In this document: one piece after another, positions 1 through 64,000 of the stretch
Position numbering within the stretch: position 1 is the first letter of the stretch
How the letters are laid out: the number at the start of each line of letters is the position of its first letter
Assembly (NCBI GenBank): GCA_009746045.1
Contig: RPFO01000240.1
Coordinates: forward strand, 814,042 to 878,041
From: Mesostigma viride
Taxonomy: Eukaryota > Streptophyta > Mesostigmatophyceae > Mesostigmatales > Mesostigmataceae
DNA: 64,000 bases
Direction: 5' to 3'
Position numbers and translations under genes: made by a program
The notes under the pieces: model-generated
The model's database searches: none
Told to the model about the DNA's origin: nothing
What the model saw: only the letters and a program-made list of their open reading frames with translations

Positions 1-347
1 CAGTATAGCAAACGTTATAGCCTGCCAAAGTACTTTCGGCCACGGTACTTTGCGTGATGTAAGTGCCGACAGCACCATCCGCGGCCCAATGGTTCGTGTT
101 CGTTATTGCGTGTGACACAAGTACTAGATGCACCGCATATGATGCGTTGGCATGTAGTTTGCTCGCAGTCTTGTCGATAGCAAGACAGCTAGGCTGTACG
201 TTTCTGAAGTTAGTTGTTAACTCACTGTTTTGTGAGTAGCCGACACGAGTGGCATAACTGCCAGCCACAATGTGCGTTGCAATCACCTAGCATGTGCCTG
301 ACCCGACGACAAGACACAAGGGAAAATGGACATGGCTATGGTCCTAT
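1..347. other. Unassigned sequence at window start
   Basis: I see no convincing gene, repeat or RNA here. It probably belongs to an upstream intron of the callose synthase gene that starts before the window. Confidence 0.4.
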
Positions 348-756
348 AAGCCACTTCAAGGCCTCGAAAGGGGTGGCGCTGCCGAGCCGAGCCAAGAGCG
401 TGAAATATCGGATTTCGGAGCGGGTGCTGCCGGGGGTGTTGGAGGACGCCAGCAACAATGGGATGGGAATCCGGTCGTGGGTCATGACAGTCAAGCCTGG
501 AAATTGGCGGAACATGGAGGACAGGAAACTTTTCAGGAACATTGCATTGGCCATGGACACCCTTCTCAAGGAGCTGGGCTCAGCAGCCGGGGAGCTTGTG
601 GGCATGGAGTACCTAATGAAGGTGGCGGCGGCCTTGCTGCAGGTGGAGGGGCAAGGAGGGGGGGGGTGGAAGGTTGCCAGCCACCTCCTGCCATTGGGGG
701 AGGAGGCTGCACTGTCAGCCACCCCGGCTGTCAAGGCAGCTCTCCAAACTGCGATC
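348..756 (+). mobile_element. Truncated copy of the gag-like ORF of the retroelement at 16665-21873
   Basis: This stretch aligns without gaps to 17270-17678, with about 11 mismatches over 409 bases by eye (roughly 97 percent identity). It corresponds to the C-terminal half of the gag-like protein (from SHFKASKGVALP to KAALQTAI). Both ends are abrupt. The left end joins unrelated sequence and the right end runs straight into the GGTG array. The reading frame is open through the fragment and continues into the array, but there is no start from the original ORF, so it is a fragment and not a gene. Confidence 0.85.
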
Positions 757-758
757 CT

Positions 759-1258
759 GGTGGGTGGGTGGGTGGGTGGGTGGGTGGGTGGGTGGGTGGG
801 TGGGTGGGTGGGTGGGTGGGTGGGTGGGTGGGTGGGTGGGTGGGTGGGTGGGTGGGTGGGTGGGTGGGTGGGTCGGTGGGTCGGTGGGTCGGTGGGTCGG
901 TGGGTCGGTGGGTCGGTGGGTCGGTGGGTCGGTGGGTCGGTGGGTCGGTGGGTCGGTGGGTCGGTGGGTCGGTGGGTCGGTGGGTCGGTGGGTCGGTGGG
1001 TCGGTGGGTCGGTGGGTCGGTGGGTCGGTGGGTCGGTGGGTCGGTGGGTCGGTGGGTCGGTGGGTCGGTGGGTCGGTGGGTCGGTGGGTCGGTGGGTCGG
1101 TGGGTGGGTGGGTCGGTGGGTGGGTGGGTGGGTGGGTGGGTGGGTGGGTGGGTGGGTGGGTGGGTGGGTGGGTGGGTGGGTGGTGGGTGGGTGGGTGGGT
1201 GGGTGGGTGGGTGGGTGGGTGGGTGGGTGGGTGGGTGGGTGGATGGATGGATGGATGG
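759..1258. repeat. Compound tandem array (GGTG)n-(GGTCGGTG)n-(GGTG)n-(GATG)n
   Basis: About 500 bases of uninterrupted short tandem repeat. The flanks are a 4-bp unit (GGTG). The middle, about 871-1120, is an 8-bp unit in which every second GGTG has become GGTC. The right edge ends in a few GATG units. One strand carries a GG or GGG run every four bases, so it could form G-quadruplexes. Long open frames on both strands (WVGG and PTHP repeats) are a by-product of the repeat. Confidence 0.95.
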
Positions 1259-1608
1259 GCCGGCCGGTGCAGTACCCTCGTGAAAAGCGCTAGTCTTACG
1301 CCACCTACGGCAGGTCGGTCCCCTTTGACCCCGTCCACGTGTCATACACCGGTGTATATAAAATTAGCGAAGCTCAACAAGTTTCATGGTTATTATCATA
1401 ATTGTTATCACAATCATCGTTATCATTTTTGCTATTTAGTGTAGGAAAGCGATTCCACATTCCTACCCACATCATGTGCTGCCTTTGTTCAAGTGTGCTG
1501 TCCTCGCTCAGGATTTCCTGTTTCGGCAAGGAGTGGCTGTCCTTGATTCACCCGTTTGTTTGCAGTTTCATGTCACGCCTTGCCAACGGCACCATCCACC
1601 CCCACCAG
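1259..1608. other. Non-coding, probably intron of callose synthase gene
   Basis: No gene seen. It lies between the tandem array and the first recognisable callose synthase exon and is most simply intron. It contains an AT-rich stretch near 1390-1435. Confidence 0.4.
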
Positions 1609-1693
1609 GGAAGCCTTTGCGCTGCGCTTCCCGCTGTCCTCCGTCGGCAAGCTGACGACAGTGCAGTGGCCTGTCTTCTTGCTAGCGGGCCAG
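1609..1693 (+). CDS. Callose synthase exon (first recognisable)
   Basis: It encodes REAFALRFPLSSVGKLTTVQ and then WPVFLLAGQ, matching the VQWPxFLLASK region of plant callose synthases. The donor is GTGAGG at 1694, phase 0. The acceptor CAG at 1606-1608 is the best candidate; the left border is uncertain. Confidence 0.7.
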
Positions 1694-4600
1694 GTGAGGG
1701 CCATATAAACGCGCGCAATGTTTTTGGCATAGTGAATTTAAGAATGTCATTAGATGTTCACACCCACCTTTTTGCTGGCGGCCAGGTGAGGGGTTGAATC
1801 AGGATGAGAGGACATGCAACGGCCAGGTTAGACATGTAGAAATATTCCTGCTAACTGACCAGGTGAGGGCAGATACATATGAGACATATAATGGCATTGC
1901 AGTGGTCAAATGAGTCAGTCTCTAATTTGTGTAGCATTATTTTTCCTGCTGGCCCTTGTAGGTGATGGGCGCAGAGTAGCCCATGGCCAGAATAGCGCAG
2001 CCTCCAAGAACTGGCTAGGCTGATCTTCAGTGTCAAATCTGTGAGGAATATCAGGCGGCAGCATGGTTGAAAGTGGGCAGCCATGTATGCTGTGTACTTC
2101 TAGATTACTATGCATCTGTCTCTGGAAGGTGATACCCCTGCAACTTCCAGCTTCGTGTTTAGTAGGCATGGCGAGGTATAATAAGGATGACCAACCCACT
2201 GTTCGCTCGCAACACAGTAACTCTTGATATAATGATGGCAGCTTCGTTGACTTGACTGCGGGACTATGGGGTCAGAAATACCAAGTCTGGATTTGTGCAT
2301 GGCTTGGAGCCGCCTGTGCACTTCAGGGACCGTTCCTATTCCTTGCTGCAGAGCGCTTTGTACTTGTACACGACTCGCATTCTCTTGCCAGGAAACTAGC
2401 TAGTCGCTAGAGCAATGAGAGGAGCCATAATGTCAAGTAGACTCCAATTCAGCAGCGGTGGTCCGACGTGTTTTAGGTTTTCACAGTCCTGAATGTTTAA
2501 TCCTCAATTTTTGCCTCGTTCACAGCTCTCCTTGGCATTGATCCATAGAAATGCCATTAAGTTTCGCAAAAGGCTGGCTGGTGGATGCATGTCACCTTGT
2601 TTCCCCACCAGTTTGGCAAAGTCCATGGCCCTGCGCTGTTGAAGAATGAGAACAATACTGCGCTTGGTCCACGTAACATGACCTCTCTCCACTCGTCCCT
2701 TGCCCTACCCAACACCTGTTTGTCCGCATTATCTTCATTGGTACATATCAGTTCCAGCGGGGTATGGACCTGGCATCCAAGCACAGCTACCGACCATGGG
2801 ACAAGCAGAACATCGGGGATGGCCAGCCCAACTACATGAAGGCGGCCTTGCTGGAGGTGTTTGAGTGCACATTCAACCTGCTGGACGCGGTCATCCTGCC
2901 AGGGAGCCCAGAGAGCCTGTGAGTAGCAACAGGTTTATTTAGAGTAGAGTGGACACTTGTCCATGAGACATGGGGTAGGACTCCATCGACCTTTGATGCA
3001 TCGTCCAAATTTACTGTTTAGATAGATACTACAAAATGGAGTTAAGGAAGTCAGCTGCTACTGGGACAGATGCTGTTACTTGTCTGTAATTCACTACTGC
3101 ACCTGGAAACGGGCATGGTGTATAATGATTGTTAGTCCTGACATTGAGAGTGGTTTAAGACTACACAAAAGCATCTTTCCCAGTTTAGCCTTTTGGAGTT
3201 TCGGCTGGTCCTTGATGTTCCGTGTAGATGACTTACCTCCCTACGTGAAAATGACGTAGTGCTGCTGCGATAAGGCAATGCAAAGCTGCTTTTGACTACC
3301 GTAGTGGTCAAGATCACTGTGCGGCGAACTACTTTGTGGCCCAAAAACAAGGTGAAATATATATAATAGTTTGCGACCCAAAATGAAGGCGAAGTTTTAG
3401 GTTTGCGAGCCCATCAACTTGTTTATGATGGTCAGTGGCTGGTACCCAGCTTAATGAATAGGTACCCGCCTACCTATGTGTTTTGATTCATCAAGCACTG
3501 ATAAGTTATAATATATGGCCGGGCGTGGCCCTGAGTGGCCCGGTGCGGCCATGGAAGGTGAGCCCATGTACTTCATGACCTGTCTACTTGGGGCCGTGCG
3601 GCACGGCGCAGGCGCGACGCGGTAACATTTGAACTTTGCGACCCCAAATGAAGGCCATGAAAAGCAGTTTGCGAGGTCGATTTGCAAAGTAGTTAAAGTG
3701 ATCTTGACCACTACGGTAGTAGCAAGATCTATGTGTAGACGAGAAGCTTAGCATAGCCACCCATTCCACGTCAGTCCTGCCATTCCTACTGTTCTCTGTC
3801 ATGTGGACGAATGTGTACTACTATGCAGGCATTCAGTGTATGGAGTAAAGGGGAGTACTCTATAGTACCACTCTCTTGAATCTGTTCAGAGAGCCACTCT
3901 GTAAATCGTCTCATACTTTGGGATATTATACTCTCTCATGAGCTTACATGAGCTGCAAAACATGAAACTTTTTATAGCGCAATTTGAAGGCCTCTTTTCA
4001 GCGTTCTGAATAAATTTTGCACCATGCCTACTAGTGGTTAAGGGGCCCAGTGCCTATACACTTGCTTATGGTCCTTCAACGTGGAAACATTCGTATGCTC
4101 AAGTGATTGATCCTCCCAGCCTGCAGCTGCGTAGCAGAGAAAGTAACTTTGTTAGGTACAGGACAGTAGAGCCATGGGGCATTACACCTGAAATTTAGGA
4201 TTACCTGCAGAGCTCTGTCTCCTGCACATTGATTGTAAGGCACCGGCCCTGTCCTTATACTTCCCTCATCCCTCGTTCTCACTCAGCCTTGCTCCTGAGG
4301 CCCTTATCTTTGCTTGGTATTTGCACTATTTCATCCGCGCAGTCACCCTGTTTCTCCCACTTGGGCCGCAATGCGGTAGCTCTGACTCTTTCATTTCTTT
4401 AGCTTTCCCGTCACCTTTGTACGTTTTTGGATCATCTTCTATTGGTTCTCTATACTTAGTATACAGTCATCTGCATGAATAGAAAACCAGCAAACCCTTT
4501 TGAATCTAGGCATGTCCTGGCATGTCTGGAGGCAGCTAAGTGCGTGCATAAATTGGCATGCGTGAATATAGGTTAATTCACGCATGCGGGAAAGATAGGG

Positions 4601-7600
4601 CCGCTATGCCTTGGCCTGCACATGGAAGGCTGTCTGCGACATGGGCTGACTAATTCGATCTGTACAAAGGGTTTCCTGTTCGCCCGAATTTTCCTTGGAT
4701 GACCCGGTTGTTTATAAGGGTCGGTGGCTATTAATCAGTGGTCCGAGAAAATTAATTGTAGGTTTTATACGACTTGCTTGCACAGATTTGTATTTGGTTG
4801 CACCAGCTGAGGTTAGCTGGGGACTTCTAGGGTCGGCTGGTTGCTTAACGAATCTTCGACTGATTTTGGTTCTTTATTGAGTCGTGATTAATTATTGTTT
4901 AGTGAATTCGGACCGGCCCAAGGGATCGATGGGCGAGTTTTATGTTTGTCAGTCTTGGGAACCTTGTACAACTATCTGTACGGTTAACGCACTAGCCTGG
5001 GGGTGCGTGGCCGCGTTGTTTGTAGTGGCGTTTTCAGCACCGTTCAGGCTGGCGTGTGACGCATGCCGGTGTTACTTAATTTAGGATGATGTCAGCTTGT
5101 GTGTCGGCGGACCATGCCTTAAGCAAGCTAGGCTGGCAATGATCCGCAATTGTTTCTTTCCTAATGGCGGCAATGGCCGCCTGTGCAAAATTGCACATTC
5201 TAGCGCGGGTTGCATCTGTCTTGTAGCCGAGGCAGATGGTGGCACAACCGCTAAGTTGTTCGCCCAACCATAGTATGTAGAGTTGGTCGTGTAACGGAAA
5301 GAAAATTAAAATTTACCCTCATCAGGATGAGGCACTACTTCGGCGGTTTGACCAGCTTCGGCGGAGCTGCTCATGAGTTTCTAAAACAGCTCTAGTGTCG
5401 CATCGCAGACTTGCCACTTGCAATGGTGCGCGTGACGTGACCTGGACTCTTAAGGTCACGACCCAGGTTCCTGTCAGCGACGTCCTGTTTTTTCATAAAT
5501 TACTTTTTGTGGCGGCAGGTCCTTTGTCCAGTTGCCCCTGCCAAGGAGGGGTAGTTGGGGACTAGAGGAGCGTGAGGGTGTGACGTGTATCAGCCCACAC
5601 GCGTTCAGGAGAATTTCAGCAGGTCTCGTCCCGTACCATGCATTGCGTCATGACTCTGAGTCAATATACGTGGGTTGGTCGCTGCTCATGCCCCGCGCCT
5701 GGCCCACACACCCATACCCACCTTGCCTACCTACCTATCTACATCCTTACGTCCCACCACCAGCTACGTCAGAGCCATCCGCGACACCATCTCCAACTCA
5801 GCGACAAAGTGGAACAAGATGGTCGGCACGTTCCAGCTGTATAACCTGCCCAAGCTGCAGTCCAAGCTGGTGGCCTTTGTTGCAAATCTGGTGTGTTTGA
5901 GGGGGGGGGGCGGCCAGCCGGGCAGGCAGGCGGGGGGTGGGAGGGGGGGGGGGGTTCTGGGGGGAAGCGCGGGGCGAGAGGGGGGGGGGGGGGGGGGGGG
6001 GGGGAGAGGGGTGGGGGGAAGGGTACTGTACAGCCATCCCATTAGCTCATTAGCGGAGCTCTAACCTGATGATCCTGACGCTGGTTTCTGAACCACAACC
6101 CTCAGCTAATGGCTCGCAAAGTGCTTCATGCTTGTTGCTGCTTCTTACCAATGTTTCGGGCTCAGTAATTCTTTGTGCTCGCTGCGTGCACCACACTCTT
6201 GCGAACGTCACCAGATGAAGGCCCCCATAGTCGCCCCCGAAGACCTCTTTGTCCCCACCAGCTCGGAAGGACAACATGGGTCCACCACCCCCCAAAGCGC
6301 CTTCCGTGCCTCCCTCATCCGGTCCATCATGGACCTCTTTGAGACTTTCCTGCGCCACATCCTCACATCAGAGGCCCGGGCTGCCCTTCAGGAGTCCGGT
6401 GACCTTCCACAGGCGCTCTCTGACGGGAATGTCAGTGGCCGGCTCAACCTGCTGTTTGCGGGGGAATCCCCTTCTCCCGTCGTCAACTGGCCCCCATGGG
6501 CTCCCGCTATCTCTTGCGATCTCGTCGTCGCCGAGGCCACGCGGCTGCAATCAATCATCACATCGCGATCTCAAAAGGAGTTGGAGCCCAGAAACCCAGA
6601 TGCCAAGCGCCGGCTCATGTTTTTTGTCAACTCGGTGTTCATGGACATGCCCGGGACTGTGCCGGCCGACAGGATGCTCCCCCTGAGCATCCTCACCCCC
6701 TACTACAACGAGATCGTGATCTACTCAAAGGCGGAGCTGCACAAGGAGAACGAGGATGGCGTGTCAACCATCTACTACTTGCAGACGGTGTTTCCCGACG
6801 ACTGGGACAACTTTCTCGAGCGCATGGGCAAGAAGGAGGAAGAGCTCTGGGCGTTAGACGAGGCGTTTGAGATTCGGCTGTGGGCCAGCTATCGGGGCCA
6901 GACGCTCGCACGCACAGTGAGGGGCATGATGTACCATCAGCGCGCCATCCAACTGGCGGCCTTCCTTGACATGCAGGTGACAGACCAGGAGTTGGCGGCT
7001 GGCTTTCGCGGCATGCAGCGCCATTCCGGTTCCGTTGGGGCGGGGCCTGCGGCCACCCCACCTGTCACTTCTCCAACAGGCAGCGCGAGAACGTCTCTGG
7101 CAGTCAGGGACGGCCCAGTAATGGGACCCGTGGCAGCCGGGCCTCACTCCAACGGAGCAGCAGCAGCAGCTGGGGCGGGCCCGGCAGCAGCAGTCGCGGT
7201 CAGTGGAGATGTGGAGGATGCAGACGGGCCGCTTCGGGCAGCGGCAGTGTCCATGATGGCGGCTAGAGTGTTGGCCAGGGAGGAGGCAGAGCGCTCGATT
7301 GCCGCCAAGTGGGCGCGCATTGTCGCGATCTCGCGGCAAAAGTTTTTGTACGTCGTCACGGCGCAGATCTACGGCGTGCAGAAGGCGACCAAGGACCAGC
7401 GCGCGACCGACGTCCTCAACCTGCTCAAGCGGTACGACATGCTGCGCGTGGCATACATCGACGAGGTCATGGTGGCGAAGCGTCCGGCCCAGGGCAGGGA
7501 GGGTGACTCGGCAACCCCCCCTGCAGCCGAGCGTAAGCTGAAGCCCCCCCCGATGGTCAAGGTGTATGAGTCTGTGCTCGTGAAATGGCGAAATGGGCGT

Positions 7601-10600
7601 GAGGAGGAGGTGTACCGCGTCCGCCTGCCAGGCCCCCCCAAGCTAGGCGAGGGGAAACCGGAGAACCAGAACCACGCGATCATATTCACGCGCGGGTACG
7701 GCGTGCAGACGATCGACATGAACCAGGACCACTATTTGGAGGAGTGTTTCAAGGTTCGCAACCTGATGGAGGAGTTCAAGAAGGGGGAGAGGAGGCCGGG
7801 TGGGGGCGGACGCAAGCGGTACCCGACGCTGCTGGGTATCCGCGAGCACGTGTTCACGGGGAGCATCTCCTCTGTGGCAAATTTCATGTCCATGCAGGTG
7901 TGAACTTTTTGCTGGCAAACTTTCTGTCTGTGCAGGTGAAAACATGTTTGATTTTTTGTCACAGGTGAGGGAGGGGCAGGGAAAGAAAGTCGGGTTCGGG
8001 AAGATGTATTCAATATTCAGCATTTTCGCCCCCAAACCCAATTCACCCACCCACCCACTTACCCACCCACCAAACCACCACCGCAACATACACACATGCA
8101 CACATCCCTATCTAACCACAATTCTTCAAATACATCATTAACCACATCATCCACCAACCAGCCCCAAATACCAAGGTCTTCTTGCCCAATCCCAACTCAC
8201 CTGTGCAAATTTCAGCAAATCCCTTTTGTGATGAAGTGTGACCATTGCTGCCACCCACCTATCTATGGCACCCTATTACAACCAACTGTAACAAGGCGTG
8301 TTTTATCATGCTCGTGAAAGACCAGCATCTGTTTCCACCAGGTAGCGTTCTCTTCCCCAGTTGCGCCCCACCCTACCCTCCATCTCGAAAGCACTAATGT
8401 GATGTTTAAGAAAAAAAAGAACTTTCGTGGCTATCCGTGTAAACTTGTAAGGGGTGTTACCTTGGTGGGAATCATGTAATGAGTCACGCGGCGCAGTAGC
8501 GAGCGTGTTCTTTTTTGTGGGCTGTCAATCGCAGGAAACAAGCTTTGTGACCATCGGACAGCGGACGCTCGCCGCGCTGCGCGTGCGCATGCACTACGGC
8601 CATCCTGACATCTTCGACCGCGTGTGGACGGTGACGCGTGGTGGCGTGAGCAAGGCCTCACACTCCATCAACTTGTCCGAGGACATCTACGGCGGCTACA
8701 ACCACACAGCGCGCGGCGGGCGCGTGACCCACCACGAGTACATCCAGTGCGGCAAGGGGCGTGACGTCGGCCTGAATCAGATCGCCATGTTCGAGGCCAA
8801 GATTTCCTCGGGCAACGGCGAGCAGATCCTCTCGCGTGACGTCGTCCGCCTGTCTCGCAACATGGACTTCTTCCGCATGCTCTCCTTCTACCACACCTCG
8901 GTCGGCTTCTTCATCGCCAACATGCTCACCGTGCTCGGCATGTACGCCTACCTCTACACCAAGCTCTACCAGACGCTCAGCGGGGCCCTGGATGACGAGG
9001 ACATTCGGCAGTACGCGCCAGAGGTGGACAAGTCGCTCAACGGCGTGTGGCTCATCCAGATCGGGATGCTCACCTCCGTCCCCATGATCATCAACCTATC
9101 AATGGAGTATGGCTTCAAGGCGGCGCTGGCCATGCTGGGCCAGATGCACCTGCAGCTGTCACCGATCTTCTTCATCCTCGGCATCGCCACCAAGGCGCAC
9201 TACTTCATGCGCATCGGAACTCACGGCGGTGCCATGTACCTGGGAACCGGCCGCGGGTTTGTCATGCAGCACGAACCGTTTGCCAGTAACTATCGATTCT
9301 ACTCGCGCTCTCACTTTGTCAAGGCGTTTGAGTTCATGCTGCTGCTGATCGTGATGGTCAAGTACAACCACCGGCAGACGCTGGAGGAGTACAGCGCGAC
9401 CACCTTCTCCATGTGGCTGCTCGTGTTCGCGTGGCTCATGGGGCCGTTCATATTCAACGTGAGTCAACTCAGCCCAGTGTCAGCTCATAGCACTGATAGT
9501 AGGGCTGGTTTTTCTTGTCCTATGCTGTTATGTCCTTGCATTTTTGCGCTTAGAGTCGTACAGTAGACGTGTTTTCATGTCTATAACTCTGCCAAATTGC
9601 ATGCCTTGCTTCGCAATGGTTGTGAGTGTATAGAGCCTTGTGTGATTCTGAGCATTCGGTAAGCATGGCCCCCACACTAGCCGGGTTGTCTGAGTGATTA
9701 ATCTGTATCAATTGTTGTTTTCATAATAAACAGCCAACGACTTCACCTCCCATGCATCCTCAGCCTTATCTTCCTTACATATAGAAAGCAGCCACGGATT
9801 CAGTTGATCAGTGCTTTCACTAACGTGACGAATTCGTCAACTGGTTGACGAATTTTTTAGTGTATTCGTCAACCACGCAAGTCTGGTTTTCCCATAGAGA
9901 GGCCAGACCATAGGTCCATCGGCGCGGCGTCAGGCCGTCAGCCCGTACCAGCTGAAGGCTTTGTACACTGCCCAAAGTTCAGGACCCAAAACTGAAGTAC
10001 TGACGAGGTACTGAACTAAAAACCTGTGAGATACACAAACCTTGTCGAGTGCAGCGGCCAGTTAAGTGAGACGAGGAAGGCACCAGCCACCAGACAGGAC
10101 GAGGAAGGCACCAGAGACCAGCCAGGTGAAATATTAAATGCGGGCAGGCAGGCAGGCAGGTGAAAAATTAAATGAATGCCGTCTGGCGACTAATATAATA
10201 TTGCATGCGAAATTGTTTCTTTGATGGCGGCCTGCGATGTATAGGTAGTGTTGAGGTAGAGAATGTCAAAGAAAAACGGTTTGGCAGGGTTCAAGACTAG
10301 TACCTTAGATGCTCTGTTTAAAAAGCAGGCTGGAAAAGCTGTTCCCGAAGCAACGGAAAATGTCGTGGACCTAGGTCGTAGTTTGGATGGAAAGGAGGGC
10401 AGGCAGGGCCGCGACAAACGCAAGAGAGTAGAGCTTGACGAAGGGAAGGGGTCTAATGCGCAGGAAGAGGAAGATAGCGGCCAGGAAACATCATCTAGCG
10501 AGAGTGGTCCATCTGACAGCGACTCAATTTCTGGCGAGGAGGAATCTGGTGAGGAGGAATCTGGCGAGGAGGGGGGCAAGACAGCAAGGAGCAAGGCCGA

Positions 10601-13600
10601 TGATGGCGATGCTGGCGGCAGCACTGAGCCAAGGAAGAAGAAGGGCAAGAGAAAGCCAGCTCCCAAGACGAAAAGGCAGAGACGGGAGTATGCCAAGCAG
10701 TATAGCAAGGAGCGGCATTCACACGAGAAGTGGTGGGACCACGGGAAGTACGAATGGGCCCAACAGGTCACGGCGCCTGACGGTGGTAAGGTGATTCAGT
10801 GCATCCCGTGCTCTTTGGGGGGCAAGCCTTATCTCATGCGTTACAAGAAGCAAGCGATGGACCAGCACAGGCGGGCCAAGTCGCACAAGCATAAGGCAAA
10901 GGCCTACGCCGAGAGAAAAGCCAAGGAGGAGCGAGGCGGACCCAAGGTGCAGGACGTCTCGCTTACCACTGCCATGTTCGGCACAGCTGGCAGGGCGTTT
11001 CACGCAGCAACGCAGAGCGGAACGAGGAGCGTATGGTGAATGTTTTTACTGTGGCATACTCCACCCTGCTGCATGCGCGGCCCATGGTCGCGTTCGAGCA
11101 AACTGTGCAGGTGATCAAGTTCATGAACGAGAGGCCACGCGGGACGGGCAAGCTGCCTTTGCCCGAGAAGTACAACAACGACAATGCGGGCTGGATGTTC
11201 GCAGACTGCCTCAACAAGGTGCAGGTGGAGGACTTGCGTGAGGTGCTCAAGCGCTCCCCCTTCATGGGGATATCACTGGATGACAGCAGTGACATCTCCA
11301 AGAAGGAGCAGTGCTCCGTGATGGTGTACCCTGTTGAGGGTGGCCAGCGCACCACCCGCTACCTGGCCTTGCATGAGCTGCCTAACGGGAAGGCAGACGC
11401 AACCACCATCGCCACGGGCCTGCTGGAGAAGGCCAAGGAGGTCACCGGGTTTGACATCCCGACACTCGCGCGGAAGCTGACCGGCACCGCCTCTGACAGT
11501 GCGAACGTCATGCAGGGGGAAGACGCTGGGGCCATCAAGCTGTGCATCGACTGGTTTGCCCCGTTCGCCGTGCCTTCGTGGTGCCCAGCACACCGCAACA
11601 GCCTGGTGCACAAGGGCTCCCTTGACCATCCCATCGTGGAGTCCTTGCAGGAGCTGCTGTCAGCCATCGCTGGGGACATCCGCCGCAGTGCACTGCACAC
11701 GGGTGCCTTTAAGTTACACCAGCTCATCAACGAGCACGCCAAGGTGCTGAACATCAAGGCGGTGCACAACATCCGCTGGGTGTCCATCTGCGGTGCCCTG
11801 GAGCGCCTGGTCGAGGAGTACGATGCGCTGCTCAGCTTCTACTTGGAGCGCGTGGATACGGCAACCAAGGCGGACAAGAGGGCTGCAGTCACCTCCATCT
11901 ACGAGAAGCTGACCTCGGTGCAGATCATCCTGGCTGCCCATGGTCTGGTGGCGCTCTTCCAGCAGGTGGACCTGCTGTCCCTCACGTTCCAGAAGGACAG
12001 CTGCCACTTCGCTGATGTGGCCGGGCAGGTCGAGAAGACCACAGACATTATCGACAAGCTCTACCTCTCTGACAGTGCCACCTTTGGCCCGGCCTACCAA
12101 GCTGTGCTGGATGGCACTGGCCACGAGAAGGCTTGCGGTGATGAGGAGGATGTGCTTCCTCTCCCTTGGTGTGCAACAACCGCGGGGGAACGCTACAGGC
12201 AGGGGGAGGTGAAGGCGGTGGTGAAGCTGGAGAAATTTGACGAGGGGGAGGTGCAGCTGGTGGCAAGTAACACAGACACCACCTACCAGGTGACGTTCAA
12301 CACTCGCAGCCGCCCTACCAACGAGCGCATCAGCAACACCAGAGTGACACGCTCACGTCAAACAGTACAGCTATCCCTGCAGTCGGATGACCAGAAGCTG
12401 GGCCATGAGGTGGAGTCCATGCAGTCCAAGTTGGCAGCCGTGGCACAGACTCTCAAGGACGGGTTCAAGGAGCGCTTTCCTCCTGAGCCGTTCATGCAGG
12501 CATGGGACGTCTTCTTCCCGGAGTGGTGGCACCAGCAGGCGCGGAAGGGGGCGGACATCCTCAAGGCCATCCAGCCACTCCTCGAGCATTACTGCGAGAA
12601 GAAGACGTGCAAGCCACCGGGCGCCACCTAGCGGTTCACCATCCCACCACTCGTGGACAAGGCACAGCTGGCCCAACAGTACGGCGCCTTCAAGGCCGCC
12701 ATGGTACACTGGGGTCACAGCACCGACGCCAATGGCGTCATGGTGTTCACACCATGGCGCCAGTACTGGTGCCAGCTAGTGCAGGACGAGGACTGCATCG
12801 AGTCAATGTCGGAGTGGGTGACAATGGCCAGGATCATGATCTCCATGCCCGTCGGCTCAGTCCCCGACGAGATAGTCTTCAACAGCATGAACCACATCAA
12901 GAACAAGCGTCGGGCATCATTCAAGGAGACGCACCTGGACGCCTGCCTGCGGACCCACGTGGGCCGCGTATCGCTCTCCGAGTTCGGCAAACGTGACGGC
13001 TTCCGGCGGGCATACCGCATGTGGCTTGACGCAGCTGGCCCCCGCCAGATGGGCGGTGGCACGGGCAACAAGTGGACAGTCGCGCGCAGAGCGCAGAGCG
13101 CAGGGCCAAGCTCGGACAAAACTGTGCCAGTAGTGCCTGTTGATAGCAGCGAGGAGGATGTCATGGTTGTTTAATGGCCTCGTGCTATGCACACTGGCCT
13201 AGCTGTGAATGACGCTAGTTATTGTTTTATGCTGTCGTCAACAACCACCTTGTGATATTGTGTTTTATCCACGTGCATTACATGCGTGTGTGAGCGACCT
13301 TAAGCAGATGATTAAGTTTATTATTAGGTAATAAAGCTTCCCCCGCCCCCCCCCCCCCTCCTCCTCCCCCAAGGTTTGACGAATTGCCAAGGCAAATAGT
13401 CAACCAGTTTGACGAATTGCCGAGGCAAATAGTCAACCATTTGACGAAGTGCCGAGGCAAATAGTCAACCATTTGACGAATGCCAAAACCCCTTAGTAAA
13501 AGCACTGTAGTTGATTCAAAGCACGCGTCCCTATGGACACTCGCTCCTTTCACTTAACCCAGATTTCTGCCACCTTCCTTTCCAACCTTTGTCACCTTAA

Positions 13601-14758
13601 GAAATTAAAATATTGGTCGTCAACACTGCCCCTGCTTTTGGAAAATAACAAGGCCACCATTTGCTGTTTTCCACGTGTTTTTGCCATTAGTTGCATATAA
13701 TGTTTTCCATTTGTTTGTGCCATTAGTTGCACAGAGTGGTTTCAATGCTTGCTCAACATGGCGGCGCTAATAAAAAACTAAGCCAGAATCACAGGAGTCC
13801 TCCAGATAAATTTCATGTGCTACTTTTTCTGTGCAGGTAGGAATCAAATCTTTTAAATGCCTTCTATCAGTGGATTACCCCACCCACTACACATGCAAAC
13901 TTTGGCACACCTAGCCCTCATACGATTTCGATTTGCGTGCTGCCCTCTTACATATTATACCACGTGGCTGTGGCCTCAATTTTTTGTTGTTCGTCTCTAC
14001 TTTGATTGCTAACCTGACAGCCATCCGGATTTGACTGGCAGAAGACGGTGGAGGACTGGGAGGACTTTCGCCGCTGGGTGTTCCTGCCCGGTGGTTATGG
14101 CATGAAACCCTCTGAGTCCTGGGAGGCTTGGTGGGAGTCGCAGCAAGACCACATGTGGTTCACGGGCCTCAAGGGCCGCGCAGTCGAGTTCCTGATCGCG
14201 CTTCGCTGGTTCTTCTTCCACTATGGCATCAGCTACTCGCTCTCATGGAACCGCACGCAAGGCAGCATTCGCGTGTACATCATCTCGTGGATTGCCATCG
14301 GAGTCATCATCGGCGTGCTAATTTTAAACCGGATCATGGCGAACATGATGGGTGTACGCTTCCGCCCGCTGTACCGCGTCCTCAAGTTTCTTTTCTTCAT
14401 CTCGGGTCTTGGCGCCCTTGTTGCCCTGCTCATCACTAACCAGATCCGGTGGGGGGACATCGGGAGCGTGGTTTTCTCTTTCATCACCACCACATGGGGG
14501 GGTATCCAACTGGGCATCATCTTGCGGCCGATACTGGAACATGTCTGCCCGCCCGCGTGGAGCTTCACGGTGGAGCTCGCCCGTTATTTCGACCTCGGCA
14601 TGGGCGTTGCGCTGTTTGTTCCGATCACCATCCTGGCATGGTTCCCATTCGTAAGCGAGTTCCAGACACGTGCGCTCTTCAACCAGGCCTTCAGCCGGGG
14701 CTTGGAAGTATCGAAGCTGCTCACAGGACGAAGGCGGCCAAAGGACAAGAAGGCTTGA
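1609..14758 (+). CDS. Callose (1,3-beta-glucan) synthase, GT48, 5' part missing
   Basis: It polymerises UDP-glucose into 1,3-beta-glucan at the plasma membrane (GT48 family). Visible exons are 1609-1693, 2752-2918, 5764-5890, 6215-7897, 8535-9458 and 14021-14758. All junctions are GT-AG and phases agree, giving about 1240 residues against roughly 1900-2000 for plant callose synthases, so the N-terminal third lies upstream or was not recognised. Diagnostic peptides in order: VQWPVFLLAG, RRLMFFVNSVFMDMP, LSILTPYYNE, GVSTIYYLQTVFPDDWDNFL, GEGKPENQNHAIIFTRG, REHVFTGSISSV, VRMHYGHPDIFDR, VTRGGVSKAS, INLSEDIYGGYN, KGRDVGLNQI, NGEQILSRDV and the C-terminal WFPFVSEFQTRALFNQAFSR. About ten hydrophobic segments follow the catalytic part. 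The plant-like C-terminus argues for the green lineage. The last intron carries a hAT transposon. Stop is TGA. Confidence 0.93.
1694..2751. other. Callose synthase intron with repeated donor-like motifs
   Basis: 1058-bp intron. The exon end plus donor (TTGCTAGCGGGCCAGGTGAGG) recurs in degenerate form near 1771-1793 and 1850-1868. No coding sequence is seen inside, and the exons on both sides join in frame. Confidence 0.6.
2752..2918 (+). CDS. Callose synthase exon
   Basis: It encodes FQRGMDLASKHSYRP through YMKAALLEVFECTFNLLDAV. This corresponds to the plant IALDMA ... AVxECYESFKxIL region. The donor GTGAGT is at 2919. Two bases are left over, which pair with the one leading base of the next exon. 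Confidence 0.8.
3295..3720. mobile_element. MITE-like inverted-repeat element in callose synthase intron
   Basis: The left arm (about 3295-3335) and right arm (about 3685-3720) are inverted copies. Both carry ACTACCGTAGTGGTCAAGAT followed by CACT and, further in, AACTACTTTG; the left arm has a small insertion between the two blocks. Inside lies a direct repeat around 3370-3420 and 3635-3680 sharing TTTGCGACC and AAATGAAGGC. There is no coding capacity in about 425 bp. I could not find a clear target duplication, so the superfamily is open. Confidence 0.65.
4556..4587. repeat. 12-bp perfect hairpin
   Basis: GCATGCGTGAAT at 4556-4567 and its exact inverse ATTCACGCATGC at 4576-4587 are separated by 8 bases, within the 2845-bp intron 2919-5763. 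Confidence 0.6.
5764..5890 (+). CDS. Callose synthase exon
   Basis: It encodes YVRAIRDTISNSATKWNKMV through LQSKLVAFVANL, matching the plant region VxxSISxxTFLxxFxMxxLPxLxxKFVELV. Phase fits on both sides. The donor is GTGTGT at 5891. Confidence 0.8.
5891..6214. repeat. Poly-G-rich callose synthase intron
   Basis: 324-bp intron. Roughly 5901-6020 is almost pure G on the + strand, with the longest run near 5981-6004. Apparent ORFs here are low-complexity artefacts. Confidence 0.75.
6215..7897 (+). CDS. Callose synthase main catalytic exon
   Basis: 561 codons, phase 0 at both ends. Residues about 120-265 of the exon hold the MFFVNSVFMDMP / LTPYYNE / IYYLQTVFPDDWDNF block. Residues about 345-560 hold KFLYVVTAQIYG, LRVAYIDEV, LPGPPKLGEGKPENQNHAII, YLEECFKVRNLMEEF and REHVFTGSISSV. 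Between them, about nucleotides 7030-7270, lies an Ala/Gly/Pro-rich insertion with no counterpart that I know in plant enzymes. The start after acceptor CAG at 6212-6214 is the best fit; the upstream continuation in the same frame lacks family similarity. Confidence 0.92.
8535..9458 (+). CDS. Callose synthase exon, end of catalytic domain and first C-terminal membrane segments
   Basis: 308 codons, phase 0. It opens with ETSFVTIGQR and contains VRMHYGHPDIFDR, GGVSKAS, SEDIYGGYN, THHEYIQCGKGRDVGLNQI and NGEQILSRDV. About five hydrophobic segments follow, starting near GFFIANMLTVLGMYAYLY. It ends with FIFN before donor GTGAGT. The next exon begins PSGFDWQKTV, exactly as in plant homologues. Confidence 0.93.
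9827..9885. repeat. 5' subterminal repeats of the hAT element
   Basis: It contains the palindrome GACGAATTCGTC and further TTGACGAATT / ATTCGTCAAC copies. Such clustered subterminal motifs are typical transposase-binding sites in hAT elements; that role is inferred. Confidence 0.7.
10263..11039 (+). CDS. hAT element ORF1, BED/TTF-type zinc-finger N-terminal part
   Basis: 258 residues. An acidic Ser-rich segment (about residues 55-105) is followed by a basic nuclear-localisation-like patch (KKKGKRKPAPKTKRQRR). A zinc-binding pattern follows, C-x2-C (IQCIPC) with a downstream H-x5-H (DQHRRAKSHKH), like the finger ahead of ZNF862/KIAA0543-type hAT transposases. The frame ends at 11037-11039, just inside the start of the transposase ORF. 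The transposase frame is open back to at least 10970, so a single-base shift or a tiny intron probably splits one ancestral protein. Confidence 0.75.
   Translation: MSKKNGLAGFKTSTLDALFKKQAGKAVPEATENVVDLGRSLDGKEGRQGRDKRKRVELDEGKGSNAQEEEDSGQETSSSESGPSDSDSISGEEESGEEESGEEGGKTARSKADDGDAGGSTEPRKKKGKRKPAPKTKRQRREYAKQYSKERHSHEKWWDHGKYEWAQQVTAPDGGKVIQCIPCSLGGKPYLMRYKKQAMDQHRRAKSHKHKAKAYAERKAKEERGGPKVQDVSLTTAMFGTAGRAFHAATQSGTRSVW
11033..13174 (+). CDS. hAT-family transposase (ZNF862-like), interrupted by one in-frame TAG
   Basis: It catalyses excision and insertion of the surrounding element through an RNase H-like fold. Conserved positions seen: first acidic site in GISLDDSSDISKKEQ, second in TASDSANVMQGEDAG, the C-x2-H motif of hAT transposases in WCPAHRNSLVHK, and the W...E block in NIRWVSICGALERLVEEYD. 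The frame runs to a TAG at 12629-12631 and continues open in the same frame to 13174 (RFTIPPLVDKAQLAQQY ...). The last 180 or so codons therefore belong to the same protein. The TAG may be a recent mutation, or the tail may be dispensable. Confidence 0.82.
13374..13486. repeat. 3' subterminal repeats of the hAT element
   Basis: Four head-to-tail copies of a roughly 32-bp unit beginning TTGACGAATTGCC and continuing GAGGCAAATAGTCAACCA, the last copy degenerate. They share the TTGACGAAT core with the 5' end. Confidence 0.8.
14021..14758 (+). CDS. Callose synthase last exon
   Basis: 245 codons and a TGA stop. It begins PSGFDWQKTVEDWEDFRRW, contains SWEAWWESQQDH, then about five membrane segments, and ends with WFPFVSEFQTRALFNQAFSR and a basic tail (GRRRPKDKKA), the hallmark end of plant callose synthases. 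The acceptor is CTGACAG at 14020. Confidence 0.93.
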   Translation, partial: PSGFDWQKTVEDWEDFRRWVFLPGGYGMKPSESWEAWWESQQDHMWFTGLKGRAVEFLIALRWFFFHYGISYSLSWNRTQGSIRVYIISWIAIGVIIGVLILNRIMANMMGVRFRPLYRVLKFLFFISGLGALVALLITNQIRWGDIGSVVFSFITTTWGGIQLGIILRPILEHVCPPAWSFTVELARYFDLGMGVALFVPITILAWFPFVSEFQTRALFNQAFSRGLEVSKLLTGRRRPKDKKA

Positions 14759-16664
14759 GGCTTTGCCTGAAGAGATAATGAGGCCCGTTTTTTCCAAGAA
14801 TGCAAAGAGAAGTCCCGCTCTTTGTTTTGTGGGCTTAATATCTTTGCATGGAAACAGACCTGCCCCATTCCATGTGTTTTGAAGGGCTTTGCAAGGGACT
14901 TCTGCGCGGGGGGGATGGACATTGGTTGTGACATCGTGGTTCCAAGATGCACCACCGTCCTGTCGTGCTAGCGCTGAGTAAGCTAGTGGCCAAGAATTCA
15001 CAGCCCTGGAGGAGGCAGCCAGCCATGGCTGGCATGGCACTGTGTTATTGGTCCGCTGGCTATCAACGCCTGGAGGTCCATGGTATGAACATGTCTTGGC
15101 TTCCTGGGTGACTATTTTTTCCGTTCTTTGAGGGAGAGTAGAGGAATGCGTCGCTGAGGAAGCCACCTGCCTTTGCTAGGCGTACAAGTTGAAAAGGGAA
15201 GAGATGAGGTGTTTCGAAGTGTTGACAACGTGTGGTGGTGGTGGTGGTGCACAACCAGGGCATGTTCATCCTCTGAGGCTTAGCTTTGTGCAGCTGATAT
15301 GTGATCCTCGTCTACAAAAAGCTGACAGTGCTCTGAAGAAAGCTGAGAAAACTTTCCCATGAGTCTTGGTATGGGCGCAGGGGACAGCAACCTCGAGATA
15401 GTTTGCCTCCTTTATTTCTAGTTCGTCGGGCGATTGTCTTATTGTCTCACGAACATGTGCCCTGCCATCATTATTGTTGATCATTTCGTGATGTGTTCTC
15501 TCCAGTGGAGAGTGTTGCAACAGAAGCGCCACTTCTAGCGGCATTTGTGCGAGTTGCTTTTGCTACCTGCAACTAGGTTTAGTGACTGTCAGAAATACCC
15601 AACATTGTGTGACAAACTATGGGCAATTTTGTGAAGGAAGCTTGCCACATCCTTACGTGAATTGTGGCAGTTTACCAATTTCATGCCCTTAGTAGCCAGT
15701 CTTATACTCTAGTCGACAGTGTCACATGAGAAACGCCGCTGTCAGCGCCTTTTATACGTGGCCTACTTTTGCTCTGATTAGGCATAGTGACAAAGAGTCG
15801 ATTACGAGCTTTCTGGCGCTTTTTTCAGATTTTAGTTTGATGCAGTGTACAGTGAGATATCAAGTGCGGACTGCACAGTGCATCAAATGTGAGATACGCT
15901 GTGTTTTCATTAAGTGCCGCACCTGGTTGTATATGGTGCTGGCAGTCAATACTTGTGACGGGATTATCTCTACCTGGAACCCTGAATTGTATTGAGTGTC
16001 TGCTTGTATTGTGCCTAGTGCAACATTTGTTGCAAGCCACTCATTCGTAATGTGAGTGACTCAGCGCAATCACTACGGATTTGTTTTCTACTGGTTGGCT
16101 GGATGTTTTATTTTCTCGATTCCTTGTTTCTCAATAAAAATCTGGTCGTGGTTCTCTGAACATAGTTTCTTTATAGTGAGATGGAAGGGTAGCCGCTATA
16201 GCTAGGTTATTGGGTTCACGTGACACACCTTTTGAGGCCGGTGCGGCCTGATCCGGATCAGTCGTGGCCAACACTTTGGCCAGTTTTTCTTGGCCAGGTG
16301 GCAGGAGCTACGTTGAGATATAAACCTGCCACTGTCTAGTTTTCTTGGCTCATGGCGTAGTGATTAACTAGATCTAGATTCTTTCTCTCACGCAATATGT
16401 GACCTAATAGCCCCGGCAGCCTTACGTAAGCTGCCGGCAATTAGAACGCCACATTGCGTCATTTGTTCAGACGCAACATTTGCGTGGCGAAAAAATGCCG
16501 TCCGGGCCAAGGCCGCATGACACGCAAAAAAGGACAAAAACAAACCCACCTAGCTAAGGTCGGCCTCTTTTCTTTTCACGAGGGCGGCGACAGCAAGCCA
16601 GGGGGAACGAACCTCTGGTTTGACGAACCTGTACTGTCGGAGCCAATTTTGGCCCTGAGCAGCA
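14759..16664. other. 3' flank of callose synthase and intergenic DNA
   Basis: No gene seen. A canonical AATAAA at 16133-16138 is the first clear polyadenylation signal I find downstream of the stop, which would imply a 3' UTR of about 1.4 kb. The part after 16200 is the upstream flank of the retroelement and includes the palindrome GATCCGGATC near 16251. Confidence 0.4.
16133..16138 (+). terminator. Putative polyadenylation signal AATAAA
   Basis: AATAAA in an AT-rich context downstream of the callose synthase stop. Assignment to that gene is by position only. Confidence 0.35.
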
Positions 16665-17720
16665 ATGCCTAAGGGGCGCAAGGCTACAGCAGGGCAGGCA
16701 GCGCGCGGGGAGGTCGGGACGCCCACACCACGGGCTGCTGCCGCCAGTCACGCGCCAGTCGCCTTCAGCGCCAAAAAGAAGCAGCTCGCCACTCTACTCG
16801 CCAAGTGCATCAGCCCCGCAGAGGCGGTGGGGGCAGTCGAGCAGGTCTTCGGTGCCGAGGACTGGGTGACGGACGCCAGCTCGTGGAGCTCGAGCCAACT
16901 GAAGTCTGTCGTGCAGTTGCTGGCCGATCACGTTGATGTTGCCGACGTGTTGGACGCACGTGACCCAAACGGAACGTTGGTGGCAAAACTGCTGGCCGTG
17001 GCAGATCTCGCGGCGGACGAGGAGGAGGATCAGGCGCTGCCACCAACGACACCTGCGCAGCAAAAAATGGCCAAGCCGAAAGGCGCGGCCAAGGTTTCGG
17101 CAGGTGGGGGGGCTGTCGGAAAGGAAATGAGGGCGAGGTTGGCGACATTCGTTGGGGCACCTCCGGAAACCGAAAATCAGGACGACGAGGAGGACGAGGA
17201 GGGGGAGGTCGCAGCCGAGAAATTCATGCAAGGTTTGAAGGCAGCGCTGGGAGGAATGGAGGGGGCGGGAAGCCACTTCAAGGCCTCGAAAGGGGTGGCG
17301 CTGCCAAGCCGAGCCAAGAGCGTGAAATATCGGATTTCGGAGCGGGTGCTGCCGGGGGTGTTGGAGGACGCCAGCGACAATGGGATGGGAATCCGGTCGT
17401 GGGTCATGACAGTCAAGCCTGGAAATCGGCGGAACATGGAGAACAGGAAAATTGTCATGAACATTGCATTGGCCATGGACACCCTTCTCAAGGAGCTGGG
17501 CTCGGCAGCCGGGGAGCTTGTGGGCATGGAGTACCTAATGAGGGTGGTGGCGGCCTTGCTGCAGGTGGAGGGGCAAGGAGGGGGGGGGTGGAAGGTGGCC
17601 AGCCACCTCCTGCCATTGGGGGAGGAGGCTGCACTGTCAGCCACCCCGGCTGTCAAGGCAGCTCTCCAAACTGCGATCGTCTTGGACAAGCTCAGCAAGG
17701 CTCAACAAGTAGGGAAATAG
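16665..17720 (+). CDS. gag-like ORF of unclassified retroelement
   Basis: 351 residues with no recognised domain. The N-terminus is basic. A middle region around residues 45-110 (ISPAEAVGAVEQVFG ... LADHVDVADVLDARD) looks folded, then an acidic linker (ENQDDEEDEEGE), then the conserved C-terminal block SHFKASKGVALP to KAALQTAI that is also found at 348-756. The position 5' of an RT ORF and the existence of a second genomic copy suggest a gag role. There is no CCHC knuckle. Confidence 0.6.
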   Translation: MPKGRKATAGQAARGEVGTPTPRAAAASHAPVAFSAKKKQLATLLAKCISPAEAVGAVEQVFGAEDWVTDASSWSSSQLKSVVQLLADHVDVADVLDARDPNGTLVAKLLAVADLAADEEEDQALPPTTPAQQKMAKPKGAAKVSAGGGAVGKEMRARLATFVGAPPETENQDDEEDEEGEVAAEKFMQGLKAALGGMEGAGSHFKASKGVALPSRAKSVKYRISERVLPGVLEDASDNGMGIRSWVMTVKPGNRRNMENRKIVMNIALAMDTLLKELGSAAGELVGMEYLMRVVAALLQVEGQGGGGWKVASHLLPLGEEAALSATPAVKAALQTAIVLDKLSKAQQVGK

Positions 17721-17870
17721 AATCCCAGCGGGACCGCTCCCTTTTCCCGCTGCCATACCCACTTAGGCCAGCGTACATCGCGTGGGGCAGGGTGAGATCG
17801 GCACGCCGGCGACAGCGTGCCACGCGCCGCCACCGCGAGTACACACTGCAATGCAAGGTAGTGCGTTGGC

Positions 17871-19798
17871 TTAAGGGGACTCGGCGCGGCGAATATTTTC
17901 CGCGCCAAAAAAATTCCGCGGTACCCTCCGTACCGTGAAAAGTGGGTGCACGGTGCGCGCACCCCTTGCGGAAGTGGCCATGGCGACTGCTTTTAGACGA
18001 AACGTGACAAATCTGGCAGGCGGAAAGCAGAAAAAATGCTCGATTGTTGGAGAAAATTAGTTACTGATTCTAATTTATGGTGGGATGGTTGCGATCTATA
18101 ATGTCGCGGGCTTTTTTTCTTTGCCATCGGCAGGGGGCCGGGGGTCCGGCCTGAATTTCTGTCGGGATGAATAAAGTATAATGGATGCCTGCCGGTGTGA
18201 TTGTCGATTGTTGCCAGTTTTGATGGTCGTAAGGAAAGCTAGTTTAATGACGTTTCTAAAGCTGTAAAAAATTCCCGCTGTTATCTTTACCTTTCCCGTC
18301 ATTTTGCGGTAAGATAACATTAGGCCTGCGCGATGCGCGCCCAACCTCTCCATGAAAGGGTGGCCTTTCATGTGCGCCTGGGCACGAATAGATGCCCGTT
18401 ATGGTACGTTCTTGTATTAAATGTCTTAATCTAGCGTTTTCCTGCTTTCTTAGCTTGTTGAGCGTAAGCTTTTTGCCTTCTTTCCGGCCAGATGCTGCCA
18501 GGAAGTTGCGGGTCCTGGCGCTGCATCGCTGGATTCCTGGATGTCTTTTAGCAAGTTCGTCTGTGACGCGGCTGGCTTGCTGCAGCACGTGGCCCACAAC
18601 CTGTCGGGAAGGTGTAATGCTTTTATTTCCATGCCTCTCTGAAATTTCTTTTGCTTTATAGACAGTTGTGTTCGAGGAAATTCACGCGGTCTTCCTAAGC
18701 AGCGGCATCATTCCCCCAGACACTGACGAGCTGGCACCTGTCTCCTAAAGAAAGTGGCTCGTGCTTGTTAGAAAGGAGGCAGTGTGCATTTTGCGGGACA
18801 CAATGCTTTGGTGGCACATGCGTCAGGTAGGTTGTTCCAATGGTCTCTTCACCTTTCCCACTGAGTAAATGATAGCCTTTGTCATGCTAACCAGAGCAGC
18901 TAGCCACAGGTTGGCTGGATAAAAAGTCAGCTTATTTTCTCTTTATATACTGCGTGTGTGGTCCTCCACGTGTCCGGCTTGTTGGGCATTTTGGAAGAGG
19001 GTTTTTAATGTGTTGTTGGGTGGAACAACTTGGTTGTTGGCACAAAATCACACATTATTAGCCTGAGATAGGCATTACATATGCTGCTCAGGCGTGTCGT
19101 CCTACCAGCCTTGTTGTTAAGGGTTGACTCACAAGGCTGGCTGTGCCGATTGAGGGGGGGGGCGTATGACGCTCCGGACATCCTCCCCACACTCCGTGAT
19201 CAAAGTGGGCATGTTTTTGGGTGTCTAGGGTAGCAAAACAGATGTGATTTTGGCTCAGCACTAGCTCAATTCTCTTTTAGCGTCTACCCAGGTGGCATCA
19301 CAGAAAAATCAAAAACTTGAGCTACGCTTGTCAGAATGAGCTCAAACTTTGGGGTTGTGTTTCCCCCACTCAGTGGAATTTCGCATGTATGGATGTCCCC
19401 ATTCGATGTGTTGATGATTTGATTTATTTTTTTTGGCTCAAAAAAGTACCCATTTTGCAGGGAAATTCATAACTCAAACAAATGTGATTATTTTGACCAT
19501 GTGAATAGCCCAGATTTTTTAGAAGTGGGGGAACTTTGCAGGAATGTATATGGGCAGGTCATTTGGATAAGTGGTTTGTCTTCTTGGGCAAAGTATCTCA
19601 TAAATAGCGTCTTTTTCTATTTTTAGCTCGCCACCGGTGCGTGGTTGGGGGTAGTACCCCCAACAACTTAGTGGTGGCATGAATGTCCAAACATCATATT
19701 TATGGTACTCAATCATCACTAGATGGTTCCCAAGTGCATTGGAACTGATACTCATTAAAGTCAGTTTTTCAGGCTTTTGGGCGTGCGAGTCCCCTTAA
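17871..19798. mobile_element. TTAA-flanked non-autonomous DNA element, splits the retroelement
   Basis: TTAAGGGGACTCG at 17871-17883 is inverted at 19786-19798 (CGAGTCCCCTTAA). TTAA at each outer edge reads as a 4-bp target duplication, the piggyBac-type target. The inverted repeat is short (9 bp plus TTAA). The interior of 1.9 kb has no transposase. A weak pair of exon-like stretches (18480-18606 and about 18663-18728, ending in TVVFEEIHAVFLSSGIIPPD and a TAA) is open, but the phases do not join well. It lies between the gag-like and RT ORFs of the surrounding retroelement. Confidence 0.6.
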
Positions 19799-19931
19799 TT
19801 GGCTGTGGGGGGGGGGGCAAGACCCTCCTCCTAACCCTAGAGGGGCGTGCTCTAAGGGGAGGGAGGAGGCCCTTGCGAGGGTCAAGAGGCAGTGAGGCAC
19901 TGCACCTGGCACAGTCGCCGCGTAGGGGGCG

Positions 19932-21434
19932 TTGCCGGCGACAGGCCAGGAGCAAGAAGGTGCTGATGCAATATATGGGAAGCAGAATAAGTATGAACAA
20001 CTGCGCGCGGACGCGGTGAGTCTACCAAAGGCGGAGGTGGCGGGGAAGGCACGGCTGCTCGACCTGTTGGCTATGCGGCCGAGCTGGCGGGAGATATATG
20101 CCAGCGAAGAGAACTGCATCAAGCCAGCGGTCGTGGCGAGCTCAAAGTATTGGAATGTGCCCAAGCCCAGCCGGGGATGCTCCATGGCTGAATGGGGCAA
20201 GCTCATGAGCCCGGCAGCGGGCGTGGGCATGGTGGCGTTCTGGGAGAGGCGGCCCAAGTGGGTAGATGGCTGCTTTGGAGTGGCCAAGGGGGTGGGTGAG
20301 CTTCGGTTCATCGTCAACAGGAAGCTGGGCAACCTGCTGTGGGTGGACCCCCCCAAGATCCTGTTACCCCACCTGGGCATCCTCGTGGAGGTCTACATCA
20401 AGGGCTGGTGCTACTGCGCCAAGAGCGACCTCGTGTCATACTATTACTCCATCGAGGTGCCCGAGTGGTGGTGGGACTACCAAGGGCTTCCTAGTGTGTG
20501 GTCGACTAGCGTAGGTCTGGCAGGGCCGAGGCGGAGGGTGTGGCCCGTGCTCAAGGTGCTGGCCATGGGACATTCCCATGCGGTGGCGCTGGGGGAGGCC
20601 ATCCATGAGATGGTGCTCTACATGACCGGTGCCCTGGATCCGAGGCGCCAGGTCAACTACCTCTCAAGCGCAGGTGAGCTCACCTTGGTGCGCGACGAGT
20701 GTGGCCAGCCACTGCGCTTGGCCATCGAGTACAAGGAGGAGCGCGCCGGGGAGCTTCAGATTGACCTAGAAAACCCCCCTGCCCCCATGCTGTCCATCAC
20801 CATTGATGACTTGGTGGCCAGCAACGGGCGGACCTGCGAGGCGGTGAACCAGCTCATCACGCGCGCTATTGAGGAAGGCTACCTCCCTAACAACCTTGTG
20901 CCGTCTAAGGAGAAGACTAAGATGGCGAGCCTGGAAGGGGACGAGCTAGAAGCCCTAGGGGTGGTGCACCGACGGAACGGCGTGCTGGAACCAACGGTCA
21001 AGCAGCTCAACCTCGTGATCGCCCACACGCAGGCTATACTCACTCGAGGCCGAGCTACGGCCGAGGGGCTGGCTGCCATCTTGGGGCGGTGGTTGTGGCT
21101 GCAGATGTTAAGCCGCAGCTGCTTGTCCATTTGGCAGCAATGTTTCAAATTCATCAGCCTGCAAGGGTGGGGGCAGCGATCTTGGGTGCTGTGGGCCGGG
21201 GTGCGGGAGGAGTTAGAGTGTGCCCTGGCCTTGGCTCCCATGCTAAGGGTTGACCGAAGCGCACCTTTGGCACGTGAGGTGGTTGCATCTGACGCGTCCA
21301 CCTACGGGCAAGGTGTCGTGTACGCAACCATGGAGCCGGGCGATGTGACGGAGCTGGCGAGGGCACGAGAGGTGCGGGGGTACCCGACTTTGCTCATACC
21401 AAGAAGCGAGGTGGCCTACGCTGGCCCTATATAG
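19932..21434 (+). CDS. Reverse transcriptase-RNase H of unclassified retroelement
   Basis: It copies the element RNA into DNA. RT signatures are in order: GELRFIVNRKLGNLLW, KSDLVSYYYSIEVPE (first catalytic Asp region), AMGHSHAVALGEAIHEMV (counterpart of the LPMGxxxAP motif) and SITIDDLVA (IDD in place of YxDD). REVVASDASTYGQGVVYA near residue 455 is the first Asp of RNase H. No integrase and no tyrosine recombinase could be found nearby. The style resembles DIRS-like and related algal RTs, but without a recombinase I leave it unclassified. The frame stops at 21434 before the rest of RNase H. Confidence 0.75.
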   Translation: MPATGQEQEGADAIYGKQNKYEQLRADAVSLPKAEVAGKARLLDLLAMRPSWREIYASEENCIKPAVVASSKYWNVPKPSRGCSMAEWGKLMSPAAGVGMVAFWERRPKWVDGCFGVAKGVGELRFIVNRKLGNLLWVDPPKILLPHLGILVEVYIKGWCYCAKSDLVSYYYSIEVPEWWWDYQGLPSVWSTSVGLAGPRRRVWPVLKVLAMGHSHAVALGEAIHEMVLYMTGALDPRRQVNYLSSAGELTLVRDECGQPLRLAIEYKEERAGELQIDLENPPAPMLSITIDDLVASNGRTCEAVNQLITRAIEEGYLPNNLVPSKEKTKMASLEGDELEALGVVHRRNGVLEPTVKQLNLVIAHTQAILTRGRATAEGLAAILGRWLWLQMLSRSCLSIWQQCFKFISLQGWGQRSWVLWAGVREELECALALAPMLRVDRSAPLAREVVASDASTYGQGVVYATMEPGDVTELARAREVRGYPTLLIPRSEVAYAGPI

Positions 21435-21480
21435 GCCACTGAGCGCGCGGGCGCAACAAGCAGGCACTAGCCAGCAATGG

Positions 21481-21873
21481 CGGGTTGGCCGGGGGTCAGG
21501 AGTCGTTGGCGGGACCCGGGGATGCACATCAACGAGAAGGAGGTGCGGGCTGCAGTGAAGGGCGTGCATGGAGAGGAGTGCGCGCAGCTTGGCAAACCGA
21601 GGCAAGCGGGTGGTGAGGTTGGTGGACTCCACCGCGGCGTTGGGCTGCTTGGCTAAGGGGCGGTCCTCATCCCACAAGCTCAACAAGCAGTGCCGCCGCT
21701 TGTGCGCGCTGACCCTCGCCACTGGGAGTCGTTCCCAGTGGGTGTGGACGCCGAGTGCACTTCAACCAGCCGATGGCGTTTCTCGCGGCCAATCCATGGC
21801 GACTTTCTTGGCAGGCTGGGTGCGCGACCTGACCGCGGAAGGCATCCACACTATACTTTTCGTCCGAGGGTAG
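21481..21873 (+). pseudogene. RNase H C-terminal remnant, frameshifted
   Basis: Continuation of the RNase H fold in two other frames. RDPGMHINEKEVRAAV (about 21515-21565) supplies the second conserved acidic position. VRLVDSTAALGCLAKGRSSS (about 21620-21670) supplies the DST/DSQ motif, followed by WTPSALQPADGVSR. At least two frameshifts separate it from the RT ORF, so the element is dead or badly assembled. Confidence 0.65.
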
Positions 21874-22356
21874 TAAAAAGCATCCGAGGCGTAAATTACG
21901 AGGTCTTATCTTACTACCTAGATCCGAGGCGTGAGATCCAACGCCGTAATCATTACTACGTAGGATGATAGGTAGTAATTTTACTAGCCGTAAGTAAGAG
22001 TAACGTTACGACTGCACATCTTTGGTAGTACATTACCGACAGAGTAAATTACCGCGACGGGTCTTGGTTGGTAATCTACCACCTGTAGATTAGGTGCCAG
22101 TGATCCGATGCTGTAAGATACGTTTCAGTAAGTTACTTCGGGGATCTTTGCCTGTACACGGCCAGATGGATAATTATATTGTAATGGAGAAGTGGGAGAA
22201 CGTGCGTGTCTATTAGCAAATGCAGCGAAATATAAAAATGTAGTTATCAGCCTTTTTCGCCTATTCAGCAGTTGTCCTTGTCGGCCGTTGTCATTAAGCG
22301 GCTATAGATTATGTGTGCTAGGGCCGGTGAAAAGACGCTAGCAAAGTTCGTCTGAA
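21874..22356. other. Retroelement 3' flank with short degenerate repeats
   Basis: No ORF. GTAGTAA, GTAAATTA, CCGAGGCGT and their inverses recur at irregular spacing between about 21870 and 22140, suggesting secondary structure or decayed terminal repeats. Confidence 0.3.
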
Positions 22357-23466
22357 TGGCGTCCAATAGAGGGGATTTTATTCTTAGTGGATTGTTGGAC
22401 GAGGAGAAGGCGAGGTTGCTGGCGGAGAATGCGAAAGAGCAGAGGGAAGCAGCGGAAGCCGTGCGTGGAAGATGAGGTAACGGGATGGAGTGTGGGCCCT
22501 GGCTTCTGGTTATGAAATGATGGCGGTTGCAGGCCAGCCGTGCTCGCTGGTAATGGGTGCGTGGTGTTGAAATCCAAGTTCTGCGCGTATTCTGTTTTTT
22601 GGTCAATGATTGAAGGGATGTCGCCTTGTTTTATTTTTGTGCATCTGCGTCCCGTCGTGACTGCCTCGTCATGGACGCCCAGGGGTAGAAGTTCGAACGA
22701 GGGAATGATTTTTCAAACGCCTGGATATGTTATGATAGTACGAATAAATGGTAATGGGTAGAGGCGGCCAAAATTTTGTTGGAAGTGTGCCAACGCCGCA
22801 CATACGACTTGAACAACCCTAGGTATCTTAGGAAAAGGAAACACGGATACGTCGGAGTGGAGGAAGAGGAAGACGATGACGATGGTGAAGACGGAGAGGT
22901 TTACAATGGAGGCCTTGAGAATGGGGAGACATTGAAGCAGGAGAGCAGGGTAGCGGTGAGTGGCCCGTCATGAATTACATTGTGGTTGCAGTTGTTAGCG
23001 AGGCGTGTTGATTGCTTCTTGCCGCGGGTAATCGCTAGCGTGCATAACCTTCTTTTTTCAACAGGTGTTCTGGTGCATTGACTGCCGCAAAGCAATTAAT
23101 GGGACTGATTATGTGCCTATCATGCCGTTTGGGAATCATACATTGCCAACATTTCGTGTTTAGAAGGCGCGCCTTCAGAAGCATATTCAGCACCGCACGA
23201 GCCAGGTGCTGAAGGCGTGCTTGGAGAGGAAGGGGTATAAAGTGCGCATGACCGCATCGAAGAAGAAGAAGCAGCAGGAATCGGGCAAGACCATGATAAC
23301 CGAGCCAGGGTTGGCTTTCGTGCATGCAGTACATGGTGCGGCGCAGGCAGTGAATGCTGCATCGATTGCAGCGGTGCAGCCTGTGGCCATGGCGGTGCAG
23401 GGCGCGGGTCCTGAAGTGTGGGCGTTGGCGAAGCAGATTCACGATGCTGTCATGGCCACGTTGTGA
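22357..23466 (+). pseudogene. Small gene or gene remnant of unknown function with a CxxC motif
   Basis: Candidate exons are 22357-22473 (MASNRGDFILSGLLDEEKAR and an EQREAAEAVRGR helix), about 22764-22955 (EAAKILLEVCQRRTYDL, then a long acidic stretch) and 23065-23466 (VFWCIDCRKAINGTDYVPIM ... KQIHDAVMATL, stop TGA). The second and third are joined by a clean GTGAGT...CAG intron in phase 0. A TAG at 23161-23163 breaks the last exon, and the frame stays open on both sides. The first exon runs into TGA right at its possible donor. I recognise no family. FWCIDC could be half of a zinc site. Confidence 0.45.
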
Positions 23467-23773
23467 AGCCAAGGAATGGGGGCCGGGCCCACTTCGAATG
23501 TTCCGCGGTCCAAGCCAAGTGTGTGACACTTTTCCTTCAATTTTGAGGCAAAAATCTTGAATTTTGGCTTGCGAACGTATAAATTTCACGTAAATATTAC
23601 AATTTGTGGGTATTTATCTCATTGTAAGTCTCGTGTGACATAAAAACTTTACATTAGCGTGAAATTGCATTGTTTCATTGAAGAATATCATGGATACATT
23701 CGTCGCACTTGAGACGGAGTCGACTGAATTTACTAAAGACTCGTCCAACATAAAATATTAAAGTCTTCGAACG
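23467..23773. other. Intergenic gap between convergent genes
   Basis: AT-rich, about 300 bp, no ORF or clear signal. It separates the 3' ends of the + strand remnant and the - strand unknown gene. Confidence 0.5.
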
Positions 23774-24303
23774 TCACTTCTTATTCTTGCTCCTTGCTTC
23801 TGCTTCCAATTTCTGCTGTTCTGTTTTGGACTTCTTCCTCTTTGGATCGATGGACATCGCAGGTGCCCACTTTGCCACATCATTCCAACTCTTTCCGTCC
23901 ATCAGAGTCACCACCTTCTTCACATAGTCCAAAGGCATCCAGAACTTGCCCCTATGCAACTTTCCGCCCTCTGTCTCTTCTGGAAAAAACTTCATGCAAA
24001 CGTCCCTCCATTTCCGATCGTATCCACCTACCTGCCCGTACAACTTCACCTCCTGTAACTTGGTATACTTTTGCTTTTCCCTACTCGCATTGGCCCTTCT
24101 CATGGTGTTCTCGGCCCACCCATCAATCCAGAAGCACTCCGGTGCTCCGTGTTTCTGTTCCCCGTCCATAAGTCTCATCCACAGCGTAGGCTTCTCATAA
24201 GGCTCTTGGCTCTGCGCATTCGCTTCCACCCCTTCAGACTGAGCAGCAAGTTTAGCTGCAGGACCGAAGCCCACCGCAGCGTTCGCCCGCACCACATCAT
24301 TAC
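23774..24303 (-). CDS. Unknown gene, last exon
   Basis: It begins NDVVRANAAVGFGPAAKL and ends with a Lys-rich tail (RSKNKK) and TGA. The middle (KPTLWMRLMDGEQKHGAPE ... KLYGQVGGYDRKWRDV ... GKFWMPLDYVKKVVTLMDGK) looks like a compact Trp-containing domain that I do not recognise. The acceptor is GCGCAG at 24304-24306. Confidence 0.7.
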
Positions 24304-27300
24304 CTGCGCGTAACCAATCGGCACATCAACGACGGACTAAAGTCAACGTAGATAGATTGCAAACGAATTAAAAAAAAATTCAGGATACATGCCACGACCA
24401 AAACAGCGATTTCCTCACCCTTTGTTATTCCTTTCTGAGCTCGAGTAGCAGCTGTCTTGGGTCGAGACGAGCCGGAAGACTTGGAGGGCGCGGCAGGCTT
24501 CTTCCTCCCCTCAGACGTCGCTCTGCGAGTTGACCCTCCTGCCCCTCCACCCCTTGCCCTTCCATCACCCCTTCGCCTCCCTCCATCTTCCTCCTCCTCG
24601 TCGTCATCCCCCTCCTCCTCCTCCTCCCCTCCTCCTCCTCCTCCTCCTCCTCCTCCTCCTCCTCCTCCTCCTCCTCCTCCTCCTCCTCCTCCTCCTCCTC
24701 CTCCTCCTCCTCCTCCTCCTCCTCCTCCTCCTCCTCCTCCTCCTCCTCCTCCTCCTCCTCCTCCTCCTCCTCCTCCTCCTCCTCCTCCTCCTCCTCCCCC
24801 TCCTCCCCTCCTCCCCCTCGTCCCCTCCTCCCCCTCGTCCCCTCCTCCCCCTCCTCCCCCTCCTCCTCCTCCTCCTCGGAGGAGGATGATGATGACTCGA
24901 CTGGCTGCCTTCGAAGCTCTTTCTTGGGATACTTTGAAACGCGCGTAGGCGCGGAAGGAGCGACAGGCCGGGCAGAAGCGCCAGGCTCAGCTTCATCTTC
25001 GTCGTCCGAGATTTGAACAACTGCCTTTCGAAGCTTTTTGGAAGGGTGTGACTCCGGCTGCGGCTGGACAGACGGCCGCTGCCCACCCTTCCCTTTGTCC
25101 CGCGTCTTCTGCGGTGACGACTTATCTCCCCCCTTAGACGTCTTCTGCGGTGACGACTTCTCTCCCCCCTTAGACGTCTTCTGCAGTGACGACTTCTCTC
25201 CCCCCGTAGACGTCGCTCTGCGAGTCGACCCTCCTTCCTTTCCACCCTGTCCCTCGCCTCCCTCGTCCCCATCCGAATCTCCTTCCGCGTCATCCTCAGC
25301 CTTCCTCTTCTTCGCCAATGACGTCCACGAGACGTCAGGCATCTTCCCCATCCGAACCAGTAAGTCTTCGAAGCCATCCAATGACTTCTTTCCGCCAAAA
25401 ACGACCACGATGGGACGCAACTCCTCGAAAAACTGCGTCGCTAGCTCGATAAGCTTCCTGTGGTAACCGGAATTGCGTTCGACAGTTGTCTTTTTTGGAG
25501 GAACCATAAAGAGGTCATGGTCACCCCACCAGAAGTCCTTGAAGGACGTCCACTTGCGGCCGAACTCACCATCCAAATTCAGGATTCTACAGCACGGTAA
25601 TGGCGTCAGGCCATCGTCTTGCCTCGCGAAAGTGGATGGGAAGCCCTCACCGTCGCCCACCGCCACCTCCGCCGCCACCCTCCTCACAAATGCCTTCTTC
25701 CTGTCAGGGCCGCCTTTAGGGAGACTATGAGAAGAATACCAGACGGTCATCTGATCCCAGGAAATGCTGCGCCAGTTATACTCAATCGGCTCAGCACTTT
25801 TCTCTTCCACCTTCTCCCCCCCTTTCCCTGCAACTTTCTCCTTCGCCTCAACCACCGCCTCCTTCTTCCCTTCCCCTCCTTCCATCTTTTTTTGATAGTG
25901 GAGATACAAGTCCTTGTCCAGAAGGCCGTGCGAACCCTTCATGCTGAAGTTCGGAGCGGTTTTGTCGAGGAGATCCACTAGATCGATGGTGCCAGCCATC
26001 AGATCCTTTCTCGGAATCCTTAGGTGATTGGCAAGACCTTCGGACTTTAAGAGGTAGGCGACATTGCGCGTGATGATGACGGCCTTCTCCCAAAATGCCA
26101 GGAATCGATCGACGACGTCCTTGTTCCTTGGCATCCGGTTAAGTAGTCGTAAGCCGAACACCTCTTCAAATAAGCGAGAAGCCTTGTACTCCATATCAGC
26201 CCCCCCCTTACATTCGCCATCCAAGTCGGGCTTTTCCTGAAACTTAATAAGGATGAATTGGCGAACGCACTCAAGTACGTCCTTGGCCAACTCCACCAAC
26301 TTTGACAGCTTTTCGGGCCCAACCTCCCCACTCATGATGCATTCACACACAGCGTCCATCATCGGAAACGACGCCAGGTTCCTTACAGACGTCCAGGACA
26401 CCTTTTGCCCCTTCTTGGTGCCCTCGGCGTTAGCGAACCGGCATCTGAGAGTCATAGTCTCCTCAGAAGCTGGTGTGACTGAATTCTCATCATCCGGCCT
26501 GGCCTTTGTGAGGCGCAGGAAGGTGTTCGCCAGAACTCGATTGTAATTTGAAATTTGGGAAGGTTGGGCCTTGTTTTTTTTCCGCTCGCCTTCTTCCTCC
26601 CTCAACTCCCCCTTATCCTCCTTACTCCCCTCCAAACTCCCTTCCCTCCCGACTGATTGTTTGGTGGCCGGCAGGATGTACGTCAGCAGGTTCGTGTAAT
26701 GGCCATCGGGAATAAAATGCCCTTTGCCCTGCTTCACGACGCCGTGCAAGTACAGCCTGTTGTAATTCCAAACATCCAGAAGCGCCTGCCCAAGCGTCCG
26801 ATCCGCTACCGCCTGATCTTCGGCATTGGCGCCCTTGGAGATTTCGAATAGGCGATCCAGCTTCTTCTTCCCAACCTCCTGTCACGAACAGAGGAACGAA
26901 AAATTGACACACAAGAACAATTCAAGGGTCGACTTGCAGCGTGACGTTATGAACGCACGGGAGCGCGAAAAATGGTCTTCAGCGCCGAAATCGGTAAGTT
27001 AGGGTCACTCTGCGAAACCACCCCAGAAATATGTCGGGATGAGAGTTTGACTGCCAATGTCGTTTCTGTGTGCGACTTCCCGCATTTATAATGCATGATA
27101 AAGGAAGACTTTTGACATGGTCACTCCACAGTGCGACCCTTACTCGACATAACACGACGAAGTGGTGGAACTGCAGCGTCACCATTACCATAGATAGAAC
27201 TACCACTTACAGATATTTCCGGGAACTTTTTACACTCGTCCCAATTTGGAAGAAGGTCGGCCCCCCGAAGCAGAATGACGTTCGTTCCCCCGTACCCGAC

Positions 27301-30300
27301 ATGGAATTGTTCCATGAGGGATGAGAAAAGTTTAGCCGCCGCGGCACTGTCCTTCGCGTTCTCAGACGCTGCCCCCCCTTCACACATTAGTTTCTTAACA
27401 TGTGTCACACCGGGCGTCCATTCCCCCTCCACTTGCTTGAAAGACTTTAAACCCTTGAAATAGTGGTTTCCGTCGACCACCGCATATCGAAGAACGAGAT
27501 ATTCGCCATCAGGATGTTCCTCGTGAAGTCTTGGGTCGAATGCCTTTAAGGAGGTCTGGCTTATTAGGCTGAAGACCTCCCTTGGTTGAAAATCAAAGGG
27601 CAGAACGTCGTCTTGTTCCCCGACTCGTGCATAGGTCCGGAACTCAACACCTCTCTTGAGGAAAGAAGCGGTGGACTTGGTTCCAAGATACTTCTCAATC
27701 TCCTTGTCGGACAAGGGGCGAAAGTAACGCGAGCCCACGAACTCCGCGTCAGTCCTAGCGCCATGGCATTTTTTCAGCCAATCCCGGTAAGGGCCAGAGG
27801 ACGTGATGTGTTTGGCGAAGAGGCTTGGCTTTGTTTCCGCAAGCGCTTGAAAGGCGAACTGCCACACAGGAATGCACACCTTAAAATGCAAACTGTTTGT
27901 CTTTGCATTCAGCAAGATGCGCCCGTTCTCCCTGAACACCTCATCGCTTAGCAACCGCTGCCTCATGTTGTCAGGCAAAATCAGCCCGTTGACGGTGTGA
28001 ATGCGCATGCTATTGCAACCGGTATCGATGAAGTCACTCGGTCGAATCCAACGGGATTCCCGCAGAGCATTCGCGTCCCGAATGGCTTTGTCCCTGATCT
28101 CCTTCTCGGAGTCCACGGTCGTTGCCATCTTCCACTCTTTGATGATCGGCACCTTGTCCACCTTTCCACTACTCGTCAGGATCCCCTCCTTGAAGAGCTT
28201 TGAAAGTGCTTTCAGAAGCTCAAGAAAAGGGGAGAAGGTAGGCCACTTTAATATCTCCGACGCCGGCGCCTTGCCCCTGGCTTCGACGTAGTTAAGCATC
28301 TCCTTGACGAGTGCAAAAACGGCATCATTGCCGGCCAACCTTCCGTCACCGTCTCCTTCCCCCTCGGCACCCTGAACGAAGGCATTGACGAACATGAGAC
28401 AAGAAAGCAATAAATAGTTTAACGTATGCATATAGTCCGCGAGCGTAGGAAAATCTCAGAGTAGGGTGCTAAGAACACAGAAGGTAAAAAGGGTCACTCC
28501 ACGGAGCTACCCCTCTGAATCTAAATCACCAAAAACGCACCGCTTCCTTTTCTCCCGCCTTCTTCCCCTTCTTTCCTTTTCCGCCTTTCTCCCCCTCGCC
28601 ACCCTGGAGGAAGACATTGACGAAGATGAGACAGGAAAACAATAAATAGTTTAACGTTTGCAAATAGTCGGCGTGCAGACAAAAAGTACCGAATAGGGTG
28701 AAAAGCACGGAGAAGGTAAAAAGGTTCACTCCACAGAGCTACCCCTCTAAATCAAAAATTCCGCAAAAAACGCACCTCTTCCTTTTCTCCCGCCTTCTTC
28801 CCCTTCTTTCCCTTCCCGCCCTTCTCCCCCCCGGCTGCGTCATCCTCCATTTCCACCCCCTTATCCTTCCCCTTCTCCTTTTTATCCGCATCCCTCTTCT
28901 TTTTGGACGCTTTTGCCTGACCCTCAAGCAGCTTCGCCCGTTCACGATCCCTTCTCTTGAGATCCCACTTCATGAACTTGATGACCTTGTCCACCTTCGC
29001 CTCCGTGTACTCCTTTGGTTTCCACTTGAACTTTTCGGTGCCCTTGGACTTGACTTGGTTGACGAAATCATAGGCCAGGTCACCGTTGAAGGTGTCAGAT
29101 TGCATTGCGAAATCGGCCGCCGCCTCAACGCGTAGTTGGGTGAGATACTTGCGAAACTCCCCGGCACCCATCGTAACATCCTTAGGGGGCTTGCCTAGGA
29201 TGAGGTCGCCAATATCACAGATAGTCTTCACCTTATTCTTTCTGTCAATAAGCTTCTTGAGATCCTGGAGTGTCGTCGTCGCCTTTTTTTTAGCCTGCTG
29301 GAAGGTATACCAACAACACACAACATACACATGAAGCGAAATGTATTAAGAAGAGTAATCTGAACTCTGGCATCCTAGCTCTGCAGCGCGACCTTCAGCG
29401 TTAAAAACTTAAAGAACATTGTACAAACCTTTGCCTTCCCCTTCCCCTTCGGAGTTGGCTCGGGCTCATTTTCTTCCTCCTCCTCCTCCTCCTCGTGCTC
29501 CTCCTCCTCTTCCTCCTCGTCCACCTCCTGCTCCTTCTCCTCCTCTTCCTTCTCGTCCACCTCCTGCATGAAAAAAAAATAATAATAATTCAGACGATGA
29601 CATAAAAAAAACGAGCATTAATTTTGTTTTAACGTTGCTCTGCGGAACGACCCCAACCCTAAGCTTTAACAGTAAAATGAAACAAATTTCCTACCTCTAC
29701 GTTCTCCGTCCCCATCCCTTCGACCTCTTCGAAAGGTTGATCGTCATCCTGCAAGACGAAACGTGCGTTCAGATAAATATACAAAGTCAGTCAAAACAGG
29801 AAGTATTTCTTGAATATCCTATCTTCACAAATCGACCCCGAACCTTTAGCGGCATTTGCTTACCTCCGGGTTCCACGCTGAAGGACTTTGTCCCTCAAAA
29901 CATGGAATGTCACCCTCCTGGCGGGAAGGAGAGAAAGAAATGCGTTGATCGTTAGTAACAATTTTCAACAAAAGAAATACACAATACAAATCTAAACGGA
30001 CTGAATAAAAATGTACACAAATGTCAATAATTACCTCAATGTCAAATCTCCACTCCCGCAACACTTGTCCGATCGGCCACATCTCAGATGGAGTTGTGTG
30101 GCTCAGTTCGTTTTCGAAAAACGTCCGAAGAAAAAACAAGTGAGATAGCATGTCCTGACTCCATGATTTCTCGTTTATGTTCGCCGTCACTAACGACAGG
30201 CAGTCGTCGATCCCCTTGTACTCAAGCCATGCGACAACCTCCTTTCGTGGGGGCTCATACTGTCCGGCCATGTAGAACTCCCCACTCTGACGAAAACGCA

Positions 30301-33300
30301 GGATCTCATCCTCGCTGTTACGCCGCGGGTATCTACCACTACCTCTACCTCTAGCTGGCCTGATGCTACCTAAACTAGTCAAGCCTCCTCTAGACAAACC
30401 TCTAGCGAAAGACGAACGAGACGATCCAGATCTCAATGCATTAACGTAAGTGTTGCTATAATACGCCATAAGCCATTTACACAACCCGTTTATTCCAGGA
30501 ATAGAGGAAGGAAACACAACTACACTGCCGTGACCCAAGCCTATATGTGTCAATTCATTTAACACACGCCGAGTGCACACACGAGGGGTAGAACGTGCAT
30601 AAATGGTCACCAACGGTCCAACACGCTCGGGCCGACATGGCCCTCGCCTACAGATGCACGCTGGTCCACTACATCTACAGATGCACGCTGGTCCACTACA
30701 TTTTACCAAAGGATCAGGACCACTAGTAAAGTACGCGGCGCGGCGCCCCAAAGGCACCCAATGTACCACGGTACTGTTACGAGGACAATAGTGTCCCGGT
30801 AGGAGCTACACGTAAACCTAGGGATAACCGAGACAAAGGACCTAATTTACGTCCGTAACTACAACGAATTGTTACGCGACGTAACACCTCCCCCCCCCAC
30901 AAAGGTAGGGAGCCCTCTCCCTACGCACAGGGAGGAAACAAAGGAGCAGGAAACCTAATGCACCCAGCACACACCAACACAATCGGCAGACCATCCAAGA
31001 TACAAAGCACCAATAGTTCACACGGTCTCCACCACCACGCCGGGAGGTGTAGGGTTAGCCAGCACCAAGCCTGGTGGTAGGTTCCCCTAACTGCCTGGAA
31101 CAAAGTCCTTGCCGGGGGGAACGGCACTGGGCAGGACACACAGAGTAAACACATCAGCACCAAGGACCAAGAACGACCAGTCAACTGGCCAGAACGTGAG
31201 GGCGACTCTATATACCGGAGGGACAACACCCTCAGGTCGGGCCTAAGGCCCTCTATCTAATGGCCATCCGTCTGGTAGGTACCACGGGAGGCCAGCAGAA
31301 CATCCAGGTACGCCTGGTAGTGAGACACATCCTCAGCATTGTCGTGCCTATCTACAGTGAGGAAAACATCGGCCCACACGCCGTCAGGGAAGAGACCCAG
31401 GAAGGCCCAGTAATACCTATGCTGCGTAAGAACGACCTGGCTCCGGGCCCAGTCCAGGAAACCACAGGCAAAGAGGCGTAGGAAAGGCTCTACCGCGATC
31501 AGGCAGAGAGCCCGAAGGAGCAGGCGATGGTACCGGATCCGAGGGCGCAGACCCGTCGGGAAAAACAGATCTACCAGGGGCTCCACGTTGGACGGCCACA
31601 ACTGGATATGCCGAATCTCGCGGGAGCGCCACCGGCGGGCACACTGTCGCGACCCGAACGTCTCGAGGTAGTCGCTAGCCCGGGGAGGAGGATGACCCCG
31701 AGAGTCCAAACCCTGGCCCGGGATAGGCGCTGGACGACGGGCATCCCACTCTAGGATGGGCTGAAGGACGGTGCTGTACGTGGCACCCGGCACCGCAGGA
31801 AACTCTACCGTAAGAGCATCTGAGGCCATAATGCCCAGAGGCGGAGGGTAAGCCCACTGGAACCCACCGTAGGTGTCCAAGTCATTGTGGCGCCTAGCCC
31901 AGCGATACAGGACGCGCCGAACCAGGATCTCACCCTGGAACACCGGATCAGCTAAAATAACCATGTCGAAAGGAGGCCGATCAGTCTCAACTGGTAGGCC
32001 ACGATCCCGCGGCGCCCGACACACCTGGGAGAACCCGTAGGACATGGGTGAAATGGCAAGCTCGGCGGAGGCGCGCGGCAGGTCACACTGGCGGCAAGCG
32101 AGCGCAGACATACCATACCCAAGGACAGGCGTGTCGCGCGACTCCGGAGTCGCATGCACCACGGAAGGGGCCCGATCCCGATCGCCCTCTGCCAACTCCC
32201 GAAGGGAATCGGCAGCGCGGGTGGCGCGCGGGTCAGAGCCACTGGACCGAACAACCGCAGCCAAAGACCGCGGGGCCGAAGGGACAGGGGCCGAAGAAGG
32301 GGTAGGAACCGGCACAGGCGCAGACGGCGCCGGAACAACAGGGGGCCGCGTCGGACCCGATGCCGCAGGGGGTCGCGACGGACCCGCCTCCGCAACTGGC
32401 GCGCCGGTCTCTGGGGGCGGAGCACCACCAGGCCACATGTTGAAAATAGGGCCCGTGGGGACAGGCAATCCGGCATACGACTGGTTACCGTCCAAGCTCC
32501 AGTCAGGCACCGGGATCCTCTGCGGAGGACCGCCCTCCCAAAGCCTGGGAAGACCGCCCGGGTCGCTGAAGAAACCCCGCGAGGGCGGCGCTGACGTGGT
32601 GGGCGGCTCGGACGCGGCGGCGGCGGGCGCGGCCACTTGGACGGCGGACTCGCGCCGAGGCGCAGGTACGTCAGTAGCAGGCGCAGCGGTAGCCGAAGGC
32701 GTAGGAGCTGCAGCACCAGAGGGAACCGCAGCCGCCGAGGGCTCGCGCGACACGGTCGGACCCGTAGACGTCGAGGCGACCGAAGGGGAAGGGGGCACAG
32801 CTGCAACAGACACCCCACCTGGCGTGGCTGGAGCGTGCGCCTGGGCCGCCATGAAGGCCCCGAAGGCCGCCGTCAGGGACTGGATCTGCGCCTGCATCGC
32901 AGAAACTGTCGCCGCAAGAGGATCAGGCTCACGACCAGAGCCCGAAGGGGTAGGCTCCACCGATGCGCACAGGACCGACCTCGGTGAAGACGGGACAGGG
33001 GAAGGCGCCGACACTGAAGAGGAGGACGCCGCAGGGGAGGCCGAATACTCAGGGGAATACTGTGCCTCTACCGGCGCGTCCGTAGGGGTAGGGTCGCCCA
33101 ATCCTACGCCCGCGTTCTGGTCTGCTATCTCCATGAACTCTACGGCCCGTAACAGGTCGCAGGGGTTCTCATCCATTTCCGCATCACCCTCGGCCGGAAG
33201 CCAGGGGAACACATCCCGTAGGCAGGAGCGGCCCACAGGGGTAGAAAGGTAGGAAAACACCCTGGGGCACTGGAGAATCGCAGCTATCTGTCCCAGGGCT

Positions 33301-36300
33301 GGACAGCTGGAGCCACAATCTAGCAAACAGTGGCCGGCATCGTCGAACCCGTGCAAAACAAGCTGATGCGGTTCAGCAGGGGAAGGACCGTACCACGTGA
33401 CCCCGAAGAGAGCCGCCCTGACTATGCCCGCATGCTGGGCCTGGAGGGCCGGATGCACGACGCCACCCGGGAAACTGGACCGTGACACCCAACGGCCCGG
33501 AAGGGCCTCGAAGTACAGCTCAGGGTCCGGTAGGGGCAGGGACGGCAGCGGGCTCTCAGCCGGAGGGGTAGGCTCTGACATGACGGCTGCGGAGGGGAGG
33601 GGACAACCAACCACCCGTCGACAGCGGACATAACATAAGAGAGGAGAAGGCCTACAACTAGAGCTTGTGCAGGGTTTTATATTCCTGCAGCAGGCGACTA
33701 CACCCATCTAGCTCACTCTCCGTATACCAAACCTTATCTACTTCACTACGAGCATACATCCACTTCACTTTATACTGACGCTGGGTACCGCGGCCCTTTT
33801 TGATATCTCTATGGGCCACGATGCTTTCTACTTCGTCTTCTACTTCCCCAGTGTCAGGGTTATGCTCTAAAGGGGCAGGCGCTAACTCCCTGCCAGCGAA
33901 CGTACTAGGGTGGTACAGTTTAAGCTGGCTCCTATGGAAGGTGTTTGAATGCGTTTGCCAAGAGGTAGGGATATCGACTTTATATAAGAAATTTCCTACC
34001 CTAGACAACACATGGAAGGGTCCTAAGAAGGCGGGCCTAAGTTTGACCTTCAGTTCTGCTTCAAACTTATGAGCAAAACGGCCAACACGGGGGCCTTCTA
34101 CTAATACTAGATCTCCTATTTCTATCTCAGGTGCTCGTCTATCTAAGGAGGCACGCAACCTAGCAAGGTACTTAGCCTGAGCTTTTTGGTACCCTGAGAT
34201 CGCGTGGTCATGAGCAGTTTTCATTCTATCTAGTAAGGACTGTACACCTTCTACAGTATCTCGGGACACATCATCCTTGTCCCGTAGCGGACTAGCTAAG
34301 AGAGAGGTAGGGGTAAGGGGCTGTCTACCAGTATCTAGGAAGAAGGGCGTATATCCATGCGCAGCCTGGGGGCAATTGTTAAGGGAGAATTCTACTAAAC
34401 ATAAATAATCCTCCCAATCACTTCCCGAGCCATTCACATAGTGCCTAAGCGCTTCTTCCACTACCCTATTAAGACGCTCTACTAAATGAGAGGAAGAGGA
34501 GTGGTAGGCAGTACCGTAGGTAACCTTGGTACCGATGGCAGCGAAAAACTGCTGCCAAAAATCTGAGGTAAATAACTTATCCTTATCACTAATAAACTGC
34601 CTACTCAAACCATGATATCTGTATACATTATTGAGGTATAGGCGTGCGCAATCACGTGCGGTGAGTTCTAAAGGACACGGCACGAGATGGCACATACGAG
34701 TAAAACGATCTATGAACACAAGGATCTGGGCATTGCCCCTCTCATTCTTTCTAAAAGGTCCTACAAAATCCATCATGATAGAATCCCAAGGCATGATGGG
34801 GTCAGGCAGGGTCCTAGGTTCTGCTATCTGTCCTACATTATTGGGTTTCATTTCCTGGCAAGATTGACAAGTTCTAACATACTCATCTACATCCTTATAA
34901 AGGGAAGGCCAGTAATAAGAGCGGGCTACTAGGTCCCGTACCCGTTTACCACCCTGATGAGCAGCTAAATCATGCAACTCAAAGAGCAAGGAGGAGCGAC
35001 AGATAGGAGGGACATACAGGCGCCATTGAGGGGGAGAATCTGCTATCTGCACATATAAAAACCCACCTACAAATTTACAAGGGTGTTTGCCTAATTGTTG
35101 GGGATGTGCAGCAATGGCAGCTAATGCTTCCGGCTCAGTGGCCGTAAATCTACTAATAAGGCGTTCAAGATCAGAGGTAGGCATCGCCACAGAAGTATCC
35201 AGAACAGGTTTAAAGAGATCTCCTACCGCCTTGCCAAAGAGAAGGGGAGGTCCTAGAGGGACTACGTTTTCATAAGATTTTCCTGACCTAGTCGCTATAT
35301 GGCTAAGCGGTATAGAAATTTTATTTTTCCCCTCCCCCCCACCGAGGCCACGGGAAGGGCCTCACACGGGAGAGAGAGTCCTACGTGAGAAAGGAGATCG
35401 GGCATGCGAACAGCTGTATGAAAGAGGTAGGCATAGGATTCATCATCAGGTAGTTCACCATAAGGGGTTACACCCATAGTAGTAGGAACTAGCGTAGTAT
35501 TGAGAACATCAAGGTCCTCGAAGAAGGAATAGTCTGCACGACGAGAGAGTGCATCTGGTACTATGTTATCTACACCCTTGACATACTGAAGTTTAAAAGG
35601 GGAAAACTGTGCTAAAAATTCCATCCAGCGCGCTTGACGAGGGGTAAGGTTGGGTTGGGAGAGAAGATGGGTAAGGGGACGATGATCCGTTTGGATAACT
35701 AACCTATAAGGATCTAGCTCACAGGGTTCATTCAGGCAGACATCAAATTGAGCACCTTTAAGGAAGTGCTGCCACGCGTGGCAACAATACACCACAGCTA
35801 AGATTTAACACGTATGGCTATTTAAAATAGCGCCTTAAGGATTGAGAACGAATGCGAAAGACCTTTGATTTCCTATGCGTCACAGCGCACGATGGTGGCT
35901 TAAGAATACTCGTCACACAATACGAATAAGCTCAAACCCGGAAAACCGGTTTCGTATATTACAATGTTACCACACAGATTAAAACACTCAATGCGGGAAG
36001 ACTTACACCCAGTAGGCGAGGGATTCACACTCGAGCCCACAGGAGATTTACACTCCAAGATTAAGCGATGGTAAATAATCTGTAGAGCAACGTGGTAAAT
36101 TACGATACAAGGTCCGGATTGCTGGCATAGCTCGTGCCTTCCTATTTTGTCCCTTCGTCCCCGTTGGTGGCTGCGCCTGGCGCTGCCAACCAGGCATGAC
36201 GTGAGGTCCGCGGGGACGGGCTTCTCGAACCGTCTAGAACACATTAAAGACCAGTACGGCTAGAGGCCTCTCCTGAAAAATATCCAAATGTCCGTAGGTA

Positions 36301-39300
36301 CCATCATAACGCATGTGCAGTGCCACTTGGCTGTCCGGTAACTCCCGTTCAGGCGCTAGGTCTGCCTACGGCGCAAAGGCCAAGTTCGTCAGCAAAACTT
36401 CTACACTTACTTCCACACGGATTGCCTCGGCTGCCAACTATACTATGGCCTCGGCACTGGCGCCGGATTACGGTCGGCGCCGATCGACCGGGATGGATAA
36501 TTTATTACCACAAATGGCATGTTGCATCCGTGCAACACTCCTCCCCCCCCCAACAAAAGAGGCGGCTACTCCTGTAGCCGGGACTTATAAATGACTGTAT
36601 ACATGGTCACTGTTCCCTTCCAGGGCACGCATCGATCGTGCCAATTGTCACCGTCCGTTGGCGATGGTTTACGGCGCCGGGCGGTACTGTAAGGGCTCGG
36701 GCGGTGACCCCCACGAGCGGAGCTCCCACGGCCATGTCCGCGCAGAGGTGCGGCCGGGCGTTGACGCCGGTGGACACGCTCAGCCGGCGCGGCCTCAGCC
36801 GGCTCGGGAAGAGGCAGGCCATTGGCCTGGACTAGGGCGGGCTGGAAGGTGAGTTGCCGCTCGCCGGCGCGTGCATCATGGCGTTTGGCCAGGTTGACAT
36901 CCCGCAGCGCCTCCAGTGGGAAAACGCTCAAGAAGGCGGCGAGGAACTTGTGTCGGGTGAGGGACACCGAACCTCCTGTCCAAACGATACCGCACCGAAT
37001 AACTCGCCCATGGACCCCTGGGGCGGGGCGGCCTGCATCAAGGCTGCCAATGCACATGCAAGGAGCATTACGCAAAAGGTAGGAGAAGGGCCGGAATTAT
37101 GCCAACCCTGCCCGGGCTTTATACTCCTGTAGCAAGCGTGCACAGCCCGTGAGTCCAGCCTCAGCTACCCATGAGTGCTCTAGCTCTGTTTGGGAGAACT
37201 TCCACTTAAGGAGGTACTCGCGGCGGCGGCCTCGATTGCGGTGGGCTACAATGTCCTCGACCTCATCCTCGGGTTCGCCCGTCTCGGGGTTGAACTCCAA
37301 GGGGGCGGGTGCCATGACACGACCTGGGAAGGTGCTCTTGCGGTAAAGCTTCAGCTGGTCAACGTGGAAAACATTGGACTTCAGCTGCCACGAGTCCGGG
37401 ATGGCGACAGACACCATCACCTCATTGAACACCTTCTCCACCAGATACGGTCCAAGGAATAAGGGGCGGAGCTTGACCTTCAGGCTGTCCTCGAACTTGT
37501 GCGAGAAGCGGCCTTGGTGGGGGCCCTCAATTAAAACCAAGTCACCTGCTTCGATTGCAGGGGTGCGCCTGTCCAGGGTACTTTGGACTCGCGCCATGTA
37601 CTTGGCACGCGCCTGACGTAGGCCACTTATGGCGCTGGAATGAGCTTGCACCATCCGTTGTACCAGCTCCCGCGCCCCTGCGACTGTGGAGCGTAGCTCC
37701 GTTGTCGTGGTGATGGCTGGGCGGTCAAGAGATCGGTGGGGGTAAGGGGATGCCTGCCTGTATCAAGAAAGAACGGGGTATACCCGTGGGCAGAATGGGG
37801 GGCATTATTGAGTGAAAACTCAATGAATCCCAGCACTTCGTCCCAATTCCTCCCGTCTCGATCCAGGTAGTGCCGCAGTGCCTCTTCCACCACCCGATTC
37901 ACTCTCTCCACCATGTGAGAAGAGCTACTGTGATAGGCCGTACCCATAGACAACTTAGTCCCGACGACCTGAAAAAATGAGGTCCAAAATTTCGACGTGA
38001 ACAGCTTGTCCTTGTCGGTGATAAATTGTCGGGGCATGCCATGGAGCCGGAACACATTGTTTAGGAACAAGTGGGCACACTCTTCCGCCGTCAGGGTGGC
38101 CTTGCAGGGGATTAAATGGCATCTCCGCGTGAGCCGGTCCACCACTACCAGGATCTGAGCATTGCCCGCCTTGGTCTCTGGCAAGGGCCCAATGAAATCC
38201 ATCATCACCGAGTCCCAAGGGAACATGGGGTCTGGAATTTCCTTTGGAACGCCCTGTTTGCCCGTATTCCGTGGCTTCATGTGCTGGCAGCTGTCACAGG
38301 TACTGACATACTCCCGCACATCCCGAGCCATCTTAGGCCAATAGTAGGACCTCCGGGCCCTCGCTAACAGCCTGTCCTGGCCTTGGTGTCCCCCCAAGAC
38401 GGAGTCATGTAACTCAAATAATACCTCAGCGCGGCATATTTGGGGGACATACAAGCGCCATGAGTCTTGACGGGCCGCCTGGCCACTGACATTCACGTAA
38501 AGGAACCCGTTTTGAAACTTGGCTGGGTAGCCGTCCATGCTCTGAGGGCGGGCAGCTATGGCTTCATTTGCCTTGTCCTCAGTGACCGTGAAGCGCGAGA
38601 TGAGGCGCTCTAGGTCCGAGCTGATGACGACCGTTGTTGCAGTATTTGCCAACGTGAATGCCTCTCCAACGGGCTGCATTGGAGGGTAGACTCCTGTCGC
38701 CGGCACCATATGGCTGTACGGGGCCGAAGTCCTTCCCCCCCTGCGGCTGCGCACGTGCCCTCACGTGCAGGGGTGCTGCCGGCGAGGCGCACGGAATGGT
38801 CAACAGTGTCAACCTCCGCGGTTGTGGCGCCACAGAAGAGGAAGGGGCTCATCGGGTCGCTCAAGCGGTCGCCAAAGGGGGCGACGGGACCATGGGAGGG
38901 GATCAACGTCGTGGCCAAAACGTCAAGATCCTCATAAAACCAATAGTCGGGGCGACGCGACAGGGCGTCAGGGACCGTGTTGTCAAGGCCCTTGACATAT
39001 TCGATCTTGAACGGACCGAACTGTGCCAAATATTCAAGCCAACGGGCTTGGCGTGGCGTAAGCGTGGGCTGCGTCAACAAGTGCGTGAGGGGCCGATGGT
39101 CGGTCTGGATGATCAAGCGGTACGGGTCCGCAGGGTCGGGTTCGGCCATGGCCACGTTGAACTGAGCACCCAGAAGATGGTGCCGCCAAGTATGGCAACA
39201 GTACACCACGGCCAACAACTCTTGCTGATGGACCGGGTAATTTCTTTCGGCCGGGATCATCGTCCGGGAGATATACTCGACCGGTTGGAGACCGAGACCA

Positions 39301-42300
39301 TGGTCTTGGAGCAGCACACCGCCAATAGCAACCTTGCTAGAATCGCTATTGACCACGAATGGCTTGGTGGGATCCGGAAGGATGAGGACAGGCGCAGTGG
39401 CGAGCCTGGCCTTCAGCAGGTCAAAGGCCTGTTGACACAGGCCTGACCATTCCCACGGTACGTCCTTCTTGAGGAGGTGAGTAAGCGGGGCCGCAATGGT
39501 CGCGAAACGCGGGATGAAGCGGCGATAATACGATACCAAGCCCAAGAAGCTGCGCAAGGCGCGAACATTCGCGGGAACAGGCCACTGTTGGACGGCGGCG
39601 ACCTTATCGGGGTCCGTGGACACGCCCTTGTCCGAGAGAATGTGGCCTAGAAAGGGGACGCTGCGGCCTGATTCTACCTTGCTGCGGCGGGCGGACAGTT
39701 TATTATCCGCCATGATCTGCAGAACCGCGGCAACATCCTCCAAGTGCTCCTCGAACGTGCGAGAGAAAATGAGGATGTCATCCAAGTAGATGGCCACGCA
39801 GGTGCGTTTGTACGGCTGCGTCCCCGGGTCCCACGGGATAGTCGGGTCGCGCAGGTCTGCCGAGACCTGGGGCAGCCGACTAGTGCCCATCACCGACCTA
39901 AAGAGGTGGTTCATGAGCATCTGAAAAGAGGCAGGGCTGTTACACAAGCCCATGGCCGCCACGCGGAATTGGTAATGGCCAAAAGGCGTGGCAAAGGCTG
40001 TTTTATGGCAATCTTCGGGGGCGATCCGAAGTTGCCAAAAACCGTCTGCACAATCGAGCACCGTAAAGTACTTTGCGCCCTCCACCTTATTAAATATATC
40101 ATCGATGCGGGGGAGGGGATACTTGGACTTCACGGTGATCGCATTGAGTTTGCGATAATCCGTAACCAGACGCCACTTCCCATTGGGTTTGGGCACCAGC
40201 AACACGCCCGCGCTGTAAGGGCTATTGCTGGGCTCGATCAAGCCGGCCTCCAACAAGCCGACCAAGATCTTCTTGAGCTCTGCCAACTCCACGGGCCCCA
40301 TGCGAAAAATGGGTGAGGTGGTAGGTGGGTGCCCCTCCTGCAAATGAATGCGGTGGAGCACCGGTCTGGCCGGGGGAAACGTAGGTGTTTTCTCCTCAAA
40401 CACGGCTGAATACTGATCGAGCACTGCGTTGAGTCGTTTCACCTCGTCTTCCGACAAGTCCATGCCAAGCGAGTTTAACGAAACTCCAGCCTGGCATGCT
40501 GGGCGCTGGGCCCGCGCGCGTGGGCAAGGGCGTCCAGACGAATGGAGTAAACGGGAGGAGGCTGTCGGGCTCTCATCATCCGCTTGAACTCCCTTTTGGA
40601 CATGAGAATGTCCGCAAGGCGACGACGGTCACTCTTGAGGGCAGGCGTGTCATCGGTGATGGTCATGCCGTTGGCCGCATACTGCCGCTCAGGTAACCAG
40701 AATGACCCATCTGGGAAGTGGGTAACCATGGTACCAAAAGAGACGGTCACCTTGGATATGTGCAGCCAGTCAATCCCTAGGATGATATCAGCCGCTTGTA
40801 AGGGAATGACCGTGGCGCGAATGGGCACGCTGGTGCCTTGTACGATAGGGGCCAAGTCCGCATAGCCCGGGGATGGCTGAGTGTAGCCATCCGAGTATCG
40901 CACGCGCCGAGCAATGGTATGGGGAGTCGGGGTTACTCCCAGGCGCTGCACTATGGCCTCACTGATGAAGGTGGTAGCCGCACCACTGTCAATGAGGACC
41001 TTGATGCCCTCCAAACAACGCCCAGAGCCCTGGGGGTCTGGTAGGCTTCCAGTGAAGAGGAGTAGTTGCCGCGGGCCTTCGCTAGGCTCCGCTTGCCATT
41101 CCTGGGTCTCTGTCACCACATTACATGGTAACAAAACTTGGGCGACTTGTGCATGGCCGGGTAAGGTGTCGCCCGGAGTGCCCTCCCGGCCTCTCAGTCC
41201 AACGCCTCTCCTGCAGGCCCCTCGTCCACCGGTGTGCCTCGCAGGTGGCCGGATGCGGCCGCGGAAGAGCCATCATCAGGCTCGGCCGCGTCTGCGGCAT
41301 CCAGTTGGTTGAGGGCATGCCCAGCTTGCTGGTAGGAGCTTGGGGGCGCCTTGGGTTGTTGGTACAGCCGGGGCTGTTGGCGCGCTTGTTGCAAGCGTCG
41401 GGCACGCTCACCCGCACTGGGAGCTGTGCGCATATTTCGCGCCGGTGGTGGCCTCGAGGCCATTTGCGGGGAGGCCGCTTGGAAATTGTTGCGTTGCACA
41501 GGCGGGGCCTGGTCCAGCGGAGGGAGATCAGGGCACTCACGTTTGATGTGCCCCACGCGATTGCAGTGGTAGCACTGAATCCGGGAAGTGTCCAAGGCAT
41601 TAATGTCCAGGACCTCGCACTGTAGCTCATCCACCCACACGGGGGCGAATCCCAGCTCATTGAGTTCCAGTGCATTCACGCGGGGTTTTGGGGTCCGCTG
41701 CACCAAGGGAGCTATCTCCGCTAGGTAGGTCTTGATGTCCTGCAGGTTCCATTGAGCCCAGGAGAGGTGGGCGAATTTCCGCTTCACCTCATCCCGGAAT
41801 TCGGGTTGCAAGCCCTCATAGAACCTTGCCAAGGCTTCTGGGCCCATCAGGTCATCAACCCGCCCAGCTAGAAGCTCGAACTTGGTCATATATTCCCGAT
41901 AGCTCAGGTTCCCCTGCTTGAACGCCCCAAAAGCCTCCCGGTCCAGCTTGTCTTGGTCGGGTGGCAGGTACTTGGCCCGTGCTCGCCGAAATAATTCAGC
42001 CAAGCTGCTGGGGAAGCCATTGGCCAGGGCGCTTTCGCAATGGAGAGCTTGTCTCACATCGGGAGCCAGTGCCTCGCTGGACACCAGCTTGACCTTGATA
42101 TCCTCGTCCAAGAGCTTGCGATTGTATGTCTCCCAGATGTCGATCTTCTGAGACACTGCAATCTCCCAAGCCTCAAACTCTTGGTACGAGCAGTCGGGTT
42201 TAAACTTGGGAATATCCGACAGCTTGGGCAACGGTGGTAGTCGCCCTGCATTGTGAGTATCATCGTCATGATGGCCCATGATACTCGCGGGTCTCCCGGG

Positions 42301-45300
42301 CCCGGCCACACCTTGCGAGGTGTGCCCACGCGGGTAACCTGCCGGGGGGCTGCACTCATCCTCACCCGGGTGCTCATACCCATGTGGGTAGTGGGCGCGG
42401 CTTGCATAATGATGGGCGGCGGTGGCCGCTGGGTGCTGCGCTCGTGGGTCACCCGGAGCCAGGCGGTCGTATGCTGAGTTGGGGAGGGGAATCGCCTCCC
42501 CTGCGACCCCGAAGGAAGACCGACCGGTCCGTGCGGTGCCCTGGCCCTGCCCAGCCATATTTGGCGAGGCATGGCCGAAGGGGCTAGCCCCAAGGGGTCC
42601 AGGCGCATGATAGGACGCCCGATGCGCAGCTCGGCGAGACCGCGATCGGCTATCATACAAGGGTGGCGCCGGGGCGCTGCTGGGCCAAGTGGCCAATGTA
42701 GGTTGCGGCAGCACCGTAGGCAGGGCCCCACTCCTACCGTAGTGCAGGGTAACATTATTCCCCTGCGCCCCCGCGCCGGCTCCTACACCAAGGGCCGGAC
42801 CCGCCGACAATCCCGCGATGGATGTTCCACTTGGTGGTCCATTAAGGGGATTCACTACAGGGCTACCAGGTGGTGCACCGGCAGCCGCCGAGGAATTCCC
42901 TCCCAAACGTGGGGTTTGTGCTGGGGATGACCCCCTAGAGCCACGCTCACTACTCGGGCGTGAGTGATTTTGGGTAGCTCTCTCTGCCGCCTCGAGTGCT
43001 GCCACGAGGGAAGGGGCAGGAGAGAAGCGATGGGCCTCTCGTCGCCCTCGCTCAACACCGTCAGCCATCGCGTGGTGGCTGGTAAAGTGTGAACAATGTG
43101 CCTCTAGTCACCTTGGCGGGATGACAAATTAAGCACAAAAATACGTCAATTAAAGGACGTGAGATATTACTGCAGCTTGCCGGAGCTGACAGTATGTATC
43201 CCAGATATAGGGTATGGGGCAATGGCCAAGACGCCAACTAATGCGTGAAATTGCAACCCACAAAGCGTTTCCGTTTAAAGCACGCAATATAAGGAGATTC
43301 GTTTCCGGACGAATCCCTTAGGTCAACCGGACAAGGCCAGGTTGGGGCATGCAGGAACCGCAATATGGGTAACGGGTATGGGCAGTTAGGATTGTGGGGA
43401 TCCGACCCCCACAATGAATTACTGCAAGCGGAATTAGTAAGGGTTCCGGCCCTTATATAATTCCGTTGCTGATCCGGATCAGATTACAGAAAAACGGGAC
43501 GGGATAGAGGCCACTAGGAAAGTTTCCTCCGAGTCCAGTTTAACACGTATGGCTATTTAAAATAGCGCCTTAAGGATTGAGAACGAATGCGAAAGACCTT
43601 TGATTTCCTATGCGTCACAGCGCACGATGGTGGCTTAAGAATACTCGTCACACAATACGAATAAGCTCAAACCCGGAAAACCGGTTTCGTATATTACAAT
43701 GTTACCACACAGATTAAAACACTCAATGCGGGAAGACTTACACCCAGTAGGCGAGGGATTCACACTCGAGCCCACAGGAGATTTACACTCCAGATTAAGC
43801 GATGGTAAATAATCTGTAGAGCAACGTGGTAAATTACGATACAAGGTCCGGATTGCTGGCATAGCTCGTGCCTTCCTATTTTGTCCCTTCGTCCCCGTTG
43901 GTGGCTGCGCCTGGCGCTGCCAACCAGGCATGACGTGAGGTCCGCGGGGACGGGCTTCTCGAACCGTCTGGAACACATTAAAGACCAGTACGGCTAGAGG
44001 CCTCTCCTGAAAAATATCCAAATGTCCGTAGGTACCATCATAACGCATGTGCAGTGCCACTTGGCTGTCCGGTAACTCCCGTTCAGGCGCTAGGTCTGCC
44101 TACGGCGCAAAGGCCAAGTTCGTCAGCAAAACTTCTACACTTACTTCCACACGGATTGCCTCGGCTGCCAACTATACTATGGCCTCGGCACTGGCGCCGG
44201 ATTACGGTCGGCGCCGATCGACCGGGATGGATAATTTATTACCACAAATGGCATGTTGCATCCGTGCAACATAAGAGTTCCTGCTGGTGGACGGGATAGT
44301 TACGCTCCGCAGGGAGCATTGTCCTAGAGATATACTCAATTGGCTGTAAGCCCTGACCCTGATCCTGGAGAAGGACACCACCTATAGCTACCTTACTAGC
44401 ATCTGTAGCCACAACAAAGGGTTTAGTAGTATCCGGTAGGATGAGTACAGGAGGGGAAAGGAGTAGGGATTTTAGGCACTGAAAAGCCGACTGACATTCA
44501 CTACTCCAAACAAAGGGGATATCCTTCTTTAATAAATGATTAATAGGGGCTGCTATAGTTGCGAAACGCGGGATAAAACGCCTATAGTAAGAAGCAATTC
44601 CTAGGAAACTACGTACACCTTTAACGTCGGTAGGAGTAGGCCATTCCTGAATTGACTTAGTTTTATCCGGGTCGGTAGCGACCCCGGCATCTGACAGAAC
44701 GTGCCCTAAAAATGGGACACTCCTACCCGAACGCACTTTAGCACGGCGCGCCCACAAAGAATTTTCAGCCGTTATTTCTAATACTTTCTTTAAATCACGT
44801 AGGTGCGTTTCAAAATCAGGAGAATAAATAAGAATATCATCTAAGTAAGCTTGAGCACAAGAACGGTCATGCTCAGATAAAGAAACAGAGGAGAAGGAAG
44901 GATCCTTTAAATCAGAGGACACCTGCGGAAGATGAGAATTTCCCATAACAGGTCTAAGCACTTCATTCATTAACATTTGAAAAGAGGCAGGCGAGTTACA
45001 GAGTCCCATAGCCGCTACTCTAAACTGGTAATGACCAAAAGGGGTAGCAAAGGCGGTTTTATGACAATCCTCTGGAGCTATCCGCAACTGCCAAAAACCA
45101 TCCGCACAATCCAGTACTGTGAAACAAGTGGAACCTTTAACCTTATTAAATATGTCATCAATACGAGGTAGAGGATATTTAGACTTCACAGTAATATCAT
45201 TCAACTTCCTATAATCAGTAACTAGGCGAAACTTGCCATTTGGCTTAGGAACTAATAGGACACCAGCTGAGTAGGGGGAGTTACTAGGCTCTATCAATCC

Positions 45301-48300
45301 TGCTTCTAATAGCGACACTAAAATCTGTTTTAGTTCCTTTAATTCAGTAGGGCCCATTCTATACATCGGAGAGTGCGTAGGAACTGCACCGTCCTTGATA
45401 ACTACACGGTGTAAAACAGAACGAGGAGGAGGATAAGAAGGAGTCTTTTCTTCAAAAACTTTTGAGGAATCTATCACAGCCATGTATCTTACTATTTCAT
45501 TTTCAGTAAATCCCACCCCTATTGTATCCACTGTGTTTATATCTATATCCACACTATTATTAGTGATAGGTATCTCCTGTACTTCTAACTGAAGGAACAT
45601 ACAAAATAATTATCCATATTCCTTTAGTTCAGAACGCAACTCATCATTGGACATTAATACTTCAGGTATAGGTCTTACAGGAGGATCAACAGGTGTAGGA
45701 GGAGTAATATCTACCAAGGATAAATTTTCCAATCTATAATGACGTTCCGGTACCCAGTAAGAGCTGTCTGGAAACCAAATGACCATGGTATCGTAATTAA
45801 TAGTAATCTTATTATCCTGGTGCCAATCTAATCCTAGTAATACATCAGCGGTAGTGATAGGGCCTATAGTGGCCGTCAGGTTGACAGTACGTCCTTGTAT
45901 GACCAGGGGAAGGGACACCGTACCCGGGGAATGACTGGTGCGACCATCAGCATAATGAACAGTAACGGGTTTGGTGTGAGGGGTAGGGACTAGTCCTAAA
46001 CGCCTAACTAGGGCTTCGCTCACAAAGGAGCTAGCCGCACCGCTATCTACCAACACAGAGACATTCAAGAGTTCATCAGCATGCAAGAAGGGGTCTACAA
46101 CAGTGTGAGGGACGGTTAAACCACCATTCAAGAACATAAGAGGACGCACACGTACTGGTAGGGAAGATTCAGCTCCTACAGAGGTTATAAAAACAGGCAG
46201 GCAAAAATTTTTATCTGGGGTACTATCTAAGGACCTGTCCAGGTTACCCCCGGCTGACAGGCCTACTGTTCCCCCTCCCCCCCAAATCCATGGGAACTAA
46301 CCCCGAAGAAGACCCTGGCGAAAAAGCCACTGCTGGAGGGTCACGAGGGAGCGAAGAGGGTGCGGGAGCCTGATTATCATAGGGGAACCCTGGGGGTCCT
46401 GTCTGCACAGCATTCAGCCTACTAGGGGTAGCTGAGGGAATGCGTCCTGAAGTAGGACGAATAGGAGCACGCTGAGGGGTACGAGGAGGGCGAGCGTCGG
46501 GATGAGGGGGAGCACCCGAAAGGAACTTGGGGCACTCACGTTTAAGATGACCTACTTCCTTACAATGATAGCATGTGATATGAGAGACATCAAGGGCTGA
46601 AAGGTCAGTAACACAGATATCTAATTCTTCTACATAGGAGTTCTCCTCCTCAGGGGTAAGGATAATATTATTAATACGGGAACGGGTAGGAAGAGAAGGG
46701 GTGGTGAAGAAATCGGCTACACGCAAGAGATGCTGGCGCACATGCTTGAGGGGCAGATCAGTAAAACGGTAGGCAGAGAACTGGCGCTTGACTTCACGTA
46801 ATAAGGGTCTACTGAGGCCTTGGAGGAAGCGAGCACGTACTTCTGCACCCGACAAATCCCTAATTCGTACCATCTGAGCATCAAACTCTTTCATATACTC
46901 CTTAAATGATTTAGTACCCTGCTGCAAGGTACCAAAGGCTAATCTATCTTGCCAATCTGAATCAGGAGGGACTAAATGGTTCTCTAAACGCTTAAACAAT
47001 TCTGCTACAGAGTTAGGGTAGGCATGAGAGGCCAAAGACTCACACTGAATGAGGTTAGCAAGCTCAGGAGTAATGCAGGTTGTAAGATAGTGAGGAACCA
47101 ATACAGCATCAGAGAGACGCCATCTATTATGATTCTGCCACGACTCTGTGTTCTGGGTAAGCAACATAATAAAGGTGAAAAACTGTTGAGGGGTAGACTT
47201 GACATCCAGCTTGGGAAGGTTAGCAAAGAGGGGAAGAGCAGGGGGCTTAGGGGGATTAGAGGAGTCAGTTTTTCCCATAGGGCCACTATCTTCCACTGCT
47301 ATATAAGCGGGATAGAAGGAAGGAAGAGGGAAAGTCTTGGGTAGGGGTCTAGAAGGGGCCACCGTTTCAGGCTGGTGCCCATAAGAAAAGGGGACAGTAT
47401 ATTGCTCACGAAGAGAGGAGTAGGCAAAATGATCATAATTTCTATCATCGAGGGGCATGGTGCTGAAATCACTATTAACTTCTAAGTCAGCCACACGGGT
47501 AGGGACCTGGGCTGCCTCATAGGCCGTCTCAGGGTAGGACCAGGAAGCAGGTGGGTAAAAGGGAACTGCACTAGGACGTCCAGAAGGGCCGACAGGGGCA
47601 GAGGCACGACCCGTGTTAAAAGCAGGCATGGAAGGCACAGGGTGGGAAGGAGGCCTAGCAACATTGTTAGTTAGTGAGGACCTGCTGGGGGGTTGAGCCA
47701 AGGTTGCAGGAGGGGCAGGGGCCTGGTTCAGGGTAAGGGAAGGGTCATCACTAAATCTGACCTGCATACGTTGACGTTGTTCATAGGTAGGAGGGGTAAG
47801 TGAGGAACGACGGCGACCACCAGCAACAGGAGAAGGAGGTGAGGTACGAAGATTACCTTGAGGAGTGAGATGGTGCACCGTTTCAAGTGAGTCTCGTCGG
47901 TTACCACGATTGTTGTTATGGTTGTTAGTATTATTATTATTATTCATAGTAGGAGTATTGGTAGGTATAGGCGACAGGTTACCACCCACTGGATCCATTT
48001 TTAATTAAGTAAATGATTAGCAATCTAACTGAAAACAACAAGGATAAAGGACAAGGCCTAAGTTAAGGCAAGGTAAGAAAAGAAAAAAGCTTTTAATGTC
48101 TTAAAAGAAGGAAACAATTTAAATCAATCCTTTTTGGCAACAGTAATGGATAGGGAACCGAACTCTAAGGTGAGAGGCGTGTCTAAGCTGGATGAGGATG
48201 CAGCCCGTTTAGGGGGAGACGAAGGAGGAGATGGAGGTGGTGTAACAAAAACAAGACTATCTACTGCAGGACGAGCATGAGGAGAAGGACGAGCATGGAG

Positions 48301-51300
48301 ACCCAAATCTGATTCACTATGCTTTAAGAGGTAGGTCTGAGCTTCTTCAAAGGACATAAACTTCTTATATTTGGAGACGTTATAAGCACGTGACTGAACG
48401 AACTTCCTAGCATCGGCCCACGATAAGAAAATGGATGCCCATTGAGGGGTAATAACAACGTAATACTTTGCTAAACTATTATTACTAGTCGAATGAGAAG
48501 GGGCAGGAAAAGAACGTCGCTGACTCATGATAACGCACCTGGTAGGTCTTGAGTAGTCAAAGAAGGAGAACGAGGGGTAGGCGACTTAGCTCTAGTGTCT
48601 GAAACCGAACCAGATTGACGGCGCATGTAGGGACGAGGTTTCCAGCGCCAGGTGGTCGTAAGTATCCGGTTTCAAGAAGTCTGCATCTGGCGATGGGTCG
48701 TCTAAATACAACGCAGGCAAGAATGCAGAAAAGTGTAATCTACGAGACGCTAGCCGTCTCCCTAACGCAGAACCAAAACCACCTATCTACAACAGTAGGC
48801 CACATGTCTCAAGAAAACAAAACGAGGAAAAGGAAAAGGAACTAGCTACGTGAGGAGTTCATCCGCTTTGAGCAGGTCTAACTTCTAGGCAGGGCGTGTC
48901 CCGAATCGGGCAGCACTACCCCCCCAGCTCGCAGGCGACCCGCCCATTACCTGTCAAGTAGGTGTCGTCTTCATTTTCCCGGACGCGGAAGGGTTGATTC
49001 AATGACGTATGTTGCAGGGGATCGTCGTCTGGTTCTCTACCTAAAATTCCTCCGAGTCCATTGTTACGCCGCGGGTATCTACCACTACCTCTACCTCTAG
49101 CTGGCCTGATGCTACCTAAACTAGTCAAGCCTCCTCTAGACAAACCTCTAGCGAAAGACGAACGAGACGATCCAGATCTCAATGCATTAACGTAAGTGTT
49201 GCTATAATACGCCATAAGCCATTTACACAACCCGTTTATTCCAGGAATAGAGGAAGGAAACACAATTACACTGCCGTGACCCAAGCCTATATGTGTCAAT
49301 TCATTTAACACACGCCGAGTGCACACACGAGGGGTAGAACGTGCATAAATGGTCACCAACGGTCCAACACGCTCGGGCCGACATGGCCCTCGCCTACAGA
49401 TGCACGCTGGTCCACTACATCTACAGATGCACGCTGGTCCACTACATTTTACCAAAGGATCAGGACCACTAGTAAAGTACGCGGCGCGGCGCCCCAAAGG
49501 CACCCAATGTACCACGGTACTGTTACGAGGACAATAGTGTCCCGGTAGGAGCTACACGTAAACCTAGGGATAACCGAGACAAAGGACCTAATTTACGTCC
49601 GTAACTACAACGAATTGTTACGCGACGTAACACTCGCACAACTGAAGAAATAATTCAACAGCTCGACTCGGAAGAATAGGGTCTGGGTTCACCCTAAACT
49701 GCGCCATCCACACTGAATACGACGAAAGGAAGTGCGATCTAACCCCATCCAAATCTTCAATGACATTTGTGCCAGCCATGAACAACTCGGGAGATACCGA
49801 GTGGTCCATGGCTACCAGAAAGTCGCCGAAGACATCCCAGTCGAACTGCGCATCCTTGAACCCTTTCTTCAAGAGCAGATTGACATCGATTTCCGTCAGC
49901 GGGGAGGTGTCCCAATCCTCACCTGTCTTCCCCTGCTCTAGGACCTGGTACATTTCCCACCTGCAGACAGATATGATGATGTCAAAATACTCGTGTGACA
50001 ATGGGTGCTGTCTCGTGTCCTTGCAGTACTGTTTGGTCGCACAAGACAGCTTGATCCAGACGAGCAGGCTTCGAGGAACATAAGCTGTAACATCCGCTGC
50101 GTCGGGTATCGTTGACCCGCACTCGGTAACAAGCAACTCAAAGGTGTCGAAAAGAGATGCAATGTCTTTCCCCTTCAACCTTTTGCCTCGAAGGCTCCGC
50201 CCCATCGCTATGAACAAAAGATCACGAAGTGTTGGATCACTCCAAGGGTTCATCTTCTCATCAGACCCGGATTCCATCCTCTCATGCCAGACACCGTCAT
50301 CGATCGCAACTTCGATCTCCTTCGACACAAAGGTGCTCAAGAACGACTTGCGTCATCGTTCAGATGTTTTTCGTAAGTCGTCAACCATGACTTCCAAGTT
50401 TCCAAGCCCCTCAACTGGATCGGCTGCACACAGGTCCACAAAACGAAAAAAAAGCATAATCGGAAAAAAAGTTTAGGGTCACTCTGCGAAGTGACCCTTC
50501 ATAAAAAAATATCAAACAAAACGAAGGACTAACTGACATGCACTAAGCGGCGAAAAAATTATTAGCTCACCCGCAATTTCTCCTCCCCACTCCCAACCTC
50601 GGCGTTCCCCTGAGACTCTGTCTCATCTCCCCCTTTCTTCCTCTGGATGCAGCAAGACAGAGGAAAGCATACTCGTTGAAAAAGTTTAGGGTCACTCTGC
50701 GAAATGACCCTCCATAAATTAATCACACATGCGAAGGAAACGGCAACTCAGAAATGAAGGACAAATGAACAAAGAACAAAGGCGAAAAACACAGGATTAC
50801 TTATCGCTCACCTCCGTTGTTGTCCCGCTCTTCTTGGGATCCTCTGACTTCTTTTCGTCTGCCCCCCGCTTCCTCTGAAATTAAAACAACAGGGAAAAGC
50901 ATACTTGTTGGTTCAGGTTAGGGTCACTCTGCGAAATGACCCATTCATGGTCAAACGAGCTTAGCAGAGATAAGGAATAACGAAACCCGTTAAAAATAAC
51001 ACGCACACTAATGGGGGTAAAAACTGTTTCTCACCTGAGACGGCTCCGTACCCTCCTTCTCCGAGACCCCCGCGGTCTTCCCATCCACCTCCGTCGACTT
51101 TTCTGCAGCCTGCGCCTTCCTGCGCTCCTCCTCAAGTTTGGCTTGGTATTTCAGGCGTGCCGCCACACCCGCCTCCATCATCCTCTTCCCCTCCTCCTGC
51201 ACCTTCCTCTTCGCCTTTGCCTCCTCGTCCTTCTTTTTCCTTTCCTCATTCGCCTTTCTCTCCTTTTCGTCCCGCTCCCACGACGCCCTCCTCTTCCTGC

Positions 51301-52480
51301 GCTCCGCCTCCTCCATCTCCGCAGCTTCCATTTCTGCCTGCTTCGCCTCTCGCTCTGCCCTTTCCTTCTTCACCCATTCCCTCTGCTCCCTTTCCAGGAG
51401 CTCCTGGGCGGCCTTCCGTTCCTTGTCCTTTTTCTCCAGATTCACCAGATCTTCGGCGTGCTGCGTTGCCTGATCCAGATAAGAAGTCAGAAGTGCCATG
51501 CGGTCATTCCTTCTCTTTCTTTCCTCCTCCGGAAGATCCTCCAGTGGCCTTGGGTCTGCCTTGTCCCTGTCCTCCATGCTGATCAGGAGGTCAATGTTCT
51601 TCTGCAGATCACGCAGGAACCGCTCATGGTCATCCTCCTTCTCCTCCCATTCCGCTCTTGCTTTCTTTCTTGCCTGTGGGGAGCGGCTCCTCGGAGGTGA
51701 GTTTGACGACCGGCGCTTGGGTGGCGACCGGCGCTTGGGCGGAGACTTCCGACCTGGAGATTTTGCAGGCGACTTGGGCGGTGATCGGGACTTGGAGGTC
51801 GCTCCCTTCTTTGGAGGGGAGCTTTGGGGAGACGCGGGCTGCGAGCTGGGCTGTGAGGTCGACGCCTCGGGGTGGGACCTTGGAGGAGACCTGGGCGACG
51901 TGCTGACCTTCGAGGTCGACGCCTCGTGGTGGGACCTTAGAGGTGACTTGGGCGGCGGGCTGCCCTGCTCAGACGCCTCGTGGTGGGCCCTTGGAGCAGA
52001 CTTGGGCGGCGAGCTGGGCTTCGAGGTAACCACCTCGACGGGGGCGGACCTCGGCGAGTTTGAGGTCGACGCCCCGTGGACGGGGGACTCCTTGTTGATG
52101 GCGGGCCGCTGGGGAGACTGTGGAGACACAACGGAGCTGGACCCAGCCCCGGCAGCCTGTGCCTCAGGTGCGGGCCGCTGGGGAGATTTGGAGGCCGACG
52201 CCTCCACGGAGCTTGGCCCAGCCCCGGCAGCAAGCATTGTTGACAGAAGAGGAAACTCCTCTACGCCCTTGGGCGGAGAGGCGGGTGGCGTACTAAACTT
52301 AGGAGACTCGCTCGTCGACTTGAACTTGTCGACATAGGTGGCCCTCTCCACCTCTTTTCCCTTTTTTGGCGAAGAGGCCCTCTCCTGCTCCTCCTTTTCC
52401 TTTTGAAGCAAGGAGGCCCTCTCCTGCTCCTCCTTTTCCTTCTGAAGCTGAACTTCCCTCTCCTTCTCTTGTTCTTCCTT
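23774..52480 (-). CDS. Large multi-exon gene of unknown function, split by a 19.3-kb retrotransposon; 5' end not found
   Basis: Reading 5' to 3', exon segments are 52480-51035, 50874-50812, 50642-50571, 50346-49633 continuing after the transposon at 30310-30035, 29917-29864, 29748-29695, 29563-29429, 29294-28776, 28603-28541, 28371-27211, 26878-24419 and 24303-23774 (TGA). Nearly every junction is GT-AG with phase 0. The last one is G|GT and also fits. The product would exceed 2000 residues: a Ser/Pro- and Lys/Glu-rich N-terminal part, several compact charged exons, two folded regions (exons 50346/30035 and 28371), a long exon with an acidic tract, and a compact C-terminal domain. I recognise no family. 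Basic patches and a SUMO-interaction-like VVQISDDEDE suggest a nuclear protein. No promoter or start exon is visible in 52481-54867. The transposon insertion in an exon should inactivate this allele. Confidence 0.7.
24419..26878 (-). CDS. Unknown gene, long exon with Glu tract and frameshift
   Basis: It starts EVGKKKLDRLFEISKGANAE and continues through NYNRVLANTFLRLTKARPDD, WTSFKDFWWGDHDLFMVPPK and LRPIVVVFGGKKSLDGFEDL. Three near-identical GGEKSSxQKTSK units, KKLRK, VVQISDDEDE and a Glu-rich microsatellite follow. Downstream of the microsatellite the frame that fits the gene (GGSTRRATSEGRKKPAAPSK ... KGITK, splicing in phase to the last exon) differs by one base from the frame upstream. A non-triplet indel therefore lies in the tract near 24625. 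The left border is donor GTGAGG. Confidence 0.7.
24620..24885. repeat. (CCT/AGG)n trinucleotide tract coding for poly-Glu
   Basis: About 260 bases of nearly pure CCT on the + strand, interrupted near 24627 and 24795-24860 by CCCC variants that change frame. On the gene strand it reads GAG (Glu) in frame. The other frames give Arg- and Gly-repeat or, on the + strand, Pro- and Leu-repeat shadow ORFs. Confidence 0.95.
26879..27210 (-). other. Unknown-gene intron with two hairpin copies
   Basis: 332-bp GT-AG intron. Degenerate copies of the GGGTCA...TGACCC hairpin lie at 27002-27024 and 27117-27143. It is about twice the length of the neighbouring introns, which fits the double copy. Confidence 0.6.
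27211..28371 (-). CDS. Unknown gene, 387-codon exon
   Basis: It runs from GAEGEGDGDGRLAGNDAVFA to DECKKFPEIS before donor GTAAGT. It looks like a globular domain: LILPDNMRQRLLSDEVFREN, SRYFRPLSDKEIEKYLGTKS, GEYLVLRYAVVDGNHYFKGL. No catalytic motif is recognised. Phase 0 at both ends. Confidence 0.7.
28361..28838. repeat. Tandem duplication of an exon edge plus intron (about 233-bp unit)
   Basis: The intron 28372-28540 with exon 28541-28603 and the intron 28604-28775 with the adjoining end of exon 28776-29294 are two copies of one unit. Both contain CAATAAATAGTTTAACGT, a degenerate hairpin near the same place, ACGCACC at the donor and the coding motif GGKGKKGKKAGEKE. Confidence 0.85.
28541..28603 (-). 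CDS. Unknown gene, 21-codon duplicated exon
   Basis: It encodes GGEGEKGGKGKKGKKAGEKE plus A. It is nearly identical to the end of the upstream exon (GGEKGGKGKKGKKAGEKEE). It arose with its intron by the tandem duplication at 28361-28838. Confidence 0.75.
28776..29294 (-). CDS. Unknown gene, 173-codon exon
   Basis: AKKKATTTLQDLKKLIDRKN to KKAGEKEE, phase 0 at both ends. Highly charged and probably helical, with a Lys-rich C-terminal part. The acceptor is CAGCAG and the donor is GTGCGT. Confidence 0.7.
29429..29563 (-). CDS. Unknown gene, Glu-rich exon
   Basis: 45 codons, EVDEKEEEEKEQEVDE through EPTPKGKGKAK. The acceptor is ATGCAG and the donor is GTTTGT. An acidic linker with no domain. Confidence 0.65.
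29695..29748 (-). CDS. Unknown gene, 18-codon exon
   Basis: DDDQPFEEVEGMGTENVE, flanked by CTTGCAG and GTAGGA, phase 0. Confidence 0.6.
29864..29917 (-). CDS. Unknown gene, 18-codon exon
   Basis: EGDIPCFEGQSPSAWNPE, flanked by CGCCAG and GTAAGC, phase 0. Confidence 0.6.
30035..30310 (-). CDS. Unknown gene, 3' half of the exon cut by the retrotransposon
   Basis: It begins DEILRFRQSGEFYMAGQYEP immediately after the target duplication and ends REWRFDIE before donor GTAATT. Removing the element and one CTCGC copy joins it in frame to 49633-50346 (...FLQLCE), restoring a 330-codon exon. Confidence 0.8.
30311..30315. other. Target-site duplication CTCGC (left)
   Basis: CTCGC directly outside the left LTR, repeated at 49633-49637 directly outside the right LTR. 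5 bp is the Ty3/gypsy length. Confidence 0.95.
30316..30886 (-). repeat. 3' LTR of outer chromovirus
   Basis: 571 bp, TGTTAC...GTAACA ends. A 27-bp unit beginning CTACAGATGCACGCTGG is tandemly duplicated at 30648-30701 and likewise in the other LTR. The element-strand start forms the hairpin TGTTACG-TCG-CGTAACA (30870-30886). A frame of about 150 codons is open on the sense strand through most of the LTR. Confidence 0.95.
30887..30898 (-). other. Polypurine tract of outer chromovirus
   Basis: On the + strand CCTCCCCCCCCC abuts the LTR; on the element strand this is a G-rich purine run directly before the 3' LTR. Confidence 0.8.
30899..31256 (-). other. Outer chromovirus 3' untranslated region
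   Basis: About 360 bp between the ORF3 stop and the PPT; nothing else recognised. Confidence 0.5.
31257..33581 (-). CDS. Chromovirus ORF3, conserved protein of unknown function downstream of integrase
   Basis: About 774 residues from the Met of MSEPTPPAESPL, chosen because it follows the integrase stop by 76 bp; an upstream Met at 33707 would overlap integrase. It has an N-terminal folded part (HPALQAQHAGIVRAALFGVT ... GRSCLRDVFPWLP), a long Pro/Ala/Ser-rich linker, and a C-terminal folded part ending CGFLDWARSQVVLTQHRYYW, AFLGLFPDGVWADVF. That last part aligns with the ends of the ORF3 proteins of the other two chromoviruses here (56484-57596 and 36566-37075): CG, W, A-F, P and D recur. No signal peptide or membrane segment, so it is not envelope-like. 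The position suggests a packaged or regulatory protein; function unknown. Confidence 0.8.
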   Translation of the reverse strand: MSEPTPPAESPLPSLPLPDPELYFEALPGRWVSRSSFPGGVVHPALQAQHAGIVRAALFGVTWYGPSPAEPHQLVLHGFDDAGHCLLDCGSSCPALGQIAAILQCPRVFSYLSTPVGRSCLRDVFPWLPAEGDAEMDENPCDLLRAVEFMEIADQNAGVGLGDPTPTDAPVEAQYSPEYSASPAASSSSVSAPSPVPSSPRSVLCASVEPTPSGSGREPDPLAATVSAMQAQIQSLTAAFGAFMAAQAHAPATPGGVSVAAVPPSPSVASTSTGPTVSREPSAAAVPSGAAAPTPSATAAPATDVPAPRRESAVQVAAPAAAASEPPTTSAPPSRGFFSDPGGLPRLWEGGPPQRIPVPDWSLDGNQSYAGLPVPTGPIFNMWPGGAPPPETGAPVAEAGPSRPPAASGPTRPPVVPAPSAPVPVPTPSSAPVPSAPRSLAAVVRSSGSDPRATRAADSLRELAEGDRDRAPSVVHATPESRDTPVLGYGMSALACRQCDLPRASAELAISPMSYGFSQVCRAPRDRGLPVETDRPPFDMVILADPVFQGEILVRRVLYRWARRHNDLDTYGGFQWAYPPPLGIMASDALTVEFPAVPGATYSTVLQPILEWDARRPAPIPGQGLDSRGHPPPRASDYLETFGSRQCARRWRSREIRHIQLWPSNVEPLVDLFFPTGLRPRIRYHRLLLRALCLIAVEPFLRLFACGFLDWARSQVVLTQHRYYWAFLGLFPDGVWADVFLTVDRHDNAEDVSHYQAYLDVLLASRGTYQTDGH
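33658..35190 (-). CDS. Outer chromovirus integrase with C-terminal chromodomain
   Basis: It inserts the element cDNA into the genome. The HHCC zinc site is in HDLAAHQGG ... RTCQSCQEMK. The core Asp positions are in SIMMDFVGPF and FISDKDKLF. The Glu is in HLVERLNRVVEEALRHY. The usual YHPQTDGQTER stretch reads YHSSSSHLVER. The C-terminal chromodomain is VESIVAHRDIKKGRG ... QYKVKWMYARSEVDKVWYTE ... LLQEYK, a reader of histone marks in chromoviruses. The same frame is open upstream to about 35330 (PLSHIATRSGKSYENV), so the true protein joins RNase H through a frameshift in the A/C homopolymers near 35320-35345. Confidence 0.9.
   Translation of the reverse strand: MAMPTSDLERLISRFTATEPEALAAIAAHPQQLGKHPCKFVGGFLYVQIADSPPQWRLYVPPICRSSLLFELHDLAAHQGGKRVRDLVARSYYWPSLYKDVDEYVRTCQSCQEMKPNNVGQIAEPRTLPDPIMPWDSIMMDFVGPFRKNERGNAQILVFIDRFTRMCHLVPCPLELTARDCARLYLNNVYRYHGLSRQFISDKDKLFTSDFWQQFFAAIGTKVTYGTAYHSSSSHLVERLNRVVEEALRHYVNGSGSDWEDYLCLVEFSLNNCPQAAHGYTPFFLDTGRQPLTPTSLLASPLRDKDDVSRDTVEGVQSLLDRMKTAHDHAISGYQKAQAKYLARLRASLDRRAPEIEIGDLVLVEGPRVGRFAHKFEAELKVKLRPAFLGPFHVLSRVGNFLYKVDIPTSWQTHSNTFHRSQLKLYHPSTFAGRELAPAPLEHNPDTGEVEDEVESIVAHRDIKKGRGTQRQYKVKWMYARSEVDKVWYTESELDGCSRLLQEYKTLHKL
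35295..35798 (-). CDS. Outer chromovirus RNase H, 3' fragment beyond the nested insertion
   Basis: It continues the RT-RNase H frame after removal of the nested element: AVVYCCHAWQHFLKGAQF, QTDHRPLTHLLSQPNLTPRQ, RWMEFLAQFSPFKLQYVKG, VPDALSRRADY. It ends at a stop caused by a shift in the homopolymer run near 35325-35345. Confidence 0.85.
   Translation of the reverse strand, partial: AVVYCCHAWQHFLKGAQFDVCLNEPCELDPYRLVIQTDHRPLTHLLSQPNLTPRQARWMEFLAQFSPFKLQYVKGVDNIVPDALSRRADYSFFEDLDVLNTTLVPTTMGVTPYGELPDDESYAYLFHTAVRMPDLLSHVGLSLPCEALPVASVGGRGKIKFLYRLAI
35804..36537 (-). repeat. 3' LTR of nested chromovirus
   Basis: 734 bp. On the element strand it starts TGTTGCA-CGGA-TGCAACA, a perfect 7-bp hairpin (36520-36537), and ends CGTGTTAAA. 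It carries one extra A near 36060 relative to the other LTR. Confidence 0.93.
36538..36551 (-). other. Polypurine tract of nested chromovirus
   Basis: CTCCTCCCCCCCCC on the + strand abuts the LTR, a G-rich purine run on the element strand. Confidence 0.8.
36566..37075 (-). CDS. Nested chromovirus ORF3, short form
   Basis: 169 residues starting 22 bp after the integrase stop. Residues about 28-85 (IRCGIVWTGGSVSLTRHKFL, AAFLSVFPLEALRDVNLAKR) align with the C-terminal block of the ORF3 proteins at 31257-33581 and 56484-57596, though the Asp after CG is lost. The rest is Arg/Pro-rich, possibly a frameshifted tail. It lacks the long N-terminal region of the outer ORF3, so it is truncated or degenerate. 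Confidence 0.6.
   Translation of the reverse strand: MRNAPCMCIGSLDAGRPAPGVHGRVIRCGIVWTGGSVSLTRHKFLAAFLSVFPLEALRDVNLAKRHDARAGERQLTFQPALVQANGLPLPEPAEAAPAERVHRRQRPAAPLRGHGRGSSARGGHRPSPYSTARRRKPSPTDGDNWHDRCVPWKGTVTMYTVIYKSRLQE
37097..37654 (-). CDS. Nested chromovirus integrase C-terminal part with chromodomain
   Basis: 185 residues, continuing the integrase after a frameshift near 37650-37730: GDLVLIEGPHQGRFSHKFED, KVKLRPLFLGPYLVEKVFNE, then the chromodomain VEDIVAHRNRGRRREYLLKW ... WVAEAGLTGCARLLQEYKAR. Confidence 0.88.
   Translation of the reverse strand: MVQAHSSAISGLRQARAKYMARVQSTLDRRTPAIEAGDLVLIEGPHQGRFSHKFEDSLKVKLRPLFLGPYLVEKVFNEVMVSVAIPDSWQLKSNVFHVDQLKLYRKSTFPGRVMAPAPLEFNPETGEPEDEVEDIVAHRNRGRRREYLLKWKFSQTELEHSWVAEAGLTGCARLLQEYKARAGLA
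37627..38754 (-). CDS. Nested chromovirus integrase, zinc site and catalytic core
   Basis: HHCC in HDSVLGGHQGQDR ... STCDSCQHMK. The Asp positions are in SVMMDFIGPLPE and FITDKDKLF. The Glu is in YHSSSSHMVERVNRVVEEAL. It ends out of frame after PLTPTDLL. The start is joined by a frameshift near 38735-38760 (C-rich run) to the RT-RNase H frame. Confidence 0.88.
   Translation of the reverse strand: MRSRRGGRTSAPYSHMVPATGVYPPMQPVGEAFTLANTATTVVISSDLERLISRFTVTEDKANEAIAARPQSMDGYPAKFQNGFLYVNVSGQAARQDSWRLYVPQICRAEVLFELHDSVLGGHQGQDRLLARARRSYYWPKMARDVREYVSTCDSCQHMKPRNTGKQGVPKEIPDPMFPWDSVMMDFIGPLPETKAGNAQILVVVDRLTRRCHLIPCKATLTAEECAHLFLNNVFRLHGMPRQFITDKDKLFTSKFWTSFFQVVGTKLSMGTAYHSSSSHMVERVNRVVEEALRHYLDRDGRNWDEVLGFIEFSLNNAPHSAHGYTPFFLDTGRHPLTPTDLLTAQPSPRQRSYAPQSQGRGSWYNGWCKLIPAP
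38610..40463 (-). CDS. Nested chromovirus reverse transcriptase-RNase H
   Basis: RT: PYSAGVLLVPKPNGKWRLVT, LPRIDDIFNKVEGAKYFTVL, IYLDDILIFSRTFEEHL. RNase H: VVNSDSSKVAIGGVLLQDHG, QTDHRPLTHLLTQPTLTPRQ and VPDALSRRPDYW. Beyond about 38755 the frame reads nonsense while the integrase frame takes over. Confidence 0.9.
   Translation of the reverse strand: MDLSEDEVKRLNAVLDQYSAVFEEKTPTFPPARPVLHRIHLQEGHPPTTSPIFRMGPVELAELKKILVGLLEAGLIEPSNSPYSAGVLLVPKPNGKWRLVTDYRKLNAITVKSKYPLPRIDDIFNKVEGAKYFTVLDCADGFWQLRIAPEDCHKTAFATPFGHYQFRVAAMGLCNSPASFQMLMNHLFRSVMGTSRLPQVSADLRDPTIPWDPGTQPYKRTCVAIYLDDILIFSRTFEEHLEDVAAVLQIMADNKLSARRSKVESGRSVPFLGHILSDKGVSTDPDKVAAVQQWPVPANVRALRSFLGLVSYYRRFIPRFATIAAPLTHLLKKDVPWEWSGLCQQAFDLLKARLATAPVLILPDPTKPFVVNSDSSKVAIGGVLLQDHGLGLQPVEYISRTMIPAERNYPVHQQELLAVVYCCHTWRHHLLGAQFNVAMAEPDPADPYRLIIQTDHRPLTHLLTQPTLTPRQARWLEYLAQFGPFKIEYVKGLDNTVPDALSRRPDYWFYEDLDVLATTLIPSHGPVAPFGDRLSDPMSPFLFCGATTAEVDTVDHSVRLAGSTPAREGTCAAAGGEGLRPRTAIWCRRQESTLQCSPLERHSRWQILQQRSSSART
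40475..41134 (-). CDS. Nested chromovirus aspartic protease
   Basis: 219 residues. The active site is IKVLIDSGAATTFISEAIVQ and the second motif is DIILGIDWLHISKVTVSF. The stop TAA is 11 bp from the RT frame start. Confidence 0.88.
   Translation of the reverse strand: MLPCNVVTETQEWQAEPSEGPRQLLLFTGSLPDPQGSGRCLEGIKVLIDSGAATTFISEAIVQRLGVTPTPHTIARRVRYSDGYTQPSPGYADLAPIVQGTSVPIRATVIPLQAADIILGIDWLHISKVTVSFGTMVTHFPDGSFWLPERQYAANGMTITDDTPALKSDRRRLADILMSKREFKRMMRARQPPPVYSIRLDALAHARGPSAQHARLEFR
41194..43068 (-). CDS. Nested chromovirus gag
   Basis: 624 residues. Disordered N-terminus, capsid-like part (LPKLSDIPKFKPDCSYQEFE ... ARFYEGLQPEFRDEVKRKFA), CCHC knuckle CYHCNRVGHIKREC near residue 500, basic Gln/Arg tail. 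Confidence 0.9.
   Translation of the reverse strand: MADGVERGRREAHRFSPAPSLVAALEAAERATQNHSRPSSERGSRGSSPAQTPRLGGNSSAAAGAPPGSPVVNPLNGPPSGTSIAGLSAGPALGVGAGAGAQGNNVTLHYGRSGALPTVLPQPTLATWPSSAPAPPLYDSRSRSRRAAHRASYHAPGPLGASPFGHASPNMAGQGQGTARTGRSSFGVAGEAIPLPNSAYDRLAPGDPRAQHPAATAAHHYASRAHYPHGYEHPGEDECSPPAGYPRGHTSQGVAGPGRPASIMGHHDDDTHNAGRLPPLPKLSDIPKFKPDCSYQEFEAWEIAVSQKIDIWETYNRKLLDEDIKVKLVSSEALAPDVRQALHCESALANGFPSSLAELFRRARAKYLPPDQDKLDREAFGAFKQGNLSYREYMTKFELLAGRVDDLMGPEALARFYEGLQPEFRDEVKRKFAHLSWAQWNLQDIKTYLAEIAPLVQRTPKPRVNALELNELGFAPVWVDELQCEVLDINALDTSRIQCYHCNRVGHIKRECPDLPPLDQAPPVQRNNFQAASPQMASRPPPARNMRTAPSAGERARRLQQARQQPRLYQQPKAPPSSYQQAGHALNQLDAADAAEPDDGSSAAASGHLRGTPVDEGPAGEALD
43069..43538 (-). other. 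Nested chromovirus 5' leader and primer-binding site
   Basis: Leader of about 470 bp with no ORF0 counterpart. The PBS at 43521-43537 reads TGGACTCGGAGGAAACT on the element strand, sharing 14 bases with the outer element. It contains the palindrome CTGATCCGGATCAG near 43469. Confidence 0.75.
43539..44271 (-). repeat. 5' LTR of nested chromovirus
   Basis: 733 bp, partner of 35804-36537. It is followed on the + strand by duplication TAAGA at 44272-44276. Confidence 0.93.
44272..45600 (-). CDS. Outer chromovirus reverse transcriptase-RNase H, 5' fragment
   Basis: RT motifs: PYSAGVLLVPKPNGKFRLVT, LPRIDDIFNKVKGSTCFTVL, YQFRVAAMGLCNSPASFQ, AYLDDILIYSPDFETHL and FLGIASYYRRFIPRFATIAA. The RNase H start is FVVATDASKVAIGGVLLQD. 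It ends HQQELL at the nested insertion and resumes in frame at 35798. It is preceded by the protease in the same frame, separated by a single TAA and three sense codons. Confidence 0.9.
45610..46149 (-). CDS. Outer chromovirus aspartic protease
   Basis: 179 residues with the retroviral-type active site VSVLVDSGAASSFVSEALVR and the flap/second-half motif ADVLLGLDWHQDNKITINYD. It processes gag and pol. Stop TAA at 45610, then LFC and Met of the RT frame, same phase. Confidence 0.88.
   Translation of the reverse strand: MRPLMFLNGGLTVPHTVVDPFLHADELLNVSVLVDSGAASSFVSEALVRRLGLVPTPHTKPVTVHYADGRTSHSPGTVSLPLVIQGRTVNLTATIGPITTADVLLGLDWHQDNKITINYDTMVIWFPDSSYWVPERHYRLENLSLVDITPPTPVDPPVRPIPEVLMSNDELRSELKEYG
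46244..47998 (-). CDS. Outer chromovirus gag
   Basis: 584 residues. The N-terminal third is Pro/Asn-rich and disordered. The capsid-like part is around residues 240-400 (LFANLPKLDVKSTPQQFFTF ... LARFxQGL-type RARFLQGLSRPLLREVKRQF). The CCHC zinc knuckle is CYHCKEVGHLKREC near residue 480, followed by a Pro-rich tail. Start Met follows a leader; the stop TGA is about 95 bp before the protease start in another frame. Confidence 0.9.
   Translation of the reverse strand: MDPVGGNLSPIPTNTPTMNNNNNTNNHNNNRGNRRDSLETVHHLTPQGNLRTSPPSPVAGGRRRSSLTPPTYEQRQRMQVRFSDDPSLTLNQAPAPPATLAQPPSRSSLTNNVARPPSHPVPSMPAFNTGRASAPVGPSGRPSAVPFYPPASWSYPETAYEAAQVPTRVADLEVNSDFSTMPLDDRNYDHFAYSSLREQYTVPFSYGHQPETVAPSRPLPKTFPLPSFYPAYIAVEDSGPMGKTDSSNPPKPPALPLFANLPKLDVKSTPQQFFTFIMLLTQNTESWQNHNRWRLSDAVLVPHYLTTCITPELANLIQCESLASHAYPNSVAELFKRLENHLVPPDSDWQDRLAFGTLQQGTKSFKEYMKEFDAQMVRIRDLSGAEVRARFLQGLSRPLLREVKRQFSAYRFTDLPLKHVRQHLLRVADFFTTPSLPTRSRINNIILTPEEENSYVEELDICVTDLSALDVSHITCYHCKEVGHLKRECPKFLSGAPPHPDARPPRTPQRAPIRPTSGRIPSATPSRLNAVQTGPPGFPYDNQAPAPSSLPRDPPAVAFSPGSSSGLVPMDLGGRGNSRPVSRG
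48124..48528 (-). CDS. Chromovirus ORF0: RNase H1 N-terminal / caulimovirus-type RNA:DNA hybrid-binding domain protein
   Basis: 134 residues. Residues about 22-70 (YYVVITPQWASIFLSWADAR, then VQSRAYNVSKYKKFMSFEEA) match the RHBD/Cauli_VI pattern YYxVxxGxxxGIYxSWxExxxxVxGxxxxxYKKFxxxxEAxxxL. The family is known from eukaryotic RNase H1, where it binds RNA:DNA hybrids, and from the caulimovirus translational transactivator. The tail is Pro/Ser-rich. It sits between the 5' LTR leader and gag, 126 bp before the gag Met, and has no RNase H catalytic domain attached. A role in reverse transcription or in translation of the polycistronic RNA is inferred. Confidence 0.82.
   Translation of the reverse strand: MSQRRSFPAPSHSTSNNSLAKYYVVITPQWASIFLSWADARKFVQSRAYNVSKYKKFMSFEEAQTYLLKHSESDLGLHARPSPHARPAVDSLVFVTPPPSPPSSPPKRAASSSSLDTPLTLEFGSLSITVAKKD
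48529..49043 (-). other. Outer chromovirus 5' leader
   Basis: About 515 bp between PBS and ORF0. No long ORF; expected to hold packaging and translation signals, none recognisable. Confidence 0.5.
49044..49060 (-). other. Primer-binding site of outer chromovirus
   Basis: One base inside the 5' LTR the element strand reads TGGACTCGGAGGAATTT. The first 14 bases recur at the same place in the nested element. The tRNA is not identified. Confidence 0.7.
49062..49632 (-). repeat. 5' LTR of outer chromovirus
   Basis: 571 bp, same sequence as 30316-30886 apart from one base seen. It is followed on the + strand by the duplication CTCGC at 49633-49637. Confidence 0.95.
49633..50346 (-). CDS. Unknown gene, 5' half of the exon cut by the retrotransposon
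   Basis: It starts after an AG at 50347-50348 (SFLSTFVSKEIEVAIDDG) and ends VELFLQLCE at the insertion site. A plausible stretch just upstream in another frame (PIQLRGLETWKSWLTTYEKH, about 50350-50425) suggests that the exon may begin further up with a one-base shift. Globular, no domain recognised. Confidence 0.75.
50476..50497 (-). repeat. Intron hairpin copy (GGGTCA ... TGACCC)
   Basis: 6-bp perfect stem with a 10-base middle part CTCTGCGAAG. Identical to the two copies at 50689 and 50921 except for one base. Confidence 0.85.
50571..50642 (-). CDS. Unknown gene, 24-codon exon
   Basis: It begins RKKGGDETESQGNAEVG, flanked by ATCCAG and GTGAGC, phase 0. It resembles the next upstream exon (RKRGADEKKSEDP) and may be a duplicate of it. 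Confidence 0.65.
50689..50710 (-). repeat. Intron hairpin copy (GGGTCA ... TGACCC)
   Basis: Same 22-base element, middle part CTCTGCGAAA, inside the intron 50643-50811. Confidence 0.85.
50812..50874 (-). CDS. Unknown gene, 21-codon exon
   Basis: It begins RKRGADEKKSEDPKKSGT, flanked by TTTCAG and GTGAGC, phase 0. Confidence 0.65.
50921..50942 (-). repeat. Intron hairpin copy (GGGTCA ... TGACCC)
   Basis: Same 22-base element, middle part CTCTGCGAAA, inside the intron 50875-51034. Confidence 0.85.
51035..52480 (-). CDS. Unknown gene, Ser/Pro- and Lys/Glu-rich exon
   Basis: 482 codons. The order is a KEEQE heptad-like repeat (QKEKEEQERASLLQKEKEEQ), then about 180 residues of Ser-Pro-rich repeats (PPKSP, PPRSH), an SR-like block (KSPGRKSPPKRRSPPKRRS), and a long charged coiled-coil-like segment to SEKEGTEPSQ before donor GTGAGA. 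It resembles disordered nuclear scaffolds or splicing-type SR regions, but no family can be assigned. The acceptor GCAG at 52481-52484 indicates at least one more exon upstream. Confidence 0.65.
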
Positions 52481-52550
52481 CTGCGGCAAATAAGGAAAAA
52501 CAAATAGACCAATGTCGGATGAAGAAAGTGTGAATTCGCATCAGCGTGAG

Positions 52551-53248
52551 GGGTGGCGCTGCAGCGCTACCCTAAGAAGAAACAAGGATGAAATCCCATT
52601 CAGGTATGGGGATAAAAAAAAATCGAAGATGTAACATATGTCAGGGAAGGGGTTATTCTGTAGCGAGACCCTTCCGCAAAATAAGACATAAGAACCATGT
52701 TAAGGAAGGGTGACTCTGCAGCGCGACCCTACCAACAAAATATAGCATAAAAATATTTCATGGAAGGGTGACTCGGCAGCGCGACCCTACAAACAAAATG
52801 TGATTGATAAACGTATCTGGAAAGGGTGACTCGGCAGCGCGACCTTACAACAAAAATGTGATTGAATAACGTATCTTGGAAAGGTGACTCTGCAGCGCTA
52901 CCCTACAAACAAAATGTTATTGAATAACGTATCTGGAAAGGGTGACTCTGCAGCGCGACCCTACAACCAAAATGTGATTGAATAACGTATCTTGGAAAGG
53001 TGACTCTGCAGCGCGACCCTACAAACAAAATGTTATTGAATAACGTATCTTGGAAAGGTGACTCTGCAGCGCGACCCTACAAACAAAATGTTATTGAATA
53101 ACGCATCTTGGAAAGGTGACTCTGCAGCGCGACCCTACAAACACTGAATGGAAATTTGCATTGTGAGGGGGTCACTCTGCAGCGCGACCCTACAAACAAA
53201 GACTGCGACATTGCGCAAGGGTAGGGGTCACTCTGCAGAGCGACCCTA
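52551..53248. repeat. Array of about 12 hairpin units at 55-62 bp spacing (one gap near 95 bp)
   Basis: Each unit has an imperfect palindrome of the form AGGGTsACTCTGCAGmGCGACCCT; the best is at 53224-53247. Units are separated by AT-rich spacers that are themselves near-copies (ACAAACAAAATGTTATTGAA and similar). The palindrome is the array version of the hairpin found once in most introns of the unknown gene downstream. No coding sequence. Confidence 0.85.
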
Positions 53249-53282
53249 CCCAAAAACAATACTGACCACTCCCCAAAAAAAT

Positions 53283-54867
53283 CACGCATGGATGGTGGTG
53301 GTGGGGTGCTGGCATGCATGGATGATGGTGGTGGGGTGCTGGAATGCATGGATGGTGGTGGTGGGTGGCTGGCACGCATGGATGATGGTGGTGGGGTGCT
53401 GGCATGCATGGATGGTGGTGGTGGGTGGCTTGCATGCATGGATGGTGGTGGTGGGTGGCTGGCATGCATGGATGGTGGTGGTGGGTGGCTGGCACGCATG
53501 GATGGTGGTGGTGGGTGGCTGGCACGCATGGATGATGGTGGTGGGGTGCTGGCAGGCATGGATGATGGTGGTGGGTGGCTGGCATGCATGGATGGTGGTG
53601 GTGGGGTGCTGGCACGCATGGATGATGGTGGTGGGGTGCTGGCATGCATGGATGGTGGTGGTGGGTGGCTGGCATGCATGGATGGTGGTGGTTGGGTGCT
53701 GGCATGCATGGATGGTGGTGGTGGGTGGCTGGCACGCATGGATGGTGGTGGTGGGTGCTGGCATGCATGGATGGTGGTGGTGGGTGGCTGGCACGCATGG
53801 ATGGTGGTGGTGGGGTGCTGGCATGCATGGATGGTGGTGGTGGGTGGCTGGCATGCATGGATGGTGGTGGTGGGTGGCTGGAATGCATGGATGGTGGTGG
53901 TGGGTGGCTGGCACGCATGGATGATGGTGGTGGGTGGCTGGCAGGCATGGATGGTGGTGGTGGGTGGCTGGCATGCATGGATGGTGGTGGTGGGTGGCTG
54001 GCATGCATGGATGGTGGTGGTGGGGTGCTGGCACGCATGGATGGTGGTGGTGGGTGGCTGGCAGGCATGGATGGTGGTGGTGGGGTGCTGGCACGCATGG
54101 ATGGTGGTGGTGGGGTGCTGGCACGCATGGATGGTGGTGGTGGGGTGCTGGCACGCATGGATGATGGTGGTGGGGTGCTGGAATGCATGGATGGTGGTGG
54201 TGGGTGGCTGGCAGGCATGGATGATGGTGGTGGGGTGCTGGCATGCATGGATGGTGGTGGTGGGGTGCTGGCACGCATGGATGATGGTGGTGGGGTGCTG
54301 GCATGCATGGATGGTGGTGGTGGGTGGCTGGCATGCATGGATGGTGGTGGTGGGTGGCTGGCACGCATGGATGGTGGTGGTGGGTGGCTGGCATGCATGG
54401 ATGGTGGTGGTGGGGTGCTGGCATGCATGGATGATGGTGGTGGGTGGCTGGCAGGCATGGATGATGGTGGTGGGTGGCTGGCATGCATGGATGGTGGTGG
54501 TGGGGTGCTGGCACGCATGGATGATGGTGGTGGGGTGCTGGCATGCATGGATGGTGGTGGTGGGGTGCTGGCACGCATGGATGATGGTGGTGGGGTGCTG
54601 GCATGCATGGATGGTGGTGGTGGGGTGCTGGCATGCATGGATGGTGGTGGTGGGTGGCTGGCATGCATGGATGGTGGTGGTGGGTGGCTGGCAGGCATGG
54701 ATGGTGGTGGTGGGGTGCTGGCACGCATGGATGGTGGTGGTGGGGTGCTGGCACGCATGGATGATGGTGGTGGGGTGCTGGAATGCATGGATGATGGTGG
54801 TGGGTGGCTGGCACGCATGGATGGTGGTGGTGGGTGGCTGGCATGCATGGATGGTGGTGGTGGGGTG
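53283..54867. repeat. 30-bp minisatellite, about 53 copies
   Basis: The unit is about GCATGCATGGATGGTGGTGG followed by TGGGTGGCTG or TGGGGTGCTG; variants at positions 3-5 (CAT, CAC, CAG, AAT) and 13 are shuffled along the array, with one 29-bp unit near 53730-53758. The period is a multiple of three, so all frames stay open and give long repeat ORFs on both strands. The right edge is the LTR of the third chromovirus. Confidence 0.95.
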
Positions 54868-55534
54868 TGTTACATCCCGAGCCGGACGGTGCGAAAGATC
54901 TAATCTAGTATAAGGTGCAGTTTAATAAGCCGGCATAGCCGCGCATCCGCGTACCGCGATAGCAAGCAAAGATCGCAGTAAATTGACTAACTGAGCAGCG
55001 GTTTGTCCTCAGCTAGGCCTTATAGCATGATTAATTAATCTAGCTATATAACACGGCATGTCATGAGGCAAATGACATCCGGATTAGTGCCCCCTGGTCT
55101 GAGAGAGTCGTCAACACTCGTTTCATTAATCATCAAACCAAAGAGAGAGAGTCCATCGTCCACAGACCAATTTCACCTAGCTGCGCTACCAAGCTGGCAA
55201 GTTGGTGTGCAGGCGCGCCGACATGCGCGCCGATCTTCCAGATACTGCCGTCAAGCCCCAATAGGTTCTGTATGACGTCTAGGGCCGGCCCGGCCCCTAG
55301 AAGATCTCGTACTTCTGGCTAGGCCCAAAATAACTGGTCCGGAACATACAAAGTACCAAATAAACACACAAAGTCCCGAACTTAGGACTAATTCCCAAAT
55401 AAGTCCCGAATTGAGTCCTATAGTCCGGCGGACTATGAAAGCGAGCTATCGAAAGTCCCAAACGAATAACAAATGACTTTCGACTTATTTATTGAAGGCA
55501 TTGTTACGCCCATACAAAGGTCTGGGCCGTAACA
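54868..55534 (-). repeat. 3' LTR of third chromovirus
   Basis: 667 bp, TGTTAC...GTAACA. The element-strand start forms a hairpin over 55502-55534: stem TGTTACG plus CCCA/TGGG with one bulged base and a 10-base loop. Borders come from the terminal hexamers, the PPT and the edge of the minisatellite, as the partner LTR is missing. Confidence 0.75.
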
Positions 55535-55549
55535 CTCCTCCCTTCCCCA
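55535..55549 (-). other. Polypurine tract of third chromovirus
   Basis: CTCCTCCCTTCCCC on the + strand next to the LTR. Confidence 0.75.
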
Positions 55550-56483
55550 GGGGACGATAGCTATATCGTCCAGGCTTGGGGCGCACGCAACAAGACAATT
55601 AACACAAACAAACAAACAAGAAAAAAAAAGAAGCTCTTGCAAGCAAAACAAGCAACACACAAAAGCGACAATTGCCCAGGCTGGGCAGTCAGCTATAGAG
55701 AACAATAGTACAAAATCGGCCATGGGGATACTATGTCCCAACCCCTGTTCGCCAGCGGGTTAGTAAAGCCAATTCTCCCCGGCGTTGCCACACAAGGACA
55801 ATTCCTTGATAGCCGATGGGATGCTGTCGCCATCCCGTTGCAATCCATGAGGGCAATGTGACTGGAAACTCTGGATCTCTGGACTGGAACAGCAGGAACA
55901 GGAACCCCCATAATCCTTCCTGGAATCTCCCCCACTTCCCACAAATCCATCAATTAATTTCCCCCTCACCGCTGCCCTCCCTGGCGACCGCGCTAGTGTA
56001 GGGCCGCGGCAGCATATAAAATTCCGCCAGCGACCCGAATCAGAGGCGCACACCAATCAACGCCATGCAAGACAATTAACCCAATTGATGGGGTCGACCG
56101 ATACCAATACTACCGGATGCATGGTTGCAGGCGACGATGCTTATCACAACTGGGATAATAATACGCGCGTGGCAGACATGTTGCGCGCGACCATGCACAG
56201 TGGCGGGCACGCAACAGTTGGGGTGCGCAACAGTGATCCGCGGGGCGCGCACGCGCCAGCATGTGACAGCGTTGTAAACGCCACCGCCGAGCAAAGGCCA
56301 AAATATGGATCACGGCAGTCGTCATCAGCGACTACGGGAGGTGCTCGCGTGCAAAACTGTCCAATGCGGTCGATGCAGGGAGGACCACCAAGCTGAATCA
56401 CGTCTTGCCTATGCGGAGATGCGCGCGCAAGCGCTGAACTCGTCCTCTCGTCTGCAAGACTGTCCATGAGGAGGTCGCGACCC
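55550..56483 (-). other. Third chromovirus 3' untranslated region
   Basis: About 930 bp between ORF3 and PPT without a supported gene. Confidence 0.45.
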
Positions 56484-57596
56484 TCACATTCCTCCAATGC
56501 TAGGGCCCACCCCTCCCGACCGCGCCTTCCGTTGACGATACTCGTGGAGTACCTGGCGACCCTGCTCACCAATTTCCTCGAGGATCTTCCCGGGGTTAGC
56601 GAGGTGATCCGCATTGTATGCGAGCTGGTATTCGTTTACGTTGGTGCGCGTTTGAGCGAGGTCTACCCACGTCCCGGTGGGCCAGTACGACATGAATGCG
56701 GCCAGGTATTGCGGGTGCGTGAACATGATTGTGACCGCGTTCCAATCAATAACCCCACATCCATGCTCCGCAAAGAAACCCCCCGCCATGGTCAACACTA
56801 CGACGCGCACCTGGAGAGCGTTGAAGCGAAAGCCCGGAGCCCTCACAAAGTTGGGCACAACCCAGTCGAGGAATGCCTCTCCCTCGCACGGAGCATACTT
56901 GGGACAGTCAACCTTTCGAGGTTTACCATCTACCATGTATTTTGGCAGCTCCCGCTTGGGGCCGTAACGCGTACCAGAACCCTCTGACAACGATTCTAGG
57001 CAGTCCTGGGGTCGCGGGGCCACCCTCCCTGGGTGCAAGTCGAAGCAGACTAGCTCGCGCATGGAGCCTCGCTCCACATACGCATGAGTTCCTGCCTCAA
57101 AGTGCAGCGGTTGCGGTCGATGATAGTCCGCGCTGTCGACGGCCACGAACGGCGGTGGTGGGAGTTCAATGTAGACGGGAACACCCCGAAACTCATGTAA
57201 GGGGCGTACTCGTTGTGGGCCGGGAAACGCGCTGACGTAAGCGCCCACCGTCCATGGCGCCGGTCGAGCCACCGCCTGTACGAGCAAAGACCCCTGCGCG
57301 GGAGATATAAAGCCCACCGCTGGTATCGGGCCACGCCTCTCTGGTATATGGGCGCGGGACGTCTCCACGCGCGGCAACCGCTCGGAGTAAGTTCGCGATT
57401 CTCGGCGCGGACTCTGGGAATCCGCGGAGACGCTGCCCGCCGACACCTCGTTCGTACATGCGCGACGTCTAACTCCTCGCTGGGCATCCGGTTCCACTTG
57501 GGGGCGTTTCTGGTTGCTTGCGCTCGATATCCTCGGAATCGAGCTTAGTCGGGTCGGTCGAGCCGCCCGTTCGCCGGGTCGGTCCCGTCCCGACAA
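56484..57596 (-). CDS. Third chromovirus ORF3
   Basis: 370 residues. The C-terminal block CGVIDWNAVTIMFTHPQYLA, AFMSYWPTGTWVDL aligns with outer ORF3 CGFLDWARSQVVLTQHRYYW, AFLGLFPDGVWADV. Upstream, DCLESLSEG and GEAFLDWVVP parallel DYLETFGS and VEPLVDLFFP. The N-terminus is Arg-rich. A further ORF in another frame (57469-57834, with two TRRTGGS copies) lies between integrase and this ORF and may be its shifted N-terminal part. No membrane segment. Confidence 0.75.
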   Translation of the reverse strand: MSGRDRPGERAARPTRLSSIPRISSASNQKRPQVEPDAQRGVRRRACTNEVSAGSVSADSQSPRRESRTYSERLPRVETSRAHIPERRGPIPAVGFISPAQGSLLVQAVARPAPWTVGAYVSAFPGPQRVRPLHEFRGVPVYIELPPPPFVAVDSADYHRPQPLHFEAGTHAYVERGSMRELVCFDLHPGRVAPRPQDCLESLSEGSGTRYGPKRELPKYMVDGKPRKVDCPKYAPCEGEAFLDWVVPNFVRAPGFRFNALQVRVVVLTMAGGFFAEHGCGVIDWNAVTIMFTHPQYLAAFMSYWPTGTWVDLAQTRTNVNEYQLAYNADHLANPGKILEEIGEQGRQVLHEYRQRKARSGGVGPSIGGM

Positions 57597-57866
57597 GAAC
57601 CGTCATTCCGCCCGTGCCCTGAGTCCGAATGGTTCGCACGGCATCACCGTCCTGTTGCTGGATCGGTGTCACCACAGGTGTGACAGATCCGCCCGTTCGC
57701 CGAGTCGGCCCTGCTTGCACGTGGCGTTGGGGATGCTTTTCGACCCAATTACCACGATGGTGCGTACACATCGACGTGAATAACACAAGTGCCTTCGCGG
57801 CATCCTGGCTACACGTGATCAAGCCCGTTGTCATAGCGCCCCCACCACTACTACCTTCGCGGTAGC

Positions 57867-58900
57867 CTAGTGGAGGGCATGCTCGGCCTTATACTCGCGA
57901 AGCAGACGTTCACACCCTTCTAGCTCATTCTCGGTTCGCCACGAATCCTCGTAATCATGCTGAGCAAAACGCCACCGTACGCGATACTGTCGCTGTCTAC
58001 CTCTCCCACGCTTGATGTCCCGGTGGCCCACGATCTCGGCCACCTCGTCTTCCTGTTCTCCGGTTTCTGGGTTGTACTCGACAGGGGCCGGCGGGTTGAG
58101 CCGACCTTGGATGGAGTTCTGGTGGTATAACTTGAGCTGGTCTCGATGGAAGTTGGAGGAAGTGTTCCAGGAGCTCGGGATGTCCACCTTGAACATCACA
58201 TCTCCAAACTTCTCCAGAACCTTGTGTGGCCCCAGGAACATAGGACGGAGCTTTGTCTTGAGCTCACCCTCTACCTTCTCAGAGAAACGTCCTAGGCGGG
58301 GGCCTTCCACCAGTACCCAGTCGCCCACCTCGATGGCCGGCGTGCGCGCATCTAGGCGGCCAGCAGTCCTCGCCATGTAGCGCTCTGCGGCGGCCCGGTA
58401 GCCCTTGACCGCACTGTCATGGGCCTGGCGCATCTGGACCAGCAACCTCTCCACCCCTTCGAGGGTGTCTCGCCGGACCGACTTCTCAGCTAAGGCTGGG
58501 CTTGTGAGAAGGTCAGTCGGCGTGAGCGGATGCCTGCCCGTGTTGAGGAAGAATGGTGTGAAGCCATGAGCTGCCTGGGGGGCGTTATTCAGGGAGAACT
58601 CCACCAAACCCAAGAACTCTTCCCAGTTGCTTCCCACCGCGTCGGTGTAGTGGCGCATGGTCTCTTGCACTGTGCGGTTCAGCCTCTCCACCAGGTGGGA
58701 GGACGAGCTATGATATGCTGTCCCCAGCGACACCTTGGTGCCCAGGCATTCAAAGAACTCCTGCCAGGAGCGGGCCGTGAACAGCTTGTCTCGGTCCGAT
58801 ATGAATTGCCGGCTGAGTCCGTGGTACCTGAACACGTGGTTAAGGTATAGCTTAGCGCAAGCCTCGGCTGTGAGTTCGGCCGGACATGGTGCCAGGTGAT
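57867..58900 (-). CDS. Third chromovirus integrase core end and chromodomain
   Basis: From the deletion joint at about 58900: LTAEACAKLYLNHVFRYHGL, FISDRDKLF (Asp), YHSSSSHLVERLNRTVQETM (Glu), the GPY-like GRFSEKVEGELKTKLRPMFL, and the chromodomain VAEIVGHRDIKRGRGRQRQY ... WRTENELEGCERLLREYK. The zinc site and first catalytic Asp are missing. Confidence 0.85.
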
Positions 58901-61177
58901 CCCTTGGTGGCCACCGGCGAGAGAGTCATGGAGCTCATGGAGCAGAGCCGCTCGACATAACTCCGGGACGTACAGGCGCCAGCAGTCTGGCCTCACCATG
59001 ACATAGAGTCGCCCGTCCTGGAACTTGCACGGGAGCTTGCCCATCTGCTTGGGGTGCGACCTGATTGCCTCTAAGGCCGCGGGCTCCGTGACAGTGAACC
59101 GACTAATCAACGTCTCCAGGACAGAAGTGATCGTGTACGTGTCCGCCTCCTCCTCAAGGGTTTGGTGCACGTACTCCGAAAAAATGGTAGGGGGCCCGAT
59201 GCGCTGCAGGTGAAAAATTCCCTGAGCCGGTACCACGTGGCTGAGTGGCACTCGTGACCGGGACCCCTCCCTTTCCCCGGGGGCGCGCACGTCCTCGCGC
59301 GCGGCCTCCCAGTCGGGAGACAGGTCGTCCTGGGTCGTGCGACCGGTGTGGAACAGATAGCGACTGTGCGGCGACCCTGGGTCGCCACAAGGCGAGCCAG
59401 GCTCCTGCGCGGAGCCACATGTGGTGTGAAGTACGTCCATAGTCTCATAAAAATCTGCGTAGTCCGCCCGCCTAGAAAGGGCGTCCGGGACCACATTCTC
59501 TGCACCCTTCACGTACTGAATTTTGAAAGGGGCAAACTGAGACAAGTACTCCATCCACCGCGCCTGACGGGGCGTCAAGTTAGGTTGGGCGAGCAGATGC
59601 GTGAGGGGCCGATGGTCCGTGTGGATGATCAGCCGGTGGGGATCAAGGTCCCCCTGCTCGCTAATCGCAACGTCAAACTGAGCCCCGAGAAGATGATGGC
59701 GCCAAGTGTGACAGCAGTAGACCACAGCAAGAAGCTCCTGCTGATGCACCGGGTAGTTACGCTCGGCGGGGATCATGGTGCGGGAGATATACTCAACCGG
59801 CTGTAACCCCTGACCCTGGTCCTGCAGGAGGACGCCGCCAATCGCAACCTTGCTCGCGTCCGTGGCCACCACATAGGGCTTTGACGGATCCGGGATAGCG
59901 AGCACGGGTGCTGTGGTCAAGCTGTGCTTGAGGGCCTCGAAGGCCTGCTGGCACGGTTCCGACCAGACAAAGGGAACACCCTTCTTGAGGAGGGCGTTGA
60001 TGGGGGCAGCTATTGTCGCGAAGCGGGGGATAAAGCGTCGGTAGTATGACGCGATACCCAAAAAGCTGCGCACACCCTTGACGTCGGTCGGGGTCGGCCA
60101 CTGTTGGATGGAAGCAATCTTGGCGGGGTCCGTCGCGACGCCAGCGGCAGAGAGGGTGTGACCCAAAAAGGGCACGCTGCGTCCAGCGCGGACCTTGGCC
60201 TTGCGGACCGAAAGATGCTCCTCTTCCATAATGCGCAACACTGTGTCGACATCCTCTAAGTGATCCTCGAAAGTCTTGGAGTACACGAGGATGTCGTCCA
60301 GGTACGCGAGAGCGCATGTGCGCTTGTAGGACCACGGGGGCTTCACGCCCCTGTTGGGGTCCTTGAGGTCACGGGAAACCTGTGGAAGATGCGCGGTTCC
60401 CATGACAGGGCGGAGGATATCGTTCATGAGCATCTGGAAGCTCGCGGGGGAATTGCACAAACCCATCGCGGCCACCCGAAACTGGTAATGCCCAAAGGGC
60501 GTGTTGAACGCCGTCTTGTGACAATCCTCCGGGGCGATGCGAAGCTGCCAGAAGCCATCCGCGCAGTCTAGGACTGTAAAGCACGTGGCTCCTTGGACGC
60601 GGTTGAAGATATCGTCGATGCGCGGAAGGGGGTACTTGGACTTAACCGTGATAGCATTGAGCTTCCGGTAGTCCGTGACGAGCCGCCACTTGCCCCCAGG
60701 CTTAGGGACCAGTAGCACACCAGCCGAGAAGGGGCTATTGCTAGGCTCGATGAGACCCCGCTCCAAGAGCGCCATCAAGATCTTCTTCAGCTCCACCAGC
60801 TCAACTGGACCCATGCGGTACATGGGGGAGGACGTGGGACCATAGCCCTCCTTCACCTGGATGCGGTGGAGCACTGAGCGGTGCGGGGGAAACTCCTGCT
60901 TGCTTTCGTCAAAGAGCTTCTCCCGTCGCGCTAGAACCGCGTTATAACGCTCCGTCTCCTCGGGTGTAAACCCCACGCCGATCTCATTAAGGAGAACCTC
61001 TATGTTGGAGAGGTCAAGACGGTACATGTAGTACTCCTTGCCTCGACGCAGCTTACTCTCCAGTGACTTGAGGCTCATGAGGATCTGCGAGGCGTTGCGG
61101 GGCTGGGTGACTTCCCGCTCGTGCGTGATGTTATGCACGTCGGGGCCTGCACTTGGTATTCGCTGACAGGGCTCCAA
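58900..61177 (-). CDS. Third chromovirus reverse transcriptase-RNase H and start of integrase
   Basis: RT: PFSAGVLLVPKPGGKWRLVT, AYLDDILVYSKTFEDHL, FLGIASYYRRFIPRFATIAA. RNase H: VVATDASKVAIGGVLLQDQG, HTDHRPLTHLLAQPNLTPRQ, VPDALSRRADYADF. The linker is VPLSHVVPAQGIFHLQ. The integrase begins HDSLAGGHQG and then jumps frame at the deletion near 58900; what follows in this frame is nonsense to 58679. Confidence 0.9.
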
Positions 61178-61902
61178 AAGGAACCGTCAGGGAACCACAC
61201 CACGCGACGCCGAATGCTAATGTCCACATCCTGCGCGTCCAGCCAGTCGATGCCGATGATGATGTCGGCAGCTCCCAGCGGTGCGACCGTGGCTGTGAGC
61301 TCCACAGGGATGCCTTGAATCACAGCCTTGATATCAACCCGACCAGGCGAGGGGCTCTTGCGACCATCTGAATAGGTCACATTCACCACTGTCGCATGTG
61401 GCCGGATGTCGTATCCTGCGCGACGCGCCAATGCCTCGTTGATGAACGACGTAGACGCACCCGTGTCCACCATGAACTGCACGTCCATGACGGTCTTGTC
61501 CTTGAGGTAGGGGTCTAATGCTGATCCCGGTACAGCCAGACCTCCCCTAAACAGGAGCAAGTTGCGGGTACCAGCCGGAGTTGCGCGCGTAGGCTGGTCG
61601 GAGCTCGCTGCGCTACCCGTGGCCGGCTGCGTGTTTGGAGCAGAAGTCTCGCCCAAGGATGCATCCGCACTTGTATTCGCTACAAGCGGGGTGCGACTAT
61701 CTACTGTAACGACTGATTCTGCGCCCACGCTGGTATTCGCTACCAACGGGGTGTCCTTATCTAAGCTGTCTATCTGCCCGACGTTATTGACTTGCGCTAC
61801 TCTATCTACCTGTCCTACATCTACCTCTATCCGTGTAGGCAGGGACACTACGCACGAGGAACGGAGGGCCGGGAGACCGCCTCGTTCGACCGCCCGGTCC
61901 AC
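61075..61902 (-). CDS. Third chromovirus aspartic protease
   Basis: 275 residues. The active site is VQFMVDTGASTSFINEALAR and the second motif is ADIIIGIDWLDAQDVDISIR. It overlaps gag by 55 bp and RT by 103 bp, each in a different frame. Confidence 0.88.
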   Translation of the reverse strand: MDRAVERGGLPALRSSCVVSLPTRIEVDVGQVDRVAQVNNVGQIDSLDKDTPLVANTSVGAESVVTVDSRTPLVANTSADASLGETSAPNTQPATGSAASSDQPTRATPAGTRNLLLFRGGLAVPGSALDPYLKDKTVMDVQFMVDTGASTSFINEALARRAGYDIRPHATVVNVTYSDGRKSPSPGRVDIKAVIQGIPVELTATVAPLGAADIIIGIDWLDAQDVDISIRRRVVWFPDGSFWSPVSEYQVQAPTCITSRTSGKSPSPATPRRSS

Positions 61903-63959
61903 TCTTCCCCCTCTACCTCATCCTCCTCGTCGCCATGCCCATAGCCGGCGACCGTCTTGCCATCCATAACCCCCGAGGCGCCATTACCCGAGTCCTGTTG
62001 CTGTGAGAACAACTCATTCAACTCGCGGTTCACCCGCTGGAACGAAGGACCCGTAGCGCGGGGCGTCTGGTGCTGCGTGGGACGCTGCCGGGCGTCCTGC
62101 AACTTGGCTGCGCGCTCGCCCGCGTTGCGAGGCCGGTCTGGGCGCCGTGCTTGTTCCGGGCGCTTACCGAAGGCAGGCCCGGAGAAACGGGGTGACGTCT
62201 GCTCGTCGCCACGATCGCGATCCCGTGGTGGTCGCGTGCAGTCCTTCTTGAGATGACCGACCTCGCCGCACCGGAAGCATCGCGCCTTGGACGCATCGAT
62301 TGCATTGACCTGGGGCGCTTCATACTCGCCGTCCTCCTGCTCGTGGTCGATAATGTCCTCAGAGGACCCATCTTGGTCCACCGTAGTGAAGTGGACGCGA
62401 CGCGGTGCAGCACCAGCATGCCGATAGGTGACCGCTGCGCGGCGGCGTGCGAGCACATCTGACACCTTTAGAAGGTACTGCTGGATCTCGATCACATCCC
62501 ACTGCTCCCACGGTATCTCAGCAAAGCGCTTTAGCACCTCATCTAGGAGCTCCGGACTCAGCGCCTCAATGAACCGCGACCTATATTCGGTCCAGGTCAA
62601 GTCCTCAAGGCGAGCCGAGAATGCTTCAAACTCTGTCAGAAACTCGCGGAACGGTGTGGTGCCTTGGCGTAGCTTGGCAAAAGCCAGACGCTCGTGGAGC
62701 TTCCAGTCAGGGGGCACCAGCTTGCGCTCAATGCGCTCTAGTAGCTCCTCTACTGTGCGAGGGTACAAGCGCGACGCGACACTCTCACAGTTGAGTATGC
62801 CGACCACTGAGGGATCCATGCAGTTGGTGACGACGTAGGAGATAAGAACCTCGGTAGCTAGCTCCCACCCATTGTGGTTGCACCACGCCCAGTAGATCTG
62901 TACCCACATACGCGTCCATTCATCGATCTCGCGAGGGTTCATAGTCGCGCACAGCTTGGGCACTGGTTTAAAGTCAGGCATGGGCGGCGCCTTAAACGCG
63001 TCGGCCCGAGGTCCGCCCACTGCGCGATACGGCGGAACATTGAAGATCGACAACGAGTCATCTGCCGATGCAGGCGCTGACCTAGTCGCGCTGCGTTGTA
63101 GCCAGACAGACGAGGGATGCGCGTAGCCAGGATCACTGGGTGCCATGCGACTCAAGTTGAGGTTATTGCCATGCGACACGCTCGGCCGCGCAGGTCCGGC
63201 TGTTGGGACATTGCGCGCCGGATGGGACGACGCGGGCCCAGCCTCATCGTATGCCGGCGGTGGAACCCTAGCCTCGTCCTGGGTCCACAGCGATGTCGCA
63301 TTGGACTGCAGGTCACTGCCAAAAGAAACCCGTCGACCGCTCGCCCAGGGATGTTGTAATCGTTGGGCACGTTGCGCGTGATAATAGGTCGCGTTCTGAC
63401 TAAGCGGACCATACATCTGCGACCCGGTCGGCTGGCTTAGCGGCTGCTGCTGCTGCTGCAACGGCGGAAGCTGCTGCGGCTGCTGCCACTGTTGCTGCGG
63501 CGGCGGCGGTGGCTGCTGCTGCTGTACTGGCTGCTGCTGCCACTGTTGCTGCTGCGGCGGCGGTGGCTGCTGCTGCTGTACTGGATGCTGCTGCCACTGC
63601 TGCGACAACGGCTGTTGCTGTTCCGAATGCTGCTGTGGGGACTGCACTGGGTGCTGCTGCGGCTGCCCGGGCGGGCGTTGCTGCGGCTGCACTGACTGGT
63701 GTTGGGCTGCACTCGTGGGATTCGATCTGGGCCGGGTCTCATCACCTGCCCGTTCCATCAGCTGGTTATACTCAGCTTGCATTCGCTGCGGCTGGTATTC
63801 CTCGCTATTATCCATCCTATCCGCTCCTCGTGGCCTTCGCGGCTCACGGGAGGTACTAGCCAGCTCACCTGGGTGACCTATAGGACTGCCTTGCTGGTAG
63901 GACGAGCCCTGTTGTGATACCTCCTGTACTTGGTACTCTGGGCTGCCCTGCCTATCCAA
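61848..63959 (-). CDS. Third chromovirus gag
   Basis: 703 residues. Residues about 80-180 are a Gln/Pro-rich tract (repeats of WQQQPVQQQQPPPP) encoded by CAG repeats. The capsid-like part is MPDFKPVPKLCATMNPREID ... SRFIEALSPELLDEVLKRFA. The CCHC knuckle is CFRCGEVGHLKKDC near residue 565. Start Met at 63959 follows untranslated leader at the window edge. Confidence 0.9.
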   Translation of the reverse strand: MDRQGSPEYQVQEVSQQGSSYQQGSPIGHPGELASTSREPRRPRGADRMDNSEEYQPQRMQAEYNQLMERAGDETRPRSNPTSAAQHQSVQPQQRPPGQPQQHPVQSPQQHSEQQQPLSQQWQQHPVQQQQPPPPQQQQWQQQPVQQQQPPPPPQQQWQQPQQLPPLQQQQQPLSQPTGSQMYGPLSQNATYYHAQRAQRLQHPWASGRRVSFGSDLQSNATSLWTQDEARVPPPAYDEAGPASSHPARNVPTAGPARPSVSHGNNLNLSRMAPSDPGYAHPSSVWLQRSATRSAPASADDSLSIFNVPPYRAVGGPRADAFKAPPMPDFKPVPKLCATMNPREIDEWTRMWVQIYWAWCNHNGWELATEVLISYVVTNCMDPSVVGILNCESVASRLYPRTVEELLERIERKLVPPDWKLHERLAFAKLRQGTTPFREFLTEFEAFSARLEDLTWTEYRSRFIEALSPELLDEVLKRFAEIPWEQWDVIEIQQYLLKVSDVLARRRAAVTYRHAGAAPRRVHFTTVDQDGSSEDIIDHEQEDGEYEAPQVNAIDASKARCFRCGEVGHLKKDCTRPPRDRDRGDEQTSPRFSGPAFGKRPEQARRPDRPRNAGERAAKLQDARQRPTQHQTPRATGPSFQRVNRELNELFSQQQDSGNGASGVMDGKTVAGYGHGDEEDEVEGEEWTGRSNEAVSRPSVPRA
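63430..63720. repeat. CTG/CAG-rich repeat in gag
   Basis: Dense CTG on the + strand with a longer duplicated block (TGGCTGCTGCTGCCACTGTT at two places, about 63528 and 63480-63490 in part), coding for poly-Gln on the element strand. Confidence 0.8.
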
Positions 63960-64000
63960 GTCTACACCGCCCTCCTCGGAATGACTCCTAGCTGTGCCGC

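Follow-up and report, generated by a model that had tools for sequence, protein, structure and literature searches.

The window, a 64,000-nucleotide stretch from Mesostigma viride, a member of one of the earliest-branching lineages of streptophyte algae, contains three chromodomain Ty3/gypsy elements, referred to here as outer, nested, and third (Table 1). LTRs, gag with a CCHC motif, PR, RT/RNase H, and IN follow one another in gypsy order, with the PR scan confined to the outer element; the 5' LTR of the third element was observed only partly (L078). All three integrases carry a PF00385 chromodomain at their C terminus (E = 3e-8, 3e-9, and 7e-8 for outer, nested, and third, respectively), in line with their assignment as chromoviruses in the preliminary description. 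That description also called the elements otherwise diverged, which overstates the case, as they form one clade with 68-74% identity in RT and 56-63% in integrase. The rve core was matched in the outer and nested elements and not in the third, whose integrase occupies two frames. The Gag encoded by each element has a CCHC knuckle and matches Retrotrans_gag, although the latter match is below cut-off in the third.

Table 1. Features of the three elements in the window (residues in the numbering of the 816-aa outer frame)
Feature	Position	Strand	Remarks
Outer 3' LTR	30316..30887	-	99.8% to 5' LTR
Outer ORF3 from Met43 (most likely start)	31257..33581	-	774 aa
Outer ORF3 N module	residues ~43-200
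Outer ORF3 linker	residues ~201-540		Pro/Ala-rich; short heptad-like stretch (by eye)
Outer ORF3 C-terminal domain	residues ~541-816
Predicted 3' splice site	33587..33606	-	polypyrimidine tract + CAG; exon 2 from 33586, ATG 33581
Outer integrase	33658..35190	-	SH3_Tf2-1 + chromodomain
Nested chromovirus, inserted in outer pol	35804..44271	-	LTRs 35804-36537 and 43539-44271; 99.7%
Nested ORF3 remnant	36566..37075	-	deletion junction near 36994-37004; ~877 bp missing relative to L069
Leader ORF0, upstream of gag	48124..48528	-	134 aa; Cauli_VI / RNase H1 N-terminal domain
Leader block with candidate donor	48825..48992	-	shares 90% identity with subfamily B across 170 columns
Predicted 5' splice site GTAATG (CAG/GTAATG)	48945..48950	-
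Predicted exon 1	48951..49215	-	88 aa, MAYYSN...YLT; pI 10.4; Arg-rich
Outer 5' LTR	49062..49633	-	encodes start of predicted exon 1
Third element ORF3 frame	56484..57596	-	370 aa from TTG; C domain ~131-370

Between IN and the 3' LTR, on the same strand as gag-pol, each element carries an additional ORF (ORF3), which is present in many copies; its position is that first reported. The outer frame is open from 31257 to 33707 on the minus strand and encodes 816 aa. Compared with subfamily B of the outer type, residues 1-42 show no conservation (7 of 25 aligned), in contrast to residues 43-200, with 97 of 156. The protein therefore most likely starts at Met43, position 33581, which coincides with the ORF end originally given. 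Because residues 1-42 are not conserved, a frameshift fusion of integrase with ORF3 was ruled out for the outer type. The third ORF3 begins with TTG in the window copy, where the upstream ATG (MTVLVG...) lies in another frame; that ATG is in frame in 19 of 30 fetched copies. Full-length relatives of the nested element have ORF3 frames of 428 and 435 aa.

The proposed kinship of the three C-terminal blocks was borne out by several comparisons. Pairwise blastp gave E = 7e-11 for outer/third, 1e-6 for outer/nested, and 4e-5 for third/nested, and Smith-Waterman scores against 500 shuffles gave z = 14.7 for outer/third and 6.7 for outer/nested full length; the third/nested full-length value of 4.8 is to be read with the best shuffle (92) exceeding the real score (79). 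An independent profile built from outer-type copies alone retrieved the third (E = 9e-10) and nested (7e-5) proteins, with the best of 2340 decoys at 0.064. AF, P, and D lie at identical distances from W in all three, as first described, but the CG-to-W interval is one residue shorter in nested. The N-terminal parts had been called unrelated or missing; neither the third nor the nested full-length ORF3 matched the outer N module (43-200) significantly by blastp, but the outer types A and B share this module as a second conserved region.

Searches beyond the clade returned little. Pfam gave no match to the three window ORF3s at E<=10 or to the outer N module (43-200) at E<=1, and PHROGs gave a single match (E = 0.56) at E<=1 with the outer, third, and nested full-length proteins. 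PDB sequences yielded no match to the outer C-domain or to profile A4. In the protein database, the outer C-domain had two matches, the third ORF3 alone had none at 1e-3 among 2935 candidates, and the ORF3 profile had nine at E<=1, all from M. viride, among the 8000 scored candidates sharing most words. Sixteen pattern matches in viral contigs included no relatives by tblastn. None of the Pfam, PDB-sequence, and protein-database searches yielded a relative from beyond M. viride. An AlphaFold2 model of residues 672-816 (pLDDT 72, pTM 0.64) has a beta-alpha-beta-beta-alpha-beta order, and comparison with ferredoxin-like/RRM-like folds gave weak structural matches.

We assessed selection from dN/dS across genomic copies. 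In eight outer copies picked by DNA similarity (8 of 40 scored; four truncated), the C-domain gave 0.082 (308 synonymous changes, summed across pairs), compared with 0.258 for the integrase frames at the same loci. The value of 0.50 for residues 45-200 in this eight-copy set looks inflated by frame slips, so we also quote the four intact copies, whose C-domain halves gave 0.114 and 0.147. Residues 251-370 of the third ORF3 gave 0.124 in 26 unique copies (29 of 30 used) picked by protein score, which is a bias; the integrase-frame set of that analysis used 23 of 30, leaving out frames with few shared words. Within residues 681-816, subfamilies A and B are identical at 93 of 136 positions even though their synonymous sites are nearly saturated (pS 0.65). 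Judged from these substitution patterns, purifying selection acts on the C-terminal domain in the outer and third copies.

The nested element differs. All fetched copies of its lineage are of the deleted form: of 28, 27 are 98.98-99.78% identical to the first over ~2.7 kb, and in 19 of 28 the integrase frame is open for the 492 codons of flank covered. A lineage of near-identical copies with a mostly open integrase implies that ORF3 is dispensable in cis. The residual frame looks neutral (Sd = 3 and Nd = 12 among four unique frames from the 28 copies), and the nested copy shows no selection-driven conservation. The selected function claimed for all three ORFs is supported for outer and third, and the nested copy, a deletion remnant, drops out as an instance. 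One could extend this neutrality to ORF3 as a whole, its low dN/dS reflecting recent ancestry or the choice of well-matching copies, and the selection of third copies by protein score would fit; yet the DNA-picked outer copies still give 0.08, and the A/B protein is conserved despite near-saturated synonymous sites, making a functionless ORF3 scarcely credible. The sequences instead establish ORF3, to our reading, as a genuine third gene of one M. viride chromovirus clade, lost by some derivatives. Could it be a second structural protein, Gag- or particle-associated? Its long, low-complexity Pro/Ala-rich linker with a compact domain, and a divergence between elements close to the pace of gag (30-34%), would suit such a role. 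Nevertheless, hhalign found no match between ORF3 and the three gags (probability 0.1, with shallow profiles of 10 and 3 sequences), each element already has its own Gag, and the ORF3-deleted lineage still multiplied; we regard this role as unlikely.

How the outer ORF3 might be expressed is suggested by a predicted pair of splice sites. The predicted acceptor ends 5 nt before the ORF3 ATG; its tract and CAG are identical in 8 of 8 A copies, and its 28-nt A/B local score is 21 compared with 15 for the best of 2000 shuffles; this sequence is noncoding yet conserved. AGGTAA, the predicted donor, occurs once in the outer 5' LTR and leader before gag, and the candidate donor is retained in the window A copy, L085, A' (L081 and L084), and B. 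The tally bearing on this site comprised 146 of 150 copy rows, four partial or broken ones being dropped; of six leader regions fetched, L080 and L082 had no match and L083 matched in the LTR part only. Some 51 codons of predicted exon 1 fall within the 5' LTR, with the remainder in the leader, and the phase of this exon would be open with ORF3 once spliced, a relation retained in A, A' (L084), and B, three leader lineages. Its LTR part has pS 0.217, pN 0.043, and dN/dS 0.174 (seven unique copies), and in a six-frame test the ratio fell below 0.5 in the coding frame alone (eight copies, one with a frame slip). This plan, a leader donor joined to the ORF3 acceptor with exon 1 fused in frame, would be new here; we infer the splicing from these conserved splice-site-like sequences and their phase. 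We rejected ORF0 and gag as splice partners of exon 1, since the leader acceptors passing the pyrimidine threshold (7 in A, 9 in B) give <=64 in-phase codons.

ORF0, a neighbor of the ORF3 system and separate from it, contains PF01693 in A, B, and third, which from the Pfam family name we take to be the domain family of the caulimovirus TAV. Its presence raises another possibility, that a selected ORF3 is translated from full-length RNA by reinitiation or internal initiation, perhaps aided by ORF0, with the LTR ORF as a separate leader peptide. In its favor, the third and nested elements yielded no splice pair, and A, A', and B all retain the stop codon that closes the LTR ORF when unspliced. 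TAV drives polycistronic reinitiation (PMC5902531). The noncoding acceptor tract conserved between A and B beside the ATG, and the donor and phase kept in three lineages, speak against it, and we hold reinitiation to be a possible but minority account.

The preliminary description further stated that ORF3 has no signal peptide or membrane helix and so is not envelope-like. By hydropathy, the ORF3 N termini inspected have no N-terminal hydrophobic signal, and no peak is common to the families, but the absence of a membrane helix is not clear-cut: Kyte-Doolittle peaks reach 1.92 in outer A and, at a different place, 1.77 in outer B, both above 1.6. A degenerate envelope or movement-type protein would account for these peaks, for the predicted spliced plan, and for a position like that of env in retroviruses and of the env-like ORFs of plants (PMC7264820); the loss in amplified derivatives parallels the envelope-less Diaspora (PMC1142308). 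The stretch corresponding to the outer A peak, however, scores 1.56 in third and 1.32 in B, the maximum along the whole of nested full length is 1.25, and the predicted N terminus is Arg-rich. We consider an envelope or movement origin very improbable. Because neither a signal peptide nor a shared membrane helix was seen, the designation of ORF3 as not envelope-like is likely right on this hydropathy basis.

Several known systems resemble ORF3 in part. Sense aORFs between pol and the 3' LTR share its position, orientation, and presence in many copies, and splicing has been reported for one of them, in barley Bagy-2, whereas that of ORF3 is predicted from sequence. ORF3 differs from them in that its families share no transmembrane signature, our protein searches turned up no sequence relative beyond M. 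viride, and an LTR-encoded in-frame first exon is predicted. In rice tungro bacilliform virus, a leader uORF is spliced to a distal ORF to produce the accessory protein P4 (PMC5902531). The same leader-ORF-to-distal-ORF plan is predicted here in A, A', and B only; P4 belongs to a pararetrovirus and ORF3 to an LTR element, and the likeness drawn is one of plan. The ORF3s of bdelloid rotifer LTR retrotransposons encode GDSL esterases, DEDDy exonucleases, or paramyxovirus-derived env (PMC5408684); as non-envelope ORFs after pol in retrovirus-like elements they are comparable to that of M. viride, which, unlike them, matches no Pfam family. The TRP28 ORFs of Retand also encode a conserved unknown protein in the pol-3' LTR interval with possible nucleic-acid binding, although in antisense (PMC11963269), and the M. 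viride ORF3 is sense.

Together, these data are best read as describing a trans-acting, cis-dispensable accessory protein that is not an envelope. On this reading, ORF3 is an accessory gene in sense orientation that lies between pol and the 3' LTR and is maintained by purifying selection. Its translation in the outer types (A, A', and B) most likely proceeds from a spliced subgenomic mRNA, in which a 5' leader donor would be joined to the acceptor beside the ORF3 ATG, gag-pol would be removed, and the Arg-rich 88-residue LTR/leader exon would be fused in frame to ORF3. The protein most likely acts in trans, and we infer a nucleic-acid-binding regulatory or host-defense-evasion factor comparable to rice tungro bacilliform virus P4. 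Taken as a whole, a selected third gene, spliced in outer types and encoding a trans-acting non-envelope factor, is an explanation that we favor with slightly better than even confidence. A bolder version, which we offer only tentatively, is a pararetrovirus-like plan that combines a TAV-type RNase H1-N leader ORF, a spliced exon, and a new family countering silencing, with the deleted copies exploiting the protein in trans. If true, such a plan would have arisen by convergence or would be a relic of the lineage leading to Caulimoviridae.

Gag and Pol together are regarded as enough for LTR retrotransposition (PMC7264820). An additional gene whose core domain, in the outer copies, is under constraint no weaker than that on integrase therefore points to an undescribed step in the contest between element and host. 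Because a single genome contains intact as well as ORF3-deleted copies, it can be asked if proteins of this kind act in trans, and the predicted LTR-encoded exon makes the splice plan precisely and cheaply checkable at the RNA level. The Cauli_VI leader ORFs suggest a connection of chromoviruses with plant pararetroviruses that can be put to the test.

The outer, nested, and third elements all encode a Gag with a CCHC knuckle, a reverse transcriptase (RT), and an integrase ending in SH3_Tf2-1 and a chromodomain. They belong to one clade, because they share 68-74% identity in RT, 56-63% in integrase, and 30-34% in gag. The outer pol is interrupted by the nested insertion, and the third element, whose LTR is visible in part, extends past the window edge. 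In the window copies, the nested and third integrases are each divided over two overlapping frames; a search of both third-element frames for the rve core gave no match. A long minisatellite, reading as HHHHPCMPA/PPSMHAS repeats, lies near the 3' LTR of the third element. Two long ORFs were also noted, of which the one at 24425-26749 contains a very long stretch of acidic residues (Glu), as was a 500-aa ORF that, judged by eye, may resemble the RT of another retroelement type.

Positions of the elements, their ORFs, and other features
Feature	Position	Strand	Detail
Outer element LTRs	30316-30887 and 49062-49633		99.8% identical
Nested element LTRs	35804-36537 and 43539-44271		99.7% identical
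Outer ORF3	31257-33581		774 aa; starts 76 nt past integrase stop codon
Nested integrase	37097-38754	-	two overlapping frames
Third integrase	57867-58835 and 58679-61177	-	two overlapping frames
ORF0, leader ORF upstream of gag	48124-48528	-	Cauli_VI / RNase H1 N-terminal domain, E 1.7e-6
ORF0 counterpart, L079 (subfamily B leader)			Cauli_VI / RNase H1 N-terminal domain, E 2.7e-7
ORF0 counterpart, L078 (third leader)	~64.2-64.6 kb, past window		Cauli_VI / RNase H1 N-terminal domain, E 4.3e-8
Minisatellite	53190-54900
Long ORFs	24425-26749 and 27121-28431	-
500-aa ORF	19932-21434	+

The preliminary description had proposed that an extra ORF downstream of integrase (ORF3) is conserved across the three elements. 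This was borne out by blastp, shuffles, and an independent profile, which were concordant, third versus nested being the weakest pair; in a ten-sequence alignment, the block residues C, G, W, T, A, F, P, and D and some others were invariant. In searches of a 5.8-billion-protein database, every ORF3-like protein retrieved among the candidates scored was a Mesostigma viride gene model. The window's outer element belongs to subfamily A, which is much commoner than subfamily B: all 40 scored DNA matches (1295 candidates) were at 96-100% identity, and among 130 matches listed the frame spans at least 770 aa in 28, 600-769 in 47, and less in 55. Subfamily B, identified through a protein match (P0008, 65% identical), has at least 16 genomic copies at 98-100% identity, 12 of the 16 with an open frame of at least 740 aa. 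A longer, 816-residue frame of outer ORF3 is probably not used, because its first 42 residues are unconserved relative to B. For third-type ORF3, at least 126 pieces matched, with 111 of the 1899 candidates scored. Several of its copies are broken near residue 270-282, the rest of the C terminus lying in another frame; the break looks common to copies rather than scattered decay.

Selection was assessed by the Nei-Gojobori method with Jukes-Cantor correction, pooling pairs. Across eight outer copies, four of them truncated, residues 541-816 gave a dN/dS of 0.082 versus 0.258 for integrase. The four intact copies gave 0.187 (residues 43-200), 0.328 (201-540), 0.114 (541-680), and 0.147 (681-816). 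For third ORF3, values were 0.534 (28-130), 0.290 (131-250), and 0.124 (251-370) in 26 unique copies, a sample biased by choice on protein score; the third integrase value, 0.546, comes from 23 partial frames and is unreliable. Full-length relatives of the nested element (five to six copies, some frame-shifted) gave 0.828 (10-200), 0.471 (201-320), and 0.196 (321-372). These values indicate a C-terminal domain that is held while the linkers drift. Constraint across copies was supported for the outer and third C-terminal domains. In the deleted nested form the remnant frame gave no evidence of it (ratio 1.5, with Sd = 3 and Nd = 12; 28 copies, 4 unique frames).

In that deleted form, represented by the window copy, ORF3 fuses positions that lie ~877 bp apart in the relative L069. 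Whole frames persist in L069 (428 aa) and L070 (435 aa) and long frames in L071 and L072; four other fetched relatives are broken. The match list is weighted to the deleted form, which served as the query, and is no guide to relative copy numbers. Among the 28 deleted copies fetched, identity to the first copy over ~2.7 kb is 98.98-99.78% for the other 27, and in 19 the integrase has a 492-codon open frame, which spans nearly all of the flanking sequence available. Such near-identical, multiplied copies, often with an open integrase, indicate that ORF3 is unnecessary in cis for the multiplication of elements. Intact relatives may provide it in trans.

Outer-type ORF3 has a predicted splice acceptor immediately 5' of its ATG: polypyrimidine-CAG|CCGTC-ATG in A (8/8 copies) and polypyrimidine-CAG|CCTTC-ATG in B. 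The last 28 noncoding nucleotides before the ATG align between A and B with a score of 21 (best of 2000 shuffles, 15), in contrast to ORF3 synonymous sites, which are near saturation (pS 0.65-0.72). Over 4.9 kb of minus strand in the outer element there are ten similar tracts; a single tract by itself means little, and the case for this predicted acceptor is its position together with its conservation. The longest A/B leader match (170 columns, 90%) contains a candidate donor (A, CAG|GTAATG; B, CAG|GTAAGG). A frame started in the LTR (MAYYSN in A, MAYSNR in B) reaches it, in a phase (ACA G| + CC) that would lead into ORF3 in both. The leader lineage A' (L081, L084), a third beside those of A and B and with only ~82% identity to the leader of the window copy, retains the candidate donor; the phase is kept in L084 (ATA G|), and the exon frame is broken in the L081 copy. 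The nested and third leaders yielded no equivalent arrangement.

The LTR-encoded part of this predicted exon 1 gave a dN/dS of 0.174 (seven unique copies), indicating that it is under constraint at the protein level. At the three codon positions, with 51 columns each, the numbers that vary were 12, 9, and 23 (one copy with a frame slip included). Constraint on the whole exon between lineages is weaker (0.36-0.58). Among loci L001-L008, the coding DNA of the LTR part is 0.76-0.95 alike (12 of 28 pairs) versus 0.94-0.99 in the 150 nt just upstream, and its protein is near-constant despite the DNA differences. This pattern points to an exchange of LTR/leader blocks or to unusual divergence at synonymous sites.

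The A, B, and third leaders also carry ORF0, with a dN/dS of 0.30 between A and B; its domain is of the Pfam family that includes caulimovirus viroplasmin. No Cauli_VI domain was seen in nested leader frames.

ORFs in sense orientation that lie between pol and the 3' LTR form an already known kind (PMC7264820). ORF3 differs from these in forming a protein family without a relative outside M. viride in the searches made, in the selection acting on it, and in its predicted LTR-encoded exon; here, moreover, ORF3-bearing copies coexist with a deleted, multiplied lineage.
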